Shown here piece by piece: positions 1-64,000 of a stretch of DNA of 64,000 nucleotides. Every line of letters begins with the position of its first letter. The first letter of the stretch is position 1. The notes beneath the pieces are model-generated. The model searched no databases, was not told where the DNA came from, and worked only from the letters and a program-made list of their open reading frames with translations. The DNA is from Phlegmacium glaucopus (taxonomy: Eukaryota > Basidiomycota > Agaricomycetes > Agaricales > Cortinariaceae): positions 62,001-126,000 of the forward strand of contig MU130492.1 in assembly GCA_015039465.1 (NCBI GenBank), given 5' to 3'. A program made the position numbers and the translations under genes.

Positions 1-406
1 ATGGTGCATAGCAGAGCCTGAATTTACTGATGTGTGCTGAGCTTTCTATTTTAAGTACTCTTATTGTTTTCTTCATAGTTTACTCCATGTTATCTTACTA
101 AGTATATATAGTAGCTAGTTATTGCTTTACCTACTCATCTGTTTCCCTCACAAGCTCACCAAGGTCAAATGCAAAATTATAGTATTGTGCTACATTATTT
201 TTTATGGCTTAATGTGTTGATCACTAAGCTTATTCCAACATGGACTGCATCTCTCCTCAATTTGTTGTCAACTATTCACAGGCATTCACAATGGATCAGG
301 ACTTGCTTGATGCCAGATGCCAACCTGACAAGATAACTGCTGTGGTAATTGGCATGCCCATTGAAGAGCTGGAGTGGATGATGAGGCTTCTTTTTCTTCT
401 ATGATT
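1..406. other. No firm gene; possible ORF scrap
   Basis: AT-rich sequence with no element recognised. Positions 278-403 hold an open stretch on the plus strand (contains MDQDLLDARCQ and IEELEWMM) that ends at a TGA just before the MITE at 407. It may be the remnant of a transposon or host gene, but I do not recognise it. Confidence 0.2.
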
Positions 407-648
407 AGGGATTGTCATGGGTTTTTCAACCCCTGTGGGTTGGCAGGTAGGATACATGTACGGGTACAGATTTCTGTACCTGCCACCTACAGAATGATCC
501 CTAGATCATTCAAGGAGAATACGAATTGGAGGAGGTATGACCAAAATGATAGTAACTATCATTTAGCACATATCTCCCTTATTTATGGGCCATTTTGGGT
601 GTTTTTGGGCCTGTTTTGATGGGTAAACCTGTGGAATCAGCTGGTATG

Positions 649-1656
649 TGTTAGGGAACAAGCTGCCCTTACACTTATGCTCCTTGGATAACCCCGTAAA
701 CATTGTTATTGACCAAGGTGCAGATCCTATATCTGCACCTTAACTATTTATACTAAGATACATGGTCTGTGCACTATGTATGTACTTGTTTGTATAGTGA
801 TAAGAATCAGTCATGTAATACTACACTACTAAGCAGGTACCTATCCGGGTCATGACTAAGGCATAGTGACTAAGTGTTACATTCCGTCATACGTTACTCC
901 GGTCTGACTCCATCGAAGTTGTCTCCGGTAGTCCGTACTCCGTTCCAGTACTTTCCCTTGCCTCCGGATTTACTCCTTCTATGTCCAACTCCGAGACTTC
1001 TCCGTATCATTCCGGCTCTTCCGACGTTACTCCAAACTCATTTCCACATCTTCGTCACAACCACTATTTCTTTGTCATCACTTTCCCACCATCAGTCAGC
1101 ACACCAGCTATGGATTATTCACCCCAAGAATGCAGGACCTTCCAGGAGCAGAACGCAGCATTTATATTTATATTTTATATTTCGGATGCTATTCCTTTTA
1201 TATTTAAGTACTCGAAACTTGTATGTTTTCCTCAGTTTGAATATCAACTTAGTTTCCCACTCTTGGTCTTCCTCTAAGTTCTTTGCAACTTCCGGTTCCG
1301 CTCCGCTCCATCTTACTCTGAAATCTAGGACACGAAGGTTCTGGGTAGCACAGCACATAAGCTTAGGCTAAGTCCTATCCTTTCTGTGACTCCGTCCGTT
1401 ACTCCGTCCGAAACTCCGGAACAGAGTTCTCGAACTTAACACTAAGACATACAGGACAGAGCTGAAGAGACAGTAAAGGGGTGCGCTTCTGTAGGAAGCT
1501 CATGATGGGACGTCACATAGTGACAGATGGTACAGGGTAGTGCCATAGGCATAGACAATAATGTAGGGTTGTCATACAATGGTGAGATTGGGTGATGGAT
1601 GGTGTTATGCGTAGGCTGGGAGGCATAGGGTAGGACCTAAGGGAGGTCCCCTGACA
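649..1656 (+). mobile_element. Solo LTR, family C, with nested LTR
   Basis: Starts TGTTAGGGAACAAG and ends GGTCCCCTGACA, flanked by the 5-bp duplication GTATG (644-648 and 1657-1661). Without the nested family B LTR (875-1441) it is about 436 bp. There is no internal coding sequence, so it is a solo LTR left by LTR-LTR recombination. It was inserted into the MITE that spans 407-1725. Confidence 0.75.
875..1441 (+). mobile_element. Solo LTR, family B copy 1
   Basis: A 567-bp unit from TGTTACATTCCGTC to CGAACTTAACA, flanked by CTAAG on both sides (870-874, 1442-1446). The 5-bp duplication and TG...CA ends mark an LTR. It is the youngest layer here, being nested in a family C LTR that is itself nested in a MITE. 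Small ORFs inside it are incidental. Confidence 0.8.
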
Positions 1657-1734
1657 GTATGGGTCTTTTTGGGCTGGGTATTGGTTGATGCCAAGTTATC
1701 CCAGGGTTGCCCACAACAATCCCTATCTATGGTT

Positions 1735-2218
1735 AGGAGTGTGAATAAAACAGTTGAGGAAAACAATATGTATAAATGTTAGGGGACAGTTGATTTCAAG
1801 CCCAACTCCCAACTCCCAATCAGGCCTGGGCCTGAACCTGAACCCAGCCCCAACTTGACTCCCAAGTATCTACATCCCACCTCATCAACAAACCTGATTT
1901 CTTGCACCTCCTCATTTTCCATTTTTCTGATTGGACCTAACTGTACCCTGGTTTCTGATCAGGTCCAACCCAAACTGAACTTACAACTTTATTTTACTAT
2001 TTTATTATTTTATTCTCATATTATTTATTTATGTATTTTCATATGTCTGTTATGTCCATATCTGTACTTAAATACCTTCTCACCTTATCAGGGATCCCTA
2101 TCTTTTCATTTTAAGATCCCCTGCTAAGTGAGTTAGCTGTAGTGACACTTATAATATACTAAATTTAGGATCTCCTGCTAGCTTGACTGAGTCAGTGTTG
2201 CTAGTGAATGGCAGGCTT
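1735..2218. other. Repeat-like intergenic sequence
   Basis: No gene is evident. 1790-1990 is rich in short CCCAACTCCCAA and CCTGAACC-type repeats resembling subterminal regions of small TIR elements, followed by an AT-rich stretch. No matching termini could be assigned. Confidence 0.3.
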
Positions 2219-3073
2219 AACCCTTTGGTATCTTGACACTGACCAATACCTGTTAAACCTGTGGGTTTACCCATCAAAATGAGCCCAAAAACACCCAAAA
2301 TGACCTAGAAATGAGCAAGATATGTGCTAAACAATATTTTATATTGTTTTGGCTATATCTCCACCAATTCCCATCTGTTTTGAATGTTCTAGGGCTGTTA
2401 AGTTCTGGAACTCTGTTCCAGAATATCGGACAGAGTAACGGAATGGATCCACCAAACAGAATAGGACTTAGCCTCAGCTTATGTGCTGTGCTACCCAGAA
2501 CCTTCGTGTCCTTATTTCAGAGTGAGAATGGAAACAGAGTGGAACTGGAAGTTGCAAAGAACTTAGAGGAAGAACAAGGAAGGGAAACTAAGTTGACATT
2601 CGAACTAAGGAAAAAACATACAAGTTTCAAGTACTTAAATATAAAAGGAATAGCAACCAAAATATAGAATATAAATATAAGTGCTGCGTTCTGCTCCTGG
2701 AGAAAGTCCTGCATTCTTGGGTGAATAATCCATGGAAGGTATGCTGACTGAGGGTGGGAAGGATGATGACAAAGAATAGTGGTAGTGGCAAAGAAGTGGT
2801 AACGGGTTTGGAGTATAGACGGAGGAGCCGCAATGACACGGAAACGTCTCGGAGTTGAACATAGGAAGAGTAGTTTGGGATATAAGGGAAAGCACTGGAT
2901 GGAGTATGGACTACCGGAGACAGCTCCGACAGAGCTGGACCAGAGTAACATATGACGGAATGTAACAAGGGCTGATTTTGTAGGTGGTGGCTACAGAAAT
3001 CTGTACCAATACCCATCTGTACCTGACCTGTTAACCTGCAGGAATCTGAAACCCCCTTGTCAATCACTAGGTG
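2219..3073. mobile_element. MITE family A copy 2, interrupted by LTR
   Basis: Family A body sequence appears at about 2250-2395 and resumes at 2968-3073, ending near CTTGTCAATCACTAG. It is split by the family B solo LTR at 2396-2967. The left end is diverged and its boundary approximate. Confidence 0.5.
2396..2967 (-). mobile_element. Solo LTR, family B copy 2 (minus)
   Basis: A 572-bp reverse-orientation copy. On the plus strand it starts TGTTAAGTTC and ends GGAATGTAACA, with AGGGC duplicated on both sides (2391-2395, 2968-2972). It disrupts a family A MITE. Confidence 0.8.
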
Positions 3074-3239
3074 TTGCAGTTGCCCTAACAATAAACCCTT
3101 GGTACATCATTGATCATTGCAGTTGAGAGCATTGTTAACCATCATTTTGGAATAGAGATCCATATTTTGACATGTGACAAATTTCTATGATTTGTCCAGC
3201 ACTCTACCCAAACATTCTTTCAAGTCTATGGACTTGACA

Positions 3240-4916
3240 GATCTGAAAGTAGATTTAAGTACTTAGGGATTTCCTAAAGGCACCCCTGATTTTGGCATAT
3301 TTGAGTGTTTGTCCTTGACTGAAATCACTTCTGGAATGGAACATGTTCTCTGGCATCAAATAGGAGGTTTCTGCCAAGTAAAGCCTACTCTCCAACAAGG
3401 GCCAAAATATGAAGACCCAAAGTCATGAAACCAGTGGTCTGTAGGGATTGTTGTGGGTAACCCCCAGGGTAACTTGGCATCAACCTGTACCCCACCCACA
3501 GGGACCCATGCCCACTGACTCCACAGGTTTACACATCAAAATGTGCCTAAACACACTCAAAATGGCTTAGAAATAAGGGAGATATGTGTTAAATGATAGT
3601 GACTATTATTTTGGTTATACCCCCTCCAATTCTTATCTGTTCTGAATTATCTAGGGCACATTCTGTAGGCAGTGGGCACAGAAATATGTACCTGTACCCA
3701 TACCCTACTGTACCTACCTGCCAACCCACAGGAGTTGAAAAACCCATGACAATTCCTAGTGGTCTGTCAGGCTGCAGACTATGCTCAACTTCATCTCTCT
3801 GCTTGACCTTTTCAGCTCTTCTCAGTTGGGCTCCTTATCTTCAGTTCTAAATTTTGTGTTGCTATCTTTGACTGTGCCAGAGTTGTATTCTCTCCCATTC
3901 ACAACATGTGGCAGGGCACTGAGATATTCATCTGTGTTATTCAGTCCCTGACTTGTCATTTATCATCCATAGAGCTTGGTCAAGACCCCAACAGCCACTA
4001 CTTTACCTGATCAGCAGCACAAAATATGGAGAAACCAAATGAAACATTTGGGTCACAATGCACCCAAAGATTTCCCAACATTCATGATAATAGGAGGTCC
4101 TAGTGGTCCTTCCTGGTACACTGTTGGCCTCCCAATCTGGACCTTAGTCTCCTTGCCTTGGATGAGGCACATCTGTCTGGTTGGTGCAAGAGAACAGTAC
4201 AGGTCCAGTGTTAGTTTTGAAAAATACATGGTGAAATACTTCTCATTTCTCTAAAACCATGATATATAGGTCAATCCACAGTGACTATCCTGCCCTGGTG
4301 AAACTACACCAAGGCACTGATGTTCTCTTTCCTGGAGAGAAAATAATGGCCCATAATCTGTGTAACTCAACCCTAGGTCTCTAGGTGACAAAATCAAGGG
4401 AGGAGATATTCTTTTACATTGATTACTTTTTAAAAGTCTTGGGCATCCACTTTGAGAGTATCACTCAGAAAAAGAGTTACTTCAGGGAATACATGCAGCA
4501 CTCAGTGGTACATGTCCTTCATATTGTTGCTCACTTCTTTGAATGACTTGATTGTGTGCAGTGCATGAGTTCCTTTATAATCAGGGTATTCTGCATCACA
4601 ACATAAGTGCCAGTAATATTATGCTCTCAGCAGAAACACTACCTGAGGCAGGCACAGAGGGTTTCTTGATGGATTTGGAATTTGCTTGTGTCAAATGCTC
4701 CTCCCTTGACAACATAAAAAAGATAATGGTCCCTCCTGTATACAGGCCAGTGGCATTAGGACTTCTCCCACTGTAAGGTCACATACTATCCTTAATGCAT
4801 GGTATGGCAATGATATTAAATTTATCTCCTTGCTATGATGCTGTCTATCATTTAAATAATATTTAAACCCTAGGGAATAGCCCAGTTCATGGCTGTAGAA
4901 ATATTGCAGGCCTTTT
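3240..4916 (+). pseudogene. FunK1-type kinase relic, 5' and middle part
   Basis: The broken reading aligns by eye with the intact kinases at 26.1 and 37.1 kb. 3343-3442 matches their 'KLWCHRDAFGEVKPTKNQGP' region. 3768-3990 matches from 'QSADYARLF' through 'FCVAIFD' to 'NLSIVELGFDP'. About 4115-4170 matches 'EWCTIGPPMWTSLSLL'. 4552-4740 matches the catalytic segment, but HRD is now HHN (GILHHNISASN), followed by MDLEFA. 4876-4916 matches 'GTAQFMSRRILLQAF'. Stop codons, a family A MITE at 3443-3758 and an LTR at 4917 interrupt it. The exon resumes at 11592. Clearly non-functional. Confidence 0.75.
3443..3758. mobile_element. MITE family A copy 3 (9-bp TSD)
   Basis: The best-preserved copy: 316 bp from AGGGATTGTTGTGGG to CATGACAATTCCTA, with a perfect 9-bp duplication GTGGTCTGT at 3434-3442 and 3759-3767. 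Removing it restores the kinase alignment across the junction, so it is an insertion into the FunK1 relic. Non-coding. The 9-bp duplication points to Mutator-type transposition. Confidence 0.8.
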
Positions 4917-5833
4917 GTTATGAATGTCTGGAATGCTTGCTAAATGTTACATTCCGTCATACGTTACTCCGGTCCGACTCCGTCGGAGTGGTTTCCGGAA
5001 GTCCGTACTCCGTTCCAGTACCTTCCCTTGTTTCCGGTTCTACTCCTCCTACGTCCAACTCCGAGACTTCTCCATATCGTTCCGGCTCTTCCGACGTTAC
5101 TCCAAACTCATTCCCACATCTTCGTCACAACCACTATTTCTTTGTCATCACTTTCCCACCATCAGTCAGCACACAAGCTATGGATTATTCACCCCAAGAA
5201 TGCAGGACCTTCCGGGAGCAGTACGCAGCACTTATATTTATATTCTATATTTCGGTTGCTATTTCTTTTATTATTTAAGTACTCGAATCTTGTATGTTTT
5301 CCTCAGTTCAAATATCGACTTAGTTTCCCACTCTTGGTCTTCCTCTAAGTTCTTTGCAACTTCTGGTTCCGCTCCGCTCCGTCTTACTCCGAAATCTAGG
5401 ACACGAAGGTTCTGGGTAGCACAGCACATAAGCTGAGGCTAAGTCCTATCCTTTCCGTGACTCCGTTCCGTGACTCCATCCGTGACTCCGTCCATTACTC
5501 CGTCCGAAACTCCGGAACAGAGTTCTCGAACTTAACACTAAATGGCCTCCTTATTCCTTCTCCTTCTCCTTTACCCTACTGCCTCATTCCCTCCTATTGC
5601 ACCATTACTAGCACAGACCATTGACTGCAGACTGCTATGGTACTCTTACCTATCTCTATATAAGAGTGATCCCTCTAGCTAGGTCTTCCCTTAGTTTTGA
5701 CCTTAGTATCAATATAGTCTTAATCTATCTAGCTTGCTCAGTGGGATAATGATTGCAGTTGTACAAAGTCCCTAATTATCTGGTCTATTTGCCTAGCACT
5801 GAACACAAGTGCAAGCTCATAGTTGCTGTAACA
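4917..5833 (+). mobile_element. Solo LTR related to the 43-51 kb gypsy
   Basis: It starts TGTTATGAATGTCTGG and ends GTTGCTGTAACA. Its 3' half resembles, at reduced identity, the LTR of the Ty3/gypsy element at 42901-51000 read on the minus strand, including TATAAGAG and a GTCTTAATCTAT-type segment. It is flanked by CCTTT on both sides (4912-4916, 5834-5838). It carries a nested family B LTR (4945-5537). It is inserted in the kinase relic exon, just after the codons for LQAF. Confidence 0.75.
4945..5537 (+). mobile_element. Solo LTR, family B copy 3
   Basis: A 593-bp unit, TGTTACATTCCGTC to CGAACTTAACA, with CTAAA duplicated at 4940-4944 and 5538-5542. It is nested inside the older solo LTR 4917-5833. 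Confidence 0.8.
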
Positions 5834-6194
5834 CCTTTGTAGGGATTGTCATGGGTTTTTCAACCTGAGGTCTTTACACTAAGCCACTAATTCCGATTGG
5901 ATTCTGATCGGATTCCGAGCAGTCCAATCAGACTCAAATTTGGCTGGAGCACCAGCCATTTTCAAGTTTTGAGTCTGAGCCCAGTCCGAGCCCAGTCCGA
6001 GTTCAGTCTGAGTAAATTGCTCAGACTACTTGGAATCTGATCGGACTGTGTGTCATCGGATTCTGATTGGACTTACTTAGACTCAGTCCAAGTAAATTGC
6101 TTAGACTACTTGTTTGTACCCATGTTTGTCCTCTTCCCACACAGTCTATTGGTCACATGATCACAGATAAGCATGATTTCAAGCATATGGTGGG

Positions 6195-6277
6195 TCAAAG
6201 AATAATTTCATTGGTTGCCAAAGCTCTCTCGCACGGCCCAGAATCCCGAGATGGGAAAAAGGGGCCGAGCTCAAGCC
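6195..6277 (-). repeat. Split direct repeat B2 (3' end of element)
   Basis: 83-bp copy of the B repeat at the outer 3' end of the element. It differs from B1 at one or a few positions (TTGGTTGCC versus TTGGTCGCC). The 14-mer CATATGGTGGGTCA overlaps its start (6184-6197) and recurs just beyond the opposite end (10944-10957). Confidence 0.85.
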
Positions 6278-6357
6278 GGCATAGGCGAGATACAAGATAT
6301 GAGACTGTAAATACAAAAAAAGGAAGAGAATAACAAGGGAAAGTGGTAAAGGGTGGG

Positions 6358-6588
6358 GTGAAAGAATATAGAGCTCGATAACGAGCTATGTTGTGAGATA
6401 AAAGTTGAGAACACGAAGAAGATGACTTGAGTTACTCTACTATATATACTAAAATGTGACAATGGATAAAGTGTTCAGTCAAAGCGCGTTGTGGCCCAGG
6501 CGGCCACCTGTGGCACAAAAAATTAAAAAAGGAAATCTACAACCTAGCGCATTACATAGACCACGATCAAATTTGTTTGATCGTCACA
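6358..6588 (-). repeat. Split direct repeat A2
   Basis: 231 bp, same length and termini as the copy at 10713-10943. It lies between the two B repeats, as expected for the internal template that lets a PAT/Ngaro element regenerate both ends. Confidence 0.85.
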
Positions 6589-6666
6589 TCTATGTCTTAG
6601 CTTGGTGGAAAAAAGAAGAAAAACGGAAGAAAATTATGTTTACTAATTGCGCGGCGAATTTTGGGA

Positions 6667-6749
6667 TCAAAGAATAATTTCATTGGTCGCCAAAGCTCTC
6701 TCGCACGGCCCAGAATCCCGAGATGGGAAAAAGGGGCCGAGCTCAAGCC
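6667..6749 (-). repeat. Split direct repeat B1
   Basis: 83 bp, plus-strand TCAAAGAATAATTTCATTGG through GAGCTCAAGCC. The stop of the tyrosine-recombinase ORF (6743) lies inside it. Confidence 0.85.
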
Positions 6750-7720
6750 ACCAGACTGGTGAAGGGAAGAGACAGAGGCTCGGGAGGCTGAACCAGCGCG
6801 AGGGCCAAATGAAGACGAGAGGAGAGATGGAGTACTTGTTCAGGAGGGACATCCACATACAGTTTGTATGCGTCGCTACGCCAGCGACCCAGGAGCTGTA
6901 TTTCGTAGTCTGAGTAACCAACTGCAGCAGCTGATGAGGCCGCACCTCGCCGGAAACTGTGTCCAGAATAGAGTGAGGAATCTAGTCCGATTTGGGCGAG
7001 ACAAGATTTAAGAAATGATATAAAGAATTTACGAGACAGGGGCTTGCCCATGTTATCTGTAAATAGAGGCGAGGAAAGAGGTTGTGGGCACAACCGGAAA
7101 AGGTATTGAATGGCTGCAACAGCACATGTGGAGTTTGCAGAGGGTGGGGCACGGGCAACGAGGATGGAGACGCCTTTGCGAAATGGATCGGTTTTGGAGC
7201 TGGGAAGGACAATGCGGATATGAGTAGGAGCCTCGATTCCAGGAATGAACTCAATGGCGGAGCGAGTAAGGTGCACTGTGGGATCAAAAGTATCTTTGCC
7301 GGAAACTCTGAACTCACCGCAGCGGAGAAAACCGGCCCAGGCCAGTTTGATCACTGCGTCGAAATTAGCATCACCTAGAGTGGCAAGGTCACCTGGGATA
7401 GCTGCAAGCTTCTGGAGAATGGTGATGGTGATGGGCATTTTTGGGTTCCGTTGCCGTTCCCCATAGAAATGTTTGATACCTCGAATGACCCGCTGGATAG
7501 TGGGGGACTCACATGCTTCAAACGGGATGCCTGCATCAACATGCATGGAACAAACACTGGAGATGTAGGATTTAATTGTTTTTGGCAAGATTCCATGGTC
7601 GCCAAGGAAAGCAACCCATTTGAGTATTCCTTGAGGGGTAGCTGGCATGAACTGGCCTGGCTGAGTGAGGAGGGATGGGCGGACTCGTACGAAGTTGATA
7701 TAGGAGCGCTGACCAGACAA
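6743..7720 (-). CDS. Tyrosine recombinase (Ngaro-like)
   Basis: 325 aa of the phage-integrase-like fold. Visible catalytic residues are Arg in GFLRCGEFRV, then HSFRRG (H-x-x-R) and the final Tyr region RWRSDAYKLYVDV. The N-terminal half is the SAM-like core-binding region (PATPQGILKWVAFLGDHG). It should join the circular cDNA intermediate to genomic DNA, replacing integrase. It is in the same frame class as Gag and overlaps RT/RNase H by ~345 nt; the frame is open upstream of this Met, so the native start may be earlier or a fusion product. Its stop lies within repeat B1. Confidence 0.88.
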   Translation of the reverse strand: MSGQRSYINFVRVRPSLLTQPGQFMPATPQGILKWVAFLGDHGILPKTIKSYISSVCSMHVDAGIPFEACESPTIQRVIRGIKHFYGERQRNPKMPITITILQKLAAIPGDLATLGDANFDAVIKLAWAGFLRCGEFRVSGKDTFDPTVHLTRSAIEFIPGIEAPTHIRIVLPSSKTDPFRKGVSILVARAPPSANSTCAVAAIQYLFRLCPQPLSSPLFTDNMGKPLSRKFFISFLKSCLAQIGLDSSLYSGHSFRRGAASSAAAVGYSDYEIQLLGRWRSDAYKLYVDVPPEQVLHLSSRLHLALALVQPPEPLSLPFTSLVA

Positions 7721-9738
7721 GTAGGTCTTCCGAGTGCTGGATGCGAGACCATGCCATAAGTAGAAACTGACTCGTCGAGAGAGGTGAGAGTGCGCTTCAT
7801 ACCAATAAGCTGGGATTTCGGAGGTGAGGATGCTTTGAGCAGCCAGGGGGCTTGTTGGAAAAGTTTGCTGTACTGGAAACGAGAAGCTGCATCAGCGAGC
7901 ATGTTCATTTTAGATGGGATCCAAATACAAGAAAAAGAAAATTCAAGACAAGCAGCCATCATGGAGATCAAGCGCACGACTGGCATTGAATGTGAAGAGC
8001 GGCAGGTACCCGAATTCAGCCATGCTACCACATCCTGGTTATCGCAGTAAATCTTGATGTGATGTCTGCTCCAAAGGTCACCCCAGCGGAGGATAGCCTG
8101 AAGAATAGCATAGATTTCTTTGAACTGAATGTCACAGGTACGGAAGCGACGGGGAGCCCGAGAAGAGTACCAAAGGGAATCAAAAATTCCCCCAAGTCCT
8201 TTCCGGCCACTGGCATCAGTATACAACTTCAAAGATGGTTTCGATTTATTTAGCAGACGAACACCGTTCCAGGGGCCACAGAAATGCAGCCACCAACTGA
8301 TATCATAATGGGCACTCAATGGAACGTGGAGCCGGGAGAAAGGTGACTTGAATTTCATGGAGAAATTGATGACGCGGCGCAGGAAAGAGCGGGACCGGGG
8401 GATAACTTGAGATGCAAATTGTAGGAAGCCTACAAGCTCCTGTACCTCTCGAAGAACTGCTGTCCATTTGTGAGACCAATCAGAAAGGAGGACCTTGAGA
8501 TAAGAAAGTTTGTCAGCAGGAAGGCGAGCTTCCATTGCCACGGAATCCAATTCCAGACCAAGGAACTCAATACATGTTGCAGGCCAAACAGTCTTGGAAT
8601 CCTGAAACTTCAGACCAAGGTTATGACCCAAACCCATCACCCAATGCACTGCAGCTGTACAATAGCCCAAGGTATCAGAGGGTTTAAAAAGTAAAAAGAA
8701 ATCGTCGAGATAGTGATGAAGATGGGCAGGTATATGTCGCTGTATTATCCAATGCAGCGCTTCTGCAAACAGGTTAAAAATGTAGGGTGCAGAACGCAAC
8801 CCAAAAGTTAAAACTAGGCAAAAATAGAACTTTCTATCCCAGAAAAGCCCCATGCGATGCCAGTCAGCTGCCCGAATAGGGATGTGACGAAATGCATCCT
8901 TAAGATCCAGTTTTGCCATCAAGGAACCAGGCCCTGAGGCGATCAAATCATCAACGGCACACTCAAACATGTCATATGAAATGACAGCTTCGGAATCCGC
9001 AATGCCATCATTGACCGAGCAACCCTTCGGCCAAGACAGGTGATTGATCAAGCGTAACTTAGAGGATCGTTTACGAGTAGCTACACCCAACGGGGAGCAG
9101 CGGAGAAATGGAAGGGAGGGCTGTAACAATGGACCCTGAATGTGACCACTTGATAGTAAAGACTCAATGGATGAGTCAATAAATTCATGATGCTCAAAGG
9201 CAGATTTCAGGTTTTTGCAAGGGCGAATGACCTCTGGCCCTTTAAAGCCAATGTTTGCACCAAATTGAATTATATGAAGAAGGGTGGATACAAATTTATT
9301 ATCAGGGTAGTCAGCAAGGTAAAAAGCCCAAGCGTCATGGACAAGAGGGGTGAACACATGGACTGGAGATGGTGATCCCAGGACTGGCAAATTGCAGCGA
9401 GGATCTGTGTTAGGGTGTAAAGGAGGTATGGAAAGGGGGGGGGAAGAGATCAGAATGAGGTAAGGATGGGGAAAAGGGAGGTAAATATTCTGAAGAATTG
9501 ATAGGCTCGGATAGTGGTAGACGGCGTGAGCGAATGGTGGAAGAGCCAGACCCACATTTCGCTCTGCCAAAAACCTAGGTGGATTTAGTGCAAGCGTGTG
9601 CCCCATGATTTGGGTCATCGCATTTTTGGCATTTGTGAATATGGCCTGCTGTGCAAGGTGAGGTCGTACAAGACCCTTTGTTAAAAAAGTAGCATGTCTG
9701 CTGGGAAATTGGGAGCTGCTTCGAAGTGGAAGGAACAA
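7375..9738 (-). CDS. Reverse transcriptase/RNase H (Ngaro-like)
   Basis: 787 aa. The RT palm is at about residues 250-390, with DLKDAFRHIPI, FGLRSAPYIFN and the catalytic YLDD box (HHYLDDFFLLF). RNase H follows at about residues 500-620, with the carboxylates in YTDASG, FKEIYAIL, YCDNQDV and LADAASRF. There is no protease or DDE integrase, typical of DIRS-order elements, where integration is done by the downstream recombinase. The last ~115 codons overlap the recombinase ORF in a different frame and look like low-complexity shadow sequence. The methyltransferase-like domain of DIRS1 was not found. Confidence 0.9.
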   Translation of the reverse strand: MFLPLRSSSQFPSRHATFLTKGLVRPHLAQQAIFTNAKNAMTQIMGHTLALNPPRFLAERNVGLALPPFAHAVYHYPSLSILQNIYLPFPHPYLILISSPPLSIPPLHPNTDPRCNLPVLGSPSPVHVFTPLVHDAWAFYLADYPDNKFVSTLLHIIQFGANIGFKGPEVIRPCKNLKSAFEHHEFIDSSIESLLSSGHIQGPLLQPSLPFLRCSPLGVATRKRSSKLRLINHLSWPKGCSVNDGIADSEAVISYDMFECAVDDLIASGPGSLMAKLDLKDAFRHIPIRAADWHRMGLFWDRKFYFCLVLTFGLRSAPYIFNLFAEALHWIIQRHIPAHLHHYLDDFFLLFKPSDTLGYCTAAVHWVMGLGHNLGLKFQDSKTVWPATCIEFLGLELDSVAMEARLPADKLSYLKVLLSDWSHKWTAVLREVQELVGFLQFASQVIPRSRSFLRRVINFSMKFKSPFSRLHVPLSAHYDISWWLHFCGPWNGVRLLNKSKPSLKLYTDASGRKGLGGIFDSLWYSSRAPRRFRTCDIQFKEIYAILQAILRWGDLWSRHHIKIYCDNQDVVAWLNSGTCRSSHSMPVVRLISMMAACLEFSFSCIWIPSKMNMLADAASRFQYSKLFQQAPWLLKASSPPKSQLIGMKRTLTSLDESVSTYGMVSHPALGRPTCLVSAPISTSYESAHPSSLSQASSCQLPLKEYSNGLLSLATMESCQKQLNPTSPVFVPCMLMQASRLKHVSPPLSSGSFEVSNISMGNGNGTQKCPSPSPFSRSLQLSQVTLPL

Positions 9739-10627
9739 CTGGACGGCTGTTGTTTTTCCCAGAGCTGGAGGGGAAAGATGAGGAGCGGATCTGATGGTAC
9801 AGATGAGTGTTCATCAACTGATTATCAGAATGCGCCCAACCCGTATAGATGCCCTTCATCATCTCGTGGCAACGGAGAAGGAAGAATGCTTTATGATATT
9901 GAAGTACCGCATGCCAATTGTAGGCGCGGTTAAGCGTTGACAAATGTTGAACATAGCGGCAAGCTCCTTGGGCAATGGCATAGGTTGCATCAACATTTCC
10001 AGAGGTAGCCGCATAAGCGGAAAGTATATCAAAATATACCATCAGGGGCTTGAGGAGGGAAGAAAACTGGGGGTAATCACGAAGAGACCCGGAGCGTGCC
10101 TTTGCTGTGAGGGAGCCGTTATCCAAATCCAGTGTTGTCTTTAAGTCTGCATTCCTGTCATGTAACGTAGGATCGAGTTTGAAAAGATCGAGGGGTTTGA
10201 ACGAGTGCCTCGTGATCTCCAGGACAGCACTTGTCTCGACAAGGGGAAATAAGTCATATAGGGACTCACCAGCAGGGATTATTGATGCGGAGGAATGAAA
10301 AGGAGGGGGAGTGATGAGGGACTGAGCAGGGAAGGTGAAAGGGATGGTCCCATTTGTCGGAGCGGCTGGGGACCCCAAGCGCTGAAGTAGTAACGTGAAG
10401 ACGTCCATAGTCAAGGTTACTGACTTGGACTGAGCTCCAAGTTCCAGTAGATTGGCAAGAGGGATAGAAGAAGGTTCAGGCCTGGGAGCCTGGGAGGTAC
10501 TGGGGTCAGACATATCCGAAATCTCGGGAATGGATGAAAAATTGGGCTTGGAAAAAAGAGAGGGTGAGAGTGGCGCAGGGAATGCCTGGAAGTTCTCAAC
10601 GGAAATAGGAGCGGGAGCGGTTGCCAC
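9575..10627 (-). CDS. Gag-like protein of Ngaro-like element
   Basis: 350 aa, first ORF of the element. The N-terminal ~150 residues are Pro/Ser-rich and low in complexity. The middle is helical (YFDILSAYAATSGNVDATYA). The C-terminus has a cysteine/histidine-rich nucleic-acid-binding region (CYFFNKGSC...CTAGHIHKCQKCDDPNHGAHAC), combining a CCCH-like and a zinc-knuckle-like motif. It should package the element RNA. It overlaps the next ORF by ~160 nt in another frame, so RT/RNase H is presumably made by frameshifting or reinitiation. The start is the first ATG of the open frame, ~85 nt inside repeat A1. Recognition rests on position and the Cys/His motif, not on a family match. Confidence 0.75.
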   Translation of the reverse strand: MATAPAPISVENFQAFPAPLSPSLFSKPNFSSIPEISDMSDPSTSQAPRPEPSSIPLANLLELGAQSKSVTLTMDVFTLLLQRLGSPAAPTNGTIPFTFPAQSLITPPPFHSSASIIPAGESLYDLFPLVETSAVLEITRHSFKPLDLFKLDPTLHDRNADLKTTLDLDNGSLTAKARSGSLRDYPQFSSLLKPLMVYFDILSAYAATSGNVDATYAIAQGACRYVQHLSTLNRAYNWHAVLQYHKAFFLLRCHEMMKGIYTGWAHSDNQLMNTHLYHQIRSSSFPSSSGKNNSRPVVPSTSKQLPISQQTCYFFNKGSCTTSPCTAGHIHKCQKCDDPNHGAHACTKST

Positions 10628-10712
10628 TGGATCAATTTGACCAACGCTAAGGGCTCGACTAAGAAAACGACCACCAGGACCACGAAGCAGGTCAGGCCAT
10701 GGAATGGTGACT

Positions 10713-10943
10713 GTGAAAGAATATAGAGCTCGATAACGAGCTATGTTGTAAGATAAAAGTTGAGAACACGAAGAAGATGACTTGAGTTACTCTACTATAT
10801 ATACTAAAATGTGACAATGGATAAAGTGTTCAGTCAAAGCGCGTTGTGGCCCAGGCGGCCACCTGTGGCACAAAAAATTAAAAAAGGAAATCTACAACCT
10901 AGCGCATTACATAGACCACGATCAAATTTGTTTGATTGTCACA
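10713..10943 (-). repeat. Split direct repeat A1 (5' end of element)
   Basis: 231 bp, plus-strand start GTGAAAGAATATAGAG and end TTTGATTGTCACA. It matches 6358-6588 with only a few substitutions. It is the upstream terminus of the Ngaro-like element and should carry its promoter. Confidence 0.85.
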
Positions 10944-11427
10944 CATATGGTGGGTCAGAGTAGATTACATAAGATTCCAAAAAAGGAAATTTTTTACTTG
11001 GACTTGGACTCAGCTCGGACTGAACTCAGACTGAACTTGGACTGAACTTGGACTGAACTTGGACTTTTGATGTTTTTACTCGGATTACTTGGAGTCCGAT
11101 CGGATTCTGATTGGACTGGTGGGTGAGTGAAAAGTCTTGTTCAACCCCTGCAGGTTGGAAGGTAGGGTACAGTAGGGTATAGCTATGGGTACAGATTTCT
11201 TACCAACCACCTACTGAACAAGCCCTAGATCATTCAAAACAGATAAGAATTGGAGGAAATATGACCAAAATGATAGTAAGTATCATTTAGCACATATCTC
11301 CCTTATTTCTGGGCTGTTTTGGATGTTTTTGGGCTTGTTTTGACAGGTAAATCTGTGGGGTCAGCAGCAGGTACAGGTGGTACAGGTTGATGCCAAGTTA
11401 CCCTGGGGGTTACCCACAACAATCCCT

Positions 11428-11520
11428 ACAGACCACTGGTTTTATGACTTTGGGGTCTTCAGATTTTGGCCCTTGTTAGAGAGTAGGCTTTACTTGGCAG
11501 AAACCCCCTATTTGATGCCA
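11428..11520 (-). pseudogene. Antisense FunK1 fragment in MITE composite
   Basis: 93 bp that is the reverse complement of 3351-3442, including the kinase codons before the MITE insertion point at 3443. It is bracketed by family A sequence on both sides (to 11427 and from 11521). So the fragment moved with, or was copied together with, a family A MITE. Confidence 0.7.
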
Positions 11521-11591
11521 TAGGGTCAGTGGGTGCAGGTGGGGTACAGGTTGATGCCAAATTACCTCAGGGTTACCTGTGACAATCCCTA

Positions 11592-11835
11592 GGCCATTAT
11601 AACAAAGAAGTCTATTGAGCATGAGCCTCAGCATGACATTGAGTCATTCATCCATGTCCCCATTTATAGCATGACTAGAAAGGTGGTCCTTGAGTCAAGA
11701 TCATTAGATGAGGATATGTGCAAGAAACTGCATCAATTCTTTCATTCCACATTTGGGTGGATGAAGCTTTATGACATTTGGATCTCTAGGAAAGGACAAG
11801 TACCATTCTCAATTGAATTTCTTTTCCAAAGTCTT
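11592..11835 (+). pseudogene. FunK1 kinase relic, C-terminal part
   Basis: Reads KKSIEHEPQHDIESFIHVPIYSMTRK, aligning with VVHEASDDIESFIWVLSYSVMRN of the intact kinases and directly continuing the exon that stops at 4916. A following 'DMCKKLHQFFHSTFG' matches 'SLRDTFNLAFG'. Downstream of ~11835 the similarity switches to another host sequence also present at 24.2 kb. Confidence 0.7.
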
Positions 11836-11988
11836 ATCACTGCACCAATGGTGGAGCTCTTGGTGGATTTGGATGGTTGGCTGCTGCACTCCAGATTGCC
11901 ATTGAGATGGAATCCCACACTGCTCATTTATACATATCTATTATCTGCATTGGACAATTAGGCAATCTGGCAGATGGTTTGATAAATG
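11836..11988 (+). pseudogene. Fragment of unidentified host gene X
   Basis: One frame reads a stretch ending 'IAIEMESHTAHLYISIICIG', closely resembling 'WVVIEMESHPTHSYVSVICIG' encoded at 24.2 kb. The match resumes after the retroelement insertion (from 12536). The function of gene X is not recognised. Confidence 0.4.
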
Positions 11989-12535
11989 TGTTGGAATATT
12001 CTAGTTACATTATGTGCTAGTCATGTCATATTGCATCATAATTGCATAGTAGTACATTGACCAATAGTGGATACAGCTTGTAGATTACTATCATTAGTAC
12101 AGCCACAGCCTGTAGCATAAGAAAGCTCCACATCCCTTCCCAATGCTCCAGTTAGTAAGTTGGTGATGCTTGTTAGTATATTTTTGGAAAGTTTTGGACT
12201 CCTTAGTATGTTTTTTGTCTTTCCTATGCTCCACATTAATCCTGGCTAGCTTGAGGAGCATGTTGGAATATTCTAGTTACATTACATGCTAGTCATGTCA
12301 TATTGCATCATAATCGCATAGTAGTATGTTGACCAATAGCAGATACAGCTTGTAGATTACTATCATTAGTACAGCCACAGCCTGTAGCATATTTAAGCAC
12401 ATCGATAAGGAGGTGACTCCTTATTGGTGTGAACCAATACTATTGCATACTCCTGCCCTCACACAGTGCCTAAGCTATTCTATTACTTAAGTCATCTTGC
12501 AAGTTTTAGTTCTTTACGCCATCACAAATTCAACA
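11989..12535 (+). mobile_element. Internally deleted copia-like element
   Basis: Flanked by AAATG at 11984-11988 and 12536-12540. It begins TGTTGGAATATTCTAG with ~128 bp of LTR, continues with ~145 bp of internal remnant ending TTGAGGAGCA, a plausible polypurine tract, and finishes with a full 275-bp LTR (12261-12535, ending AATTCAACA). The 5-bp duplication shows the miniature structure spans both LTRs, either a TRIM-like unit or a deletion derivative. It is non-coding; a TTAAGC/TATTTAAGC promoter-like box lies in the 3' LTR. Confidence 0.6.
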
Positions 12536-12540
12536 AAATG

Positions 12541-13152
12541 TTCCTCACATTACTAATATGTATCACTTCAAAGCAATGTATGGAGCAACTACAGTTGTGG
12601 ACAAACAAAGTCAACAAAAATATTTGACTGTAGATCTACAAGCCACAATATGATATATTGCCCTTTTTATCATGGGAACATCATAATAGGTACCATTTGA
12701 GGCATCCTCTTTTGAACACTGAGTGGTTGAGCCACAATTCAAGTCTGACACCAGAGAACAGGTCAGCAGTAACCTTGAGAATATTTGAAATGTGATGGTA
12801 GTATTCAAGCTTCAAAGTTATTATGGAGAGCTGATGACAACAATGAAGATATGCAGGAGGGAGGAGACCGGTGATGGAATTTATTGGACTCAGTAAATAG
12901 TAGTTGATGATATTAATTCATGTTTGGCCAGTGCAGGTCTAGCACCTTCCAAACAAGTAAGGAAAAGAGAGAAAACTAATGGTATGAACTATATTGTGCT
13001 GACTAATCCATCTGAGCTTGTGAGAAGCAAGTCTTAGCACATACTTTATTGGGCTAACTGGGAAGAGGTGGCAACCCTGGGTTGTTCAGAAACAGAAGAG
13101 GCACTGGTCAAGTGTCCCAAAGTGCTATGATGCACCTTGATGCCATCACAAA
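12541..13152. other. No gene seen
   Basis: Starts with host-repeat sequence also found at 21.55 kb (ACTAATATGTATC...ATGTATGGA) and continues as AT-rich DNA with only short incidental ORFs. No element ends were recognised. Confidence 0.3.
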
Positions 13153-13452
13153 TAGGGATTATTGTGGGTAACTCCAGGATAACTTGGCACCAACCTGTAC
13201 CCCACCTGTACCTGCTGCTGACCCCACAGATTTACCTGGCAAAACAAGCCCAAAAACATCCAAAACAGCCCAGAAATAAGGGAGATATGTGCTAAATGAT
13301 ACTTACTATCATTTTGGTCATATCTCCTCCAATTCTTAATGATCTAAGGCTCATTCTGTAGGTGGCAGGTACAGAAATCTGTGCCCATACCTATATCCCA
13401 CTGTACTTTACCTGCCAACCCACAGGGGTTGAAAAACCTGTGACAATACCTA
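13153..13452. mobile_element. MITE family A copy 4
   Basis: About 300 bp from AGGGATTATTGTGGGTAAC to CCTGTGACAATACCTA, uninterrupted and non-coding. The flanks ATCACAAAT and ATTGCAAAC are weakly similar, as for an old 9-bp duplication. This copy is the simplest template for the family consensus. Confidence 0.65.
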
Positions 13453-13892
13453 ATTGCAAACCTACATAACTTAGGGTCTGTTCAGTAGCCATAAGTCAGT
13501 TATATTATAGCTTATTGATGGCAGCTGATGGTGTTGGGCTGTTTCCGGTTTTCCAAACCTTACCACACATACCTAATTAGTCAATCTCAAATATTTTAAT
13601 TTGTAACATCAAGTAAATAAATAAACATTATAAAAATATTTGAGTTTCCCCCCAAACGCCAGTAGGTCCCTAAAATACATGGATCCCATTTGGAACTATC
13701 TTAAAAATAGCTACATGTCTTTCTCAGTATTTGCAGGAGACCCACCAGATTTGGGGGGGAGGGAGATATAGTCACTCAAATATTTCCTTAATATTTACTA
13801 ATTTATTTGATACTATGGATTAAAATATTTGAGATTGACTAATTAGGTATGTGTGGTAAGGTTTGGCAAACCAGAACAACTCGACACCATCA

Positions 13893-15252
13893 TGTTAGAG
13901 GATAACCATGTCAAGGATAATCCAAGACAGGCCAAGCCTGTTAGGGCAATGAGGGAACCCGGGAACCAAGTTTAATTCAAAGGTAGTTATCTTTGATAAC
14001 TACCTTTCACCTTTATACTACATGTGTGTGAGCAAATACAACTATATATGGCTAGTACATAATAGAAGGCAGGGTGCATGTGATATACGGCGAGAATAGA
14101 ACTGACATCTCACAATGTCATTGGCGAAGGGTCAACTACTACTACAATAAGGGGAAGTCCATAAAGGGTAGGTCAGGGAACATGGCTAGTAATACAAACA
14201 TAGAGTAAAGTGAATGCAGAACATAGCTAAGCATACCTAGGGGATACAATAAGGTATCCCCTAACAAAGCCCTGTACATTGTTATTGACCAAGGTGCAGA
14301 ACCAATATCTGCACCTTGACTATTTATACTAATGTACATGGTCTGTGCACTTTGTATGTATGTGTGTGTATAGTGATAAGGATCAGTCATGTAATATTAA
14401 ACTACTAAGTGGATAGCTAACCAGGCTCATGACTAAGGCATAATGACTAAGACTACAGATCTAGGTCTGGGAGACAGGTAAGGGTAGGTGCTAGGGTAGA
14501 CTTGGGTAGTAAGCTCATGATGGGATGTCACATGGTGGCAGAGTGTTACATTCCGTCATACGTGACTCCGGTCCGACTCCGACGGAGTTGTTTCCGGTAG
14601 TCCGTACTCCTTTCCAGTACCCTCCCTTGTTTCCGGTTCTACTCCACCTACGTCCGACTCCGAGACTTTTCCATATCATTCCGACTCTTCCGACGTCACT
14701 CCAAACCCATTACCACTTCTTCACCTCTACCACTATTCTTTGTCATCATCCTTCCCACCATCAGTCAGCATACCCGCCATGGATTATTCACCCAAGAATG
14801 CAGGACCTTTCCGGGAGCAGAACGCAGCACTTATATTTATCTTTTATATTTCGGTTGCTATTCCTTTATTTATTTAAGTACTCGAAACTTGTATGTTTTC
14901 CCTCAGTTTGAATATCAACTTAGTTTCCTCCTCTTGTTTTTCCTCTAAGTCACTGAGGTCTTCCAACTTGTTACTTTCCTCTTCCGTTCCGAAATCAGGA
15001 CACCTTAGGAGCTGGGCGGCACAGCACACACGCTGAGGCCAACGTCCTTTCTGGGTTACTGTTCCGGTTCCGTTCCGGAGTAACTCCGACGTGACTCCTT
15101 TGTTTTTAAACTTAACACAGAGGGTGTCAGGTAGTGCTGTAGAGCTAGGCAGTAGCATAGGGTAACCATATAATGGGTGAGATCAATAGATGGGTGGTGC
15201 TATGTGTAAGACTGGGAGGTGTAGGGTAGGACCAAAGGGAGGTTCCCTGACA
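13893..15252 (+). mobile_element. Solo LTR, family C relative, nested LTR
   Basis: Starts TGTTAGAGGATAACCATG and ends GGTTCCCTGACA, with CATCA duplicated at 13888-13892 and 15253-15257. The interior shares long stretches with the family C LTR at 649-1656 (for example CATTGTTATTGACCAAGGTG). It contains the family B LTR 14544-15117; without it the LTR is ~0.78 kb. Confidence 0.7.
14544..15117 (+). mobile_element. Solo LTR, family B copy 4
   Basis: 574 bp, TGTTACATTCCGTC to AAACTTAACA, with CAGAG duplicated at 14539-14543 and 15118-15122. It is nested in a family C-type LTR, repeating the C-then-B order seen at 0.6-1.7 kb. Confidence 0.8.
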
Positions 15253-15310
15253 CATCAGCTGCCATCATTAAGCTATAATATAACTGACTTAGAGCTTGCT
15301 CAGATGCTGT

Positions 15311-15713
15311 TATTTCAAGAAATATAAACAAATAACAGCATATTTTTCTCAGCTTGAGATGGCAAGGCCATACAAAGTTTGAAATTGATCTGATCTGATT
15401 GATGGATTAACACTTGATCTTGTCAATGGAACCTGCTGAAGACCCTCTTGCTATGCGCTATTGGCTTCATATCCAGCTTAATCAATAGTTCTCCTAGTCA
15501 GCATCACTTTAACCAGTTCCCTTGCTTTATTCCACCCATCACACCAAATAAGGACAGGCAGGAAACATCCTGCACCTTATCATACATCTATCCTCACCAG
15601 TGCAGCTTGGGTGACATAATTGCTCACCAGGCATCCAGAACAAATTTGATGTGAGTTGGGGATGCATTATGAGACATTTGTTGAGCTTGTTGACACCCTT
15701 CGACACATGGGAC
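15311..15713. other. No gene seen
   Basis: A non-repetitive-looking AT-rich stretch between two repeat blocks. Only short ORFs without recognisable motifs. Confidence 0.25.
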
Positions 15714-16718
15714 TGTTACATTCCGTTATACATTACTCTGGTCCAGCTCCATCAGAGTTGTCTCCAGTAGTCCATGCTTTGTTCCAGTACTTTCCCTTGT
15801 ATCCGGATTACTCTTCCTACATCCAACTCTGAGACCTTTCCATGTCATGCCAGCTCCTCTGGAATTACATGTTTTCCCTTACATCCGGAATACTCCTTCC
15901 TACAACTAGCTCTGAAGATTTCCCATATCATTCCAGCTCCTCCAGATTTACTCCAAACCCGTTTCCCTCATCTTCACCATAACAACCACATCTTTGTCAT
16001 CACTTTCCCATTATCAGTCAGCACACCAGCATCAGATTATTCACCCAAGAATGCAGGACTTTCCAGGAGCAGAGTGCAGCACTTTATATTTATCTTCCAT
16101 ATTTCAGTTGCTATTCCTTTTACTATTTAAGTACTCAAAGCTTGTACCTTTTCCTCAGTTTCAAATATCAACTTAGTTTCCCTCTCTTATTCTTTCTCTA
16201 AGTCCCTGCGACTTCTGGTTCCACTCTGTTCCATTCTTACTCCAAAATTAGGACACGAAGGTTTAGGGTAGCACAGCATATACACTGAGGCCTGTCTATA
16301 CTCCAAACCCGTTACCACTTCTTCACCACTACCACTATTCTTTGTCATCATCCTTCCCACCATCAGTCAGCATACCTGCCATGGATTATTCACCCAAGAA
16401 TGCAGGACTTTCTCCAGGAGCAGAACACAGCACTTATGTTTATATTCTATATTTCAGTTGCTATTCCTTTTATATTTAAGTACTCGAAACTTGTATGTTT
16501 TTTCCTTAGTTCGAATATCAACTTAGTTTCCCTTCCTTGTTCTTCCTCTAAGTTCTTTGCAACTTCCAGTTCCACTCTGTTTCCATTCTCACTCTGAAAT
16601 AAGGACACGAAGGTTCTGGGTAGCACAGCACATAAGCTGAGGCTAAGTCCTATTCCGTTCCATGGATCTGTTCCGTTACTCCGACCGATATTCTGGAACA
16701 GAGTTCTAGAACTTAACA
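15714..16718 (+). mobile_element. Two fused family B LTR copies
   Basis: 15714-~16295 is a strongly diverged LTR starting TGTTACATTCCGTTATAC and containing an internal partial duplication. From ~16297 a second, better preserved but 5'-truncated copy runs to AGAACTTAACA at 16718. No matching 5-bp duplication joins the outer ends, so the pair is a recombinant. A family A MITE remnant follows (16719-16888). Confidence 0.6.
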
Positions 16719-16897
16719 TATGACCAAAACAATAGTAACTATTGTTTAGTACATATCTTGCTCATTTCTGGATCGTTTGGGGTGTTTTTGGGCTTATTTT
16801 GACAGGTAAACCCGCGGGTTTGGCAGGTAGGGGTCACTGGGGTACGGGTAAGGGTTGGTGTTGAGATACCCCAGGGTTACCCACGACAATCCCTATG

Positions 16898-17727
16898 AAG
16901 AACTAAGACTTGCAAGATGACTTAAGTGAGAGCTTAGGCACTATGCGAGGGCAGGAGTATGCAATAGTATTTAGTGATGCCAAAGTTCAGTTCTGAACTG
17001 ACTCACTGAACCTGAACTGACTGAACTGAACTGAACTGAACTGAAAAGTTCAGTTCAGTTCAGGCATATGGAGAATTGGCAGTTCATCCAGTTCGAACTG
17101 AACTGAACTGCTGAACTGATAGGTCCTCGAAGGATGAGAAATTCCTATATATTGATCCATGTTTCCTGGAAATTGGTTCTTTGGTGATGTACAAATGATT
17201 TGGAAGTCCTTTTGGGAGTAAAACAATGATTGAGCAAGGAGATAATGACCATATGATGTGATTATGTTATATATTAGAATTATCCATTTTGGAACATAAA
17301 TACAAATCAGTGGTGTTATATATTCTCAAGGGGTCCTGAGATTATACTGAGTAGAAATTGGGTGCCTAAGGCCTAAGGATGGTCCTTGGACGATGGAATT
17401 TCCAATAATAAGTAAAATATAGAATTTATAACAGTTCTTCAGTTCAGTTCAGTTCAAACCGGTTCTTTAACAGTTCAGTTCAGTTCAGGAAAAACTTAGT
17501 CAGTTCAGTTCTCAGTTCAGCAAAAAATGCTGCTGAACTGAACTGAACTGAACTTTGGCATCACTAATAGTATTGGTTCACACTGATACACTTAAATACT
17601 TTACAACTGTGGCTGTACTACTGATAGTAATCTACAAGCTTTATCTGCTATTGGTCAACATACTACTACCCAATAATGATGCAATATGGCACAACTAGCA
17701 TGCAATAGTTCTAGAATATTCCAACAA
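16898..17727 (-). mobile_element. Truncated copia-like LTR (minus), split by MITE
   Basis: The reverse complement of the LTR at 12261-12535: it starts near GAAGAACTAAGACTTGC and ends TAGAATATTCCAACA. Its outer end is cut off by a family A remnant, and it is interrupted by the hAT MITE 16972-17566. Confidence 0.65.
16972..17566. mobile_element. hAT-type MITE
   Basis: 595 bp with terminal inverted repeats TAGTGATGCCAAAGTTCAG / CTTTGGCATCACTA and a perfect 8-bp duplication ATAGTATT at 16964-16971 and 17567-17574. Dense GTTCAG/CTGAAC runs fill both subterminal regions, candidate transposase-binding sites. It lacks a transposase ORF. TAGTG termini plus an 8-bp duplication are the hAT signature. 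Confidence 0.85.
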
Positions 17728-17929
17728 TGCATACCAAACAGACCCTTATATATCAAGAAATCTGTTCAAAAAGTTGGCAAACAGAACCAGTCATGGGAAC
17801 AAGTTTGGAGATGTGTTTTTAGAGGTATTTTGCTCAAATTTTGCTATCCTGAGTTCAAATCTGCAATCAGAATGACCAAATTTTCAGCCAATCACAAGAT
17901 ATTGAATTTGTTGTTTGTTTGTCCGTGAT

Positions 17930-18860
17930 TGTATAATACCAGCAAAAAATATGGCTTTTTCATGTCGCAGAGAGAAAAAACTTACTACTATAAAAAACTA
18001 CATTTCAAATTTCTTCCTTCCTTACATTCGCATCAAGACCTTTTTTTTGGCCAAAAAGGTTTCCTGCAAACCAACACAAAATCGTATCTAATCTTATTCC
18101 ATTCAGAAAATCTGAAACGCAGACGTATTTCGATCTGGAAGCCTTGTGAAAAGACAGGCATTATAAAATTCAAAGCAATATCAAGAGAGTGTTGGAAGAA
18201 GTCGTTGAAGGAGAGTGTCAAACCTCCAGCCTATAAAATTTGCTCCGCAACGTGGCCACTTGGAAGTAGAGGAATCTGACGGTCCTGAACCAGTACCTCA
18301 CCTCAGGCTCGCCCACCAAGCATGACCGCGAATCTGAGCTCGAAAAGACAGGCCTTGGGTTCCATTATTCTACCGCACAATACTCCTACTAGTACCCTCG
18401 CACGATAAACCACCCTGGCTCCTCGAAATGCCCATGCTCAGCAAAATATTTCTTCAATTCTTCCACCTTGTCCGCACTCGGTATAAAACTGTCTTCACGT
18501 CGCGTGCACTGCACGATTGCGATCGCGTTCCTCCCTTGGCTTTTCCCAATATGAATGACCCTGGATGCCACTTGATGTAGGTCAGTTTCCACTCCTTTGA
18601 TCTTCCAACTTTCAACCCGGAATTTCACAAACACGCCTAACATGTATTTATCAAAGCTCGCTTCAACTTTCCTGCAATCTTTCTCGTCTTCCGGGGAGAG
18701 CTTGGGCTGGCGAGCGTACATAGCTTCGTTGTCGAGAAGGAAGCCCCAAATGACGTAGCGGCGATAGCGTAGGCGAGGATTGAGGAGTTGAGAGCGTGGG
18801 GTCTTAGATGCCATAGCTGGTCTTCGAGGTGAGCGGGCATCAGATAATGTGAATGCTACG
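17930..18860. repeat. Segmental repeat unit 1
   Basis: The first of three similar segments (others 21550-22620 and 24335-25395). Each runs from an AATATGGCTTTTTCATGTCGC block through a polypyrimidine tract and GGCCAAAAAGG to the 3' end of a minus-strand 138-142 aa gene and its upstream region. A truncated fourth copy lies at 40650-40800. Confidence 0.7.
18389..18814 (-). CDS. Conserved small protein, copy 1 (unrecognised)
   Basis: 141 aa, intronless, starting MASKTPRSQLLNPRLRYRRY. I do not recognise a domain. Visible features are a basic N-terminus, an aromatic patch YVIWGFLLDNE, an acidic KLSPEDEKD segment, WKIKGVETD, a probable beta-strand AIAIVQCTRRED, and a C-terminal acidic helix with aromatic end (KVEELKKYFAEHGHFEEPGW). 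No signal peptide or membrane span. An ATG 26 nt upstream opens an overlapping out-of-frame ORF beginning MPAHLEDQLWHL, conserved in all three copies. Conservation across copies favours the 141-aa frame as the real product. Confidence 0.6.
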   Translation of the reverse strand: MASKTPRSQLLNPRLRYRRYVIWGFLLDNEAMYARQPKLSPEDEKDCRKVEASFDKYMLGVFVKFRVESWKIKGVETDLHQVASRVIHIGKSQGRNAIAIVQCTRREDSFIPSADKVEELKKYFAEHGHFEEPGWFIVRGY

Positions 18861-19190
18861 TACCTTTACTGGGTGGTTGCTGCATCATAATTATGGAAGC
18901 ACGTAGTCTGCATGTAGTCGCGCCCACCAAACCGCAAAGTGATCACGTGTTGCTTCCCACGTCCAACGCATCTTCTAATTAATGCTCTGTTCTCTCATCG
19001 TAGACGCGTTATCCATCATTGTGTAGTAGAGAATTGGTACAGAACCTGGCAGTAACTCCACTCCAATCCATCGTGCAATAAACCGAAGAAACGGGTTAAT
19101 TTATGATTTTCGGCATCAGTTAAAGCTACGGAATTGCTGCCTAGAGATGTATTTGGGTGATTGGCAGGATTTATATCGAGTTCAGATCTG

Positions 19191-19520
19191 TTATTGTCGA
19201 TAACAGCCGCGGTGCAATACTAATGGAGAAGCCAGCAATTTTCTGAGGTCTTTTAGGGGCCAGAGTATCTGGGTTTTCGTCATTTGGCCGTTTTGTGGTA
19301 CGTAATTGCATTTGGAGCTGGCTGGGGTCAATGAAACGAGTGTGGTGAAGTTGGATGTGCTGTGAGCAGCTGCTGTGTCATAGGGTAGTGATGAGATGTA
19401 TGTTTGTTGCCAGGTAGTAGAGAATGTTGATGCTGTACCTGGGGGATTTTCTAGTTTTATATGCATATTGGGGCGTTTCGTTGTGCGATGGAGACCAAAA
19501 CGCCATTGAATTCTCAACAA
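19191..19520 (-). other. Open reading frame without support
   Basis: 109 codons on the minus strand with low-complexity Ser/Thr content and no recognisable motif. It lies between the first segmental repeat and the gene at 19745. Listed only because the stretch 18870-19740 is otherwise empty. Confidence 0.15.
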
Positions 19521-19744
19521 TCAAACGACGCGACGGCACGCATCCTCGTTTAACGAGGTCACATGATATTTGTGTGGGAATAAATGCAAAATGAAATTTT
19601 AGTACGGTTTGGTGGGCCGCGACTAAGAGCAGACTCCATATGAAAGAGATCGACTCATCATCAACTGATTATCGGTAGTTTACGAAGTCTGCCTACGGGA
19701 GACTAGAAAAGAGTTGTAAGCTTCAATAATCTTCTCGCCTTACA

Positions 19745-20929
19745 ATGCTATCTACCAGGAATAAGCGAAAAGTACCTAACTTGACTGTCGACGATGCCAA
19801 CGCGCTACTATGTACTCTGGCAGAGCTCCAGGAGCAGTTTGATGAGGAAGACGAAGATCTCCCAACAGGCCTCATCAGTGGACTTCAGCAGCTGCGTAAG
19901 AAGCTTGAAGTCATTCCGGCGCGTTGCCCTTGTTTGAAGTGTCTAACTCACTCTCGGCTGATTTTGTTTTCATTAGCACACTCCACTCACTAAATCACCA
20001 AAGTTGATGCTTTGACTCTGCTCCAAGTCAAAATTAAGAGCGGACCACTTCTCCTCTCCCCTGACGTGATGTCGGATATCAAAAGTTTGGGAGTCAACAT
20101 GAGGATGGCAGAGCTTTCCATGGAGACCTTAGTGAGCTGATAGGATTGGTTAAGCGTCACGTCTCTCTTGTGGTGAGTGAGCTTAGTGGTTTTTCAACGA
20201 CCCGTTCTTGAGACGTCCCATCAGACAGAAGCTGGTTGCCGAATCCTGATCAATATGATATTGCTTCGTGTCGTTTCCGCCATGTCGACGGATGAGACTG
20301 ATATGAATATTATTCCTGAGTTCCCAATCGCAAAGACTACATTTCCGAGTAATCTTTCTTCTAGGGGAGTGGTCGATTTGCTACTTACGAAGTTGCCATC
20401 GCGGTTCGCTCGTGAGATCATGATTTTCAGCTGTGATCTAGCCGGTTTTTTAACCTTTTCTCAGGCTATCTCCTTCTCGACCCGACGTCCCCCTTAGGGA
20501 ATCCCGAGGCCATTGATGGACCCATAACTTCCAACTTTTTGAAGCCAAACGAGATAATGTGCGAGCAGCCATTCCTCAAGCTGTAATGGCAGCAGCATCG
20601 CACTGTATGCAACATGGGTATGCACTTTTGTGAATAATTATATTGGTATACGCTATGTTGACTTCATCCTTCTAACCAAGCATACCCGTATTAAGAGGCT
20701 GTACGACGAGCGGCGAGCAATATTCCGTAAATGACGGCGGAGGTGGTCGTGTTGCATGTTCCGATGAATTTTCACTAGGCCAGCAGCTGGAAGGACCACC
20801 CTTGATTCTCGGCCTTCTTACTGACTGGGTATGTCCATCCTTTCTGGATAGTTTGAGTCAAGGTCTGACCAATTGTTCCAGGTGGACAATGCCACTGCAT
20901 ACGATCAAAAGTTCTTCACGTACAAATGA
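19745..20929 (+). CDS. Decaying multi-exon gene, PD-(D/E)XK-like
   Basis: A series of plus-strand exons. 19745-~19910 encodes MLSTRNKRKVPNLTVDDAN and acidic FDEEDEDLP. ~20003-20160 encodes LLQVKIKSGPLLLSPDVM and ELIGLVKRHVSLV. ~20213-20413 encodes CRILINMILLRVV and VVDLLLTKLPSRFA. ~20500-20613 encodes LFEAKRDNVRAAIPQAVMAA. 20680-20828 encodes LRGCTTSGEQ. 20881-20929 encodes VDNATAYDQKFFTYK. The spacing of Asp in VVDLL and Glu-x-Lys in FEAKRDN suggests a PD-(D/E)XK nuclease-like fold, as in an uncharacterised family I have seen in basidiomycetes. Frame shifts around 20100 and 20510 could not be removed by splicing, so it may be a pseudogene. Confidence 0.5.
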
Positions 20930-21252
20930 CGAATTTATCGTGATTCTGTGCTTAGTCCTTTCTTTGTTGGAGGTAGAGGAGCGAGGAATGAGTGCAGTGT
21001 ACTGTGTTTTTGCATATATATGATGAAATGCAGAGCAACAGCCTACGCAACATGAGCAAGTTCTTCAAACATCTCCCACGATTCCCATACCACCACTCCC
21101 TTCAAGTATCGGTCTGATGCATTCATGGCCCAAGGATGAGCCAGACCTTATGAGAGCGCGAATATAATGCGTTTATGGTCGGTGTCGAAGCAATTCGGGT
21201 CAGCCAGAAAGTTAAGGCGAAGGGAACAACACTTCAAGCTTTCCAGTGCAGT

Positions 21253-21480
21253 TAGATATCGGATTGCTGGGGGTCAGCAGCGAGAGACTTCTTACTCTCG
21301 GTTGTCATTTGGGTGTTGGGGCGACTGCGTTCCTCCATGAACATGGCGAGAATTCGGTCCTGGCGACGAATAGACTGAATGAGTTTATGGAATGATGCAG
21401 CTCCAAGATCGGCTTCGGTCATGGGCACAGGAGGTGGGGTTGTAAAGTGGGTCTGCTGTCCATTGCCAATGGTTAATAGT
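21253..21480 (-). CDS. Small ORF, unrecognised
   Basis: Reads ...PPPVPMTEADLGAASFHKLI and ends SKKSLAADPQQSDI with a stop. A hydrophilic helix QSIRRQDRILAMFMEERSR is visible. Codon usage looks genuine, but no neighbouring exon could be joined with confidence. It may be the last exon of a gene truncated by the segmental repeat that starts at 21550. Confidence 0.25.
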
Positions 21481-21549
21481 ACATTTCAGCGAGGGTGCGA
21501 CTTTTGCAATTATGACATCCTTATTCCAGAGTCTCACCGATAGGCTTGT

Positions 21550-22620
21550 CTTCACGTTACTAATATGTATCGCTCCGAGGCAATGTATGGAACAACTATA
21601 ATACGGGCAGAATATGGCTTTTTCATGTCGCAGAGAGAAAAAACTCATTATTATAAAAACCCTCATTTCGAATTTCTTTTCTTCCCTTACATTCGCATCA
21701 AGGCCTTTTTTTTTGGCCAAAAAGGTATCCTGCAAACCAACACAAAGTCGTATCTAATATTTTTCCACCCAGAAAATCTGAAACGCAGACGTGTTTCGAT
21801 CTGGAAACCTTGTGAGAAGACAGGCATTATAAAATTCAAAGCAAGAGAGTGTGGAAGAAGTTGTTGAAGGAGACTGTCAAACCTTCCAGCCCATAAAATT
21901 TGCTCCGCGACGTAGCCACTTAGAAGTAGAAATTCGTGTTAGAGGAATCTGACGGTGTTCGCGGCTGTTGTCAATCTAGATGAGGCATTTGTATATAGTC
22001 TCTCATGAATCGATTTATCTCGCTGTCATTACTCGCCTGAGACAATCAGCGGCCAAGGATTGAAAAATAGATTATGATGAAGTGGAGGTTATCGACTAGT
22101 AACGCACAATAAGCCTACTAGTCCCCTTGCACGACAAACCACCTCGGTTCCTCGAAATGCCCATGCTCAGCAAAATATTTCTTCAATTCTTCCACCTTGT
22201 CCGCACTAGGTATAAAACTGTCTTCGCGTCGCGTGCACTGCACGATTGCGATCGCGTTCCTCCCTTGGCTTTTCCCACCATAAACGACCCTGGATGCCAC
22301 TTGGTGTCGGTCAGTTTCCACTCCTTTGATCTTCCAACTTTCGAACTGGTATTTCCCAAATAAGCCCAACATGTATGTATCAAAGCTTGCTTCAACTTTC
22401 ATGTGATCTTTCTCGTCTTCCGGAGAGAGCTTTGGCTTGTGAGCGAACATAGCTTGGTTGTCGAGAAGGAAGCCCCAAATGACATAGCGGCGATAGTAGC
22501 GTAGACGAGGATTGACGAGTTGAGAGCGTGGGGTCTTAGATGCCATAGCTGGTCTTCGAGGTGAGCGGGCATGAAGATTCTCAGATAATGTGAATGCTAC
22601 GTACCTTTAGATGGGGTGCT
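21550..22620. repeat. Segmental repeat unit 2
   Basis: The second copy of the unit described at 17930. It begins with GTTACTAATATGTATCGC and includes the 142-aa gene. Confidence 0.7.
22118..22546 (-). CDS. Conserved small protein, copy 2 (unrecognised)
   Basis: 142 aa, a close paralogue of the proteins at 18389 and 24912. It has one extra Tyr in the RYYRRY motif and C-terminus EEPRWFVVQGD. All landmark segments (WGFLLDN, KLSPEDEKD, WKIKGVETD, AIAIVQCTRRED, KVEELKKYFAEHG) are kept. The overlapping upstream ATG is also retained. Confidence 0.6.
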   Translation of the reverse strand: MASKTPRSQLVNPRLRYYRRYVIWGFLLDNQAMFAHKPKLSPEDEKDHMKVEASFDTYMLGLFGKYQFESWKIKGVETDRHQVASRVVYGGKSQGRNAIAIVQCTRREDSFIPSADKVEELKKYFAEHGHFEEPRWFVVQGD

Positions 22621-23075
22621 TCAAGCTCTCCCACGATGTGGGTCAACTTTATACTAATACATCACATGATTCACTGTCTTCATGTTGTTGTTATCTCCGC
22701 TTCAATCATAATGATCTCCGACTAAGTCCGACAAAAGAGGTCCAGAAAATTTGAAAAAATTGGGGGTCAAAATTTTCTCCTCCAAAGTACAAAAGTGGCC
22801 ATAACTTGGCAACCAGAAACTTTGACGACAAAGCGACTTCAGATTTCAATTTCCCAGTCCATTTAGCACCTAAAAACAACATCATGTCTTTTTCTCCAGT
22901 GCTGCGTACCCCTTGATGCAAACAGCTGTTGCCACGGCCCACTTCAATGTTTGGGCAGCCACGATATTGAGGTGATACATTGATTCAAGTGAACTGTAGC
23001 GTGACTGCCTCATATCTTAGGTGATGACTATGCTAGTAATGCTACCCTCGTCCAGGGTTTCAACACTCCCTTAAG
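22621..23075. other. No gene seen
   Basis: Unique-looking intergenic DNA, with an unremarkable 78-codon ORF on the minus strand (22706-22942). No repeat match within the window. Confidence 0.25.
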
Positions 23076-23517
23076 AGGCCCCGGGAAGCTCCTGATAGTT
23101 GGTGTCCGCGAAATCACCCAAATCGCCCTCAAATGCACAAATTTTTGGGCCTCAAATACACAAATTCGAACAGACGTGGTCATGTGACATTCTAAAAAGG
23201 CAATTTTTATTTTTCCCCCCTGCGGACTTCGTATTTTGCGCTCCTCGACTCTTCTAACAAGGAAAGCAAACTGTCACCGTTGCAACTTCCATTATAGCCT
23301 CATGTAGCAGTTGGACTTAGTGATTAAATAATGAGCCGCAGTTCTACTTAATTTGTCCTGACTTGGCAACAATCTGCCCTCAAATACCCAAATTTTCGGA
23401 CAAAGACCCACCAAAAGTATCCTCAAATACCCAAATTTGTGGACACAGATTTGATGATTTTTAGGCCTCAAATACCCAAATTCGCGGACACCACCCATCA
23501 GGAGCTTCCCGGGGCCT
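23076..23517. mobile_element. MITE with 8-bp TSD
   Basis: 442 bp, with ~45-bp terminal inverted repeats starting AGGCCCCGGGAAGCTCCTGA and an exact 8-bp duplication CCCTTAAG at 23068-23075 and 23518-23525. The interior contains several CCTCAAATACCCAAATT-like units in both arms, which gives it strong foldback potential. Non-coding. The 8-bp duplication fits hAT, P or KDZ-type transposition; the superfamily is unresolved. Confidence 0.75.
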
Positions 23518-23599
23518 CCCTTAAGCAATCACAGATATATGGCCCTGAATGATCAGTTTAGGCCTTTTTGACCGTATAGTAAGTACATTGGAGTTTCTT

Positions 23600-24142
23600 T
23601 CAATTTGTAGTTGATTTATGGTGTTTTTTTTTGAAATTTTGTAAGTAACTCAGCCACAATGAATTCGTATGAAAGAGAAGAAAGGAGTAAGTATTCCTGA
23701 GCATCTGGATGGTTAAAAGTGTTTTCAGCAATAAAAGGAAATGAAATGAAAGCCTGAGACAAAGGTCGGAACACTTGAGGAGAAACCTGGCACAGAGAAA
23801 AGAGCTCGTTGGGATCCTTGCCAGTCTGGCATTACCACCCGACCCTATCCCTCCCTGCTGGGCACTGACAATCTCACCGCGGTCCTCCTTGGGTCGCTCC
23901 CATTCATAGATTGCCTTGCCCACTTTATCAACAACATCCCTCACAACACCCCCAACTCTCACAACACCCCCAACTCTCACATTGTTCAGCACGTCTCCAA
24001 CGGTGTCGCTAACGTCTTTCAGAATACCTCTAATATCGTCGGCGGCAGTATCTGTCACAGTGTTTTCAACACTCCTGCCAAATTTGTTTACTTCACGGAA
24101 AATTCCGTCGAAAAATCCTGGTTCATCGGACTCACTTGTCAT
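23600..24142 (-). CDS. Small acidic helical protein, unrecognised
   Basis: 180 codons open. The N-terminal ~110 residues are plausible protein: MTSESDEPGFFDGIFREVNK, an amphipathic region with repeated Val/Asp (ILKDVSDTVGDVLNNV), and a short in-frame tandem duplication VRVGGVVRVGGVVRD caused by an 18-nt DNA repeat. The C-terminal 60 residues are hydrophobic/Lys-rich and look like translated non-coding DNA, so a splice donor near residue 105-110 is likely. No domain recognised. Confidence 0.4.
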   Translation of the reverse strand: MTSESDEPGFFDGIFREVNKFGRSVENTVTDTAADDIRGILKDVSDTVGDVLNNVRVGGVVRVGGVVRDVVDKVGKAIYEWERPKEDRGEIVSAQQGGIGSGGNARLARIPTSSFLCARFLLKCSDLCLRLSFHFLLLLKTLLTIQMLRNTYSFLLFHTNSLWLSYLQNFKKKHHKSTTN

Positions 24143-24167
24143 CGTAGCTCATGATTATGGTTTGGAT

Positions 24168-24377
24168 AAGTTCACGGAGGGATATGAGAACTTGACTCCG
24201 ATCTTCTTGTGGGTCGTTATCGAGATGGAATCCCATCCCACTCACTCATACGTATCTGTTATCTGCATTGGACAAGGCAATTGGGAAGATGGATTGGTGA
24301 ACATTCCTTACGTTATTAATATGTACCCTGGAGTCCAAGTTAATGTATGGAACAACTATTATACCAGCAAGCTATAG
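24168..24377 (+). pseudogene. 3' fragment of unidentified gene X
   Basis: Reads IEMESHPTHSYVSVICIGQ and ends VNVWNNYYTSKL followed by a stop. The same sequence occurs in decayed form at 11836-11988 and from 12536. It lies tail-to-tail with the small-protein gene at 24912. Only the C-terminus is present. Function unknown. Confidence 0.35.
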
Positions 24378-25395
24378 CTTTTTCATGTCGCAGAGAGAAG
24401 AAACTTATTACTATTACTATTACTATTATTATTATTATAAAGGCTTGCATTTTTTTCTCCCCTACATTCGCACCAAGGCCTTTTTTTGGCCAAAAAGGTA
24501 TCCTGCAAACCAATACAAAACCGTATCGAATCCTTTTCCATCCTGAAACGCAGACGTATTTCGATCTGGAAACCTTGTGAGAAGACAGGCATTATAAAAT
24601 TCAAAGCAATAGCAAGAGAGTGTGGAAGAAGTTGTTTAAGGAGACTGTCAAACCTTCCAGCCCATAAAATTTGCTCCGCAACGTGGCCACTTATTAGAAG
24701 TAAACATTCGTGTTTGGACGAATCTGACGGTGTTCACCGCTGTTGGTGGTCAATCTAGATGAGGCATTTGTAGATAGTCTTTCATGAATCGATTTATCTC
24801 GCTGTCATTACTCGCCTGAGACAACTTGAATCAGCGGCCAAGGATTGAAAAATCACGAGCAAAATAGATTATGATGAAGGGGTTATCGACTAATAAGGCA
24901 CAATAAGCCTACTAGTCCCCTCGCACAACAAACCACCCCGGTTCCTCGAAATGCCCATGCTCAGCAAAATATTTCTTCAATTCTTCCACCTTGTCCGCAC
25001 TGGGTATAAAACTGTCTTCGCGTCGGGTGCACTGCACAATCGCGATCGCGTTCCTTTTCCCAGCACAAACGACGCTGGGTGCCACTTGATCTGGGTCAGT
25101 TTCCACTCCCTTAATCTTCCAACTTTCAAACCGCAATTTCCCAAACACGCTCAACATGTATGTATCAAAGCTTGCTTCAACTTTCATGTGATCTTTCTCG
25201 TCTTCCGGAGAGAGCTTTGGCTTGCGAGCGAACATAGCTTGGTTGTCGAGAAGGAAGCCCCAAATGACATAGCGGCGATAGCGTAGACGAGGATTGACGA
25301 GTTGAGAGCGTGGGGTCTTAGATGCCATAGCTGGTCTTCGAGGTGAGCGGGCATGAAGATTCTCAGATAATGTGAACGCTGCGTACCTTTAGATG
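24335..25395. repeat. Segmental repeat unit 3
   Basis: The third copy of the unit, with an expanded ATTACT/ATT microsatellite at about 24405-24440 in the polypyrimidine region. Confidence 0.7.
24912..25328 (-). CDS. Conserved small protein, copy 3 (unrecognised)
   Basis: 138 aa, the third paralogue. It is shorter by a small deletion (GKSQGRNA reduced to GKRNA) that keeps the frame. In-frame length changes and mostly conservative substitutions across the three copies suggest constraint on the protein. Confidence 0.6.
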   Translation of the reverse strand: MASKTPRSQLVNPRLRYRRYVIWGFLLDNQAMFARKPKLSPEDEKDHMKVEASFDTYMLSVFGKLRFESWKIKGVETDPDQVAPSVVCAGKRNAIAIVQCTRREDSFIPSADKVEELKKYFAEHGHFEEPGWFVVRGD

Positions 25396-25473
25396 GGCGT
25401 ATGTAGAAAGGTATTTTGAGAGTCCGCCTGATGTGCTCAGTTACGTTTTGACTGCTTATTCGACCCTCCAAAA

Positions 25474-25695
25474 TTCTCGGAATCTCGAGACCTATACGCT
25501 CTCTATTGCGAGACCTTCTGGGAGCTCCTGGACCTGCCTAAAGTTGTCCTGTATTCCCCCTTTACCCTGTGGATGCCACCAATCATCAAAAAAAAGGAAT
25601 TGATGCTTAGGGAACGTTTTGAAAAGCTGGAACTCGACTTCAATGAAGAACCGTATTACGAGCAAGAATCAATGGATTCCTACAGTCTAACTTGA
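25474..25695 (+). other. Orphan coding-like exon
   Basis: A continuous plus-strand frame reads LYALYCETFWELLDLPKVVL, then FTLWMPPIIKKKELMLRERF and EEPYYEQESMDSYSLT before a stop. Composition and codon use look like real protein. I do not recognise it and found no partner exons. Confidence 0.3.
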
Positions 25696-25879
25696 AGCAG
25701 GTTTTAAAGAAAGTACCCCTCGCTTATCCCCAGCCGGGTAAGAAGGCTAAAATGGAAGGCGAAAGCTTGATTTGACGGGAATTCTCTACATTCTCTTTAA
25801 AAGGAAGAAGCTTCTCGAACGCGCAGGTAGTTCCCCTTAAACTTTGTGTGCACTTGACATTAAGTGGTATAATACTGGT

Positions 25880-26160
25880 ATTTATAGAGAAGGAAAGCGA
25901 AAAGATCGGGAGGGGGGTGATGGTGGTACGAACAAGTACGAAGATTTTATCCTATCACTTTTTCCTCGTACCACGAGTTGTACGACCCTGGGCCATTTTA
26001 TTATTGGAGTACAAAATTGAAAATGTTGAGTCTCGAGATGGTAAACTATCTCATTCAAGTAAAAATAAGAAGCTGGTCCGTTAACCAAATAAGACCAAAT
26101 TCAGGCCTTGTATGTATTGTCCTTGCCTTCAACACTACGAAACTCGTTTCTTACGCGCCA
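25880..26160 (+). promoter_or_regulatory. Recurrent upstream module of kinase 1
   Basis: Contains GTGATGGTGGTACGAA, CACTTTTTCCT, a TACCACGAGTTGTA block, GGAGTACAAAATTGAAAATG and ACCAAATTCAGGCC. Versions recur before kinase 2 (28640-28710 and 37021-37130, split by a transposon), around the gypsy element (42797-42900 and 51001-51190), and at the window end (63845-64000). It may carry the kinase promoter. No experimental evidence. Confidence 0.45.
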
Positions 26161-28411
26161 ATGCTGAACAATCTCGCGGAATCTAATATATACTCTAGTA
26201 GAAATGCGATCAAGGCCGATCTGGAAAATGAAATCGTCTACAATGACGCGACCGTGTTCAAGCGTCTGCGCGTTGATCAAGTTGACGATACTTTCGTCTC
26301 AATGTGCGCAGCATCCTTCAAAGCTAAGAATACGGAGGATATCAGTATTTTAAAGGAATTGGTAGAACAAGCTTCACAGAAGACGCTTGATCACTTGGAA
26401 GCCGAAGAGATCTGGGATAAGGCCAACGATAAAAACAAGGAGAAGAGTGGTAATCGTGGATCAGTAGAAGAGAAAAAAATGTATGCACCCTTGGTATGCA
26501 ATATTCTTCGCCAATTTTCCCTCCTATACTCAGTCTTCTTTATTTCAGGTGCGGTTGTTCAGCTATATAGCCAACTTCGGTCAAACTGCCACACCCCGTG
26601 AATTCCGGAAGACAAACAGCATGCTCAAAGCGGACGAGCCTCACACATTTGGCTTCCCCAGCTGCAGTCCCGACATCACAGTTTCCCCGCATGGAGTAGA
26701 GGCATTCAAGTCCAAATTATGGTGCCATAGAGATGCTTTCGGTGAAGTAAAGCCCACAAAGAACCAAGGACCGTACTCTGGGATGTCAGACACAATACCC
26801 GTAATCGTAACTCAATCTGCTGACTACGCGCGCCTCTTCATGTCCGCTCGACCTTTCATGCTCTTCTGTGTAGGCATCTTGATCTTTGGAACAGAATTCT
26901 GTGTTGCAATTTTTGATCGCGGTGGAGTCACACTTTCCCCCGCCTACGATATGTTCGAACATACGGAGACCTTTATTCGCGTTGTGCGGAGCATTGCGTG
27001 CAACCTATCGATCGTGGAATTAGGCTTCGATCCTACAGTTCGCGTTTTGACTGATGAGGAGACTCAGAGACTCACTGGGAACTCGAAGTACCCATCTGCC
27101 GTGATTTCGTCCTGTGGCAGTGACCCTCGTGAATGGTGCACTATTGGGCCTCCAATGTGGACATCTTTATCTTTATTGGGTCGTGGCACTAATGTCCGGC
27201 GTGTTCGTGCGTATGCTTTGAGTGTCAATCAGAATCCAATCTTGCATGGGGACGAGATGATCATGAAGACGGCATGGCGCAGCAGTGCCAGAACTTCGGA
27301 GTCCGATATCTACTCAGTAATCGGTAATCGTCCTGAAGGACTAGCGAAGTTCATATGCGGTGGTGATGTTAGGTATGCTAGAAATCCCATCACTGTGAAG
27401 AATATGCGTAGTCAAGCCGTCCATGATTTGGATGCCGATCCTCCAACGGCCGTTCTCCATCGTCTCATTCTTGGTACAGTCGGCCGTCCCTTATGGGAGT
27501 ACACGTCAGAGAGTGATCTGCTAAGTGGATTCCGTGATGCCATCCAAGGTAAACTGCTTCTTAAAATCAGTTTAATCATTTCTCATTATCTTACAGCACA
27601 CAAGTCGCTATGTGATCAAGGTATCCTCCATCGCGACATCAGTGCTGGTAACTTGATGCTAATCGAGGCTCAAGATACTGAACTCCGAGGCTTCATTACT
27701 GACTTGGATTTTGCTCGTATTGAACGCTCCACTGTCGAAACGGCAGAAAGGACTGTAGAAGGCCCCGCTATCCCACAAAAGAAATATGCCGACCAAAGGG
27801 GGTCTTATACAACAACAGAGTTCGCAATTAGCAAGCACACCACCTTTCAATCTACAGTGACGATTAAGAGAGGCGCAGGTATAACGGTATGCGACCTTTA
27901 GGCAGAAACATTTTTTCTCTGGTTGAAAATGTCTTCATAGGGAACAGCTCAATTCATGAGCCGGCGCATCTTGTTGCAGGCCTTTACTAATGCTACCATA
28001 CGTGTCGTGCACGAAGCAAGCGATGACATCGAATCGTTTATTTGGGTACTCTCGTACTCCGTCATGCGCAATATTTACCGCCGGGCTTCCAACCATTCAG
28101 CGTCGAAAGAAGTCAAGGACGAGTGCAAAAGCTTACGAGACACGTTTAATCTAGCCTTCGGTCAAACCACTCCCAAAGCCATCGCTGCTCAAAGGCATAG
28201 TCTGTCTGATTGCCTGATTTTTTCAACATATTCTGATCTCAGAAACATACTCACAAGCTTCATGAGCGACGCTCTTAAATCTCTTTTCGGAGATCTCGCG
28301 GACCTTATGCACTGCGTTAATTCCAGATCCAACCCAATCCCTTTGACCCACGACGCTCTTCTTACAGTGGTTAACAAAACCATCGATAGTTTGCCTAAGA
28401 AAATTAAATAG
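26161..28411 (+). CDS. FunK1-type protein kinase, copy 1
   Basis: Four exons (26161-26493, 26549-27548, 27597-27886, 27941-28411) with GT-AG introns of 55, 48 and 54 nt, all in phase, giving 697 aa. N-lobe: candidate ATP-binding Lys in DEMIMKTAWR. Catalytic loop ILHRDISAGN. Metal-binding Asp in FITDLDFARI. C-lobe HEASDDIESFIWVLSY is diagnostic for the fungal FunK1 family of Ser/Thr-kinase-like proteins. Substrate unknown. The start used is the first ATG of the conserved block (MLNNLAES); the upstream ATG used by copy 2 has been lost here. Introns 1 and 2 have no stop in frame, hence deceptively long ORFs. Confidence 0.85.
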
Positions 28412-28717
28412 TTACCTCCTTGCCTATAAATTTGCAATGGAATGTCGCAGTCTGACGTTTGTGATTATGTTACATGTAGAACTCCAAGTCTAGGAGATGT
28501 GTATCTTGTTTTATCTTTCACTTACTTCATTACTCATGATCAGTCCCATTGACCACTATCAGTGGGCTAATAAAATAGTTATTATATCGGTGACTGAGTC
28601 ACTTTAACTAAATCCAGGGTTAATATTCTAACACATTTGATTACCGGAGTACAAAACTGAAAATGTTGAGTCTCGAGATAGACAAAACTTGGAAGAAACT
28701 TGGTAAACTATAGGGTC

Positions 28718-28786
28718 GTGACTATCCTGTATATGAAAACTTCGATTCGATATCGCAGGATTTCCCCTTCATATACAGACAGTCAC
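28718..28786. repeat. Imperfect hairpin
   Basis: GACTATCCTGTATATGAA and TTCATATACAGACAGTC form ~17-bp arms around a ~33-nt loop. It lies immediately left of the Plavaka-like element end (28791), in the split upstream module of kinase 2. It could be a small foldback repeat or insertion-site feature. Confidence 0.5.
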
Positions 28787-29929
28787 CGGTCTACACCACC
28801 AAACCTGCCAGACGTCTCCGTGATATCAGGCCGAGCTGATTAAGATGATGTGAGGTCGGAGTCAAAATGAGCCGTTGAGAGGCTCCTGAGGATGTGCTCA
28901 TCTGAGAATTTTAAATCATTTCCTGATTGGTATAACTTGAGTAGATCCGGCTGGATGTCCCCACAATGTTGCCAACTCAACTTGTTGATACTTCCTTCAG
29001 ATGTCATTGAGAGCTTGGACTAAGGTCAACAGCACATTGACCATCTGTAGCTTCCGAGGCTCTTTCCCGTTCACATAATAATACAAATATCTTCAGGCTT
29101 TCTTAACGTTGCACAGTTTAAATGAAAGGCACAAGCGTATCCATTGCAGACGAACTACCAACTTTCTAAGCTATGAATTACTAAGGATTACCTTGAAGAC
29201 AGGACAAAGCATTAGCATGATATATGGAATGTAAAGAGAAAAAGAACACACCAGAATCCAACCCTTTACACAAAAAAAAAAAGAAACTGCAAGTTAGTGA
29301 CATGGAAAGGACCATCTAATAAATTGTCCAAAGTACAAGAGCATGAGCAACATGAGAAACGGACACAGGTGTCCCGAAAAATGTGACGACAGGTCACGAA
29401 AGAAGCCATGCCAGAGAACACAGTACATGCACTGTATAAGTTCCGTGGCGCCATTACGCAGAATAGCTGGAGACCTCGAGAAGGAAATAAAATACACAGA
29501 AAGACATGAGAAAATGAGTGTAAGGGCGAAGATGAAGAGAAGCAACAAAACTGGTTGTGCAAAGACGAACTTCAACAAGTCAATTCAAACTCCGAATATT
29601 GTTCACGTGCAATCAACGACGCGTCGAAACGTGCAGATATAATTGTTTCCGTTTTGCTTCCGTCCTCAAGCAAGCAGCCTGGATTGGCAGATCGGCCAAT
29701 ATCCGGTTCTTTGCTAAAGGCCAGCTCTGTCAGTCGCACTTTTTGGGATTTGTTGCCGTATGGTAAGCATGACTTCTTCTCCTTACACCAACCACTGTAC
29801 TTTTAAACGGGCTCAATCTTTTCCTTTGACCTGGCAGAATTTGTTAAATTGTATTCGGATTCCAGGGATGGGTATTTTATGCTAGGATTCCGCTCAGCAG
29901 ATCCTTATCGGAGTTCATCTGCAGCAGTA

Positions 29930-31325
29930 CTACTTCGACGGCACTCGGGCAACACCCTGGTTTAACATGACCAACCAATCGTCGAGGTCCTTCAGCATTG
30001 TGAAGTCCAAAGAGACAGCTGGCTCCCCATATTCAGTTTTATCCTGCTCATATATCACTTCATGTGCGCTAATATCCAGTGGATTTCAACAGGGGTCTCT
30101 GATTATCAACAAAAAAACACATACATTTGGAGCTTGTGAGAAGTGTCATATTTCGTTCTCATTTCTTTGAGCTGATTGTCAACTTCTACCCAGAATGCAT
30201 CCTCCCCTGTATTTCGTGTTGCTTTTGTTGCACGGAATTTCTTCCATTCACGCCGCTGGATTTGGGGCATCAGGTCAGCTTCAATTTTTTTTTTTGGGAT
30301 CAGTAACTCACAACAAATGCTATACGGATGTATAGGGCTGCAGACGCTTTTGCTTTGGATGATCCAATGCAAGCCTTGGTTAATGTTGCGATGTCTTTTT
30401 TATCCTCCAATCCTTTTACGATCTGATTGACATTTGGGCTTGGTAATCCAGTTTTTTCACTATCAAAGCTGTTACTCACCTCGCTCTTTAAGGTGTGACG
30501 CCCATTGGTTAAGGCCTTTCCAATGATTCCAAGAACAAGCTCTCGTCGACCAAGATCATGGGGGGCTGGAAGATCCGAGACATTCAGCTGTCGCATGACA
30601 TCCTGGTATCCTCTGTAAGTCAACATTTGACTACGTATGGCAGCACCATACTCACATAAATCAGTACTGGCAACTCTGGAGATCGATAAGCAGCTAGGCT
30701 TGGTGAGCGGATTGCCACCGCTGCGTATTCTTGGGCAGTTGTCTATATATTATTTATTTTGTAAGTTCAGCTGTATTCTATGTATTATTGTGTTGTCTGA
30801 CCTTCAACGTGTCAGGTACTTTGTATTGAGCTTTTCTATCTTCAACCAAGGCACGAACACCATCTTGTATCTGAAGAAGAGCAACATATGACATAAAATT
30901 TCGCTCTATCACGTCTGGTGTCTTGTCCATATTCAGAATGTGTACAAATTTTCAATTATGATGATGAATTTACTTACCTTCAGAAATTTGTCTGTGTCGG
31001 CATCCGATTCTTGTGATAACCCTTTATGCTTTTTGTACTCACGTCCCATTTCCAATGTGTATACAGCGAAGCCAGGGAAGAGGCGATCAAGTGTTACATC
31101 GTCACCTGTTCCAATATGTGGCGAGTTTGAGTAATGAGGAGTCATTGACCCGTCCCCTAGTTCAAAATCTTCTCGGCTTCGTACTGTTCCTCGAGGCCAT
31201 GCATCAGACCCTGCATATGGGCCTATCTCACTGCTGGGTTCCATCTCAGAACTGGTTTCAGAACGAGCAGCTATTCTTGCGCGGATAAGTGCTTCAACCG
31301 GGTCTTCTTCATTTTGAGTGGCCAT
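29930..31325 (-). CDS. Accessory gene 1 of Plavaka-like element
   Basis: Seven exons (31325-30978, 30921-30802, 30742-30656, 30602-30480, 30422-30312, 30255-30125, 30068-29930), all junctions in phase, 352 aa. It starts MATQNEEDPVEALIRARIAA and ends LNQGVARVPSK. The N-terminal ~95 residues are acidic and Ser-rich. The rest looks alpha-helical (PDVIERNFMSYVALLQIQD; WKKFRATKATRNTGEDAFWV). No domain recognised. It is divergent from the transposase gene, with ~136 bp between the start codons, so they may share a promoter. Intact structure inside a transposon suggests a role in transposition, such as a DNA-binding partner. An upstream in-frame Met (31397) is possible. Confidence 0.7.
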
Positions 31326-31461
31326 GATGATCAGAGATTGCCAGGAAGAGATCAAATTTTCAGGTTGCTGCAATTGTTGTTGAAATCTGAGAGGCACGTG
31401 TTTTGGCCTGCCTGCTCAGTCGTTTTTAAACTCTCTGTCTTTTGACATTTACCAAACCAGG

Positions 31462-34400
31462 ATGGGCCGCAGGAAGAACGAGTCCACAGTAGACCCTGGT
31501 AAGTAACTTCTTATCTTTCTTTAATATATATATATTGATGTTATGTCTCAGATGCAGTATTCAATGAAACACAAAGCAAAGTCACCTGTCTCGCCTGTAA
31601 AGAAGCTCAACAAGCTGATTCCTTTACTTGGATTGCTTCATCTTCCTGGACTTCCCATGTCAAGTCTAGAACTCATTCCGAATCTCTTAAGATTCGCAAT
31701 CACAATCAACAGACTGCGATTCAAGCCCGAAATCAGTATCTTAATCTCTATAGTGGAAATACAGTAAGCCTCACCCAGCCACCGGCAACAAATATTGGAC
31801 AAGCACCACCACCTAGATACGGCTTCTCTGGTGACGACATTAATGGTATCAATTCCAACAACTTCAGCTTTGATGATATCGAGCGAGATCACTACTTTCA
31901 GGTCTCAGGTTCAGGCGCTCCAGTCGAAGAGGTGGTTTTCCAGGAGCAGCTGGCACTGGAGATTGACCGCTTACACCTTGAGACCCTTGATGAAGAATTT
32001 GAAGGAGCTGAGGATGTAACGGTCCCTTGCATGGCAGAAGAGTTCCGTGCATTCGGTTAGCAATCTCTCACTCTATCATGACTCCAAATAACTTCAACAC
32101 CTTTCCAGGCTTTGATGAGGCTGATGAGGATGATATTCATGAGGAATTCACAGGTGTACCTGCAAATCATGACTATGCGCCTTATCCAAACAAAACGGTA
32201 GGTCTGATTCAGCATGTTTGGCTTAAATCATGTCTTACCGAAATATTATATATAGATGTGCTTCTTAGATATTTTGGATAATCTACCAAGAATGCGACTG
32301 TCATCCAGCCAGCTCAAAATGGTCCTATGGGTGATGCGTGAATGTGGAGCCAAGGATGTGCCATCTTTTAAGGCATTTCGGTCAATGCAGAAGCATGTTC
32401 GTGATTTGTGTGGCATGACAATCCGCTCTTCGACCTCAGATCTTGGCAATCTGTTCTACACAACAGACATCCGAGAGCTCGTCAAAAAGGTAAGATACAT
32501 GAAATGTTTCCTCTTGCACGAGATTAATGTGACCCTCTTTCTTTCCAGGACTTTGCAAACCCTGAGGTAGCACCACATATCCAGCCGTTTCCTGAGGATG
32601 TGGATGGTGGTCCAATTTCGGAGATGTGGCAAGTTCCCAACGGAAGATGGTATGAAATTCCCGACGATAAGCGCATGCCGTCCATCCTGGAACAGAATAA
32701 GCATTATTATATTCATGAGGTTGCTGAGTTGTTTGATGGGCAATGGGTAATTCCGCATCTTTGGATTATGCATCATGGTGAAACAAAAGCCAATTGTTAT
32801 CGTGTCATCCATGATACTGGGGTATGTTTTTTCAATTTAATTGTACAACCTGCCAGCTGATTTCTTGGTCCCATCCGAGTGCCTGTAAAGGACTTTTCAC
32901 GGAATCATGAGGAGCTGGTTTTGCAAAATGGTGGTCCATTGGCTTTCCGCAGTATGTTGCACTTTGCGCAATCATTGGAAATTGATCTGATACTGTTTTA
33001 GTGGAAGATGAAGGATACGCTAAAAGAATTCCTAACTGTAATCGTGCAATTGACAATGGAGAAGACTTATACACCATCTGGCTGTCTATCTGGGCCGATG
33101 ACGTGTCCGGTGCTCAATCCAAGCAATATCAGAAGCATATCAACATATACATGTTCAATGCAAATTTACCAGGTCGCTTACTGCAACAGGAATACTTTAT
33201 TCGCTTTATTTCAACATCTCCAAATGCATCTGCATTAGAGCAGTTCCGGCCAATCATATCCGATCTCAAGTACGTGTACATTTGAGTTAACAAATTCTCA
33301 AGTGAATGATAGACACTTAATACACCTTATTAGGTCGACTCATTTATCTCCAGTTCGATGCATCAATGTGGCTACCCAGCGTCCTTGTAGCTTTATAATT
33401 CTCATTGCCAATTTACCCGCAGACAACCCTCAGCAATCAGAAGAGACCTCACATATTGGTCACGGAGGTCTCTGTAAGTGCCGAGAATGCACAGTGGGGC
33501 GAGAGAAAGGCTTTACAGCCACTCCAGATGGGTATTATGAATTTTATGAGGCAAGTCATTTAAAATTGGTATTTGTTTTCATGTCTCAACTGTCCTTGAA
33601 TTGTAGCCTGGCCCTCCGAGAGACGTTAACCAAATCAGGGCATGCGTTCTTGAACAAATACGTCTAGCAACCTTAGGAGTAGAGTCGCATGTTTCATCGC
33701 TCCAGACAAGCACAGGCGTGAAAGACAAGATTGCACAACATTGGATCGATATTCTTATCTCAAACTCGCGAGCGATGCAGGCTGCCGAGCCCGAAAAATG
33801 TAAGAATATTATCTCAGATGAGCTCTTGGCATGGCTTGGGACGCAAACAGAGCTACCTTACAATCCCTTGCTAAACGTTGAATGTATGTGCTTTCATCTG
33901 AAATTTACTGGTGTTCTTGTTTGATGTTTGATTATTATAGTCCTGGACCCATCACAGGATACCTTGGTCGAGATTCTTCATACCATTCTCCTTGGAATTG
34001 AGAAATATGCGTGGTATGAACTCCATTCAAACTGGTCAACCCACCAGCAGGATCTTTTTACTGTGCGCCTCCAGGCCACAAATACGGATGCTCTGAATAT
34101 CCCACCCATCCGAGCGGCATATATCATGCAGTACCGAAACGGGTTAATTGGAAAACACTTCAAGACTCTTATGCAAACAAGTATCTTTCACATCCACGAC
34201 CTGGTATCCCCAGAACAATTTAAGATGGTACAAGCTATTGGGGAGCTAGGTCCAGTTCTTTGGGCTTCGAGTATTGATAACATGGATTTGTACCTGGTAA
34301 GAATTGATATGAGGTTGATAGCATCTTCCTGTTCCGATGTTGATTGATGACTCTAGGATGACCTAAAAGTGCTGATTGACAATGTCTTGGATGCTTTTTC

Positions 34401-35671
34401 CTTGATAGATCCAGCCAAAATTCTCATAAAAATCAAACTTCATGTATTGGTTCATTTGATGGCAAATATCCGCAGACGTGGTCCTGCAGTGCGATTTTCG
34501 ACTGAGGTTTTCGAATGCTTCAATGCTATATTCCGACTGTGCTCTGTTCTGAGCAATCATCAAGCCCCGAGTCGTGATATCGCCCTGAAATTTGTGAACC
34601 TTGACAGTGTGAAACATATTCTCAGCGGTGGCTACTGGCTTCAGGATGGACAAATCACTCAAGCTGGACGCGACGTCCAAAGTCTTATGTCGCGTGTCTC
34701 TATCTTGCAAAAACACTTCGGTTGGGCACCAAAATCTGCATGGGTTCCTGGTGCTGTCCGTCCAGTCGCAAAGAACAAGCGGAAAGTCTGTCGTGCTGAG
34801 CACCTGGATTTCCTGAATAGTTTGGTGACACCAGGGCTGAAGCTTCAACAAGACTCAGAATGGGTTGTCGGCTTGTCAGCTCATAGTGTCTCAGGAGATC
34901 AGTGTGTTATTGGGTCTTGGGCAGTCCTGCGGGTCGATGAAGTGAGCTGCTTGATTTTTGTGACCATTGTTGTATACTAATTTTTTGTTGATATAGATTG
35001 GCAAACCAATCATTGCCCGTATTAGCAAAATCTATGCAATGGCGCACGCATCTACGAATTCACCTGGCCTTCTTGTTGCGGAAATATTTGAACTCGGCGA
35101 GGCACTTCATTTTAAATACGGCCTGCCTGTCCTCCGTCCTTCAGTTGAAACAAATAATGCCATTGTTGTGTTGTCGACTGTACATACTTCCCTATCCACC
35201 AAATGAAACACTGACAATAAAATTCGTACCCAGGCCCTCCAATTTACATTCAATGTCCAGCACGACTGTCAAGCACACAAATGTGAACCCACAGGATCCA
35301 CTCGCCAATTACAGGAGCGCCAGGAAACCAACCGCGTAATTCGGTCAATTGTGCATAAGGACGACACCAACTTCATAATCAATTTACATGCCCTCCACAA
35401 TGCGACATTATTACGGAAATTCCTTCCCAGATATATGACAGTGCCTCGGCCACTGTTTCTGGATCGTCGCAAACGCTTGGATGAGCTGGGGGTCAAAATT
35501 ACAGAGCAGATGCTGGCGAAGAAGGCTGCCACAACTGCAAAAGCAGCTGAGACACGAAAAAAGAATAACCAGGCCAAAGCTGCTGCTGCTGCTGCAAAGG
35601 CGGGTGAGGAAGTTGACAACATTGACAATGCTGAGGGTGAAACGGTTGGAGGGAAGCGACAAAGACGATAG
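31462..35671 (+). CDS. Plavaka-like transposase
   Basis: Thirteen exons (31462-31498, 31552-32055, 32109-32197, 32256-32489, 32549-32821, 32891-32951, 33002-33269, 33334-33550, 33607-33883, 33941-34296, 34357-34941, 34997-35179, 35234-35671) stay in phase, giving 1173 aa. Intron 8 appears to be GC-AG (GCAAGT donor). The N-terminus has a zinc-finger-like C-x2-C...H-x5-H (CLACKEA...HVKSRTH). Family hallmarks are WADDVSGAQSKQYQKH, NANLPGRLLQQE, the Cys cluster CKCRECTVG, NGLIGKHFK and RRRGPAVRFSTEVFECFN. The C-terminus is a Lys/Ala-rich helix ending KRQRR, a possible nuclear signal. DDE catalysis is inferred from the family. Confidence 0.82.
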
Positions 35672-35697
35672 TATTATTATTGTGTCTACCATCAGAA

Positions 35698-36798
35698 TTA
35701 AATATTCAGCTGAAATTTATGGGTAGCTTCCCTATGTACAGCTTCTAACTTCCGAGCCTCCAACCTCCGTGCCTTCTCTCGTTGAAGCTGAATGGCAGTG
35801 TTCATACCATTGACCCAAGCTAGGTGGAATGGATCTTGAGGATTTGGGTTAAAGGTTTCATGGCCGTGCACACGAAGGACTTCATGGATGAGTTGTACCG
35901 TGAGCGCGTCATCAGATGGCATGAAGTTAGGCAAGTTAATTGATTTTAACTCCTGGATTATGTTAGAACGAGTCAGTAAAGTCAAAGTGCAGGATTCATA
36001 CCACCTGATATGCAGCTGCTCTTTTCTCATTTTCCTCGCCCTCAATGGCCTCCCGGATCTCCTTCCTTCGCAACCAAAGTTCGTGGACAAGCGCTGCCCG
36101 CAGATGGAAGTAGTCGGCATAGGAATCTGGCTCATCATGGACTTGTAGATGGAGATTGATGAGATCCCTGACGATATGTCGGCATCTGGCATCATCACTG
36201 GGTTGCGAGATTGGAAGTTGGATTCTGTCTAGAATCTAAAAGAATAAGTAGTGATTATTAACTTCAACAATTGAGAGCATAGAATGCGCCATACTTGTGA
36301 TATAAACAGCCGGCGCTGCTCAATTTTCATAAGCTCAGGTTGCTTTGTGTCTTCAATACTGTTGGTGCCGACACCAGTGTTTTGAGCGTCAAACTCGTTG
36401 TCTGAGCCTGGTGCTGGGAATTTGTAAAAACGAGGATCTTCGGAGTAAGAGGCTTGAGGCCTGGAAGACTAGAGAGAGGGTGCTCAGATGTGAGATGATA
36501 ACAAGAGGCCAAAGCTTACCTTGGCTGGTGGCTGGTGCAAGTCATCCTCACTGATCAAAAAGCCAAGCGAGACATCCTCTATAGACATCACGGGTGAGGA
36601 AGGAAGAGTTGTCAATGGGCTGGGAGGGTAAGGCCAGATCGTTTCTGGAGAATCTGCCATAACATTAAGATTGATCAATAACGATAGTTTTGTAAAAGCC
36701 AAAAAGAATTTTATACCTTGACAATGGTGGACAGGATGTCCAGCCAGATATTCTATGGTTAACAAAGCCAGTGGGCATGAGGAGAATTGTGCATACAT
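35698..36798 (-). CDS. Accessory gene 2 of Plavaka-like element
   Basis: Five exons (36798-36717, 36653-36520, 36468-36295, 36235-36005, 35952-35698) in phase, 291 aa. It starts MYAQFSSCPLALLTIEYLAG and ends HREATHKFQLNI. Visible parts are a Pro/Ser-rich linker (ETIWPYPPSPLTTLPS), the helical HIVRDLINLHLQVHDEP, and a basic coiled region RRREIREAIEGEENEKR. The open frame extends a little upstream of this Met (AFDLVRDVLR), so a further 5' exon is possible. Tail-to-tail with the transposase, 26 bp apart. Function not recognised. Confidence 0.65.
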
Positions 36799-37130
36799 CC
36801 TGAGGACATCGCGAACCAGGTCAAAGGCATATTCGATATTGAGGTCAGCCAGATATCAACTTAGAACCTCAAGTGTGTATCATCACAACGTCACACAGAT
36901 ACCAACAGCTAAAATCTCACATGAACATCAATTTCGTATCTAGTCGATATTTCTACGTTTCCTCTCAGAAACATCATCTGCAAGAGGTCATAAGGAACTC
37001 AAGCAGGGTTGGTGGTGTAGGTAATTCATGTGTTCCAGTCACATGTGCCAGTGGTTCTTTAACCAAACAGGACCAAATTCAGGCCTTTGTATTTAACTAT
37101 TTACACTCCCTTGGTGCCTTCAACGCTACA

Positions 37131-39397
37131 ATGGCCGAAAGTCCTCGCTTCATGCGCACCAATATGCTGAATAATCTCGCAGAATCTAATGTATATTCCA
37201 GTAGAAATGCGATCAAGGACGATCTGGAAAATAAAATCGCTTACAATGACGCGACCGTGTTCAAACGTCTGCGCGTTGATCAAGTTGACGATAATTTCGT
37301 CTCAACCTGCGCAGCATCCATCCAAGCTAATTATACGGAGGATATCAGTATTTTAAAGGAATTGGTAAAACAAGCTTCACAGAAGACACACGATGACTTG
37401 GAGGCCGAAGAGGTCTGGGATAAGGCCAACGATAAAAACAAGGAGCAGAGTGGTAATCATGGATCAGTAGAAGAGAAAAAAATGTATGCACCCTTGGTGC
37501 GCAATATTCTCCCCAATTTTTGTTTCCTCTGCTCAGTCTTCTTCATTTCAGGTACGGTTGTTCAGTTATATAGCCAACTTCGGTCACGCAGCCACACCCC
37601 GTGAATTCCAGAAGACAAACAGCATACTCAAAGCGGATGTGCCTCACACATTTGGCTTCCCCAGCTGCAGTCCCGATATCACGGTTTCCCCGCATGGAGT
37701 AGAGGCATCCAAGTCCAAATTATGGCGCCATAGAGATGCTTTCGGTGAAGTAAAGCCCACAAAGAACCAAGGACCGTACTCTGGGATGTCAGACACAATA
37801 CCTGCAATCGTGACTCAATCTGCTGACTACGCGCGCCTTTTCATGTCTGCTCGACCTTTCATGCTCTTCTGTGTAGGGATCTTGATCTTTGGAACAGAAT
37901 TCTGTGTTGCAATTTTTGATCGCGGTGGAGTCACACTTTCCCCCGCCTACGATATGTTCGAAGATATGGAGACCTTTATTCGCGTTGTGCGGAGCATTGC
38001 GTGCAACCTATCGATCGTGGAATTAGGCTTTGATCCTACAGTTTGCGTTTTGACTGATAAGGCGACCCAGAGACTCACTGGGAACTCGAAGTACCCATCT
38101 GCCGTGATTTCGTCCTGTGGCAGTGACCCTCGTGAATGGTGCACTATTGGCCCTCCAATATGGACATCTTTATCCTTATTGGGTCGTGGTACCAACGTCT
38201 GGCGTGTTCATGCATATGCTTTGAGTGTCAATCAGGATCCGATCTTGCATGGGGACGAGATGATCATGAAGACAGCATGGCGCAGCAGTGCCAGAACTTC
38301 GGAGTCCGATATCTACTCAGTGGTCGAAAATCATCCTAAAGGACTAGCGAAGTTCATATGCGGCGGTGATGTTAGGTATGCTAGAAATCCCATCACTGTG
38401 AAGAATATGCGTAGTCAAGCCGTCCATGATTTGGATGTTGATCCTCCAAATGCGGTTCTCCATCGTCTCATCCTTGGTACCGTCGGCCGTCCCCTATGGG
38501 AGTACACGTCAGAGAGCGATCTATTAAGTGGTTTCCGTGATGCCATCCTTGGTAAACTGCTTCTTAAAATCAGCTTAATCATTACTCATTATCTTATAGC
38601 ACACAAGTCACTATGTGATCAAGGCATCCTCCATCGCGACATCAGTGCTGGTAACGTGATGCTAATCGAGGCTCAAAATACTGAACTCCGAGGCTTCATC
38701 ACTGACTTGGAGTTTGCTCGTATCGAAGGCTCCACTCTGAGAGAAAGGACTGTAGAAGGCCCCGCTATCCCACAAAAGAAATATGCCGACCAAGGGGGGT
38801 CTTATACAACGACAGAGTCCGCAATTCGCACGCACACCACCTTTCAATCAACAGTGACGATTAAGAAGGGTGCAGGTATGACGGTATGCAATCTTTACGC
38901 AGAAAGCTTCTTTCTCTGGTTGGAAATATTTTTCATAGGGAACAGCTCAATTCATGAGCTGGCGCATCTTGTCGCAGTCCTTTTTTCGTGCCCCCATACG
39001 TGTCGTGCACGAAGCAAGCGATGACATCGAATCGTTTATTTGGGTACTCTCGTACTCCGTCATGCGCAATCTTTACCGTCAGGCTTCCGACCACTCAGCG
39101 TCGAAAGAAGTCAAGGACGAGCGTGAAAGCTTACGAGACACATTTAATCTAGCCTTCGGTCAAACCACTCCCAAGGCCATCGCTGCTCAAAGGCAAAGTA
39201 AGTCTGATTGCCTGAATTTTCCAGGATATTTTGATGTCGAAAACATAATCACGAGCTTCATGAGCGATGCTCTTAAATCTCTTTTCGGAGATCTCAAGAA
39301 GCTTGTACACCTCATCGATTCCAGACCTTTGACCCACGATGCTCTTCTTACAGTGGTTAACAAAGCCATCGATAGTTTGCCAAAGAAAATTCAATAG
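37131..39397 (+). CDS. FunK1-type protein kinase, copy 2
   Basis: Four exons (37131-37496, 37552-38551, 38600-38883, 38939-39397) in phase, 702 aa. A close paralogue of the gene at 26161, with the same landmarks: DEMIMKTAWR, ILHRDISAGN, ITDLEFARI (LDF changed to LEF, Asp kept), HEASDDIESFIWVLSY. It starts MAESPRFMRTNMLNNLAES, ten or so residues before the copy 1 start. The intron 1 donor is GTGCGC, weaker than GTATGC in copy 1. Its upstream module is split by the 8.2-kb transposon ending at 37020, ~110 bp from the start codon, which may alter its expression. Confidence 0.85.
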
Positions 39398-41000
39398 CTA
39401 CTCTCTTGCCTCTATTTACCATTGGAATGTTGCAGTCCGGACTTTTGTGATTATGTAGAATACTACTAAACTTGTCACCTGTTCGAGTCTTTAAATATAA
39501 CAAGAAATCATAAGAAATCATGATAGCAAGTTATTACAGAAACGAAATTATTATCGAGATAAAGATGAATTTATCAATAGCAAACAAAAAGAAAAGAAAG
39601 GAGAATCGTTTGTTATCATGCATCTTTGACCTTCCAAAACTCAGCAGCAGCAGCAACGCTAAGTAGCACCACTCCAATGGCAATTTGGACATTAAGACGA
39701 CTGACAGAACTGCCCTGAGGTTTTGTAGGAGAGGCTTGGGAGAAGCTGAACAATATATCCTGTCGTCAAATAAAAAATAAAAAAAGTCAATTAATTGTTA
39801 CAAACGGAAGATTATTCAAGCCACCCCTTCTTCTTTTGCAGATATAACCTTCTTCCCCAATAGCAAACGGTGAGTTCATCGTCCTCTACGCACATGTCCA
39901 CCTCCTCAAGATCAACCCCCTTCCTACTGTACAAATGTGTTCCAAGCCTCAGGTATGACACCAGAACAGTAATGTTGTAAAGGAAACATAAGCAATATCA
40001 CTGAGCGCCGATGGCGAATACCTAAGATTAAACAGAAGCTATAATGTATAGTTTACAGGTAGAAAGGCCTGCCTTGTTTGAAGAACGAAGCGATGAAACG
40101 AGGAATGCCTAGCTAGTAGGAACAGCTAAAGACATACGGAGAACAGCAACGGTGTTCTGTGTATCCCAAAAATAGGCTTCGAAGTCTCAGCCACGATTTC
40201 AGCTTGGAGAATAAGGCAGCCAGGGTGAAAACTGGGGTGAATGGTGCGTTCAAGTAATGCCACACAGCAAAGCCTGCAAAGCCTCAGGTTCAAATCAAGT
40301 GTTGCGTTAGGGAACGAGCACCGGAAAGTGATCGCGACAACAGCTCGTAAACAGCAACAGCAAATTACCACCATGATAGCAGCATAGGCCGCGTTCTGGG
40401 GAGTAATGCCCCGATAACATGATCACAGTAGCAGAAGAACGTTATGATAGCAGCAACAGTGTATCGTTCTCAGGAGCCATACCCGATAAAATGAACACAC
40501 AAGAATTGGGAGGTGGAACAGCATTAACGATTGATCACCATGGTAACCGGCACAACATCGTTTCTATTGGGCAAAACCTCCAGAAAAAGGAACACACATG
40601 TTACTGGAACCACTGGAGAGGAGATCGATCGCTTAGAAATAAACGAATGGCGAATGGAACAACTATGATACCTGCAAGATATTCTTTTTCATGACGCAGA
40701 GAGAAGACACACTTCAGAAAAACTCACATTTCAACCTTTTTTTCTCCCCTACATTCGCATCAAAAGAGCCTGAGGGTGTGGAAGAAGTCGTTGAATGTAA
40801 CGAACCGCGTCTTTTCTCATCTATGCTTACCTCAGCTTTACTTTTCTTTATTCATGACTTATTTCCTTCCAGCCGGCTACCGCGTTAGCCTATAGTATCT
40901 ACCAAAGAATCACAAGCTTGCTTACTCACCTCTTCTATATTTAAAAACAATCATTCTATTCTTCGGACTCCGCTATCTAAGTACATGATAGAGTATATTT
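39398..41000. other. Mostly empty; possible small minus exons
   Basis: Two minus-strand stretches look coding but were not joined into a gene. 39940-39840 reads LEEVDMCVEDDELTVCYWGR. 39757-39625 reads VSRLNVQIAIGVVLLSVAAA, a hydrophobic tail that could be a C-terminal membrane anchor. 40650-40800 is a truncated copy of the segmental repeat unit of 18-25 kb. The remainder shows no element or gene. Confidence 0.25.
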
Positions 41001-41019
41001 TGTCTATGATAGGTTGCAG

Positions 41020-41745
41020 AACCCAGTTTCTGAAGAGTTCTATAAGCTGGAAGTCTTAAAAATTGCAATTTAACAGGGATTTAGGTGGGTTTTGCTTAAT
41101 TGTAGGGTTCTAAGTATGAAATAAAATAATGAAATTCTTCAGGAATATTTTTGACACACCATAGATAATTTTTGGTACAGGAATAGCTACAAAGACCAGT
41201 TTATGAACAGTTCTATAGGCTGGAAGTTTCAAATTTGCATTGGAATTGGCACTAGCTCACTCATTTTTAAGGGCTTGAGTGTGAAATAAAGAATTCTAAC
41301 TCCTGGGAGATGTTTGTAATACATGGTACACTATTTTGTGTCAGTAATATGAGATACAGAAACCAGTTTTAGATGTGTTCTATAGGCTAGAAGTTGCCAA
41401 CACTGGATTTTAGCAGAAATTTGGGTGGAAACTGATCATTTATAAGGGTCTGGGTGTGAAAGAAAAAATATAATTGCTGAGAAATATGAAAAATACATAT
41501 TAGAACATTTCACATCACCAAGACAAGTTACATATACCAGTTTCTGAAGTGTTAAGTTGCAAAAATGCCATTTTGGCAGGTATTTGGGTAGAAATTGTTC
41601 ATTTGCAAGGTCCTGAGTGTGCAATAAAATAAAATAACTGCTGGAAAATATTTAAAATACATAGTAGAGAATTTCACATCACCAAAACATGTTGCAGAAA
41701 TGAATAATTAAAGTGTTATATTGCCTGGAAGTTTCAGTCCATCAG
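41020..41745. repeat. Diverged ~170-bp tandem repeat
   Basis: Four to five units marked by CCAGTTT...GTTCTATAGGCTGGAAGTT-type sequence. CCAGT landmarks fall at about 41022, 41196, 41363 and 41537, so the period is 167-174 bp. Each unit also has a GGG(C/T)CTGAGTGTGAAAT(A)AA segment. Units are well diverged, so the array is old. Confidence 0.6.
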
Positions 41746-42796
41746 ATAAAGAAAGCATAGCCACCTCAAAAAACCACTTGATTACCATTTTTATGATCAA
41801 AATTCATTCACTATATATTCCTATGATGCTATAATACATTTATCATACAAAATAAATCATCCAGGATGATGCAGAATGAGCAAGCTATGTTTCAAGTGTT
41901 TCACACTCTGTCACGCATTTGGCAATGTGTCGTGACATAATGCTGCCAAATCCATAACAGGCCCAATCCAGATTAAATCTACATAATTACTTAAGCAGTC
42001 TAGACTTTAATCATTCCCACCCCGTAAATTTCTATAAATGCTTCAGTGAAACTTGGACACTCGAAGGTCCTAGCTTACTTACGTAACACTAGTGACCTCC
42101 AAATAAATTGGCTGAAGCAGCCGAAGCAGGAGCTGTGCCTAACTAGAAATACATGGATGTTACATGAGAGAAAGGTGGCAGTAGGAAATTACAGAAGAGA
42201 TGATGGAAAAAATAAAATAGTAATACAAAGATAGAGATGAGAAAAAGATAAGGGAGAGGAGGGTGGGCGAAGGAAAAGATGGATTAGGTAGGCGAGAGAA
42301 TTAAACTGCTAATAGATAAAATAACGAGGCTACTCTGCAATACTGAGGTCAGAAAGAGTGCTGAGAGTGCGAGTGACGATATGCTCACCTGCGCTGTGAC
42401 CATAGAGAGGTGAGACAGCAGCGCCCGGTTCACTGGCTCTCGACCTTCATGTCTCAGCACAGCCTCAGCCAAACAATGGCACCGCGCCGAGACGGCCTCA
42501 AGTCAGTCGATAATGTGTGAGAGGCAGCGAGGGGACAATCTACGAGAATCGCCCCTGAGCGATGGCTGCCAGAATGTAGCTGACATGCAAGGTGCTGCCA
42601 GTTCGAAAAGGGCGCACGTGATGGCGCAGAGGCCTCCGAAAAGCCTCCTTACCCTCGGAACCTGCCTTTACGTCGAACACTCAAAGGTCTAGCTTACTTA
42701 CGTAAGACTCATAACCTACCGGTCACAGTCATCACTCCTGTCACATTGAAGGAGGCCGCACCTTAATGTGGCCACTTGGAAGTAAAAAATTCGTGT
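41746..42796. other. No gene; ~30-bp direct repeat pair
   Basis: No gene recognised. GGTC(C)TAGCTTACTTACGTAA occurs at about 42065-42084 and again near 42688-42706, in slightly diverged 30-bp contexts ~620 bp apart, possibly the ends of an unidentified insertion. The interval 42480-42660 is comparatively CG-rich. Confidence 0.3.
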
Positions 42797-42900
42797 TAAG
42801 CTTACTACATAGATGTTTTTTTTTTGGGCAGTGAAGTATGCCTTGATATAAAGGAATGAAAAAAGAAAAAAATCTTTGCCCAGATCAGAGACTTTCCCCC

Positions 42901-43335
42901 TGTTACGGCGACTATAAGCTTGCACTCGCGTTCGGTGCTGGGCCAATAGACCAAGTAACTAGGGACTGTTGTACAGTTGCAATCATATTCAACAAGGTGA
43001 GACTGAGGGCGACAGGTTCTGAGCAAGCGGTATAGATTAAGACCGTAGGGAATACAGAAGGTCTAAACTAGGGATTGTAGCTATGGGTATGGCTCTTATA
43101 TACTAGAGAGTCGAGTCAGAGATAAGGAGGTGGTCCGTGCTGGGAATACGAGTCGGTACAAGTCAGGGATAAGGAGAGCGGGAGCGATAGCTAAGTATAG
43201 TACATAGAAGGTTCAGGGCAAAGGGTAGAAAGGGAAAGGGGTGGTACAAGAAGGAGCGATGAGGGAAAGAGTAATGTACAGTGGAGAAAGGGGAAAATGG
43301 ATAGGGGGCTATGCGCGTACCAGCCGTTCATAACA
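42901..43335 (-). repeat. 3' LTR
   Basis: 435 bp, apparently identical to the 5' LTR. It is preceded on the minus strand by CAGTGGGCTAA, a short polypurine-like tract, which directly follows the stop codon of the BTB ORF. Confidence 0.9.
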
Positions 43336-43351
43336 TTAGCCCACTGTTAGC

Positions 43352-43957
43352 TTAATGATCGTCCTCGATTTTATTGTTCTTGAAGTATTCGGCTAATTCT
43401 TGTTTCTGTTGTTCTTCTTCTTGTTGGTCGAGTCGTGAATTGATCTTGATTTTATGTTCGGAGAGGGTAAGAATTTGTGCCATCTTGAGTGCTTGTGCGG
43501 CAGTTTTGATGTCTTTCCACGTCCGAGTGTTGGCTTGATGACTTCCATAACGGGGGTTATAGATAACCCAGAGAAGAGAAGTGAATTGTTTAGCAGTGAT
43601 CCCAGGAAGTTCAATGGCATCGAATACGTTGGTTCCTCGAATTTTAGACTGAGCAACGGTTTGTCCGTCGGCTATGTCGACGTTGGCGAATGCCAGTCGT
43701 TCTGCGAGCCATATGGATTCTCGGTCAAAGAAATATCGGTGGACTTTGAAGCGAATATGTTCTGTTTGGAAGAAAAAGTGACCGCCTGCAATATGGAGTA
43801 TTGGGGGAAGTTGTCCAGGTTGAAAGATAGGGATTCCATTGTCGGGCGTGATATCTTCAACGTAGTCATGAAATTGGTCGATGTCATCGTTCATAGCAGT
43901 AGCAGTATTGAAGTTCATATTGGCAGAAGTGATGCGAGCAGCAGATGCGAGGGCCAT
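43352..43957 (-). CDS. BTB/POZ-domain ORF inside gypsy element
   Basis: 201 aa from MALASAARITS (an open frame continues upstream to 44383 but overlaps ORF3). It matches the BTB/POZ fold common in basidiomycete genomes: FKVHRYFFDRESIWL (the beta-alpha 'VHR.FF.R.S' signature), then IELPGITAKQFTSLLWVIYN, PRYGSH, and WKDIKTAAQALKMAQILTL. The C-terminus is a Gln/Glu-rich basic helix. BTB domains mediate dimerisation and ubiquitin-ligase or chromatin contacts. The stop lies 16 nt from the 3' LTR, next to the polypurine tract, so the ORF is within the element. Probably a captured host gene. Its start and any splice from ORF3 are uncertain. Confidence 0.8.
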   Translation of the reverse strand: MALASAARITSANMNFNTATAMNDDIDQFHDYVEDITPDNGIPIFQPGQLPPILHIAGGHFFFQTEHIRFKVHRYFFDRESIWLAERLAFANVDIADGQTVAQSKIRGTNVFDAIELPGITAKQFTSLLWVIYNPRYGSHQANTRTWKDIKTAAQALKMAQILTLSEHKIKINSRLDQQEEEQQKQELAEYFKNNKIEDDH

Positions 43958-44075
43958 AGTGTAGAAGAGGCGATAAGGGAATGGGAGGGACAGGTCGCAA
44001 GTTCTTATAAGGAGAAATAGAGTCAGAGATAGGGGGGAGTCATAGATATGAGGAGGGATATTCTTAGCGTATGAC

Positions 44076-45209
44076 TCAATGTTCTCCGGTAAGGTTACCG
44101 TCTTCATCTCCGTCAACATCGTAGAATCCGGTTCCGTAGATATCGGGGTCGGAATCTTCTTCTTTCTTGACTTTAGATTTGCATTGACAAGTATTGCCGT
44201 CCGTTTGTCCTCGACACCAAGCAACATGATCATAGAAGAGGGGGAGTCGACAGTGGGAGCAGTGTTCTGGTTCTTGTCGTCTTTGCTTGGGGAGAGGGGC
44301 TCGGTCTTCTTCGCGATTCTTAGGGCAAGTACTGGGCCAGTGTCCAGGAGCGACCCGTTTACAGACAGAGCATTTGTAAGCACCGCATTCTTGTTTGCGA
44401 TGTCCGATGGTGCTGCATTGAAAACATTTGGGTCGACTCGTAGGTGCTCGTGCCGTATATGGAATTGATCGGATCAAAGGGATGTTAGCTTCGGATGGTT
44501 GTCTCGTAAGTGGCTGGGGGCGGATACGAGTTCCGGTTTCTTCGGAAGGGTTGTTAAGAGGAATATTGTTAGGGAATGTAGCGGGAGAGTTAGGGGGGAC
44601 GGGGATCCAAATGTTGACAGTGGGGGTTGTCAGAGTCAAGGTTTGTTCGATCTGTTTACTAAGTCCGTTAATTTGGAGGCGAGGAACAAGTTGTCGAATA
44701 TTATGTTCTTGGGTTGCATTTGTTTGTCGTAATTCTTGTGCCATCTTGATCAGGCCTTCGGCCATCTTTTCTAGGGTATTGGCTTGAGGGAGTACCAGTC
44801 GATGGTGGCAGTAAGCGATGTCGAATGTTTTGAAATCGGAGTCGTGGGTCCAATCTCGAAGATGATCTCGTACATAGGTTCGGTAGTGGGAATATGTGGG
44901 GAACTGAGAGTCGAATATTTGAGTGATATCTTGGATTTTAAATTGTTGGTTAGTGGTAGTGGAACTTGTGGGGGAAGATGGGGGAAGTGGGAATTGCGTA
45001 GCAAGGAATGTGGTGTGGACATTGAGGGGTTCGTTCTCAAGGATGGTGGCAAGGGATGCGGTAGTGCTAAGGGTGGAGGTGGTTGAAGGGGTTGTTGACG
45101 AGGGAGCCATTGAGGGGGCAGTTAGAGGGGGAATGTTTTCTTTGTTGTCATTACTGTAGTCGATGTCGAGTTTTATAGGCTTGGAGGAGTTCTTGTGCAT
45201 TGGTGACAT
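44076..45209 (-). CDS. Extra ORF3, zinc-knuckle protein in gypsy
   Basis: 377 aa in another frame from pol, starting inside the chromodomain-coding DNA. The N-terminus is Ser/Thr/Pro-rich. The middle is helical (YVRDHLRDWTHDSDFKTFDI; TLEKMAEGLIKMAQELRQ). A Cys/His cluster has a canonical knuckle CFQCSTIGHRKQEC, a second CSVCKRVAPGHWPSTC and a third CSHCRLPLFYDHVAWC. The tail is acidic (EEDSDPDIYGTGFYDVDGDE). This gag-like nucleic-acid-binding ORF occupies the env position but has no signal peptide or membrane span. Standard gypsy elements lack it. Role unknown. Confidence 0.75.
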   Translation of the reverse strand: MSPMHKNSSKPIKLDIDYSNDNKENIPPLTAPSMAPSSTTPSTTSTLSTTASLATILENEPLNVHTTFLATQFPLPPSSPTSSTTTNQQFKIQDITQIFDSQFPTYSHYRTYVRDHLRDWTHDSDFKTFDIAYCHHRLVLPQANTLEKMAEGLIKMAQELRQTNATQEHNIRQLVPRLQINGLSKQIEQTLTLTTPTVNIWIPVPPNSPATFPNNIPLNNPSEETGTRIRPQPLTRQPSEANIPLIRSIPYTARAPTSRPKCFQCSTIGHRKQECGAYKCSVCKRVAPGHWPSTCPKNREEDRAPLPKQRRQEPEHCSHCRLPLFYDHVAWCRGQTDGNTCQCKSKVKKEEDSDPDIYGTGFYDVDGDEDGNLTGEH

Positions 45210-45252
45210 TTCGTTCGGGTTCCCAAGTGTTTTCTGCAGTTGAATATCCTTT

Positions 45253-48200
45253 CTATTTTATAAGGAAGGCGTATCCTCTTCCCTGTCGTCTGTGGGAAAT
45301 TATTGACTCGACTTCGTACTCTGGTTGGCCTTCGATAAGGTCAGGAGGTGGTTGTGGGAAGTTATTGCCATATACTCCATTTGTCTTGTAAGGGGAAAGT
45401 AGCGTGATATGAATGACTGGGTGAATTCTCCAGGAGTGAGGTAATTCCAGGCGGTAGCTGAGGGGACTTAGAACTTCTATGACTTTGAAGGGGCCTTCTC
45501 GCTTAGGTGCCATTTTCTTGGTTTCGTATCGTAGTTTAAGGCATCGTGACTCGAGCCACACCTTATCTCCTATTTTGAATGGGGTGAAACCTCGGGTAAT
45601 ACGTTCGGTCATGACTTGTCGTGCGAGTTCATGGGCCGCGTTGGCTTCTTTCCGTGCTTCTTGGAGATTGATAAGGTGTTCTTGGGTATCAGGGATGTTG
45701 GTTCTAGGGAATGCGGTGGGGATAGCGGTTGGGTTATAACCCATTTGAAGGAATAGAGGAGATTCTTTTTGTGTAGCATGTGGTTTGGTGTTGTAAGAGA
45801 ATTCGAGGGTAGGGAGGTATTGTCGCCATTGGTCAGGGTTATTTGCGCAGAAGATGGATAGATAAGCTTCAATTTCTTGGTTTGCTCTTTCAGTGGCTCC
45901 GTCTGTCTGTGGATGATGGGCTGTGCTCATGACTAGGTTGATGCCAAGAAGTCGTCCTAATTCCCGAAAGACGTGAGAAGCGAATTGGGGGCCACGGTCG
46001 GAGATAGCTTTGTCCGGTAACCCGTATCTTTTGTAGAGTGAGTCAAGTAAAATAGAGGCGGTTCCGTTGGCATCAATCGTTTTGTGGCATGGAGTTAGGA
46101 TTACCCCCTTCGTAGACCCGTGGTCGACCACGACCATGATAGAGTCGAAGCCGTCGGAGGAAGGGAGATCCGTGATGAAATCCATAGTGATCAGAGAGAA
46201 TGGGCGAAGTTGTTCGGAACGAATGGGGTGTAAAGGCGGGGAAATAGGGTGTCGGTTTATTTTGTGTTGCTGGCAGATGGCGCAGCCATCAACGTAGTTC
46301 TGAATGAATGTAGCCATTCCAGGCCACCAGTAATCGCGTTGGACTAGATTCTGGGTAACGAGGCGTCCGGGGTGTCCAGCAGGGATAGAGTCGTGATGTT
46401 TGTGAACAATATTGCGGCGTAAGTCCATGTTGTCGGGTACATAACAGCGATCTTTATAGAAGACTAGGTCACCGTCCGTTCGCCAGTCGCTAAGGGCAGA
46501 GCGCATAGGGAGGGGTCCGCCATGGAGGATCGCGTGGAGGGCGGTTTTGACGACATCGTCCATTTGTTTTGTAGAAATTATGAGGTTTTGGAGTTCCATG
46601 TCAATGGCATTAACAAAGAGGTTGTCGGGGAGTAGTGTGCGGTCTTTATTGTCATTTTCCATTCCAACAGTAAGGTCGGCACGTCGTGAGAGGGCATCTG
46701 ATTGAACCATTTGAGTGCCAGGGACGTGTGTGAGGTGGATGTCGAATTTGGAAAGGAAGAGGCTCCATCGTGCTTGTCGTCGGTTGAGTTTTTGAGCAGT
46801 TTTGAAGTAGGTTAAATTCTTGTGGTCAGAGCGTACAGTGACTGGGTATGGGTTCCCCATCAAATAGTGTCGCCATTCCTTAAGGGCTCGAATAATTGCT
46901 AGAAGTTCTCGGTCGTAGATTTCGTAGTTTCGTTCCGTGTTATTGAATGACTTGGATAGATATCCACAGGGATGCCAGTCTCCGTTATTATCTTGTTGTT
47001 GTAATACTGCTCCTGAAGCGTATTTAGAAGCGTCTGTTTCGAGTTTGAAGGGTTTTGTTGCATCAGGCATTCGTAGGACTGGGGATTCAGTGAATTTCCT
47101 TTTCAGTGTTTCAAAAGCTTGGCTTTGTTCGGGTGTCCATTCGAATTTGGTGTCTTTCTTGAGTAGGTCGTTAAGTGGTTTTGTCATATTGCCATATCCT
47201 TGAATAAATCGTCGGTAGTAGTTGCCAAAGCCTAGGAATGAGCGGATTTTGTGTACTGAGGTAGGTGCAGGCCAGTCAGCGATTCCAGCGAGTTTTACAG
47301 GGTCCATAGCAAGTTTGTTTTCTTTGATGACTAGCCCTAGGAATTCCACTTTGGTTTGCCAGAAGGCACATTTCTCAGGTTTAAGGTAAAGGTCATTATC
47401 GGCAAGGCGTTGGAGGATTCGTCTAGTGTTTTCCATGTTCTCGGCAATTGTTTTGGTGAATATGAAGATATCATCCATGTAGATAACAACCCATCCTTCG
47501 GTGGTTTCGATTATGAATATGTCGTCCATCATTGCTTGAAATGTGGCGGGAGAGTTACAAAGTCCGAAGAACATGACTGTGGGTTCGAATAGTCCCTTGT
47601 TGGTTTTGAAAGCTGCTTTCCATTGGTCTCCGTCTCGAATGCGTACATTGTTATAACCCCATCGGATGTCCAATTTGGTGAAGTATTTGGCGCCCTTGAG
47701 TTTGTCGATGAGTTCGGAGATGAGGGGGAGTGGATAGGTATTCTTGACTGTTCCTTCATTTAGTGTTCGGTAGTCCTGTGTGGGGCGTACTTTTCCGTCT
47801 TTTTTGTCGACAAAGAAGAATGGTGATGCCATGGGGGACTTGGATGGTCGTATGTAGCCTTTTTCAAGGTTTTCCTTGAGGAATTTGTCCAGTTCAGCTT
47901 GTTCCAGTAGTGTGAGTGGGTAGACCTTGCAGTCGCGAGGTATAAAGTCGTCTTTAAGATCGATGGCATGATCGTAAGGTCTTGCTCCAGGGAATCGTTC
48001 TGCGGTTTCCTTGTCGAAAATGCGCCAATAATCCATAAGTTCCGATGGTATCATTTCTTCTAGGGTTTTCTCGCCTTTCTTTGCATTTTGTTCACTTGCT
48101 AAGGTAGTAGAGACATTGGTTTTGTTGACCCAGAGTTCGTTGTCCATGACGTGGTTGATAAAAGCAGCGACCAGTTCAGTTTCGCTGTCGTCGAGGTTGA

Positions 48201-48456
48201 GTTCGATGGTTTCGTTTTCGTCGTCCAATTTTAGGAGTGTTGAATTGAGGGGTGATTCCTCGTCTTCGACTTCTTCTATTGTGGCTTTCGGAAGAGTTGG
48301 AGTTTCGGGGATTGGGGTAACTTGTTCTCTTTTTCTCCAATTGGGGGAATCGCTTCTTTGCAGTTTGGTCTTTTTCTTTCTCTTCTCTTTCCATTTCTCT
48401 ATTGTCTCTTTCATTTCTTTTTCTACTTGGTTGTACCGTGTTTCATCGATTTCCAT
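45253..48456 (-). CDS. pol: Pol: RT, RNase H, integrase, chromodomain start
   Basis: 1067 aa. RT at about 180-380 (GYNNVRIRDGDQWKAAF, FFGLCNSPATFQ, VVIYMDDIFIF). RNase H at about 465-585 (LETDASKYASGAVL, YDRELLAI, SDHKNLTYF). Integrase zinc domain (H-H-C-C, DYWWPGMATFIQNYVDGCAICQQ). Catalytic DDE: ITMDFITDLP, AISDRGPQFA and GATERANQEI. The C-terminus enters a chromodomain (YEVESIISHRR...AFLIK) and hits TAG exactly where the family has Trp (KWKGY); reading on gives KGYSTAENTWEPERNV to a stop at 45151. So the chromodomain is one nonsense codon away from complete. Confidence 0.93.
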   Translation of the reverse strand: MEIDETRYNQVEKEMKETIEKWKEKRKKKTKLQRSDSPNWRKREQVTPIPETPTLPKATIEEVEDEESPLNSTLLKLDDENETIELNLDDSETELVAAFINHVMDNELWVNKTNVSTTLASEQNAKKGEKTLEEMIPSELMDYWRIFDKETAERFPGARPYDHAIDLKDDFIPRDCKVYPLTLLEQAELDKFLKENLEKGYIRPSKSPMASPFFFVDKKDGKVRPTQDYRTLNEGTVKNTYPLPLISELIDKLKGAKYFTKLDIRWGYNNVRIRDGDQWKAAFKTNKGLFEPTVMFFGLCNSPATFQAMMDDIFIIETTEGWVVIYMDDIFIFTKTIAENMENTRRILQRLADNDLYLKPEKCAFWQTKVEFLGLVIKENKLAMDPVKLAGIADWPAPTSVHKIRSFLGFGNYYRRFIQGYGNMTKPLNDLLKKDTKFEWTPEQSQAFETLKRKFTESPVLRMPDATKPFKLETDASKYASGAVLQQQDNNGDWHPCGYLSKSFNNTERNYEIYDRELLAIIRALKEWRHYLMGNPYPVTVRSDHKNLTYFKTAQKLNRRQARWSLFLSKFDIHLTHVPGTQMVQSDALSRRADLTVGMENDNKDRTLLPDNLFVNAIDMELQNLIISTKQMDDVVKTALHAILHGGPLPMRSALSDWRTDGDLVFYKDRCYVPDNMDLRRNIVHKHHDSIPAGHPGRLVTQNLVQRDYWWPGMATFIQNYVDGCAICQQHKINRHPISPPLHPIRSEQLRPFSLITMDFITDLPSSDGFDSIMVVVDHGSTKGVILTPCHKTIDANGTASILLDSLYKRYGLPDKAISDRGPQFASHVFRELGRLLGINLVMSTAHHPQTDGATERANQEIEAYLSIFCANNPDQWRQYLPTLEFSYNTKPHATQKESPLFLQMGYNPTAIPTAFPRTNIPDTQEHLINLQEARKEANAAHELARQVMTERITRGFTPFKIGDKVWLESRCLKLRYETKKMAPKREGPFKVIEVLSPLSYRLELPHSWRIHPVIHITLLSPYKTNGVYGNNFPQPPPDLIEGQPEYEVESIISHRRQGRGYAFLIK

Positions 48457-48513
48457 CCTGTTTAAGGTGGTGGTGTGGACGTTTTGCGTTTCCCGTAATC
48501 GTTGTTGATTTCT

Positions 48514-48960
48514 TCAATTGTAAGTCAGGGCCAGTTGGTGTTTTCCCATTGGAAGATGCATTCGTCCAGTTTCCCAGTCTATCTGAGGGTTATGAGCTTG
48601 GAACCAGGGGAGTCCAAATATGACATCGGCGCTTGCAATTGTGACGATATGAAGTCGTTCCATCATCCAGCTGTTGCCTTGTTGATATCTGATCCAGGTA
48701 TAATGCGTGATTTTCCCATTAGAGTTAGGGGATCCGTCTGCGTTTCGGGGGAGTATAGGTTTATTGAGGGGATATAGAAGTACTTGGTGTCGTTTGGCGA
48801 AGCCAGCGTTCATAAAGAGTCCGCCAGCTCCAGTGTCCATAAGAATTCGGGCGTCAACGATTTTGTTCTCTTTCTCAGTTTTGCACGTGATAGGGGTCTG
48901 TAAGATCATAGATTGTTTTCCCATCTCGGCTACTAATACAGAAGAAATCATCAGCGACAC
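48514..48960 (-). CDS. Retroviral-type aspartic protease
   Basis: 148 aa from the first Met, but the frame is open further upstream (to ~49047, SGQGPGFLGKH), so the native product may be longer and made by frameshift. Active site ARILMDTGAGGLFMN (D-T-G). Second half VIFGLPWFQAHNPQIDW is the conserved ILG-type flap region of Ty3/gypsy proteases. A TGA separates it from pol in the same frame, with 19 open codons between the stop and the pol Met. Confidence 0.85.
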   Translation of the reverse strand: MSLMISSVLVAEMGKQSMILQTPITCKTEKENKIVDARILMDTGAGGLFMNAGFAKRHQVLLYPLNKPILPRNADGSPNSNGKITHYTWIRYQQGNSWMMERLHIVTIASADVIFGLPWFQAHNPQIDWETGRMHLPMGKHQLALTYN

Positions 48961-49070
48961 AGACGTTGAAACTGTGTGCTTACCTAAAAATCCTGGTCCT
49001 TGACCACTTCGTCTATCAACTTCTCTTTTTCTTCTACATCCATATCTTCAACTAAATTGCGTATCATGGC

Positions 49071-50198
49071 TCAGGCGGTAGCGGCTGTCTTCTTGAATCC
49101 GTTGAATTTCTTGTAACTACTGTCATTTGGTTTGACATAGTTCGAGCTTGTGTTCGGGGCGTTATTCTGTTTGGAGCGGCATTCTCGGGTGAAGTGTCCT
49201 ATTTTGTGGCAGTGGAAGCACCTTCGTTCTTTCATGTGTTGTTCGCGTTCGTCTATATTGAGGCGATCGATCTCGGTTGTGTCGATATCCATAGCATTGG
49301 GATCATGATGATGATTAACATAGCGTGGCGAAGGGTAAGGCTTTTTTGCTTGGGGGGTGTTGCCAGTTTTTTGCTGAGTTATTTCCTTGCATCGTTTGTA
49401 TTGGAGGTCGAATCGAGAAGCTTTAGCATACCAATCTTTGATAGCTGTGGGCGGGTTCTCAAGTCCATAGATTTTCTGGAGGAGAGAGGTGTGGATTCCT
49501 TCCGAAAAATAGTCGATAAGAGTTTTGTCGTCTTTGATCTTGGATCTTCCAGCGAGGATTCTAAATTGTGTGATGTAATCGTCTACTGAGTTGGTTCCCT
49601 GTCGGAGTTGGCGTAATTGGGCTCTGGCTTCTCCTTCGGCGTCAGCGGCTAGGAATGCTTCTTTGAGTTTCTTGATGAAACCAATATAGGTTCCGAAGTC
49701 TGGGGGAGTGGTGCCAAGACATTCATCGAGGAAGGCTTCTTTCCAGATTTTAGCAGTTCCGCCAGTAAGGAATGAGAGGATAAAGATGATTTGTTTGGCT
49801 TCCGAGTTATAGATTGAGTCATTGAGAGAGAGGTATACTCGACAATCCTGAAGAAAGGATAGGAGTCCGTCTCGATCTCCGTGATATGGCTGCGGGGGGT
49901 TGATGCGTACTTCTTTAGACATGTTGTCGTCGTCTTCGTGGTCACTAGTTATATCCCAGTCGGGTTTCGGTTGTTGAGCAAGGGTTTCGGGTGGTCCAAA
50001 GGAGGTGAGTGGTAGTGGAACGGGGTTTTGGAATGGGGAGGGAGCAACGGGTGGTGTGTATGTTAGGGTTTTGGTTTTTCCTGAGGTAGAAGGCTGGGGG
50101 ACTGATGTTGTTTGAGGAGCTGGTTGGTCTGTTGCGGTTGTTCGAGGGGTTCTTCCTACTCTTTCTTGTCTTTGCTGTGTTGTAGAGCTGTGGCTCAT
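49071..50198 (-). CDS. gag: Gag, Ty3/gypsy
   Basis: 375 aa. The N-terminal third is Pro/Ser/Thr-rich. A retrotransposon gag core lies at about residues 100-270 (YLSLNDSIYNSEAKQIIFIL ... AKIWKEAF ... LRQLRQGTNSVDDYITQFRI). A CCHC zinc knuckle is near the C-terminus (CFHCHKIGHFTREC). The first ATG of the frame is used; an acidic open stretch lies upstream without another ATG. A TGA ends it, and the same frame reopens at once with ATG for 27 codons up to TTTTTAG, where a -1 shift would enter the protease frame. Confidence 0.9.
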   Translation of the reverse strand: MSHSSTTQQRQERVGRTPRTTATDQPAPQTTSVPQPSTSGKTKTLTYTPPVAPSPFQNPVPLPLTSFGPPETLAQQPKPDWDITSDHEDDDNMSKEVRINPPQPYHGDRDGLLSFLQDCRVYLSLNDSIYNSEAKQIIFILSFLTGGTAKIWKEAFLDECLGTTPPDFGTYIGFIKKLKEAFLAADAEGEARAQLRQLRQGTNSVDDYITQFRILAGRSKIKDDKTLIDYFSEGIHTSLLQKIYGLENPPTAIKDWYAKASRFDLQYKRCKEITQQKTGNTPQAKKPYPSPRYVNHHHDPNAMDIDTTEIDRLNIDEREQHMKERRCFHCHKIGHFTRECRSKQNNAPNTSSNYVKPNDSSYKKFNGFKKTAATA

Positions 50199-50552
50199 GC
50201 GTTCAGGCTCGGGAAGTTTTTCTTTGAGAGGTTCTTCGTTGTCGGTGTCGTATTGACTACTTCCAGTTGTATCTTCTTCTTCTTCTGATGACTCGATAGG
50301 GGCTTGGTATTTGCCCTTTGACGTCGTGGTGTATTATCTCTTGGGATCCGTTGGTATCGGCGACCACACGATCTTCTTATGACTCCGTTGATTTAGGCAA
50401 TCACACGAGTTCGGTATGACTTCGTTGGTAGAGGCGACCACACGAGTTCGAGGTTGTTGACTTAGATTAGACTGCGGTTTTGTTGACAGTGTGTGTTCAA
50501 ATGAGCTACAGAGGTAAGGTTCGTCTGCGCTTAGAGAAGCGGACGCAAGAGT

Positions 50553-50564
50553 AGTTTAGACCTT
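50553..50564 (-). promoter_or_regulatory. Self-priming primer-binding site
   Basis: One nucleotide inside the 5' LTR, the minus strand reads AAGGTCTAAACT. This is the exact reverse complement of AGTTTAGACCTT at the predicted 5' end of the RNA (plus 50723-50734). There is no TGG to pair with a tRNA CCA end. The Tf1/sushi group primes reverse transcription with its own folded RNA 5' end, and this fits. Confidence 0.75.
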
Positions 50565-50565
50565 T

Positions 50566-51000
50566 TGTTACGGCGACTATAAGCTTGCACTCGCGTTCGG
50601 TGCTGGGCCAATAGACCAAGTAACTAGGGACTGTTGTACAGTTGCAATCATATTCAACAAGGTGAGACTGAGGGCGACAGGTTCTGAGCAAGCGGTATAG
50701 ATTAAGACCGTAGGGAATACAGAAGGTCTAAACTAGGGATTGTAGCTATGGGTATGGCTCTTATATACTAGAGAGTCGAGTCAGAGATAAGGAGGTGGTC
50801 CGTGCTGGGAATACGAGTCGGTACAAGTCAGGGATAAGGAGAGCGGGAGCGATAGCTAAGTATAGTACATAGAAGGTTCAGGGCAAAGGGTAGAAAGGGA
50901 AAGGGGTGGTACAAGAAGGAGCGATGAGGGAAAGAGTAATGTACAGTGGAGAAAGGGGAAAATGGATAGGGGGCTATGCGCGTACCAGCCGTTCATAACA
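50566..51000 (-). repeat. 5' LTR with promoter
   Basis: 435 bp. On the minus strand a TATATAAG box (plus 50760-50767) lies ~33 nt before the predicted RNA start at ~50734 (AGTTTAGACC). That start is inferred because the first 12 transcript nucleotides would be complementary to the primer site just beyond the LTR. Confidence 0.85.
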
Positions 51001-51190
51001 CCCCCCGTATGAGGCGGTGGTGGTACGAAGCTGAGAGTGTTTGCCTTGATCCCATCACTGTTTACTGGTACCATGAGTTGCAGGGACCCTTGGCCATTGT
51101 ATTACTGAGTACAAAACTGAAGACAATCTCATTCAAGGAAAAATAAGCAGACACTGGATGTGTGTTCTAGTCGCATGTGCCAGCCTGGTA
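51001..51190 (+). repeat. Right half of split kinase-upstream module
   Basis: GGCGGTGGTGGTACGAAGC ... GAGTACAAAACTGAA ... CGCATGTGCCAG continues the module whose left half is 42797-42900. The two were separated by the gypsy insertion. No kinase follows here. Confidence 0.6.
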
Positions 51191-51889
51191 CGAAACTCGT
51201 GGTGTGGTAGTGCAAACGGGCATCTCAAGATAATAATAGATATTAGATTAGACACTAGATTAGGATTAGATATACAAGACTCGGCCAAAACCGGCGCCGG
51301 CAACCCAAAAGCCAAGGGGGTGTCGGGATCGAAATCCCAGACCACTACCCGGTTAGTTAGTCCCGGCTGGAGGCCCCTAATTTTTTTTCTGACCCCTAAG
51401 TAGAGAGGTCTCAAAAGATGATTCCAAGACCTATTATGACTATTGTGAGAAAAGTACCCTACATAGCTATAGAATACATATCACAATGTTGTATTGCACA
51501 AAATTCCCAAAAATCCAATGATCAATGGGGTAATCATTGCTCTGTTATTATCTTATATGACCATGGTCTGACTCATAATTTTTACCAGTATCACCTGCAC
51601 TGCATTGGACTAGAGCAGCAGCCCCGAAAATGGATTTGCGACACTTGCGAGGCATCTGGGTGGGCGAGGCGATGATGTCATATTTCCTTATATAGATGTG
51701 TGCCTGATTACGTAGTATAGTTAGTCCGCCCAAGTTGGCTGAAATAAAAAATCCGACACTAGGTCGGATTTTTTAATCCCAACACCCCCTTGCCAAAAGC
51801 CGCGCGCGCAGGTGGCAACGCAATCATCTTACCTTGTTACAAACGACACGAGTCTGGTCAGCAGTCCAATTGGACTACTCCAGTGGCTT
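51191..51889. other. Intergenic with inverted repeat and hairpin
   Basis: No gene. AAAAGCCAAGGGGGTGTCGG (51307-51326) is mirrored, with small differences, near 51776-51801. A perfect 12-bp hairpin AAAAAATCCGAC / GTCGGATTTTTT with a 5-nt loop lies at 51746-51774. Confidence 0.45.
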
Positions 51890-52119
51890 CTAGTAGTGGG
51901 GGTCGGCAATCTCAGGCAGTGTGACGTACCGTAACATCACGGAGTGACATCACGGTCACCCTCAAATAAGTGACCCACGGAAATTGTGCTTTCCACAATG
52001 GCTTGCAGCCCAGCCTGGGTGGTTTTATTACATCATAAGTATCAAAACAATTTAATTTGAGGTTTTAAATGTTTGTAGGAGGTATAGATGTTGCTGAGTG
52101 ACAGTAATCCCTGCCAAAA

Positions 52120-53441
52120 GTGCTAAATTAAAAATGGAACGTGTAAAAACGAAATCTAACATATGGAGACTGAATCTCGGAAAGTTACGTGAAACACTAC
52201 TAAAGTCGAAAAGTGTTCATATACGTTCGAGAAAACGTATCACAAGACTTAACGAACTCTCGAGAAAGACGTTTACAAGTAACAGACTGAAATCTTGTAG
52301 ATGTATAACTCGTAGTTCTCGTCTTACGAAAACCTCGAGGAACCGGAGGAAGTAATAAAATACGAATATAAGGTGGTTGAGTCGTTGACAAAGGAATTCT
52401 TGTCGAAACGGAAATGATCGTGTCTTACGTTGATTCTCGTGCTGTAAGTAAAACGTTGACCGCTATTTCTAGAAACATTGTTAGAAAAAGTTGAAGTTCA
52501 CGTCTAGAATTGACGAGTTATATAAAAACTCGTAAGAGGTCTTCGAGACTCTTAAATCTTGTGACGAGTACTCTGAAAAAATCGAGTTGAAGTTCTCTTC
52601 ATTAAACTCGGAGGTATAGACGTTCAACGACGACTATAACTTAATGACATGAGAGTTTCAAACGTCTTCGTCTTCGACTTCGACTTCGACGTCCTAGAAA
52701 ATCTTCCAATCGTAGAGAACGGAAAACCTCTAAAAGTTCCAATCGACAAGCCCGAACTCGAGGAAAACCCCCGTACTGACCAGTTTTCCATTTTTACACT
52801 CCTTTAAACCACTTAACATTGACATCTAACTTCAAAACTTGTCAATCTCGAAATTATATGAACTCTTTGTATTCCTTTAATTTTGAATGTACAAAAATCT
52901 ATAGTTTTTGACGTTATGGTCCTATAGTCAGGTTAGTCTAGTTCTAGTCTAGTTCTAGTCTCGATTTCGAACTTCCGATTCATATTAAATCTCCATCTTA
53001 TCCGAACAAATGGTTGTGATATACTGATTTACTTGTTATAAACTATCGATCCTGTCTACTCTCTTGTTATACCACCTCCATCTTCACTTTCCTTCAGTCT
53101 AACCACCTACTCTCGACGAATGTTTCGTCGAGAGTCCGACTTAAACCGTCGTGTTTGTCTTTAACAGATATCTGTGATAGTCCTTGAGTTATACCACGAA
53201 GTCAGGTTATTGTTTCATAGTAAAAAAGTAGTTAGACCTGTTATAGAGAACTAGTTTTATAAAAAGGAATAAAAAATTTGGAAGGAAAATACCTTTAATG
53301 TGACGATAGAAGTGATTTTAAATAATACATTTTTTTCATTAGTTCTCCTTAATTTCAAGGTATACATTCTTTGTAAAATAGAGTGGTCTGGAACAACAAA
53401 TTTACCGAAGGACGTCTCAGATATTTCGAAGTTAAAATCGA
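52120..53441. other. Block reversed without complementing
   Basis: Read from right to left with bases unchanged, 52775 down to 52416 is an ATG-initiated frame (MPPKGAQARTANLENLQ ... QQQLADMEAQITSLEV) and 52428 down to 52132 a second coiled-coil frame (KEAKELQKHSALDAQY ... VYNLKQKCAR), one base out of phase with the first. Read normally or as reverse complement it has no sensible ORF. CG dinucleotides are frequent and GC almost absent, the opposite of the neighbouring transposase exon. The left boundary is between about 52095 and 52130. Confidence 0.85.
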
Positions 53442-53689
53442 NNNNNNNNNNNNNNNNNNNNNNNNNNNNNNNNNNNNNNNNNNNNNNNNNNNNNNNNNNN
53501 NNNNNNNNNNNNNNNNNNNNNNNNNNNNNNNNNNNNNNNNNNNNNNNNNNNNNNNNNNNNNNNNNNNNNNNNNNNNNNNNNNNNNNNNNNNNNNNNNNNN
53601 NNNNNNNNNNNNNNNNNNNNNNNNNNNNNNNNNNNNNNNNNNNNNNNNNNNNNNNNNNNNNNNNNNNNNNNNNNNNNNNNNNNNNNNNN
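53442..53689. other. Assembly gap (248 N)
   Basis: A run of N directly between the reversed block and the rest of the transposase ORF. It probably conceals the middle part of the transposase N-terminal region. Confidence 0.99.
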
Positions 53690-55805
53690 GTTTATAAAGT
53701 ATGTCATAGCTGTTACATTTGGCTCAGAGGGAACAGGCCATAAAAACCTAAATTACAACTCTCGCTATGCTCACTATAAGGTTAGGGATGCTGATGGTGA
53801 ACAAGCACAGGTCACACACTTTCTAGGGCTTCAGAGATCCTTAGATGGAAGCAGTGAGCAAGCTATGAGGGACTGGGATGATCAATTGCAGAAAATATTT
53901 GATATTTACAGTGATAGTCCACTTTCCAAAGAACAAAGTAGCTTCACACGTCTTATCAATGTCTATTCAAAGCTTGCAGGAATGCATGCAGATCACTGTG
54001 CTAAAGAAAAAAAAGATTATGACTTGATGGGGAAGAAGAAAACAGAAGCAGTTCACCAGGTACTTGGTAAAAGGAGGATTATTAATAATACAAATAAAGA
54101 GCTTATGCCTTTTTTTCTTTCTGCACATAAAGAAATGGTGGAAAAAGCTGGTGGAGAGGCTGATTGGAACAACCTTGATGAATCTGCACAAAAAGAGCAC
54201 AAAGCAGCAATGTTGGAAAAGCTTACAACAGATCTTGGTCAAGATGCATTTGAAAAACTATCTGATAAGGAGAAAGCTATTTTCAAGCTATTTGTCTGGG
54301 TTGGATGTGGGTGTCATAAGGATCTAAATACTGTACTTGGAGGTTATATTGCTCTGAGAAAATTTTGGGTTGAGCATAGGCTGGAGCCACCTATCTTACT
54401 TCCAAAAAAATTCAATGAAGCCATAATTCAGGAGGCTGCTAAAGAAGACAAAAATAATTCTGAGGCTGCCCAACGAGCTGTTAAAAATTCCTCACAAGGT
54501 GGTATTAAAGCAACAAAACTTGCAGGTGATACACTTGCAGACAACAAAAATCAACAAATCTGGACATCTCAGGAACCAGAATTCCGTACCTGGTGGGAAA
54601 CAAAAGTAGGCAAAAAATTCACCTTTCCTGATACATCCAATACACATTTTCAATCCCATTGTGAGGCTGCAGCAGCATTAACACTCCACCATGATAAATT
54701 TGTTGAATATCTTAAATATGCAAAAGACAAAAAGGAGTGTGCATGTTATAGCCATATGGAGGAAAATTTGTGGAAAGCCCTTCATGATATTCCAACTAGA
54801 ACAGAACTTGCTGTTTTGGCTCTTTATTCTCAAGCAGTTAGCCATCCCTATATGAGAGCAATACAAAAAGATGCAAGTTTAAATGCTCTAAACCTTGGAC
54901 CCTTGCATAAAAAGATTGAATCATTTTTGGTGCGAATTATAGAAGATCCTACATTTCTGGTTGATGAACATGTTTCACATACAGTTGGGACCTTTGATGG
55001 CACACCTTGGCATTCACAGGAGGTTATTGATAAAATCAATAAGCTTGCACCTGATTTTCCACATCTTAAGCCAGCTTTAGTTGCATTCTGTACTGGAGCA
55101 CTGGTGACCTGGAAGCGTTTCACATCTGAATTTGCACCTGGTGGCTTAATTGATGAGGCTACACAGGAAGAAAGAGATTTAGCATGGATGCCTTCAACTA
55201 ATGATATTAATGAAGGAGCACTGGGATCATTCCGTGTTCTGATGCGGCGTCAACCTCAACTTACTCTTCTACAATACAATGCACAGACAATGTTCTTCCA
55301 GAACAATACTGGGGCATTTATGAATGAAATGTTCTCAGATACAACTCATCAATATATCCGAGCAGTTTCAAGAGAGAGAGATACTTCCAAGAAGGAGCGT
55401 CTTGAAGAAATTGCTCAGCATACTGAGGAAAAAATTGCCAAGAAGGTAGCTGCTAAAACAAAGCGTACAGAACGTGCAGTTCAAGTTGCAGATCGTATTT
55501 CCAAAGTTGCACTAATTTTCAAGGAGGATGAGATTGACAAGCTGAAAGGAGAAAAACTGAAGGATCATTTTCAGGCTTTCAAGAAAGCAGGTGCTCCAAA
55601 TCTTGGCACAATTAACAGCAAGTCAAAAGTTGCAGAGAAGAGAGAAGCTATCAAAGCAGCAATCAGATCATATAACAAGGGAGAATGGAAATTGTCACCA
55701 AAATATGTAGATCCTGGAATACAGAATGAAGATGAAGGAGAGGTATTTGATGGATATGATGATTTTCACTCCTCAGATGAGAATAGTGGCTGGGAGGATG
55801 AATAG
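53690..55805 (+). CDS. Transposase-like protein, 5' end missing in gap
   Basis: Open from the gap edge (YVIAVTFGSEGTGHKNLNYN) to the stop, 704 codons; the first internal Met is at 53865. Landmarks are MHADHCAKEKK, VWVGCGCHKDLNTVLGGYI, FPDTSNTHFQSHCEAAAAL, HDIPTRTELAVLALYSQA and WMPSTNDINEGALGSFRVL. The tail is Lys-rich then acidic (SSDENSGWEDE). In relatives I know, the first motif has Asp (GDGTxHKN), where this copy has Glu (GSEGTGHKN). A DDE-type role for that position, the Asp in HADH and the Glu in NEGAL is inference. The N-terminal coiled coil is in the reversed block to the left. Confidence 0.65.
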
Positions 55806-56330
55806 TAATTTAGTAATGCTAGTTAGATGAAGATTTCTACTTGTTCTCATTTTTGAACCATATTTTAGGTACTATTTCTACCTCTGAGCATCTGAAAATG
55901 TTGTACAGCTTATAACTATACCATATCATGCTTTATACAGTGAAAAAATCTTGTGAAACAGTGCAGAACTCATTGAAAACATGTTGTACCAGGTTTTGTG
56001 ACCGGTTGTGTGACGTGACGTGACAAAACATTGCCACGGCTATATGTGACATTGCCGACCCCCACTAGTAGCTGGCTATGGCTCCAGCGCGGATCGCCGA
56101 GTCAGGATTATCAGTCCAGTTCAGTTTCGAAACTTATGAGCAGACAATGGAACATTGAACCTCGAACGCGACTTTGAGGACATCCGGTTCATATTTTTTC
56201 CCAACTTTGAACTGAACATTGCGTCCGGTTCCCAAAATGTTCAGTTATACATTGGATCCGAAAGGTGTGTGGTGGATAAGCCCTTAGACAGGAAATTAGT
56301 CGAAACCAAGCAAGGTCTTTTGAAATAGAT

Positions 56331-56384
56331 AGCTATAAGAAATAATATAGCTATAAGAAATAATATAGCTATAAGAAATAGTGT
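56331..56384. repeat. 18-bp tandem repeat, three units
   Basis: AGCTATAAGAAATAATAT occurs three times head to tail, the last copy with small changes. Confidence 0.85.
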
Positions 56385-56507
56385 ATATACATAATGAATT
56401 AGGCTAGAAAATTGGTGACGAGAGTAGCAAAGGATGGAGCGAAAGCGAAAGCAGCTGGCATATAGAATAGGCTACAGTGATTCAGTCAATGGTAACAAAA
56501 AAAACTG

Positions 56508-56775
56508 TTACAAATTTTCAGACTTCAGCGCTTCAGCCTCGGCATCTTTACCAGTGTCCTCCTCCCATACAATGATCAGCGTGGTTCTCTCTCTAATAGG
56601 CAATGTACCATAAGACTTCAGGCCTTCCAGTGTCACATCACGACTCTGGTCGAGAACAATGCGTTTTTCAAATCGCACTGAACACGCAGAGGAACCATTG
56701 TCGAATGAAGACAACCGGCCGAGGTGGAGTAGAGATTGGATGTCGAAAGCGCTTCTTATCGTATCGCTATGGAAA
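56508..56775 (-). other. Coding-like tail in another frame
   Basis: Downstream of the mosaic gene stop, a minus frame continues LLHLGRLSSFDNGSSACSVR ... LKSYGTLPIRERTTLIIVWE. The motif LSSFDNGSSACSVRFE repeats [15 protein letters not shown] found inside the upstream gene, so it may be its ancestral C-terminus, now out of frame, or an alternative exon. Confidence 0.4.
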
Positions 56776-59700
56776 TTATTCATATAGGTGGCCCCCAGGC
56801 ATCCAATATGCCCTAGAAATGCAATTATTGTGAAATCGTCTGATTTACTTTCTGCGGGTCTGAGAAAATCAGAATGAAGAAGTAGAGCAATAACTGGAGT
56901 AATGGGGACCTACCCATCCACATGATTCACACTTCCGCAAACTCTCGATGTTGATGGCTCATTTGTCAAACTCTAGAAATGAAAGGAAGTTGTAAGTTTG
57001 CTCATTGAGAGGCTTTAACCTAAAGCCAATGTAAATGAGGTACTTACGCTCTCTTCAGTGTCATTCTCGACGAATAGACTGATATTTGACCATGCAGGGA
57101 CATGGTCAAAGACACTACTAGTATGGAATCTCATCGCTGGATCGATGGGATTATTGTTGATTGTGGCATATGCGGTACGCTGACTTGGCGCATTTTCCGA
57201 TGCAGAGGGATCGACTACTGTACCTTTTCCTTCCGAAGGAAAAGGTAAAGTAGCGGGGTCGTTGACGAGGTGCAGCTGATCGGAATGTATTAGAAATCGG
57301 CGCTTGAGTATGTGTCCTTCCTCAAATCGCGCAGACAGCGCAGAGGAATGATCGAAGGAAGAAAATTGACCGGGGTCGAAAGCTATTGCTATAGAAATTG
57401 CATCGTCGTCGAGACCACAGACATTATCTATGGAAGTACTTTTGCCAGATCCAGTAGGACCCATGATTAAATCATATGGGACCGTATTGTCGAGATTGCT
57501 GAGGGCGAGCAGACTCGACAGAGGATGTAAATGGAGGCGATTGCTGGAAGACGATCGAACAGGAAGAGTAAAGGGTGAGTCCAGAACTTGTCTATTCCCA
57601 GGATTTATTTCGTCGGGATCGACCGCTTTACCTTTTCCCTCAAATCGTGTAGACCGCGGGTGCGGTCGATGAGAGTGTGTTAGAAATCGGAGCTTGAACA
57701 TTTGTTGCGCCCGTCCATCTAGTCCATCTGGCGTCCTTGAAGTGTGGAGTGGTCTAACAATGAAATCCGGGACTTGTTTAGCAATCCTCCAAGATGAGCA
57801 ATCAGAGTTGGTTGCCGCCGCATCCAAGATGAGAGGAGATAGAGTAGGAAGATACTTGGCTAATTGAAGAGCAATGGTGGGGATGATGCAACAGACATCA
57901 CTTGTGTCGGGCTGGAGCTGAGAAGGAGAAAAGGTGCCAACAGGGGATCCCTTTTCATCAAGGATTTCACTGAATGAATCAGCGATTGTCGTTTTGCCGG
58001 TTCCAACCATCTCGTTGAGCCAGTAGACATATTGTGCCGTATTATCACTATTATCACTTACCCACGCACGTACTGCATCAAGGATCGCCGGGCGAGGGTG
58101 CTGTCGATCGGGATGTGTTAGAAGTTGGCGTTGTCCATTTAGTGTACCTGGCACGGCTGAACCCTCAACAAGACCGTCTATCACTATGATGAGATTTTTT
58201 ATTAAACGGTGGGGGAAAGTGGTGGGGATGGCCGGGAAAGATTGGTTGAAGAGGGAGTCGAAATTGTTGACAAAGGATCCGCCGGAAATAATAATATTCG
58301 AAGAGCCTGAGGACATTCCATCTGAGACAGACCTATATTGCGAAGCTTGAGATAGGCTCGAGATCTCAGGAGTAGACACCGCGGCTGTTGTCGAAGAGCT
58401 TTTTACATTTGCTGGGCCCGCATCCACACCCTCGCGAGGTACGACTGTACCCCCCGTCCTCAAAGCCTGCTCGAAATCAAGATCTGTCCGTGGTATACGA
58501 CGGTGGCGGTGGACTTGTCTGTTGCTATTGAGATCCTTGGAAGCAATTGGTTGAAGCCCCGAAGAATAAGCAGTGGGAGAGCGCATAGATACATTGTGCG
58601 GCCGTGTTGGTGGAGTCACTCCTCTCTTCGAGCCTCTCAAAATTGGGCCTGATTGAGACCGCGGCCGTATAATCGACGAAGCAAATTTAGGTAAAGTGGA
58701 AACCCCCTTCCGCGAGCTACTGCTTGGCGTGGCTGATGCTCGGTTTCTGGTTTAAAAAAAGTGAGTAGGGCTTCTTCAGTTACCATAACGAAGAATACCT
58801 CTTGATAACATCTCTTTTCGGGAGCAGAGGACGAGTGACAGCGTGAAGATTCTACCAGAGGAACCCATCAACAACGAAACAACAAAAAAGGGCACTGCAA
58901 CAACGAACGCAACATAGGCCATAAGCATTGCCTGCGACATAAAATGAGCCTGATGTTATTAACCGACAAACGAAGGATAAGACTTACACAATGGATGACC
59001 TTCAGGGTCCCGCCTCCAAAGGGGGGTACTCGGAGTATGACAGTTTGTACAAATTGTCGGGTTGTCATCGTCCTCGGCAGCACTCGCAATGGTGGAGACA
59101 ATCGGATTCAAGTTCCTCGGTGTACTCGTTGATGATCTAGATTTTGAACCAACAAGCGAATTTTTGGGCAACAGTTGCTGCCGTAACATAATATACTTTC
59201 TCGGGATGCCCAAAGGCCGCGCTTTCTGTGGGACTCCATTGCTCTCTGTGGAAGATGGTGTAGGGGCTTGAGAGACGTTGTAAAATTCAGGACTGAGAGT
59301 TGGCGATTCTGGTTTTTCGAGGAAAACAACATCTATCCGTGGGAATTAGCCATAATGTAGCAATCATTGACATCGCGCCCACCTTTATCGTGCCGAATAA
59401 GCAATAACGCCTTTATTCGCAAACAAAGCTGTTCAGTCGATGGAAAAGAAAAATCCTCCTAATTTATTGTGGGTATAGCATTTTCGACAGAGCGTCATGA
59501 TATGAATCTACCTTTCGCAATACGGATATCCAATCGTTGTCGCTAGTAATAGCCACTCGAGCATTTGGATTGAGCTGACAAAATGTGATGAATGGTGAAA
59601 GAATAGAGTTAAACGGAGCTTACCTTCAACAACATCTTATTGATAGCATCGGAAGGATGATCGGGCTGCATACCACACATACTTTCAATGACTATCTGAG

Positions 59701-60802
59701 AATATCAGAACGAAATTATGTACCATGGTCGTTTCTTGATGAGAGACGTTAGCTAATCTCATCACTGTATCGATGGAAATATTGTTGATCGTAGCGAGTG
59801 CAGTACGCTGACCTGGCACATTTGCCGATGTAGAAGTGGGGGGCATGGTGGAAGAGTTTGTTCGCTTAGATCCTATGGAACCTTGATTTGATGATTCAGG
59901 GGCGTTGTCTGTAGAGTCATCGTCAATTTCGACCTCGACAGACTCTGCAGCTAGCTTGTTCCAGATATCCTCTCCCATAGTTGCACTGATAGTCCGCCCA
60001 AACAAGGATTGATTCTGATAAGTTTTTCGTCCATGGTCTGGATCTCCCTTTCGAAGATCTTCTATTTCGTGGTCTCCAGGTCCGGTTCTAACTTCAGCTG
60101 TACCAGAGTGCTTCCATTCATACATTTTTCCAATATTCGTCTCAGTTACAGGGTTGAACTCGAGAAAGAATGGATTCTGTTTCGCTGTCGAATCCGCGAA
60201 AGTTGCTATGCACCAGTGAGAAGTCTTATGGTAACCTATGACCAGACGCACGTCGCCATTTTTTGCGTCACGCCCGCGAATGTTGTTGATGTACCTGTAC
60301 CAATCCTCGGCGTGGATTGACGTATATTTTCGGAATATCGCTTCGTTCCTCACATCTTCAGAAATCGCACCGTCGGGCATTGCCAGTATAGCCCCTTCCG
60401 ATGCCGAGGATTCGAACTTCAGGCCGCTATAAATTCAGATGAAAATCAATTGAATACGATTGGATATCGAAAGACGAACGATGAATTTTTAATTGAAGAA
60501 CTAGAGATATAGCTCTCCCCGTTGAACTCAGAGTGTTCTTGAATATCAGTTGGTTGGATCCGCAACTGTTTGAAGTTTTTTGGAACTCCTTGACAATTAA
60601 TGGGATGGTTGGCAGGATGACAGATATTAAAGAAGAACTCAAAAGACCCGCGCGTATTGATGATGCCTACGTCTCCAATTTGCATTCCTTTCCTCCTATA
60701 CACCTTAGGAAGGCGTTTATTAGGTCCAGGAACATAAAAGGGCCATCCGTGACCCTTATGCAAGAGGTTTCGAACATATATTGCACATTGCTCGGGTGTT
60801 TT
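56776..60802 (-). CDS. Mosaic gene: GATA-like finger plus two P-loops
   Basis: Exons: ~60790-60480, 60426-59748, 59695-59624, 59574-59512, 59458-59383, 59332-58988, 58931-58909, 58851-58799, 58746-57048, 56972-56914, 56812-56776. All joints tested are in phase. N-terminal part: [40 protein letters not shown], known to me from uncharacterised basidiomycete proteins. A GATA-type finger follows: [20 protein letters not shown] then LCNAYG, where the fourth Cys is Tyr. Then a NACHT-like part ([18 protein letters not shown]; first Walker Gly replaced by Glu), a second P-loop [14 protein letters not shown], and repeated modules. The join between 59748 and 59695 uses a weak GTCTCT donor, so two genes remain possible. 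Confidence 0.55.
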
Positions 60803-61139
60803 AGATGGCCATATCTAAGTCCCAAATCGTCAATCATCCGAGTGGAAAGGGCAATAACTCTCTTACAAGTCCATTGACATTGCCTTCTATTGCGTAGGTT
60901 TCTTATTGAGCACGTCAATATGAAATATGAAAGTCAGATCTATACCTGACAGTTCCTCTTTCATTTTCTCCTGTTTCGCTATGTTTTCGGTTGCCTGAGT
61001 ATTTTCATCATTGACAGTTCTCTTCTCTGCTTCTTGCTGCCCGGAACGATATGTTTCTGGAAGCTTCCCATCATCTGCTGGTGGGAGGTTAAAATTATTC
61101 TGGCGGGGTCCCCAATTGGAAATGTCAGTTCAGTGTAAT

Positions 61140-61498
61140 CTACGAACGAGAGGCAAGTTGATTACCGTGACGTTGATGCTGTAATGATCCCTACCAGCCG
61201 CGTTGAGCTGGCTATGTCCTATTTCAACATCACCTTTTGCAAATCCTAATATAGACGCCCTCGGGGCCAGATCAGAAGTACTCGCGCTGACATACTTCAT
61301 TCAATATCGACAAACTTCTATCGGTGCAAAGGTCGTACTTTGATACCATAGATGTCGGGCTTGGCGCCGATGTAGTCTTGGGACCGGGGCATCCTTTTAC
61401 TTTTGGGATCTGGCCAAGATTCCTTCTCTGAACTTGACGCACAGGAATCCTGGAATGTTGATTAGGACGCTGTAGAATTGGTGGGTTTATATCCATTC
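61140..61498 (-). CDS. Possible 5' exons of the mosaic gene
   Basis: The minus frame starts MDINPPILQRPNQHSRIPV and continues to LSILNE at a GTATGT donor. A second stretch reads FAKGDVEIGHSQLNAAGRDH, resembling the short segment that precedes NACHT domains in basidiomycete STAND proteins. I could not join it in phase to the exon at 60790. It may instead be a separate truncated gene. Confidence 0.3.
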
Positions 61499-61559
61499 AT
61501 ATGCGAGATGTACAGTACTGACCATTTTGGCGACATCTGGTTGGGACATTGTTGAGAAA

Positions 61560-63500
61560 TATTTGCAGAAACCGAGAGGATGTCTCCGGGAAATCCAGGA
61601 AGATGGGAAGGGATGGCAATTGGTCAGAAGCTGCGAGGTGGTTTATATAATGAAGAGATCATTCAATGATATCTCCTGGCAGTACTTGACGATCAGATAG
61701 GGTATCATGAATGCGTAGTTTCCTGGAGAACCCAGAGGAAGTATCAACTTATTACTAAGACAACATCAGCTTTTTTTGCGAACTTTCACAGCCTTCAGTT
61801 ATGCTTACCACATTCGAAGCTTTCAGTGCTTTGGACCCTTTTATGTGTACTGTGTATATATATTGTTAGTACATATATGACACTGAAGGAAGCATCATCA
61901 CTGGAGACAATCATAGGTTTCCGTCGAGCGTCTCTTTTCAAACCCTGTCATCTTTGCACATTCCTTCATGAGACCATCACACAGCCAGCGATTACTACGC
62001 GTAGCCTGTGTAAGGGTTGCAGCTTTCAACTGAGTTGCTGGCGACCATCTGGTTCTGATGCACAGTCGCGGAAAAACAAAGTCAACAACTTTGATATTCG
62101 GCGATCCAAGAAATTTTTTGACATTCTGACTAGCTTCAGATTCGGGCTTAGGTTGGTCTGTTTTACGTTAGGTCAGACCGCGCTAAGCAAGATTTCGGAG
62201 TTTCAATCGTCACGTGAAGCACAACCAAATCGAACGCGTGTGTTAATTAAATTTAATAATAATTAACGCGTCGTGACGGTCATCGTATCAGAATTAAGGG
62301 TGGGAGGGACATTAGATGACGGCTCATTCTCCTTTTTCCGTGTCTGGCCTTGAGAAAGTTGAGAAACACCCTTGGGCGCATACGACAGCGTGGTGAAATT
62401 GCAAGGTGCGTAGAAGTTTCACGTGATCCTAAAGTTGAAATCTTGTAGCGCGGTTTCACCACCGCGCGTGAAATCAGATTATATATGATTAAGTCGTAAA
62501 TCAATACAGATAAAAAGACTACGAATTTTCTTAGTCTGACTACGGGAGGCTAGGCTTAGGTTAACGTCGAAAACACACCTGCAAATATTTTCCCACGGGC
62601 TGTCTGCCATCAAAATCAATGAAATTTTAACTACCTAAATTGGGTTGACACTGGCATCCATCATCGCACTGTAGGCTCTTCCACATCAGCCTCGTCAATA
62701 TCAGCCTCATCCACATCAGAACGCTCATCCTCACTATACTCCTTCTCATCTTCGAACACAGCTTATTGTCATCAAATCTGATGTAATTCTCATCGCTATC
62801 TGATTGCTCAATGCTCATCAACATCATCATCATGGATCACCGGGTGGGTTGGGGGTGTCTCTACGGCCTTCAAAGTGCTCTCAACAGCTGCTTCTTTAAC
62901 ATGGGAACTGCCTTTGACTGATTCCGAAGGCCTGTGATGCTTTTCTTGTGCTTTTTGTTTGCCATAATGATAATCAAGGAATCACAGCTCAGGCAGTAAC
63001 CTTGGGGAGAAGAATGGGTCGGTAAAAGTTCACATAACTCTAGGGCCCTTCCGCTCTTCAGAAAAGAAAGCAATTGGACTATTCATCCGGAGCACCTTCT
63101 GCCCCCAGGCTGCCCACTGTCGCTACTCGACACGATCCAGTTCGGCTTCCAAAATAGGGGAATAAGCCCTCACCAACTCTTAATTCCGACTCTTTCATCA
63201 ACCATCCACGACAACCAGGACTCGCGGATCAGCCGTCAAAGGTGACAAAGAAACCCGGTGGAAGGCATTGTAGGGCATCAATGACACCAACGAGAATGTC
63301 CCGTTGAGCAGTGGGGAGCTTGGCTCTGTCAAGCCCTTTTAGAGTGAGTGTTTAACATTGCTGACGACATGCATTCCAACTACGGCTCGGGGATCGACGA
63401 GGCAACAAGGTCGGCGCAGCGACGAATCGCAGCAAACGAACATCGGTTAGTCGTCGAAGAGTTGGTGCGGGAGACTTTTGAAGAAGTCCTTGGCCCCCTT
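61560..63500. other. No firm gene
   Basis: A 146-codon plus ORF (61826-62266) has no recognisable domain. At 62840-62690 the minus strand encodes an acidic stretch (EYSEDERSDVDEADIDEADV), possibly a transposase tail remnant. A partial palindrome with ACGCGT ends surrounds 62232-62271. Confidence 0.25.
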
Positions 63501-63514
63501 TTTTGTGAGTATAT

Positions 63515-63590
63515 GGATCCTATCACCGCCTTGTCCTTCCCTCTTCCAAAACGGATCCATTTCGCAAGGGTGTCCTTGGCCCCCTTTTTT
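63515..63590 (+). pseudogene. Fragment of YR-element recombinase
   Basis: Reads HRLVLPSSKTDPFRKGV, matching IRIVLPSSKTDPFRKGVSIL of the recombinase at 6743-7720. The surroundings carry a duplicated CTTGGCCCCCTTTTTT. Only a short piece survives. Confidence 0.55.
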
Positions 63591-63844
63591 TTGGTGAGTT
63601 TTTTATTTCTCATTAATTTTCTCGCTGCTGAATGTTACCAAACGAAGGCCTCCAAGCTCACACATACTCCCCATCTCTGCCACCTACCCCAAAGGTACTA
63701 TCATTTGCAACGTTAAGGCTCGATGAAGGCTGTGGGCTCTCAAACCCATGGATTCTTTCTTTTTTACCGACTCTTTTTCCTTTTTTTTTCATGATTGCTC
63801 GCCACTGACACCACATTCGCAGCCACCGCCCCCTCAACCTCGAG

Positions 63845-64000
63845 TCAAGCTTACTACATAGATATTGAATTTTTTTTTGCAGTGATACCCCTTGATATGA
63901 AAGGAATTAAAATCAAGGATTTCTCTTTGCCCAGATCTGAGAGTTCCTCGGGTGGAGTGGTGATGGTGGTACGAAGCTTTTATCACATCACTTTTTCCTG
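63845..64000 (+). repeat. Kinase-upstream module at window end
   Basis: AAGCTTACTACATAGAT ... GGTGATGGTGGTACGAAGC ... CACTTTTTCCTG matches 42797-42900 plus 51001-51060 and the start of the module before kinase 1. It is cut off by the window edge. Confidence 0.65.

Follow-up and report, generated by a model that had tools for sequence, protein, structure and literature searches.

The window analysed here, the whole stretch of 64,000 nucleotides at positions 62,001 to 126,000 of Phlegmacium glaucopus contig MU130492.1 (C167, 279,363 bases; assembly GCA_015039465.1, 60.5 Mb in 259 contigs), carries a terminal-inverted-repeat DNA transposon at 51897-56064 (Table 1), which is characterized by 14-bp terminal repeats (TGGGGGTCGGCAAT), 7-bp target-site duplications and strong CpG depletion. 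The sequence of the duplication differs among copies and was CTAGTAG in the window, ATAACAG on C92 and ATCGCAG in L010. Other elements were recognized in the window by eye: frames resembling a gypsy-type retrotransposon (43352-50198, minus strand) and frames resembling a tyrosine-recombinase retroelement (6743-10627, minus strand). At 25978-27901 and 36873-39024, a gene with one and the same pair of frames is present in two closely similar copies, apparently a local duplication.

Table 1. Features of the transposon copy and its interrupted segment (positions in the window)
Feature	Position	Strand	Comment
Left target-site duplication CTAGTAG	51890..51896	.	Flanks the terminal repeat
5' end of the transposon in normal order, including the 14-bp terminal inverted repeat TGGGGGTCGGCAAT	51897..52134	+	Probable contig end that the fill extended
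Block read as string-reversed and uncomplemented	52135..53441	.	When mirrored, the upstream side of the transposon and the N-terminal coiled-coil coding part, with mirrored ATG at 52775
Remainder of the gap, 248 N	53442..53689	.	318-359 bases in six of seven measurable normal copies, 221 in the seventh
3' part of the same transposon in normal order, including the right terminal inverted repeat	53690..56064	+	Contains open frame 53691-55805
Right target-site duplication CTAGTAG	56065..56071	.	Identical to the left duplication

The open frame to the right of the gap encodes 704 amino acids and represents the C-terminal part of a transposase, the relatives of which have proteins of approximately 990 amino acids. 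A Pfam search with this frame and three relatives found no family above its cut-off. An alignment of 34 relatives showed invariant residues in the contexts SADGT, GCGCHKDLN and NEGALG, and we would guess that these could form a DDE-type triad. The element is similar to an uncharacterised fungal DNA transposon (P0015 and its relatives) with the same length of terminal repeats and duplications, the 5' part of which corresponds to the mirrored block; while many normal copies of it are present in the genome, the copy in the window differs only in that the order of its letters is wrong.

The stretch between the normal 5' end of the transposon and the gap had been described in the initial annotation as written backwards without being complemented, and comparison with the genome bore this out. 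The reversed string of the 1307-base block yielded 46 normal matches, the best of which was 97% identical over 1306 bases, whereas the block as written matched only itself and four further places (on C92, C105 and C216), every one of which is itself mirrored. Alignment to normal copies confirmed the right limit of the span originally given (52120..53441) but moved its left limit to 52135, as 52120-52134 proved to be normal flank. Two control queries were also string-reversed. A piece of an abundant retrotransposon gave only two matches, both of them reversed blocks; for a 1240-base stretch of the window, no match was obtained in the genome, but as a control this stretch is weak. Judged from these alignments, the block appears to be a plain string reversal of a real piece of the local transposon copy, and the true sequence would be the identical letters read from right to left at the same position.

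Composition agreed with this reading. The block as written contains 67 CG and 3 GC dinucleotides and, when reversed, 3 CG and 67 GC, as compared to 4 CG and 65 GC in the normal copy L010 and 14 CG and 104 GC in the coding sequence to the right of the gap, so that the excess of CG and the near absence of GC first noticed here are indeed the opposite of the neighbouring exon. The CG:GC ratio of the block, computed after adding one to each count, was 17.0 versus a maximum of 1.46 among 599 other 1307-base windows. A k-mer likelihood scan likewise gave the block 71.6 bits in favour of mirrored order, with 30.7 bits for the next stretch in the window (49904-50878). As a sole detector this compositional scan was rejected, given that a low-complexity stretch of L031, which is taken as normal, scored 45.7 bits; as the scan is imperfect alone, homology was used instead.

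Read from right to left, the block has the predicted ATG at 52775 and the 119-codon frame that follows it. The second frame had been reported to lie one base out of phase, which is literally correct, but the slip is not a one-base error; an alignment with seven normal copies showed it to be a 7-base insertion. This insertion and 17 substitutions are the only differences between the fill and the majority of the seven copies. A raw long-read error was considered as the source of the frame slip and rejected, as the slip is an insertion of 7 bases and the fill is clean elsewhere; with so few errors, the fill does not point to raw long reads.

Across the left junction, the flank followed by the flipped block was identical to the normal copies L007, L010, L009 and L015 at 117, 119, 118 and 120 of 120 positions, respectively. 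Over the first 60 bases past the junction, the reversal agreed with L007 at 57 positions, as compared to 15 for the sequence as written, 18 for its complement and 1 for its reverse complement. In the seven normal copies where the interval corresponding to the N gap could be measured, it comprised 318-359 bases in L006, L008, L010, L011, L013 and L020, and 221 in L016. The 14-bp terminal repeats start at 51897 and end at 56064 with a perfect 7-bp CTAGTAG duplication outside both, and identical duplications together with terminal repeats on both sides were also found for the copy on C92. Since the repeats and identical duplications lie on either side, a single insertion spans the block and the gap, and the scaffold join is sound at both the window and C92; only the inserted letters are backwards. 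Hence, of the earlier diagnosis of a sequence-handling or scaffolding error next to the gap, sequence handling stands and scaffolding does not.

At the protein level, the mirrored translation of the block matched the transposase P0003, encoded by another copy in the same genome, at 41 of 41 residues, and P0015, a 993-amino-acid relative from another source, with 34% identity over 102 residues. The proposal that the block holds the N-terminal coiled coil missing from the transposase right of the gap was thus upheld. In a tblastn comparison, six transposases, of which P0003 and P0037 are from this genome and the rest from elsewhere, were aligned with 31 loci, both as written and mirrored; mirrored matches fell in the blocks and as-written matches in the flanks, save for overlaps of about 30 bases at the edges. 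For the equivalent block on C200, residues 915-981 of P0068, a protein from another source, were matched as written (82% identity) and residues 525-915 were matched by the mirrored sequence (92% identity over 391 residues). In all 10 blocks examined, chosen by the analyst from a total of 26, the longest stop-free stretch of a mirror frame exceeded that of every real frame. For one reversed fill, on C10, the longest frame as written (136 amino acids) was compared with 5.8 billion proteins, and for this single frame no relative was found at E 0.001.

The error had initially been placed at this gap. It is present here but not confined to here; 26 reversed blocks, representing at least three repeat families, were found on 24 contigs across the genome. 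Further mirrored blocks of the same transposon family are located on C92, C105 (on both sides of one gap), C216, C198 and C107, and blocks in diverged paralogues, 67-77% identical to the reversed query, on C200, C10, C191, C224, C189, C45, C8, C106 and C171:612k. The C92 block also contains a nested 397-bp repeat from a different family (L038:2318-2714), which was mirrored together with its host. The reversed string of this repeat had 274 candidates in the genome, and all 40 that were scored were matches with 79-93% identity. As written, it was found in nine places: its own and eight further ones (C125, C62, C188, C87, C241, C219, C171:1058k and C144), and because these eight match the repeat as written, they are mirrored too. 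For the unrelated gypsy-type element of the window, queried with 46001-47800, 44 normal matches were obtained with 40 of 169 candidates scored, and two mirrored ones, on C131 and C132. The 7400-9400 element had five genome matches, itself included, and is too rare to test for reversed copies. Two of the 26 blocks, C144 (42 bases) and C171:1058k (89 bases at 80%), were identified from short matches. The mirrored letters amount to about 17 kb or more, as summed over 17 of the 26 blocks.

By matched bases, the mirrored share of the transposon family was 11% for the 5' segment and 13% for the 3' segment, both of which are upper estimates as the normal counts are lower bounds. For the 3' segment, normal copies were taken from 40 scored candidates out of 71, which makes this share an upper estimate, and 8 of 57 normal and 9 of 14 mirrored matches, all below 84% identity, were left out of it.

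An N gap lies within approximately 250 bases of 21 of the 26 blocks. The five blocks that do not adjoin one (C92, C224, C171:612k, C144 and C132, with an N gap about 0.7 kb away on C171) may represent closed fills. At the far end of the closed fill on C92, a run of A (L038:3232-3257) is found and 139 element bases are written twice; the fill extends beyond the end of the right contig, as would be seen if trimming against that contig had been omitted. Normal gap edges occur as well, on the left in L007, L009, L015 and C216 and on the right in the window (53690) and on C131, and these could be unfilled edges or correctly written fills.

In all six of the 26 blocks that have a readable join, flipping the block in place restored colinearity with the flank it touches within a few bases. 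One of the six is the window block, with its join at 52134. In the others, after the flip, copy position 3998 was followed by 3997 at the left join and 1434 by approximately 1428 at the right join on C105, 2906 by 2904 on C92, and 2190 by 2189 on C107, and in the unrelated retrotransposon on C131, 887 was followed by 888. On C200, the flip agrees at the protein level too, at residue 915 of P0068. The flipped join on C216 skips 109 bases, and the normal copy L022 lacks 105 of them at nearly the same place. Such a rule is expected of a filler whose extension of contig ends into gaps is correct but whose added letters are then output in the wrong order.

Taken together, the reversed block is very probably a gap-fill extension that was inserted with a faulty orientation step, and as such would be an assembly error and not biology; the flipped order is considered correct on the strength of homology. 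A gap-filling program would have extended the contig end into the gap with real local transposon sequence, and the extension would then have been inserted with its letters reversed but uncomplemented. Two slips could produce this outcome, as a plus-strand fill may have been reversed without being complemented, or a minus-strand fill complemented without being reversed; both give identical letters and are indistinguishable. The fault occurs at left flanks, at right flanks, at both sides of one gap and, apparently, in fully closed gaps.

That the block adjoins an N gap could also suggest a scaffolding error, in which an unrelated or wrongly oriented contig was put beside the gap. A contig put in the wrong place would still read forward or as its reverse complement, though, and not string-reversed, and with the same 7-bp duplication at both ends of the element and a flipped block that fits the left flank base for base, we consider this explanation very improbable. 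Flipped contigs are a known class of assembly error in which a segment is reverse-complemented; the blocks reported here resemble them in that a segment is wrongly oriented in the assembly, but differ in being uncomplemented, so that real DNA is found on neither of the strands and the block is missed by ordinary searches of both. Mirror-order DNA made in the cell, by a true inversion or an unknown copying process, has in its favour that several repeat families contain mirrored copies, a recurrence that a mobile unit might show. An inversion would give the reverse complement, which continues the element at only 1 of 60 bases, and a biological origin fits poorly with the N gaps that adjoin 21 of the 26 blocks and with a nested repeat of another family that was reversed along with its host. 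We know of no polymerase or DNA process that builds mirror-order DNA, and regard this possibility as even less probable than a scaffolding error. Finally, the block could be ordinary, fast-evolving or low-complexity DNA that resembles a mirrored gene by chance, and the L031 stretch shows that compositional scans can mislead in this manner; however, chance does not account for a reversed block that is 97% identical to normal copies over 1306 bases or for as-written matches that include no normal copy, and this is the least credible explanation of all.

With faulty gap filling as the favoured explanation, the program responsible would likely be PBJelly, which is used by JGI for hybrid ALLPATHS-LG assemblies. 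Proteins closely related to the transposase of the window belong to the BYT27DRAFT records of Phlegmacium glaucopus, also named Cortinarius glaucopus, which are records of JGI; AT 2004 276 is a strain listed for the species. In the methods of a genome project whose text names C. glaucopus (PMC7550596), hybrid assemblies are said to have been built with ALLPATHS-LG and then patched by PBJelly, for which PacBio reads were used; the general methods line covers all genomes of the project, and PBJelly is stated for the hybrids. According to the PBJelly paper (PMC3504050), reads must align within 25 bp of a gap edge, and where a gap is not closable the flank extension is kept and the gap shortened. 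Both descriptions agree with the observed pattern. An orientation fault that is real but was introduced by another tool, such as an in-house patching step, has somewhat less than an even chance; the good quality of the fill and a methods passage that is only general for all project genomes (PMC7550596) speak for it, whereas one- and two-sided flank extensions with a smaller residual gap are what the PBJelly paper describes (PMC3504050). Misfilled or overfilled gaps are documented for fillers such as PBJelly (PMC3504050, PMC6733440) and are similar to the present case in that new sequence appears inside gaps at one contig end or at both, and an N run persists if the gap is unclosed. The faults described in the parts of those two papers considered here differ from it in being wrong, surplus or poorly aligned fill, and reversed, uncomplemented fill is not mentioned in these parts. 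Likewise, a search of the listings of one open-access library found no report of fills inserted reversed and uncomplemented.

By homology, the public reference of this ectomycorrhizal fungus would thus carry about 17 kb or more of letters that occur on neither strand in the organism. In the reversed blocks, genes, repeats and k-mers are hidden from ordinary searches and the reference is silently corrupted, but detection is simple: sequence near gaps can be reversed without complementing and searched again. If the fault sits in a shared pipeline, other genomes built likewise need checking. It is a speculative and rather unlikely extension of these results that many published fungal references contain mirror-order DNA, which ordinary searches of either strand do not recognize, through an orientation bug in a long-read patching pipeline in wide use; in the present genome, approximately 11-13% of the bases sampled for one transposon family are already unreadable in this way. 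While the biological interest of the finding is low, it is useful to all users of the P. glaucopus genome.
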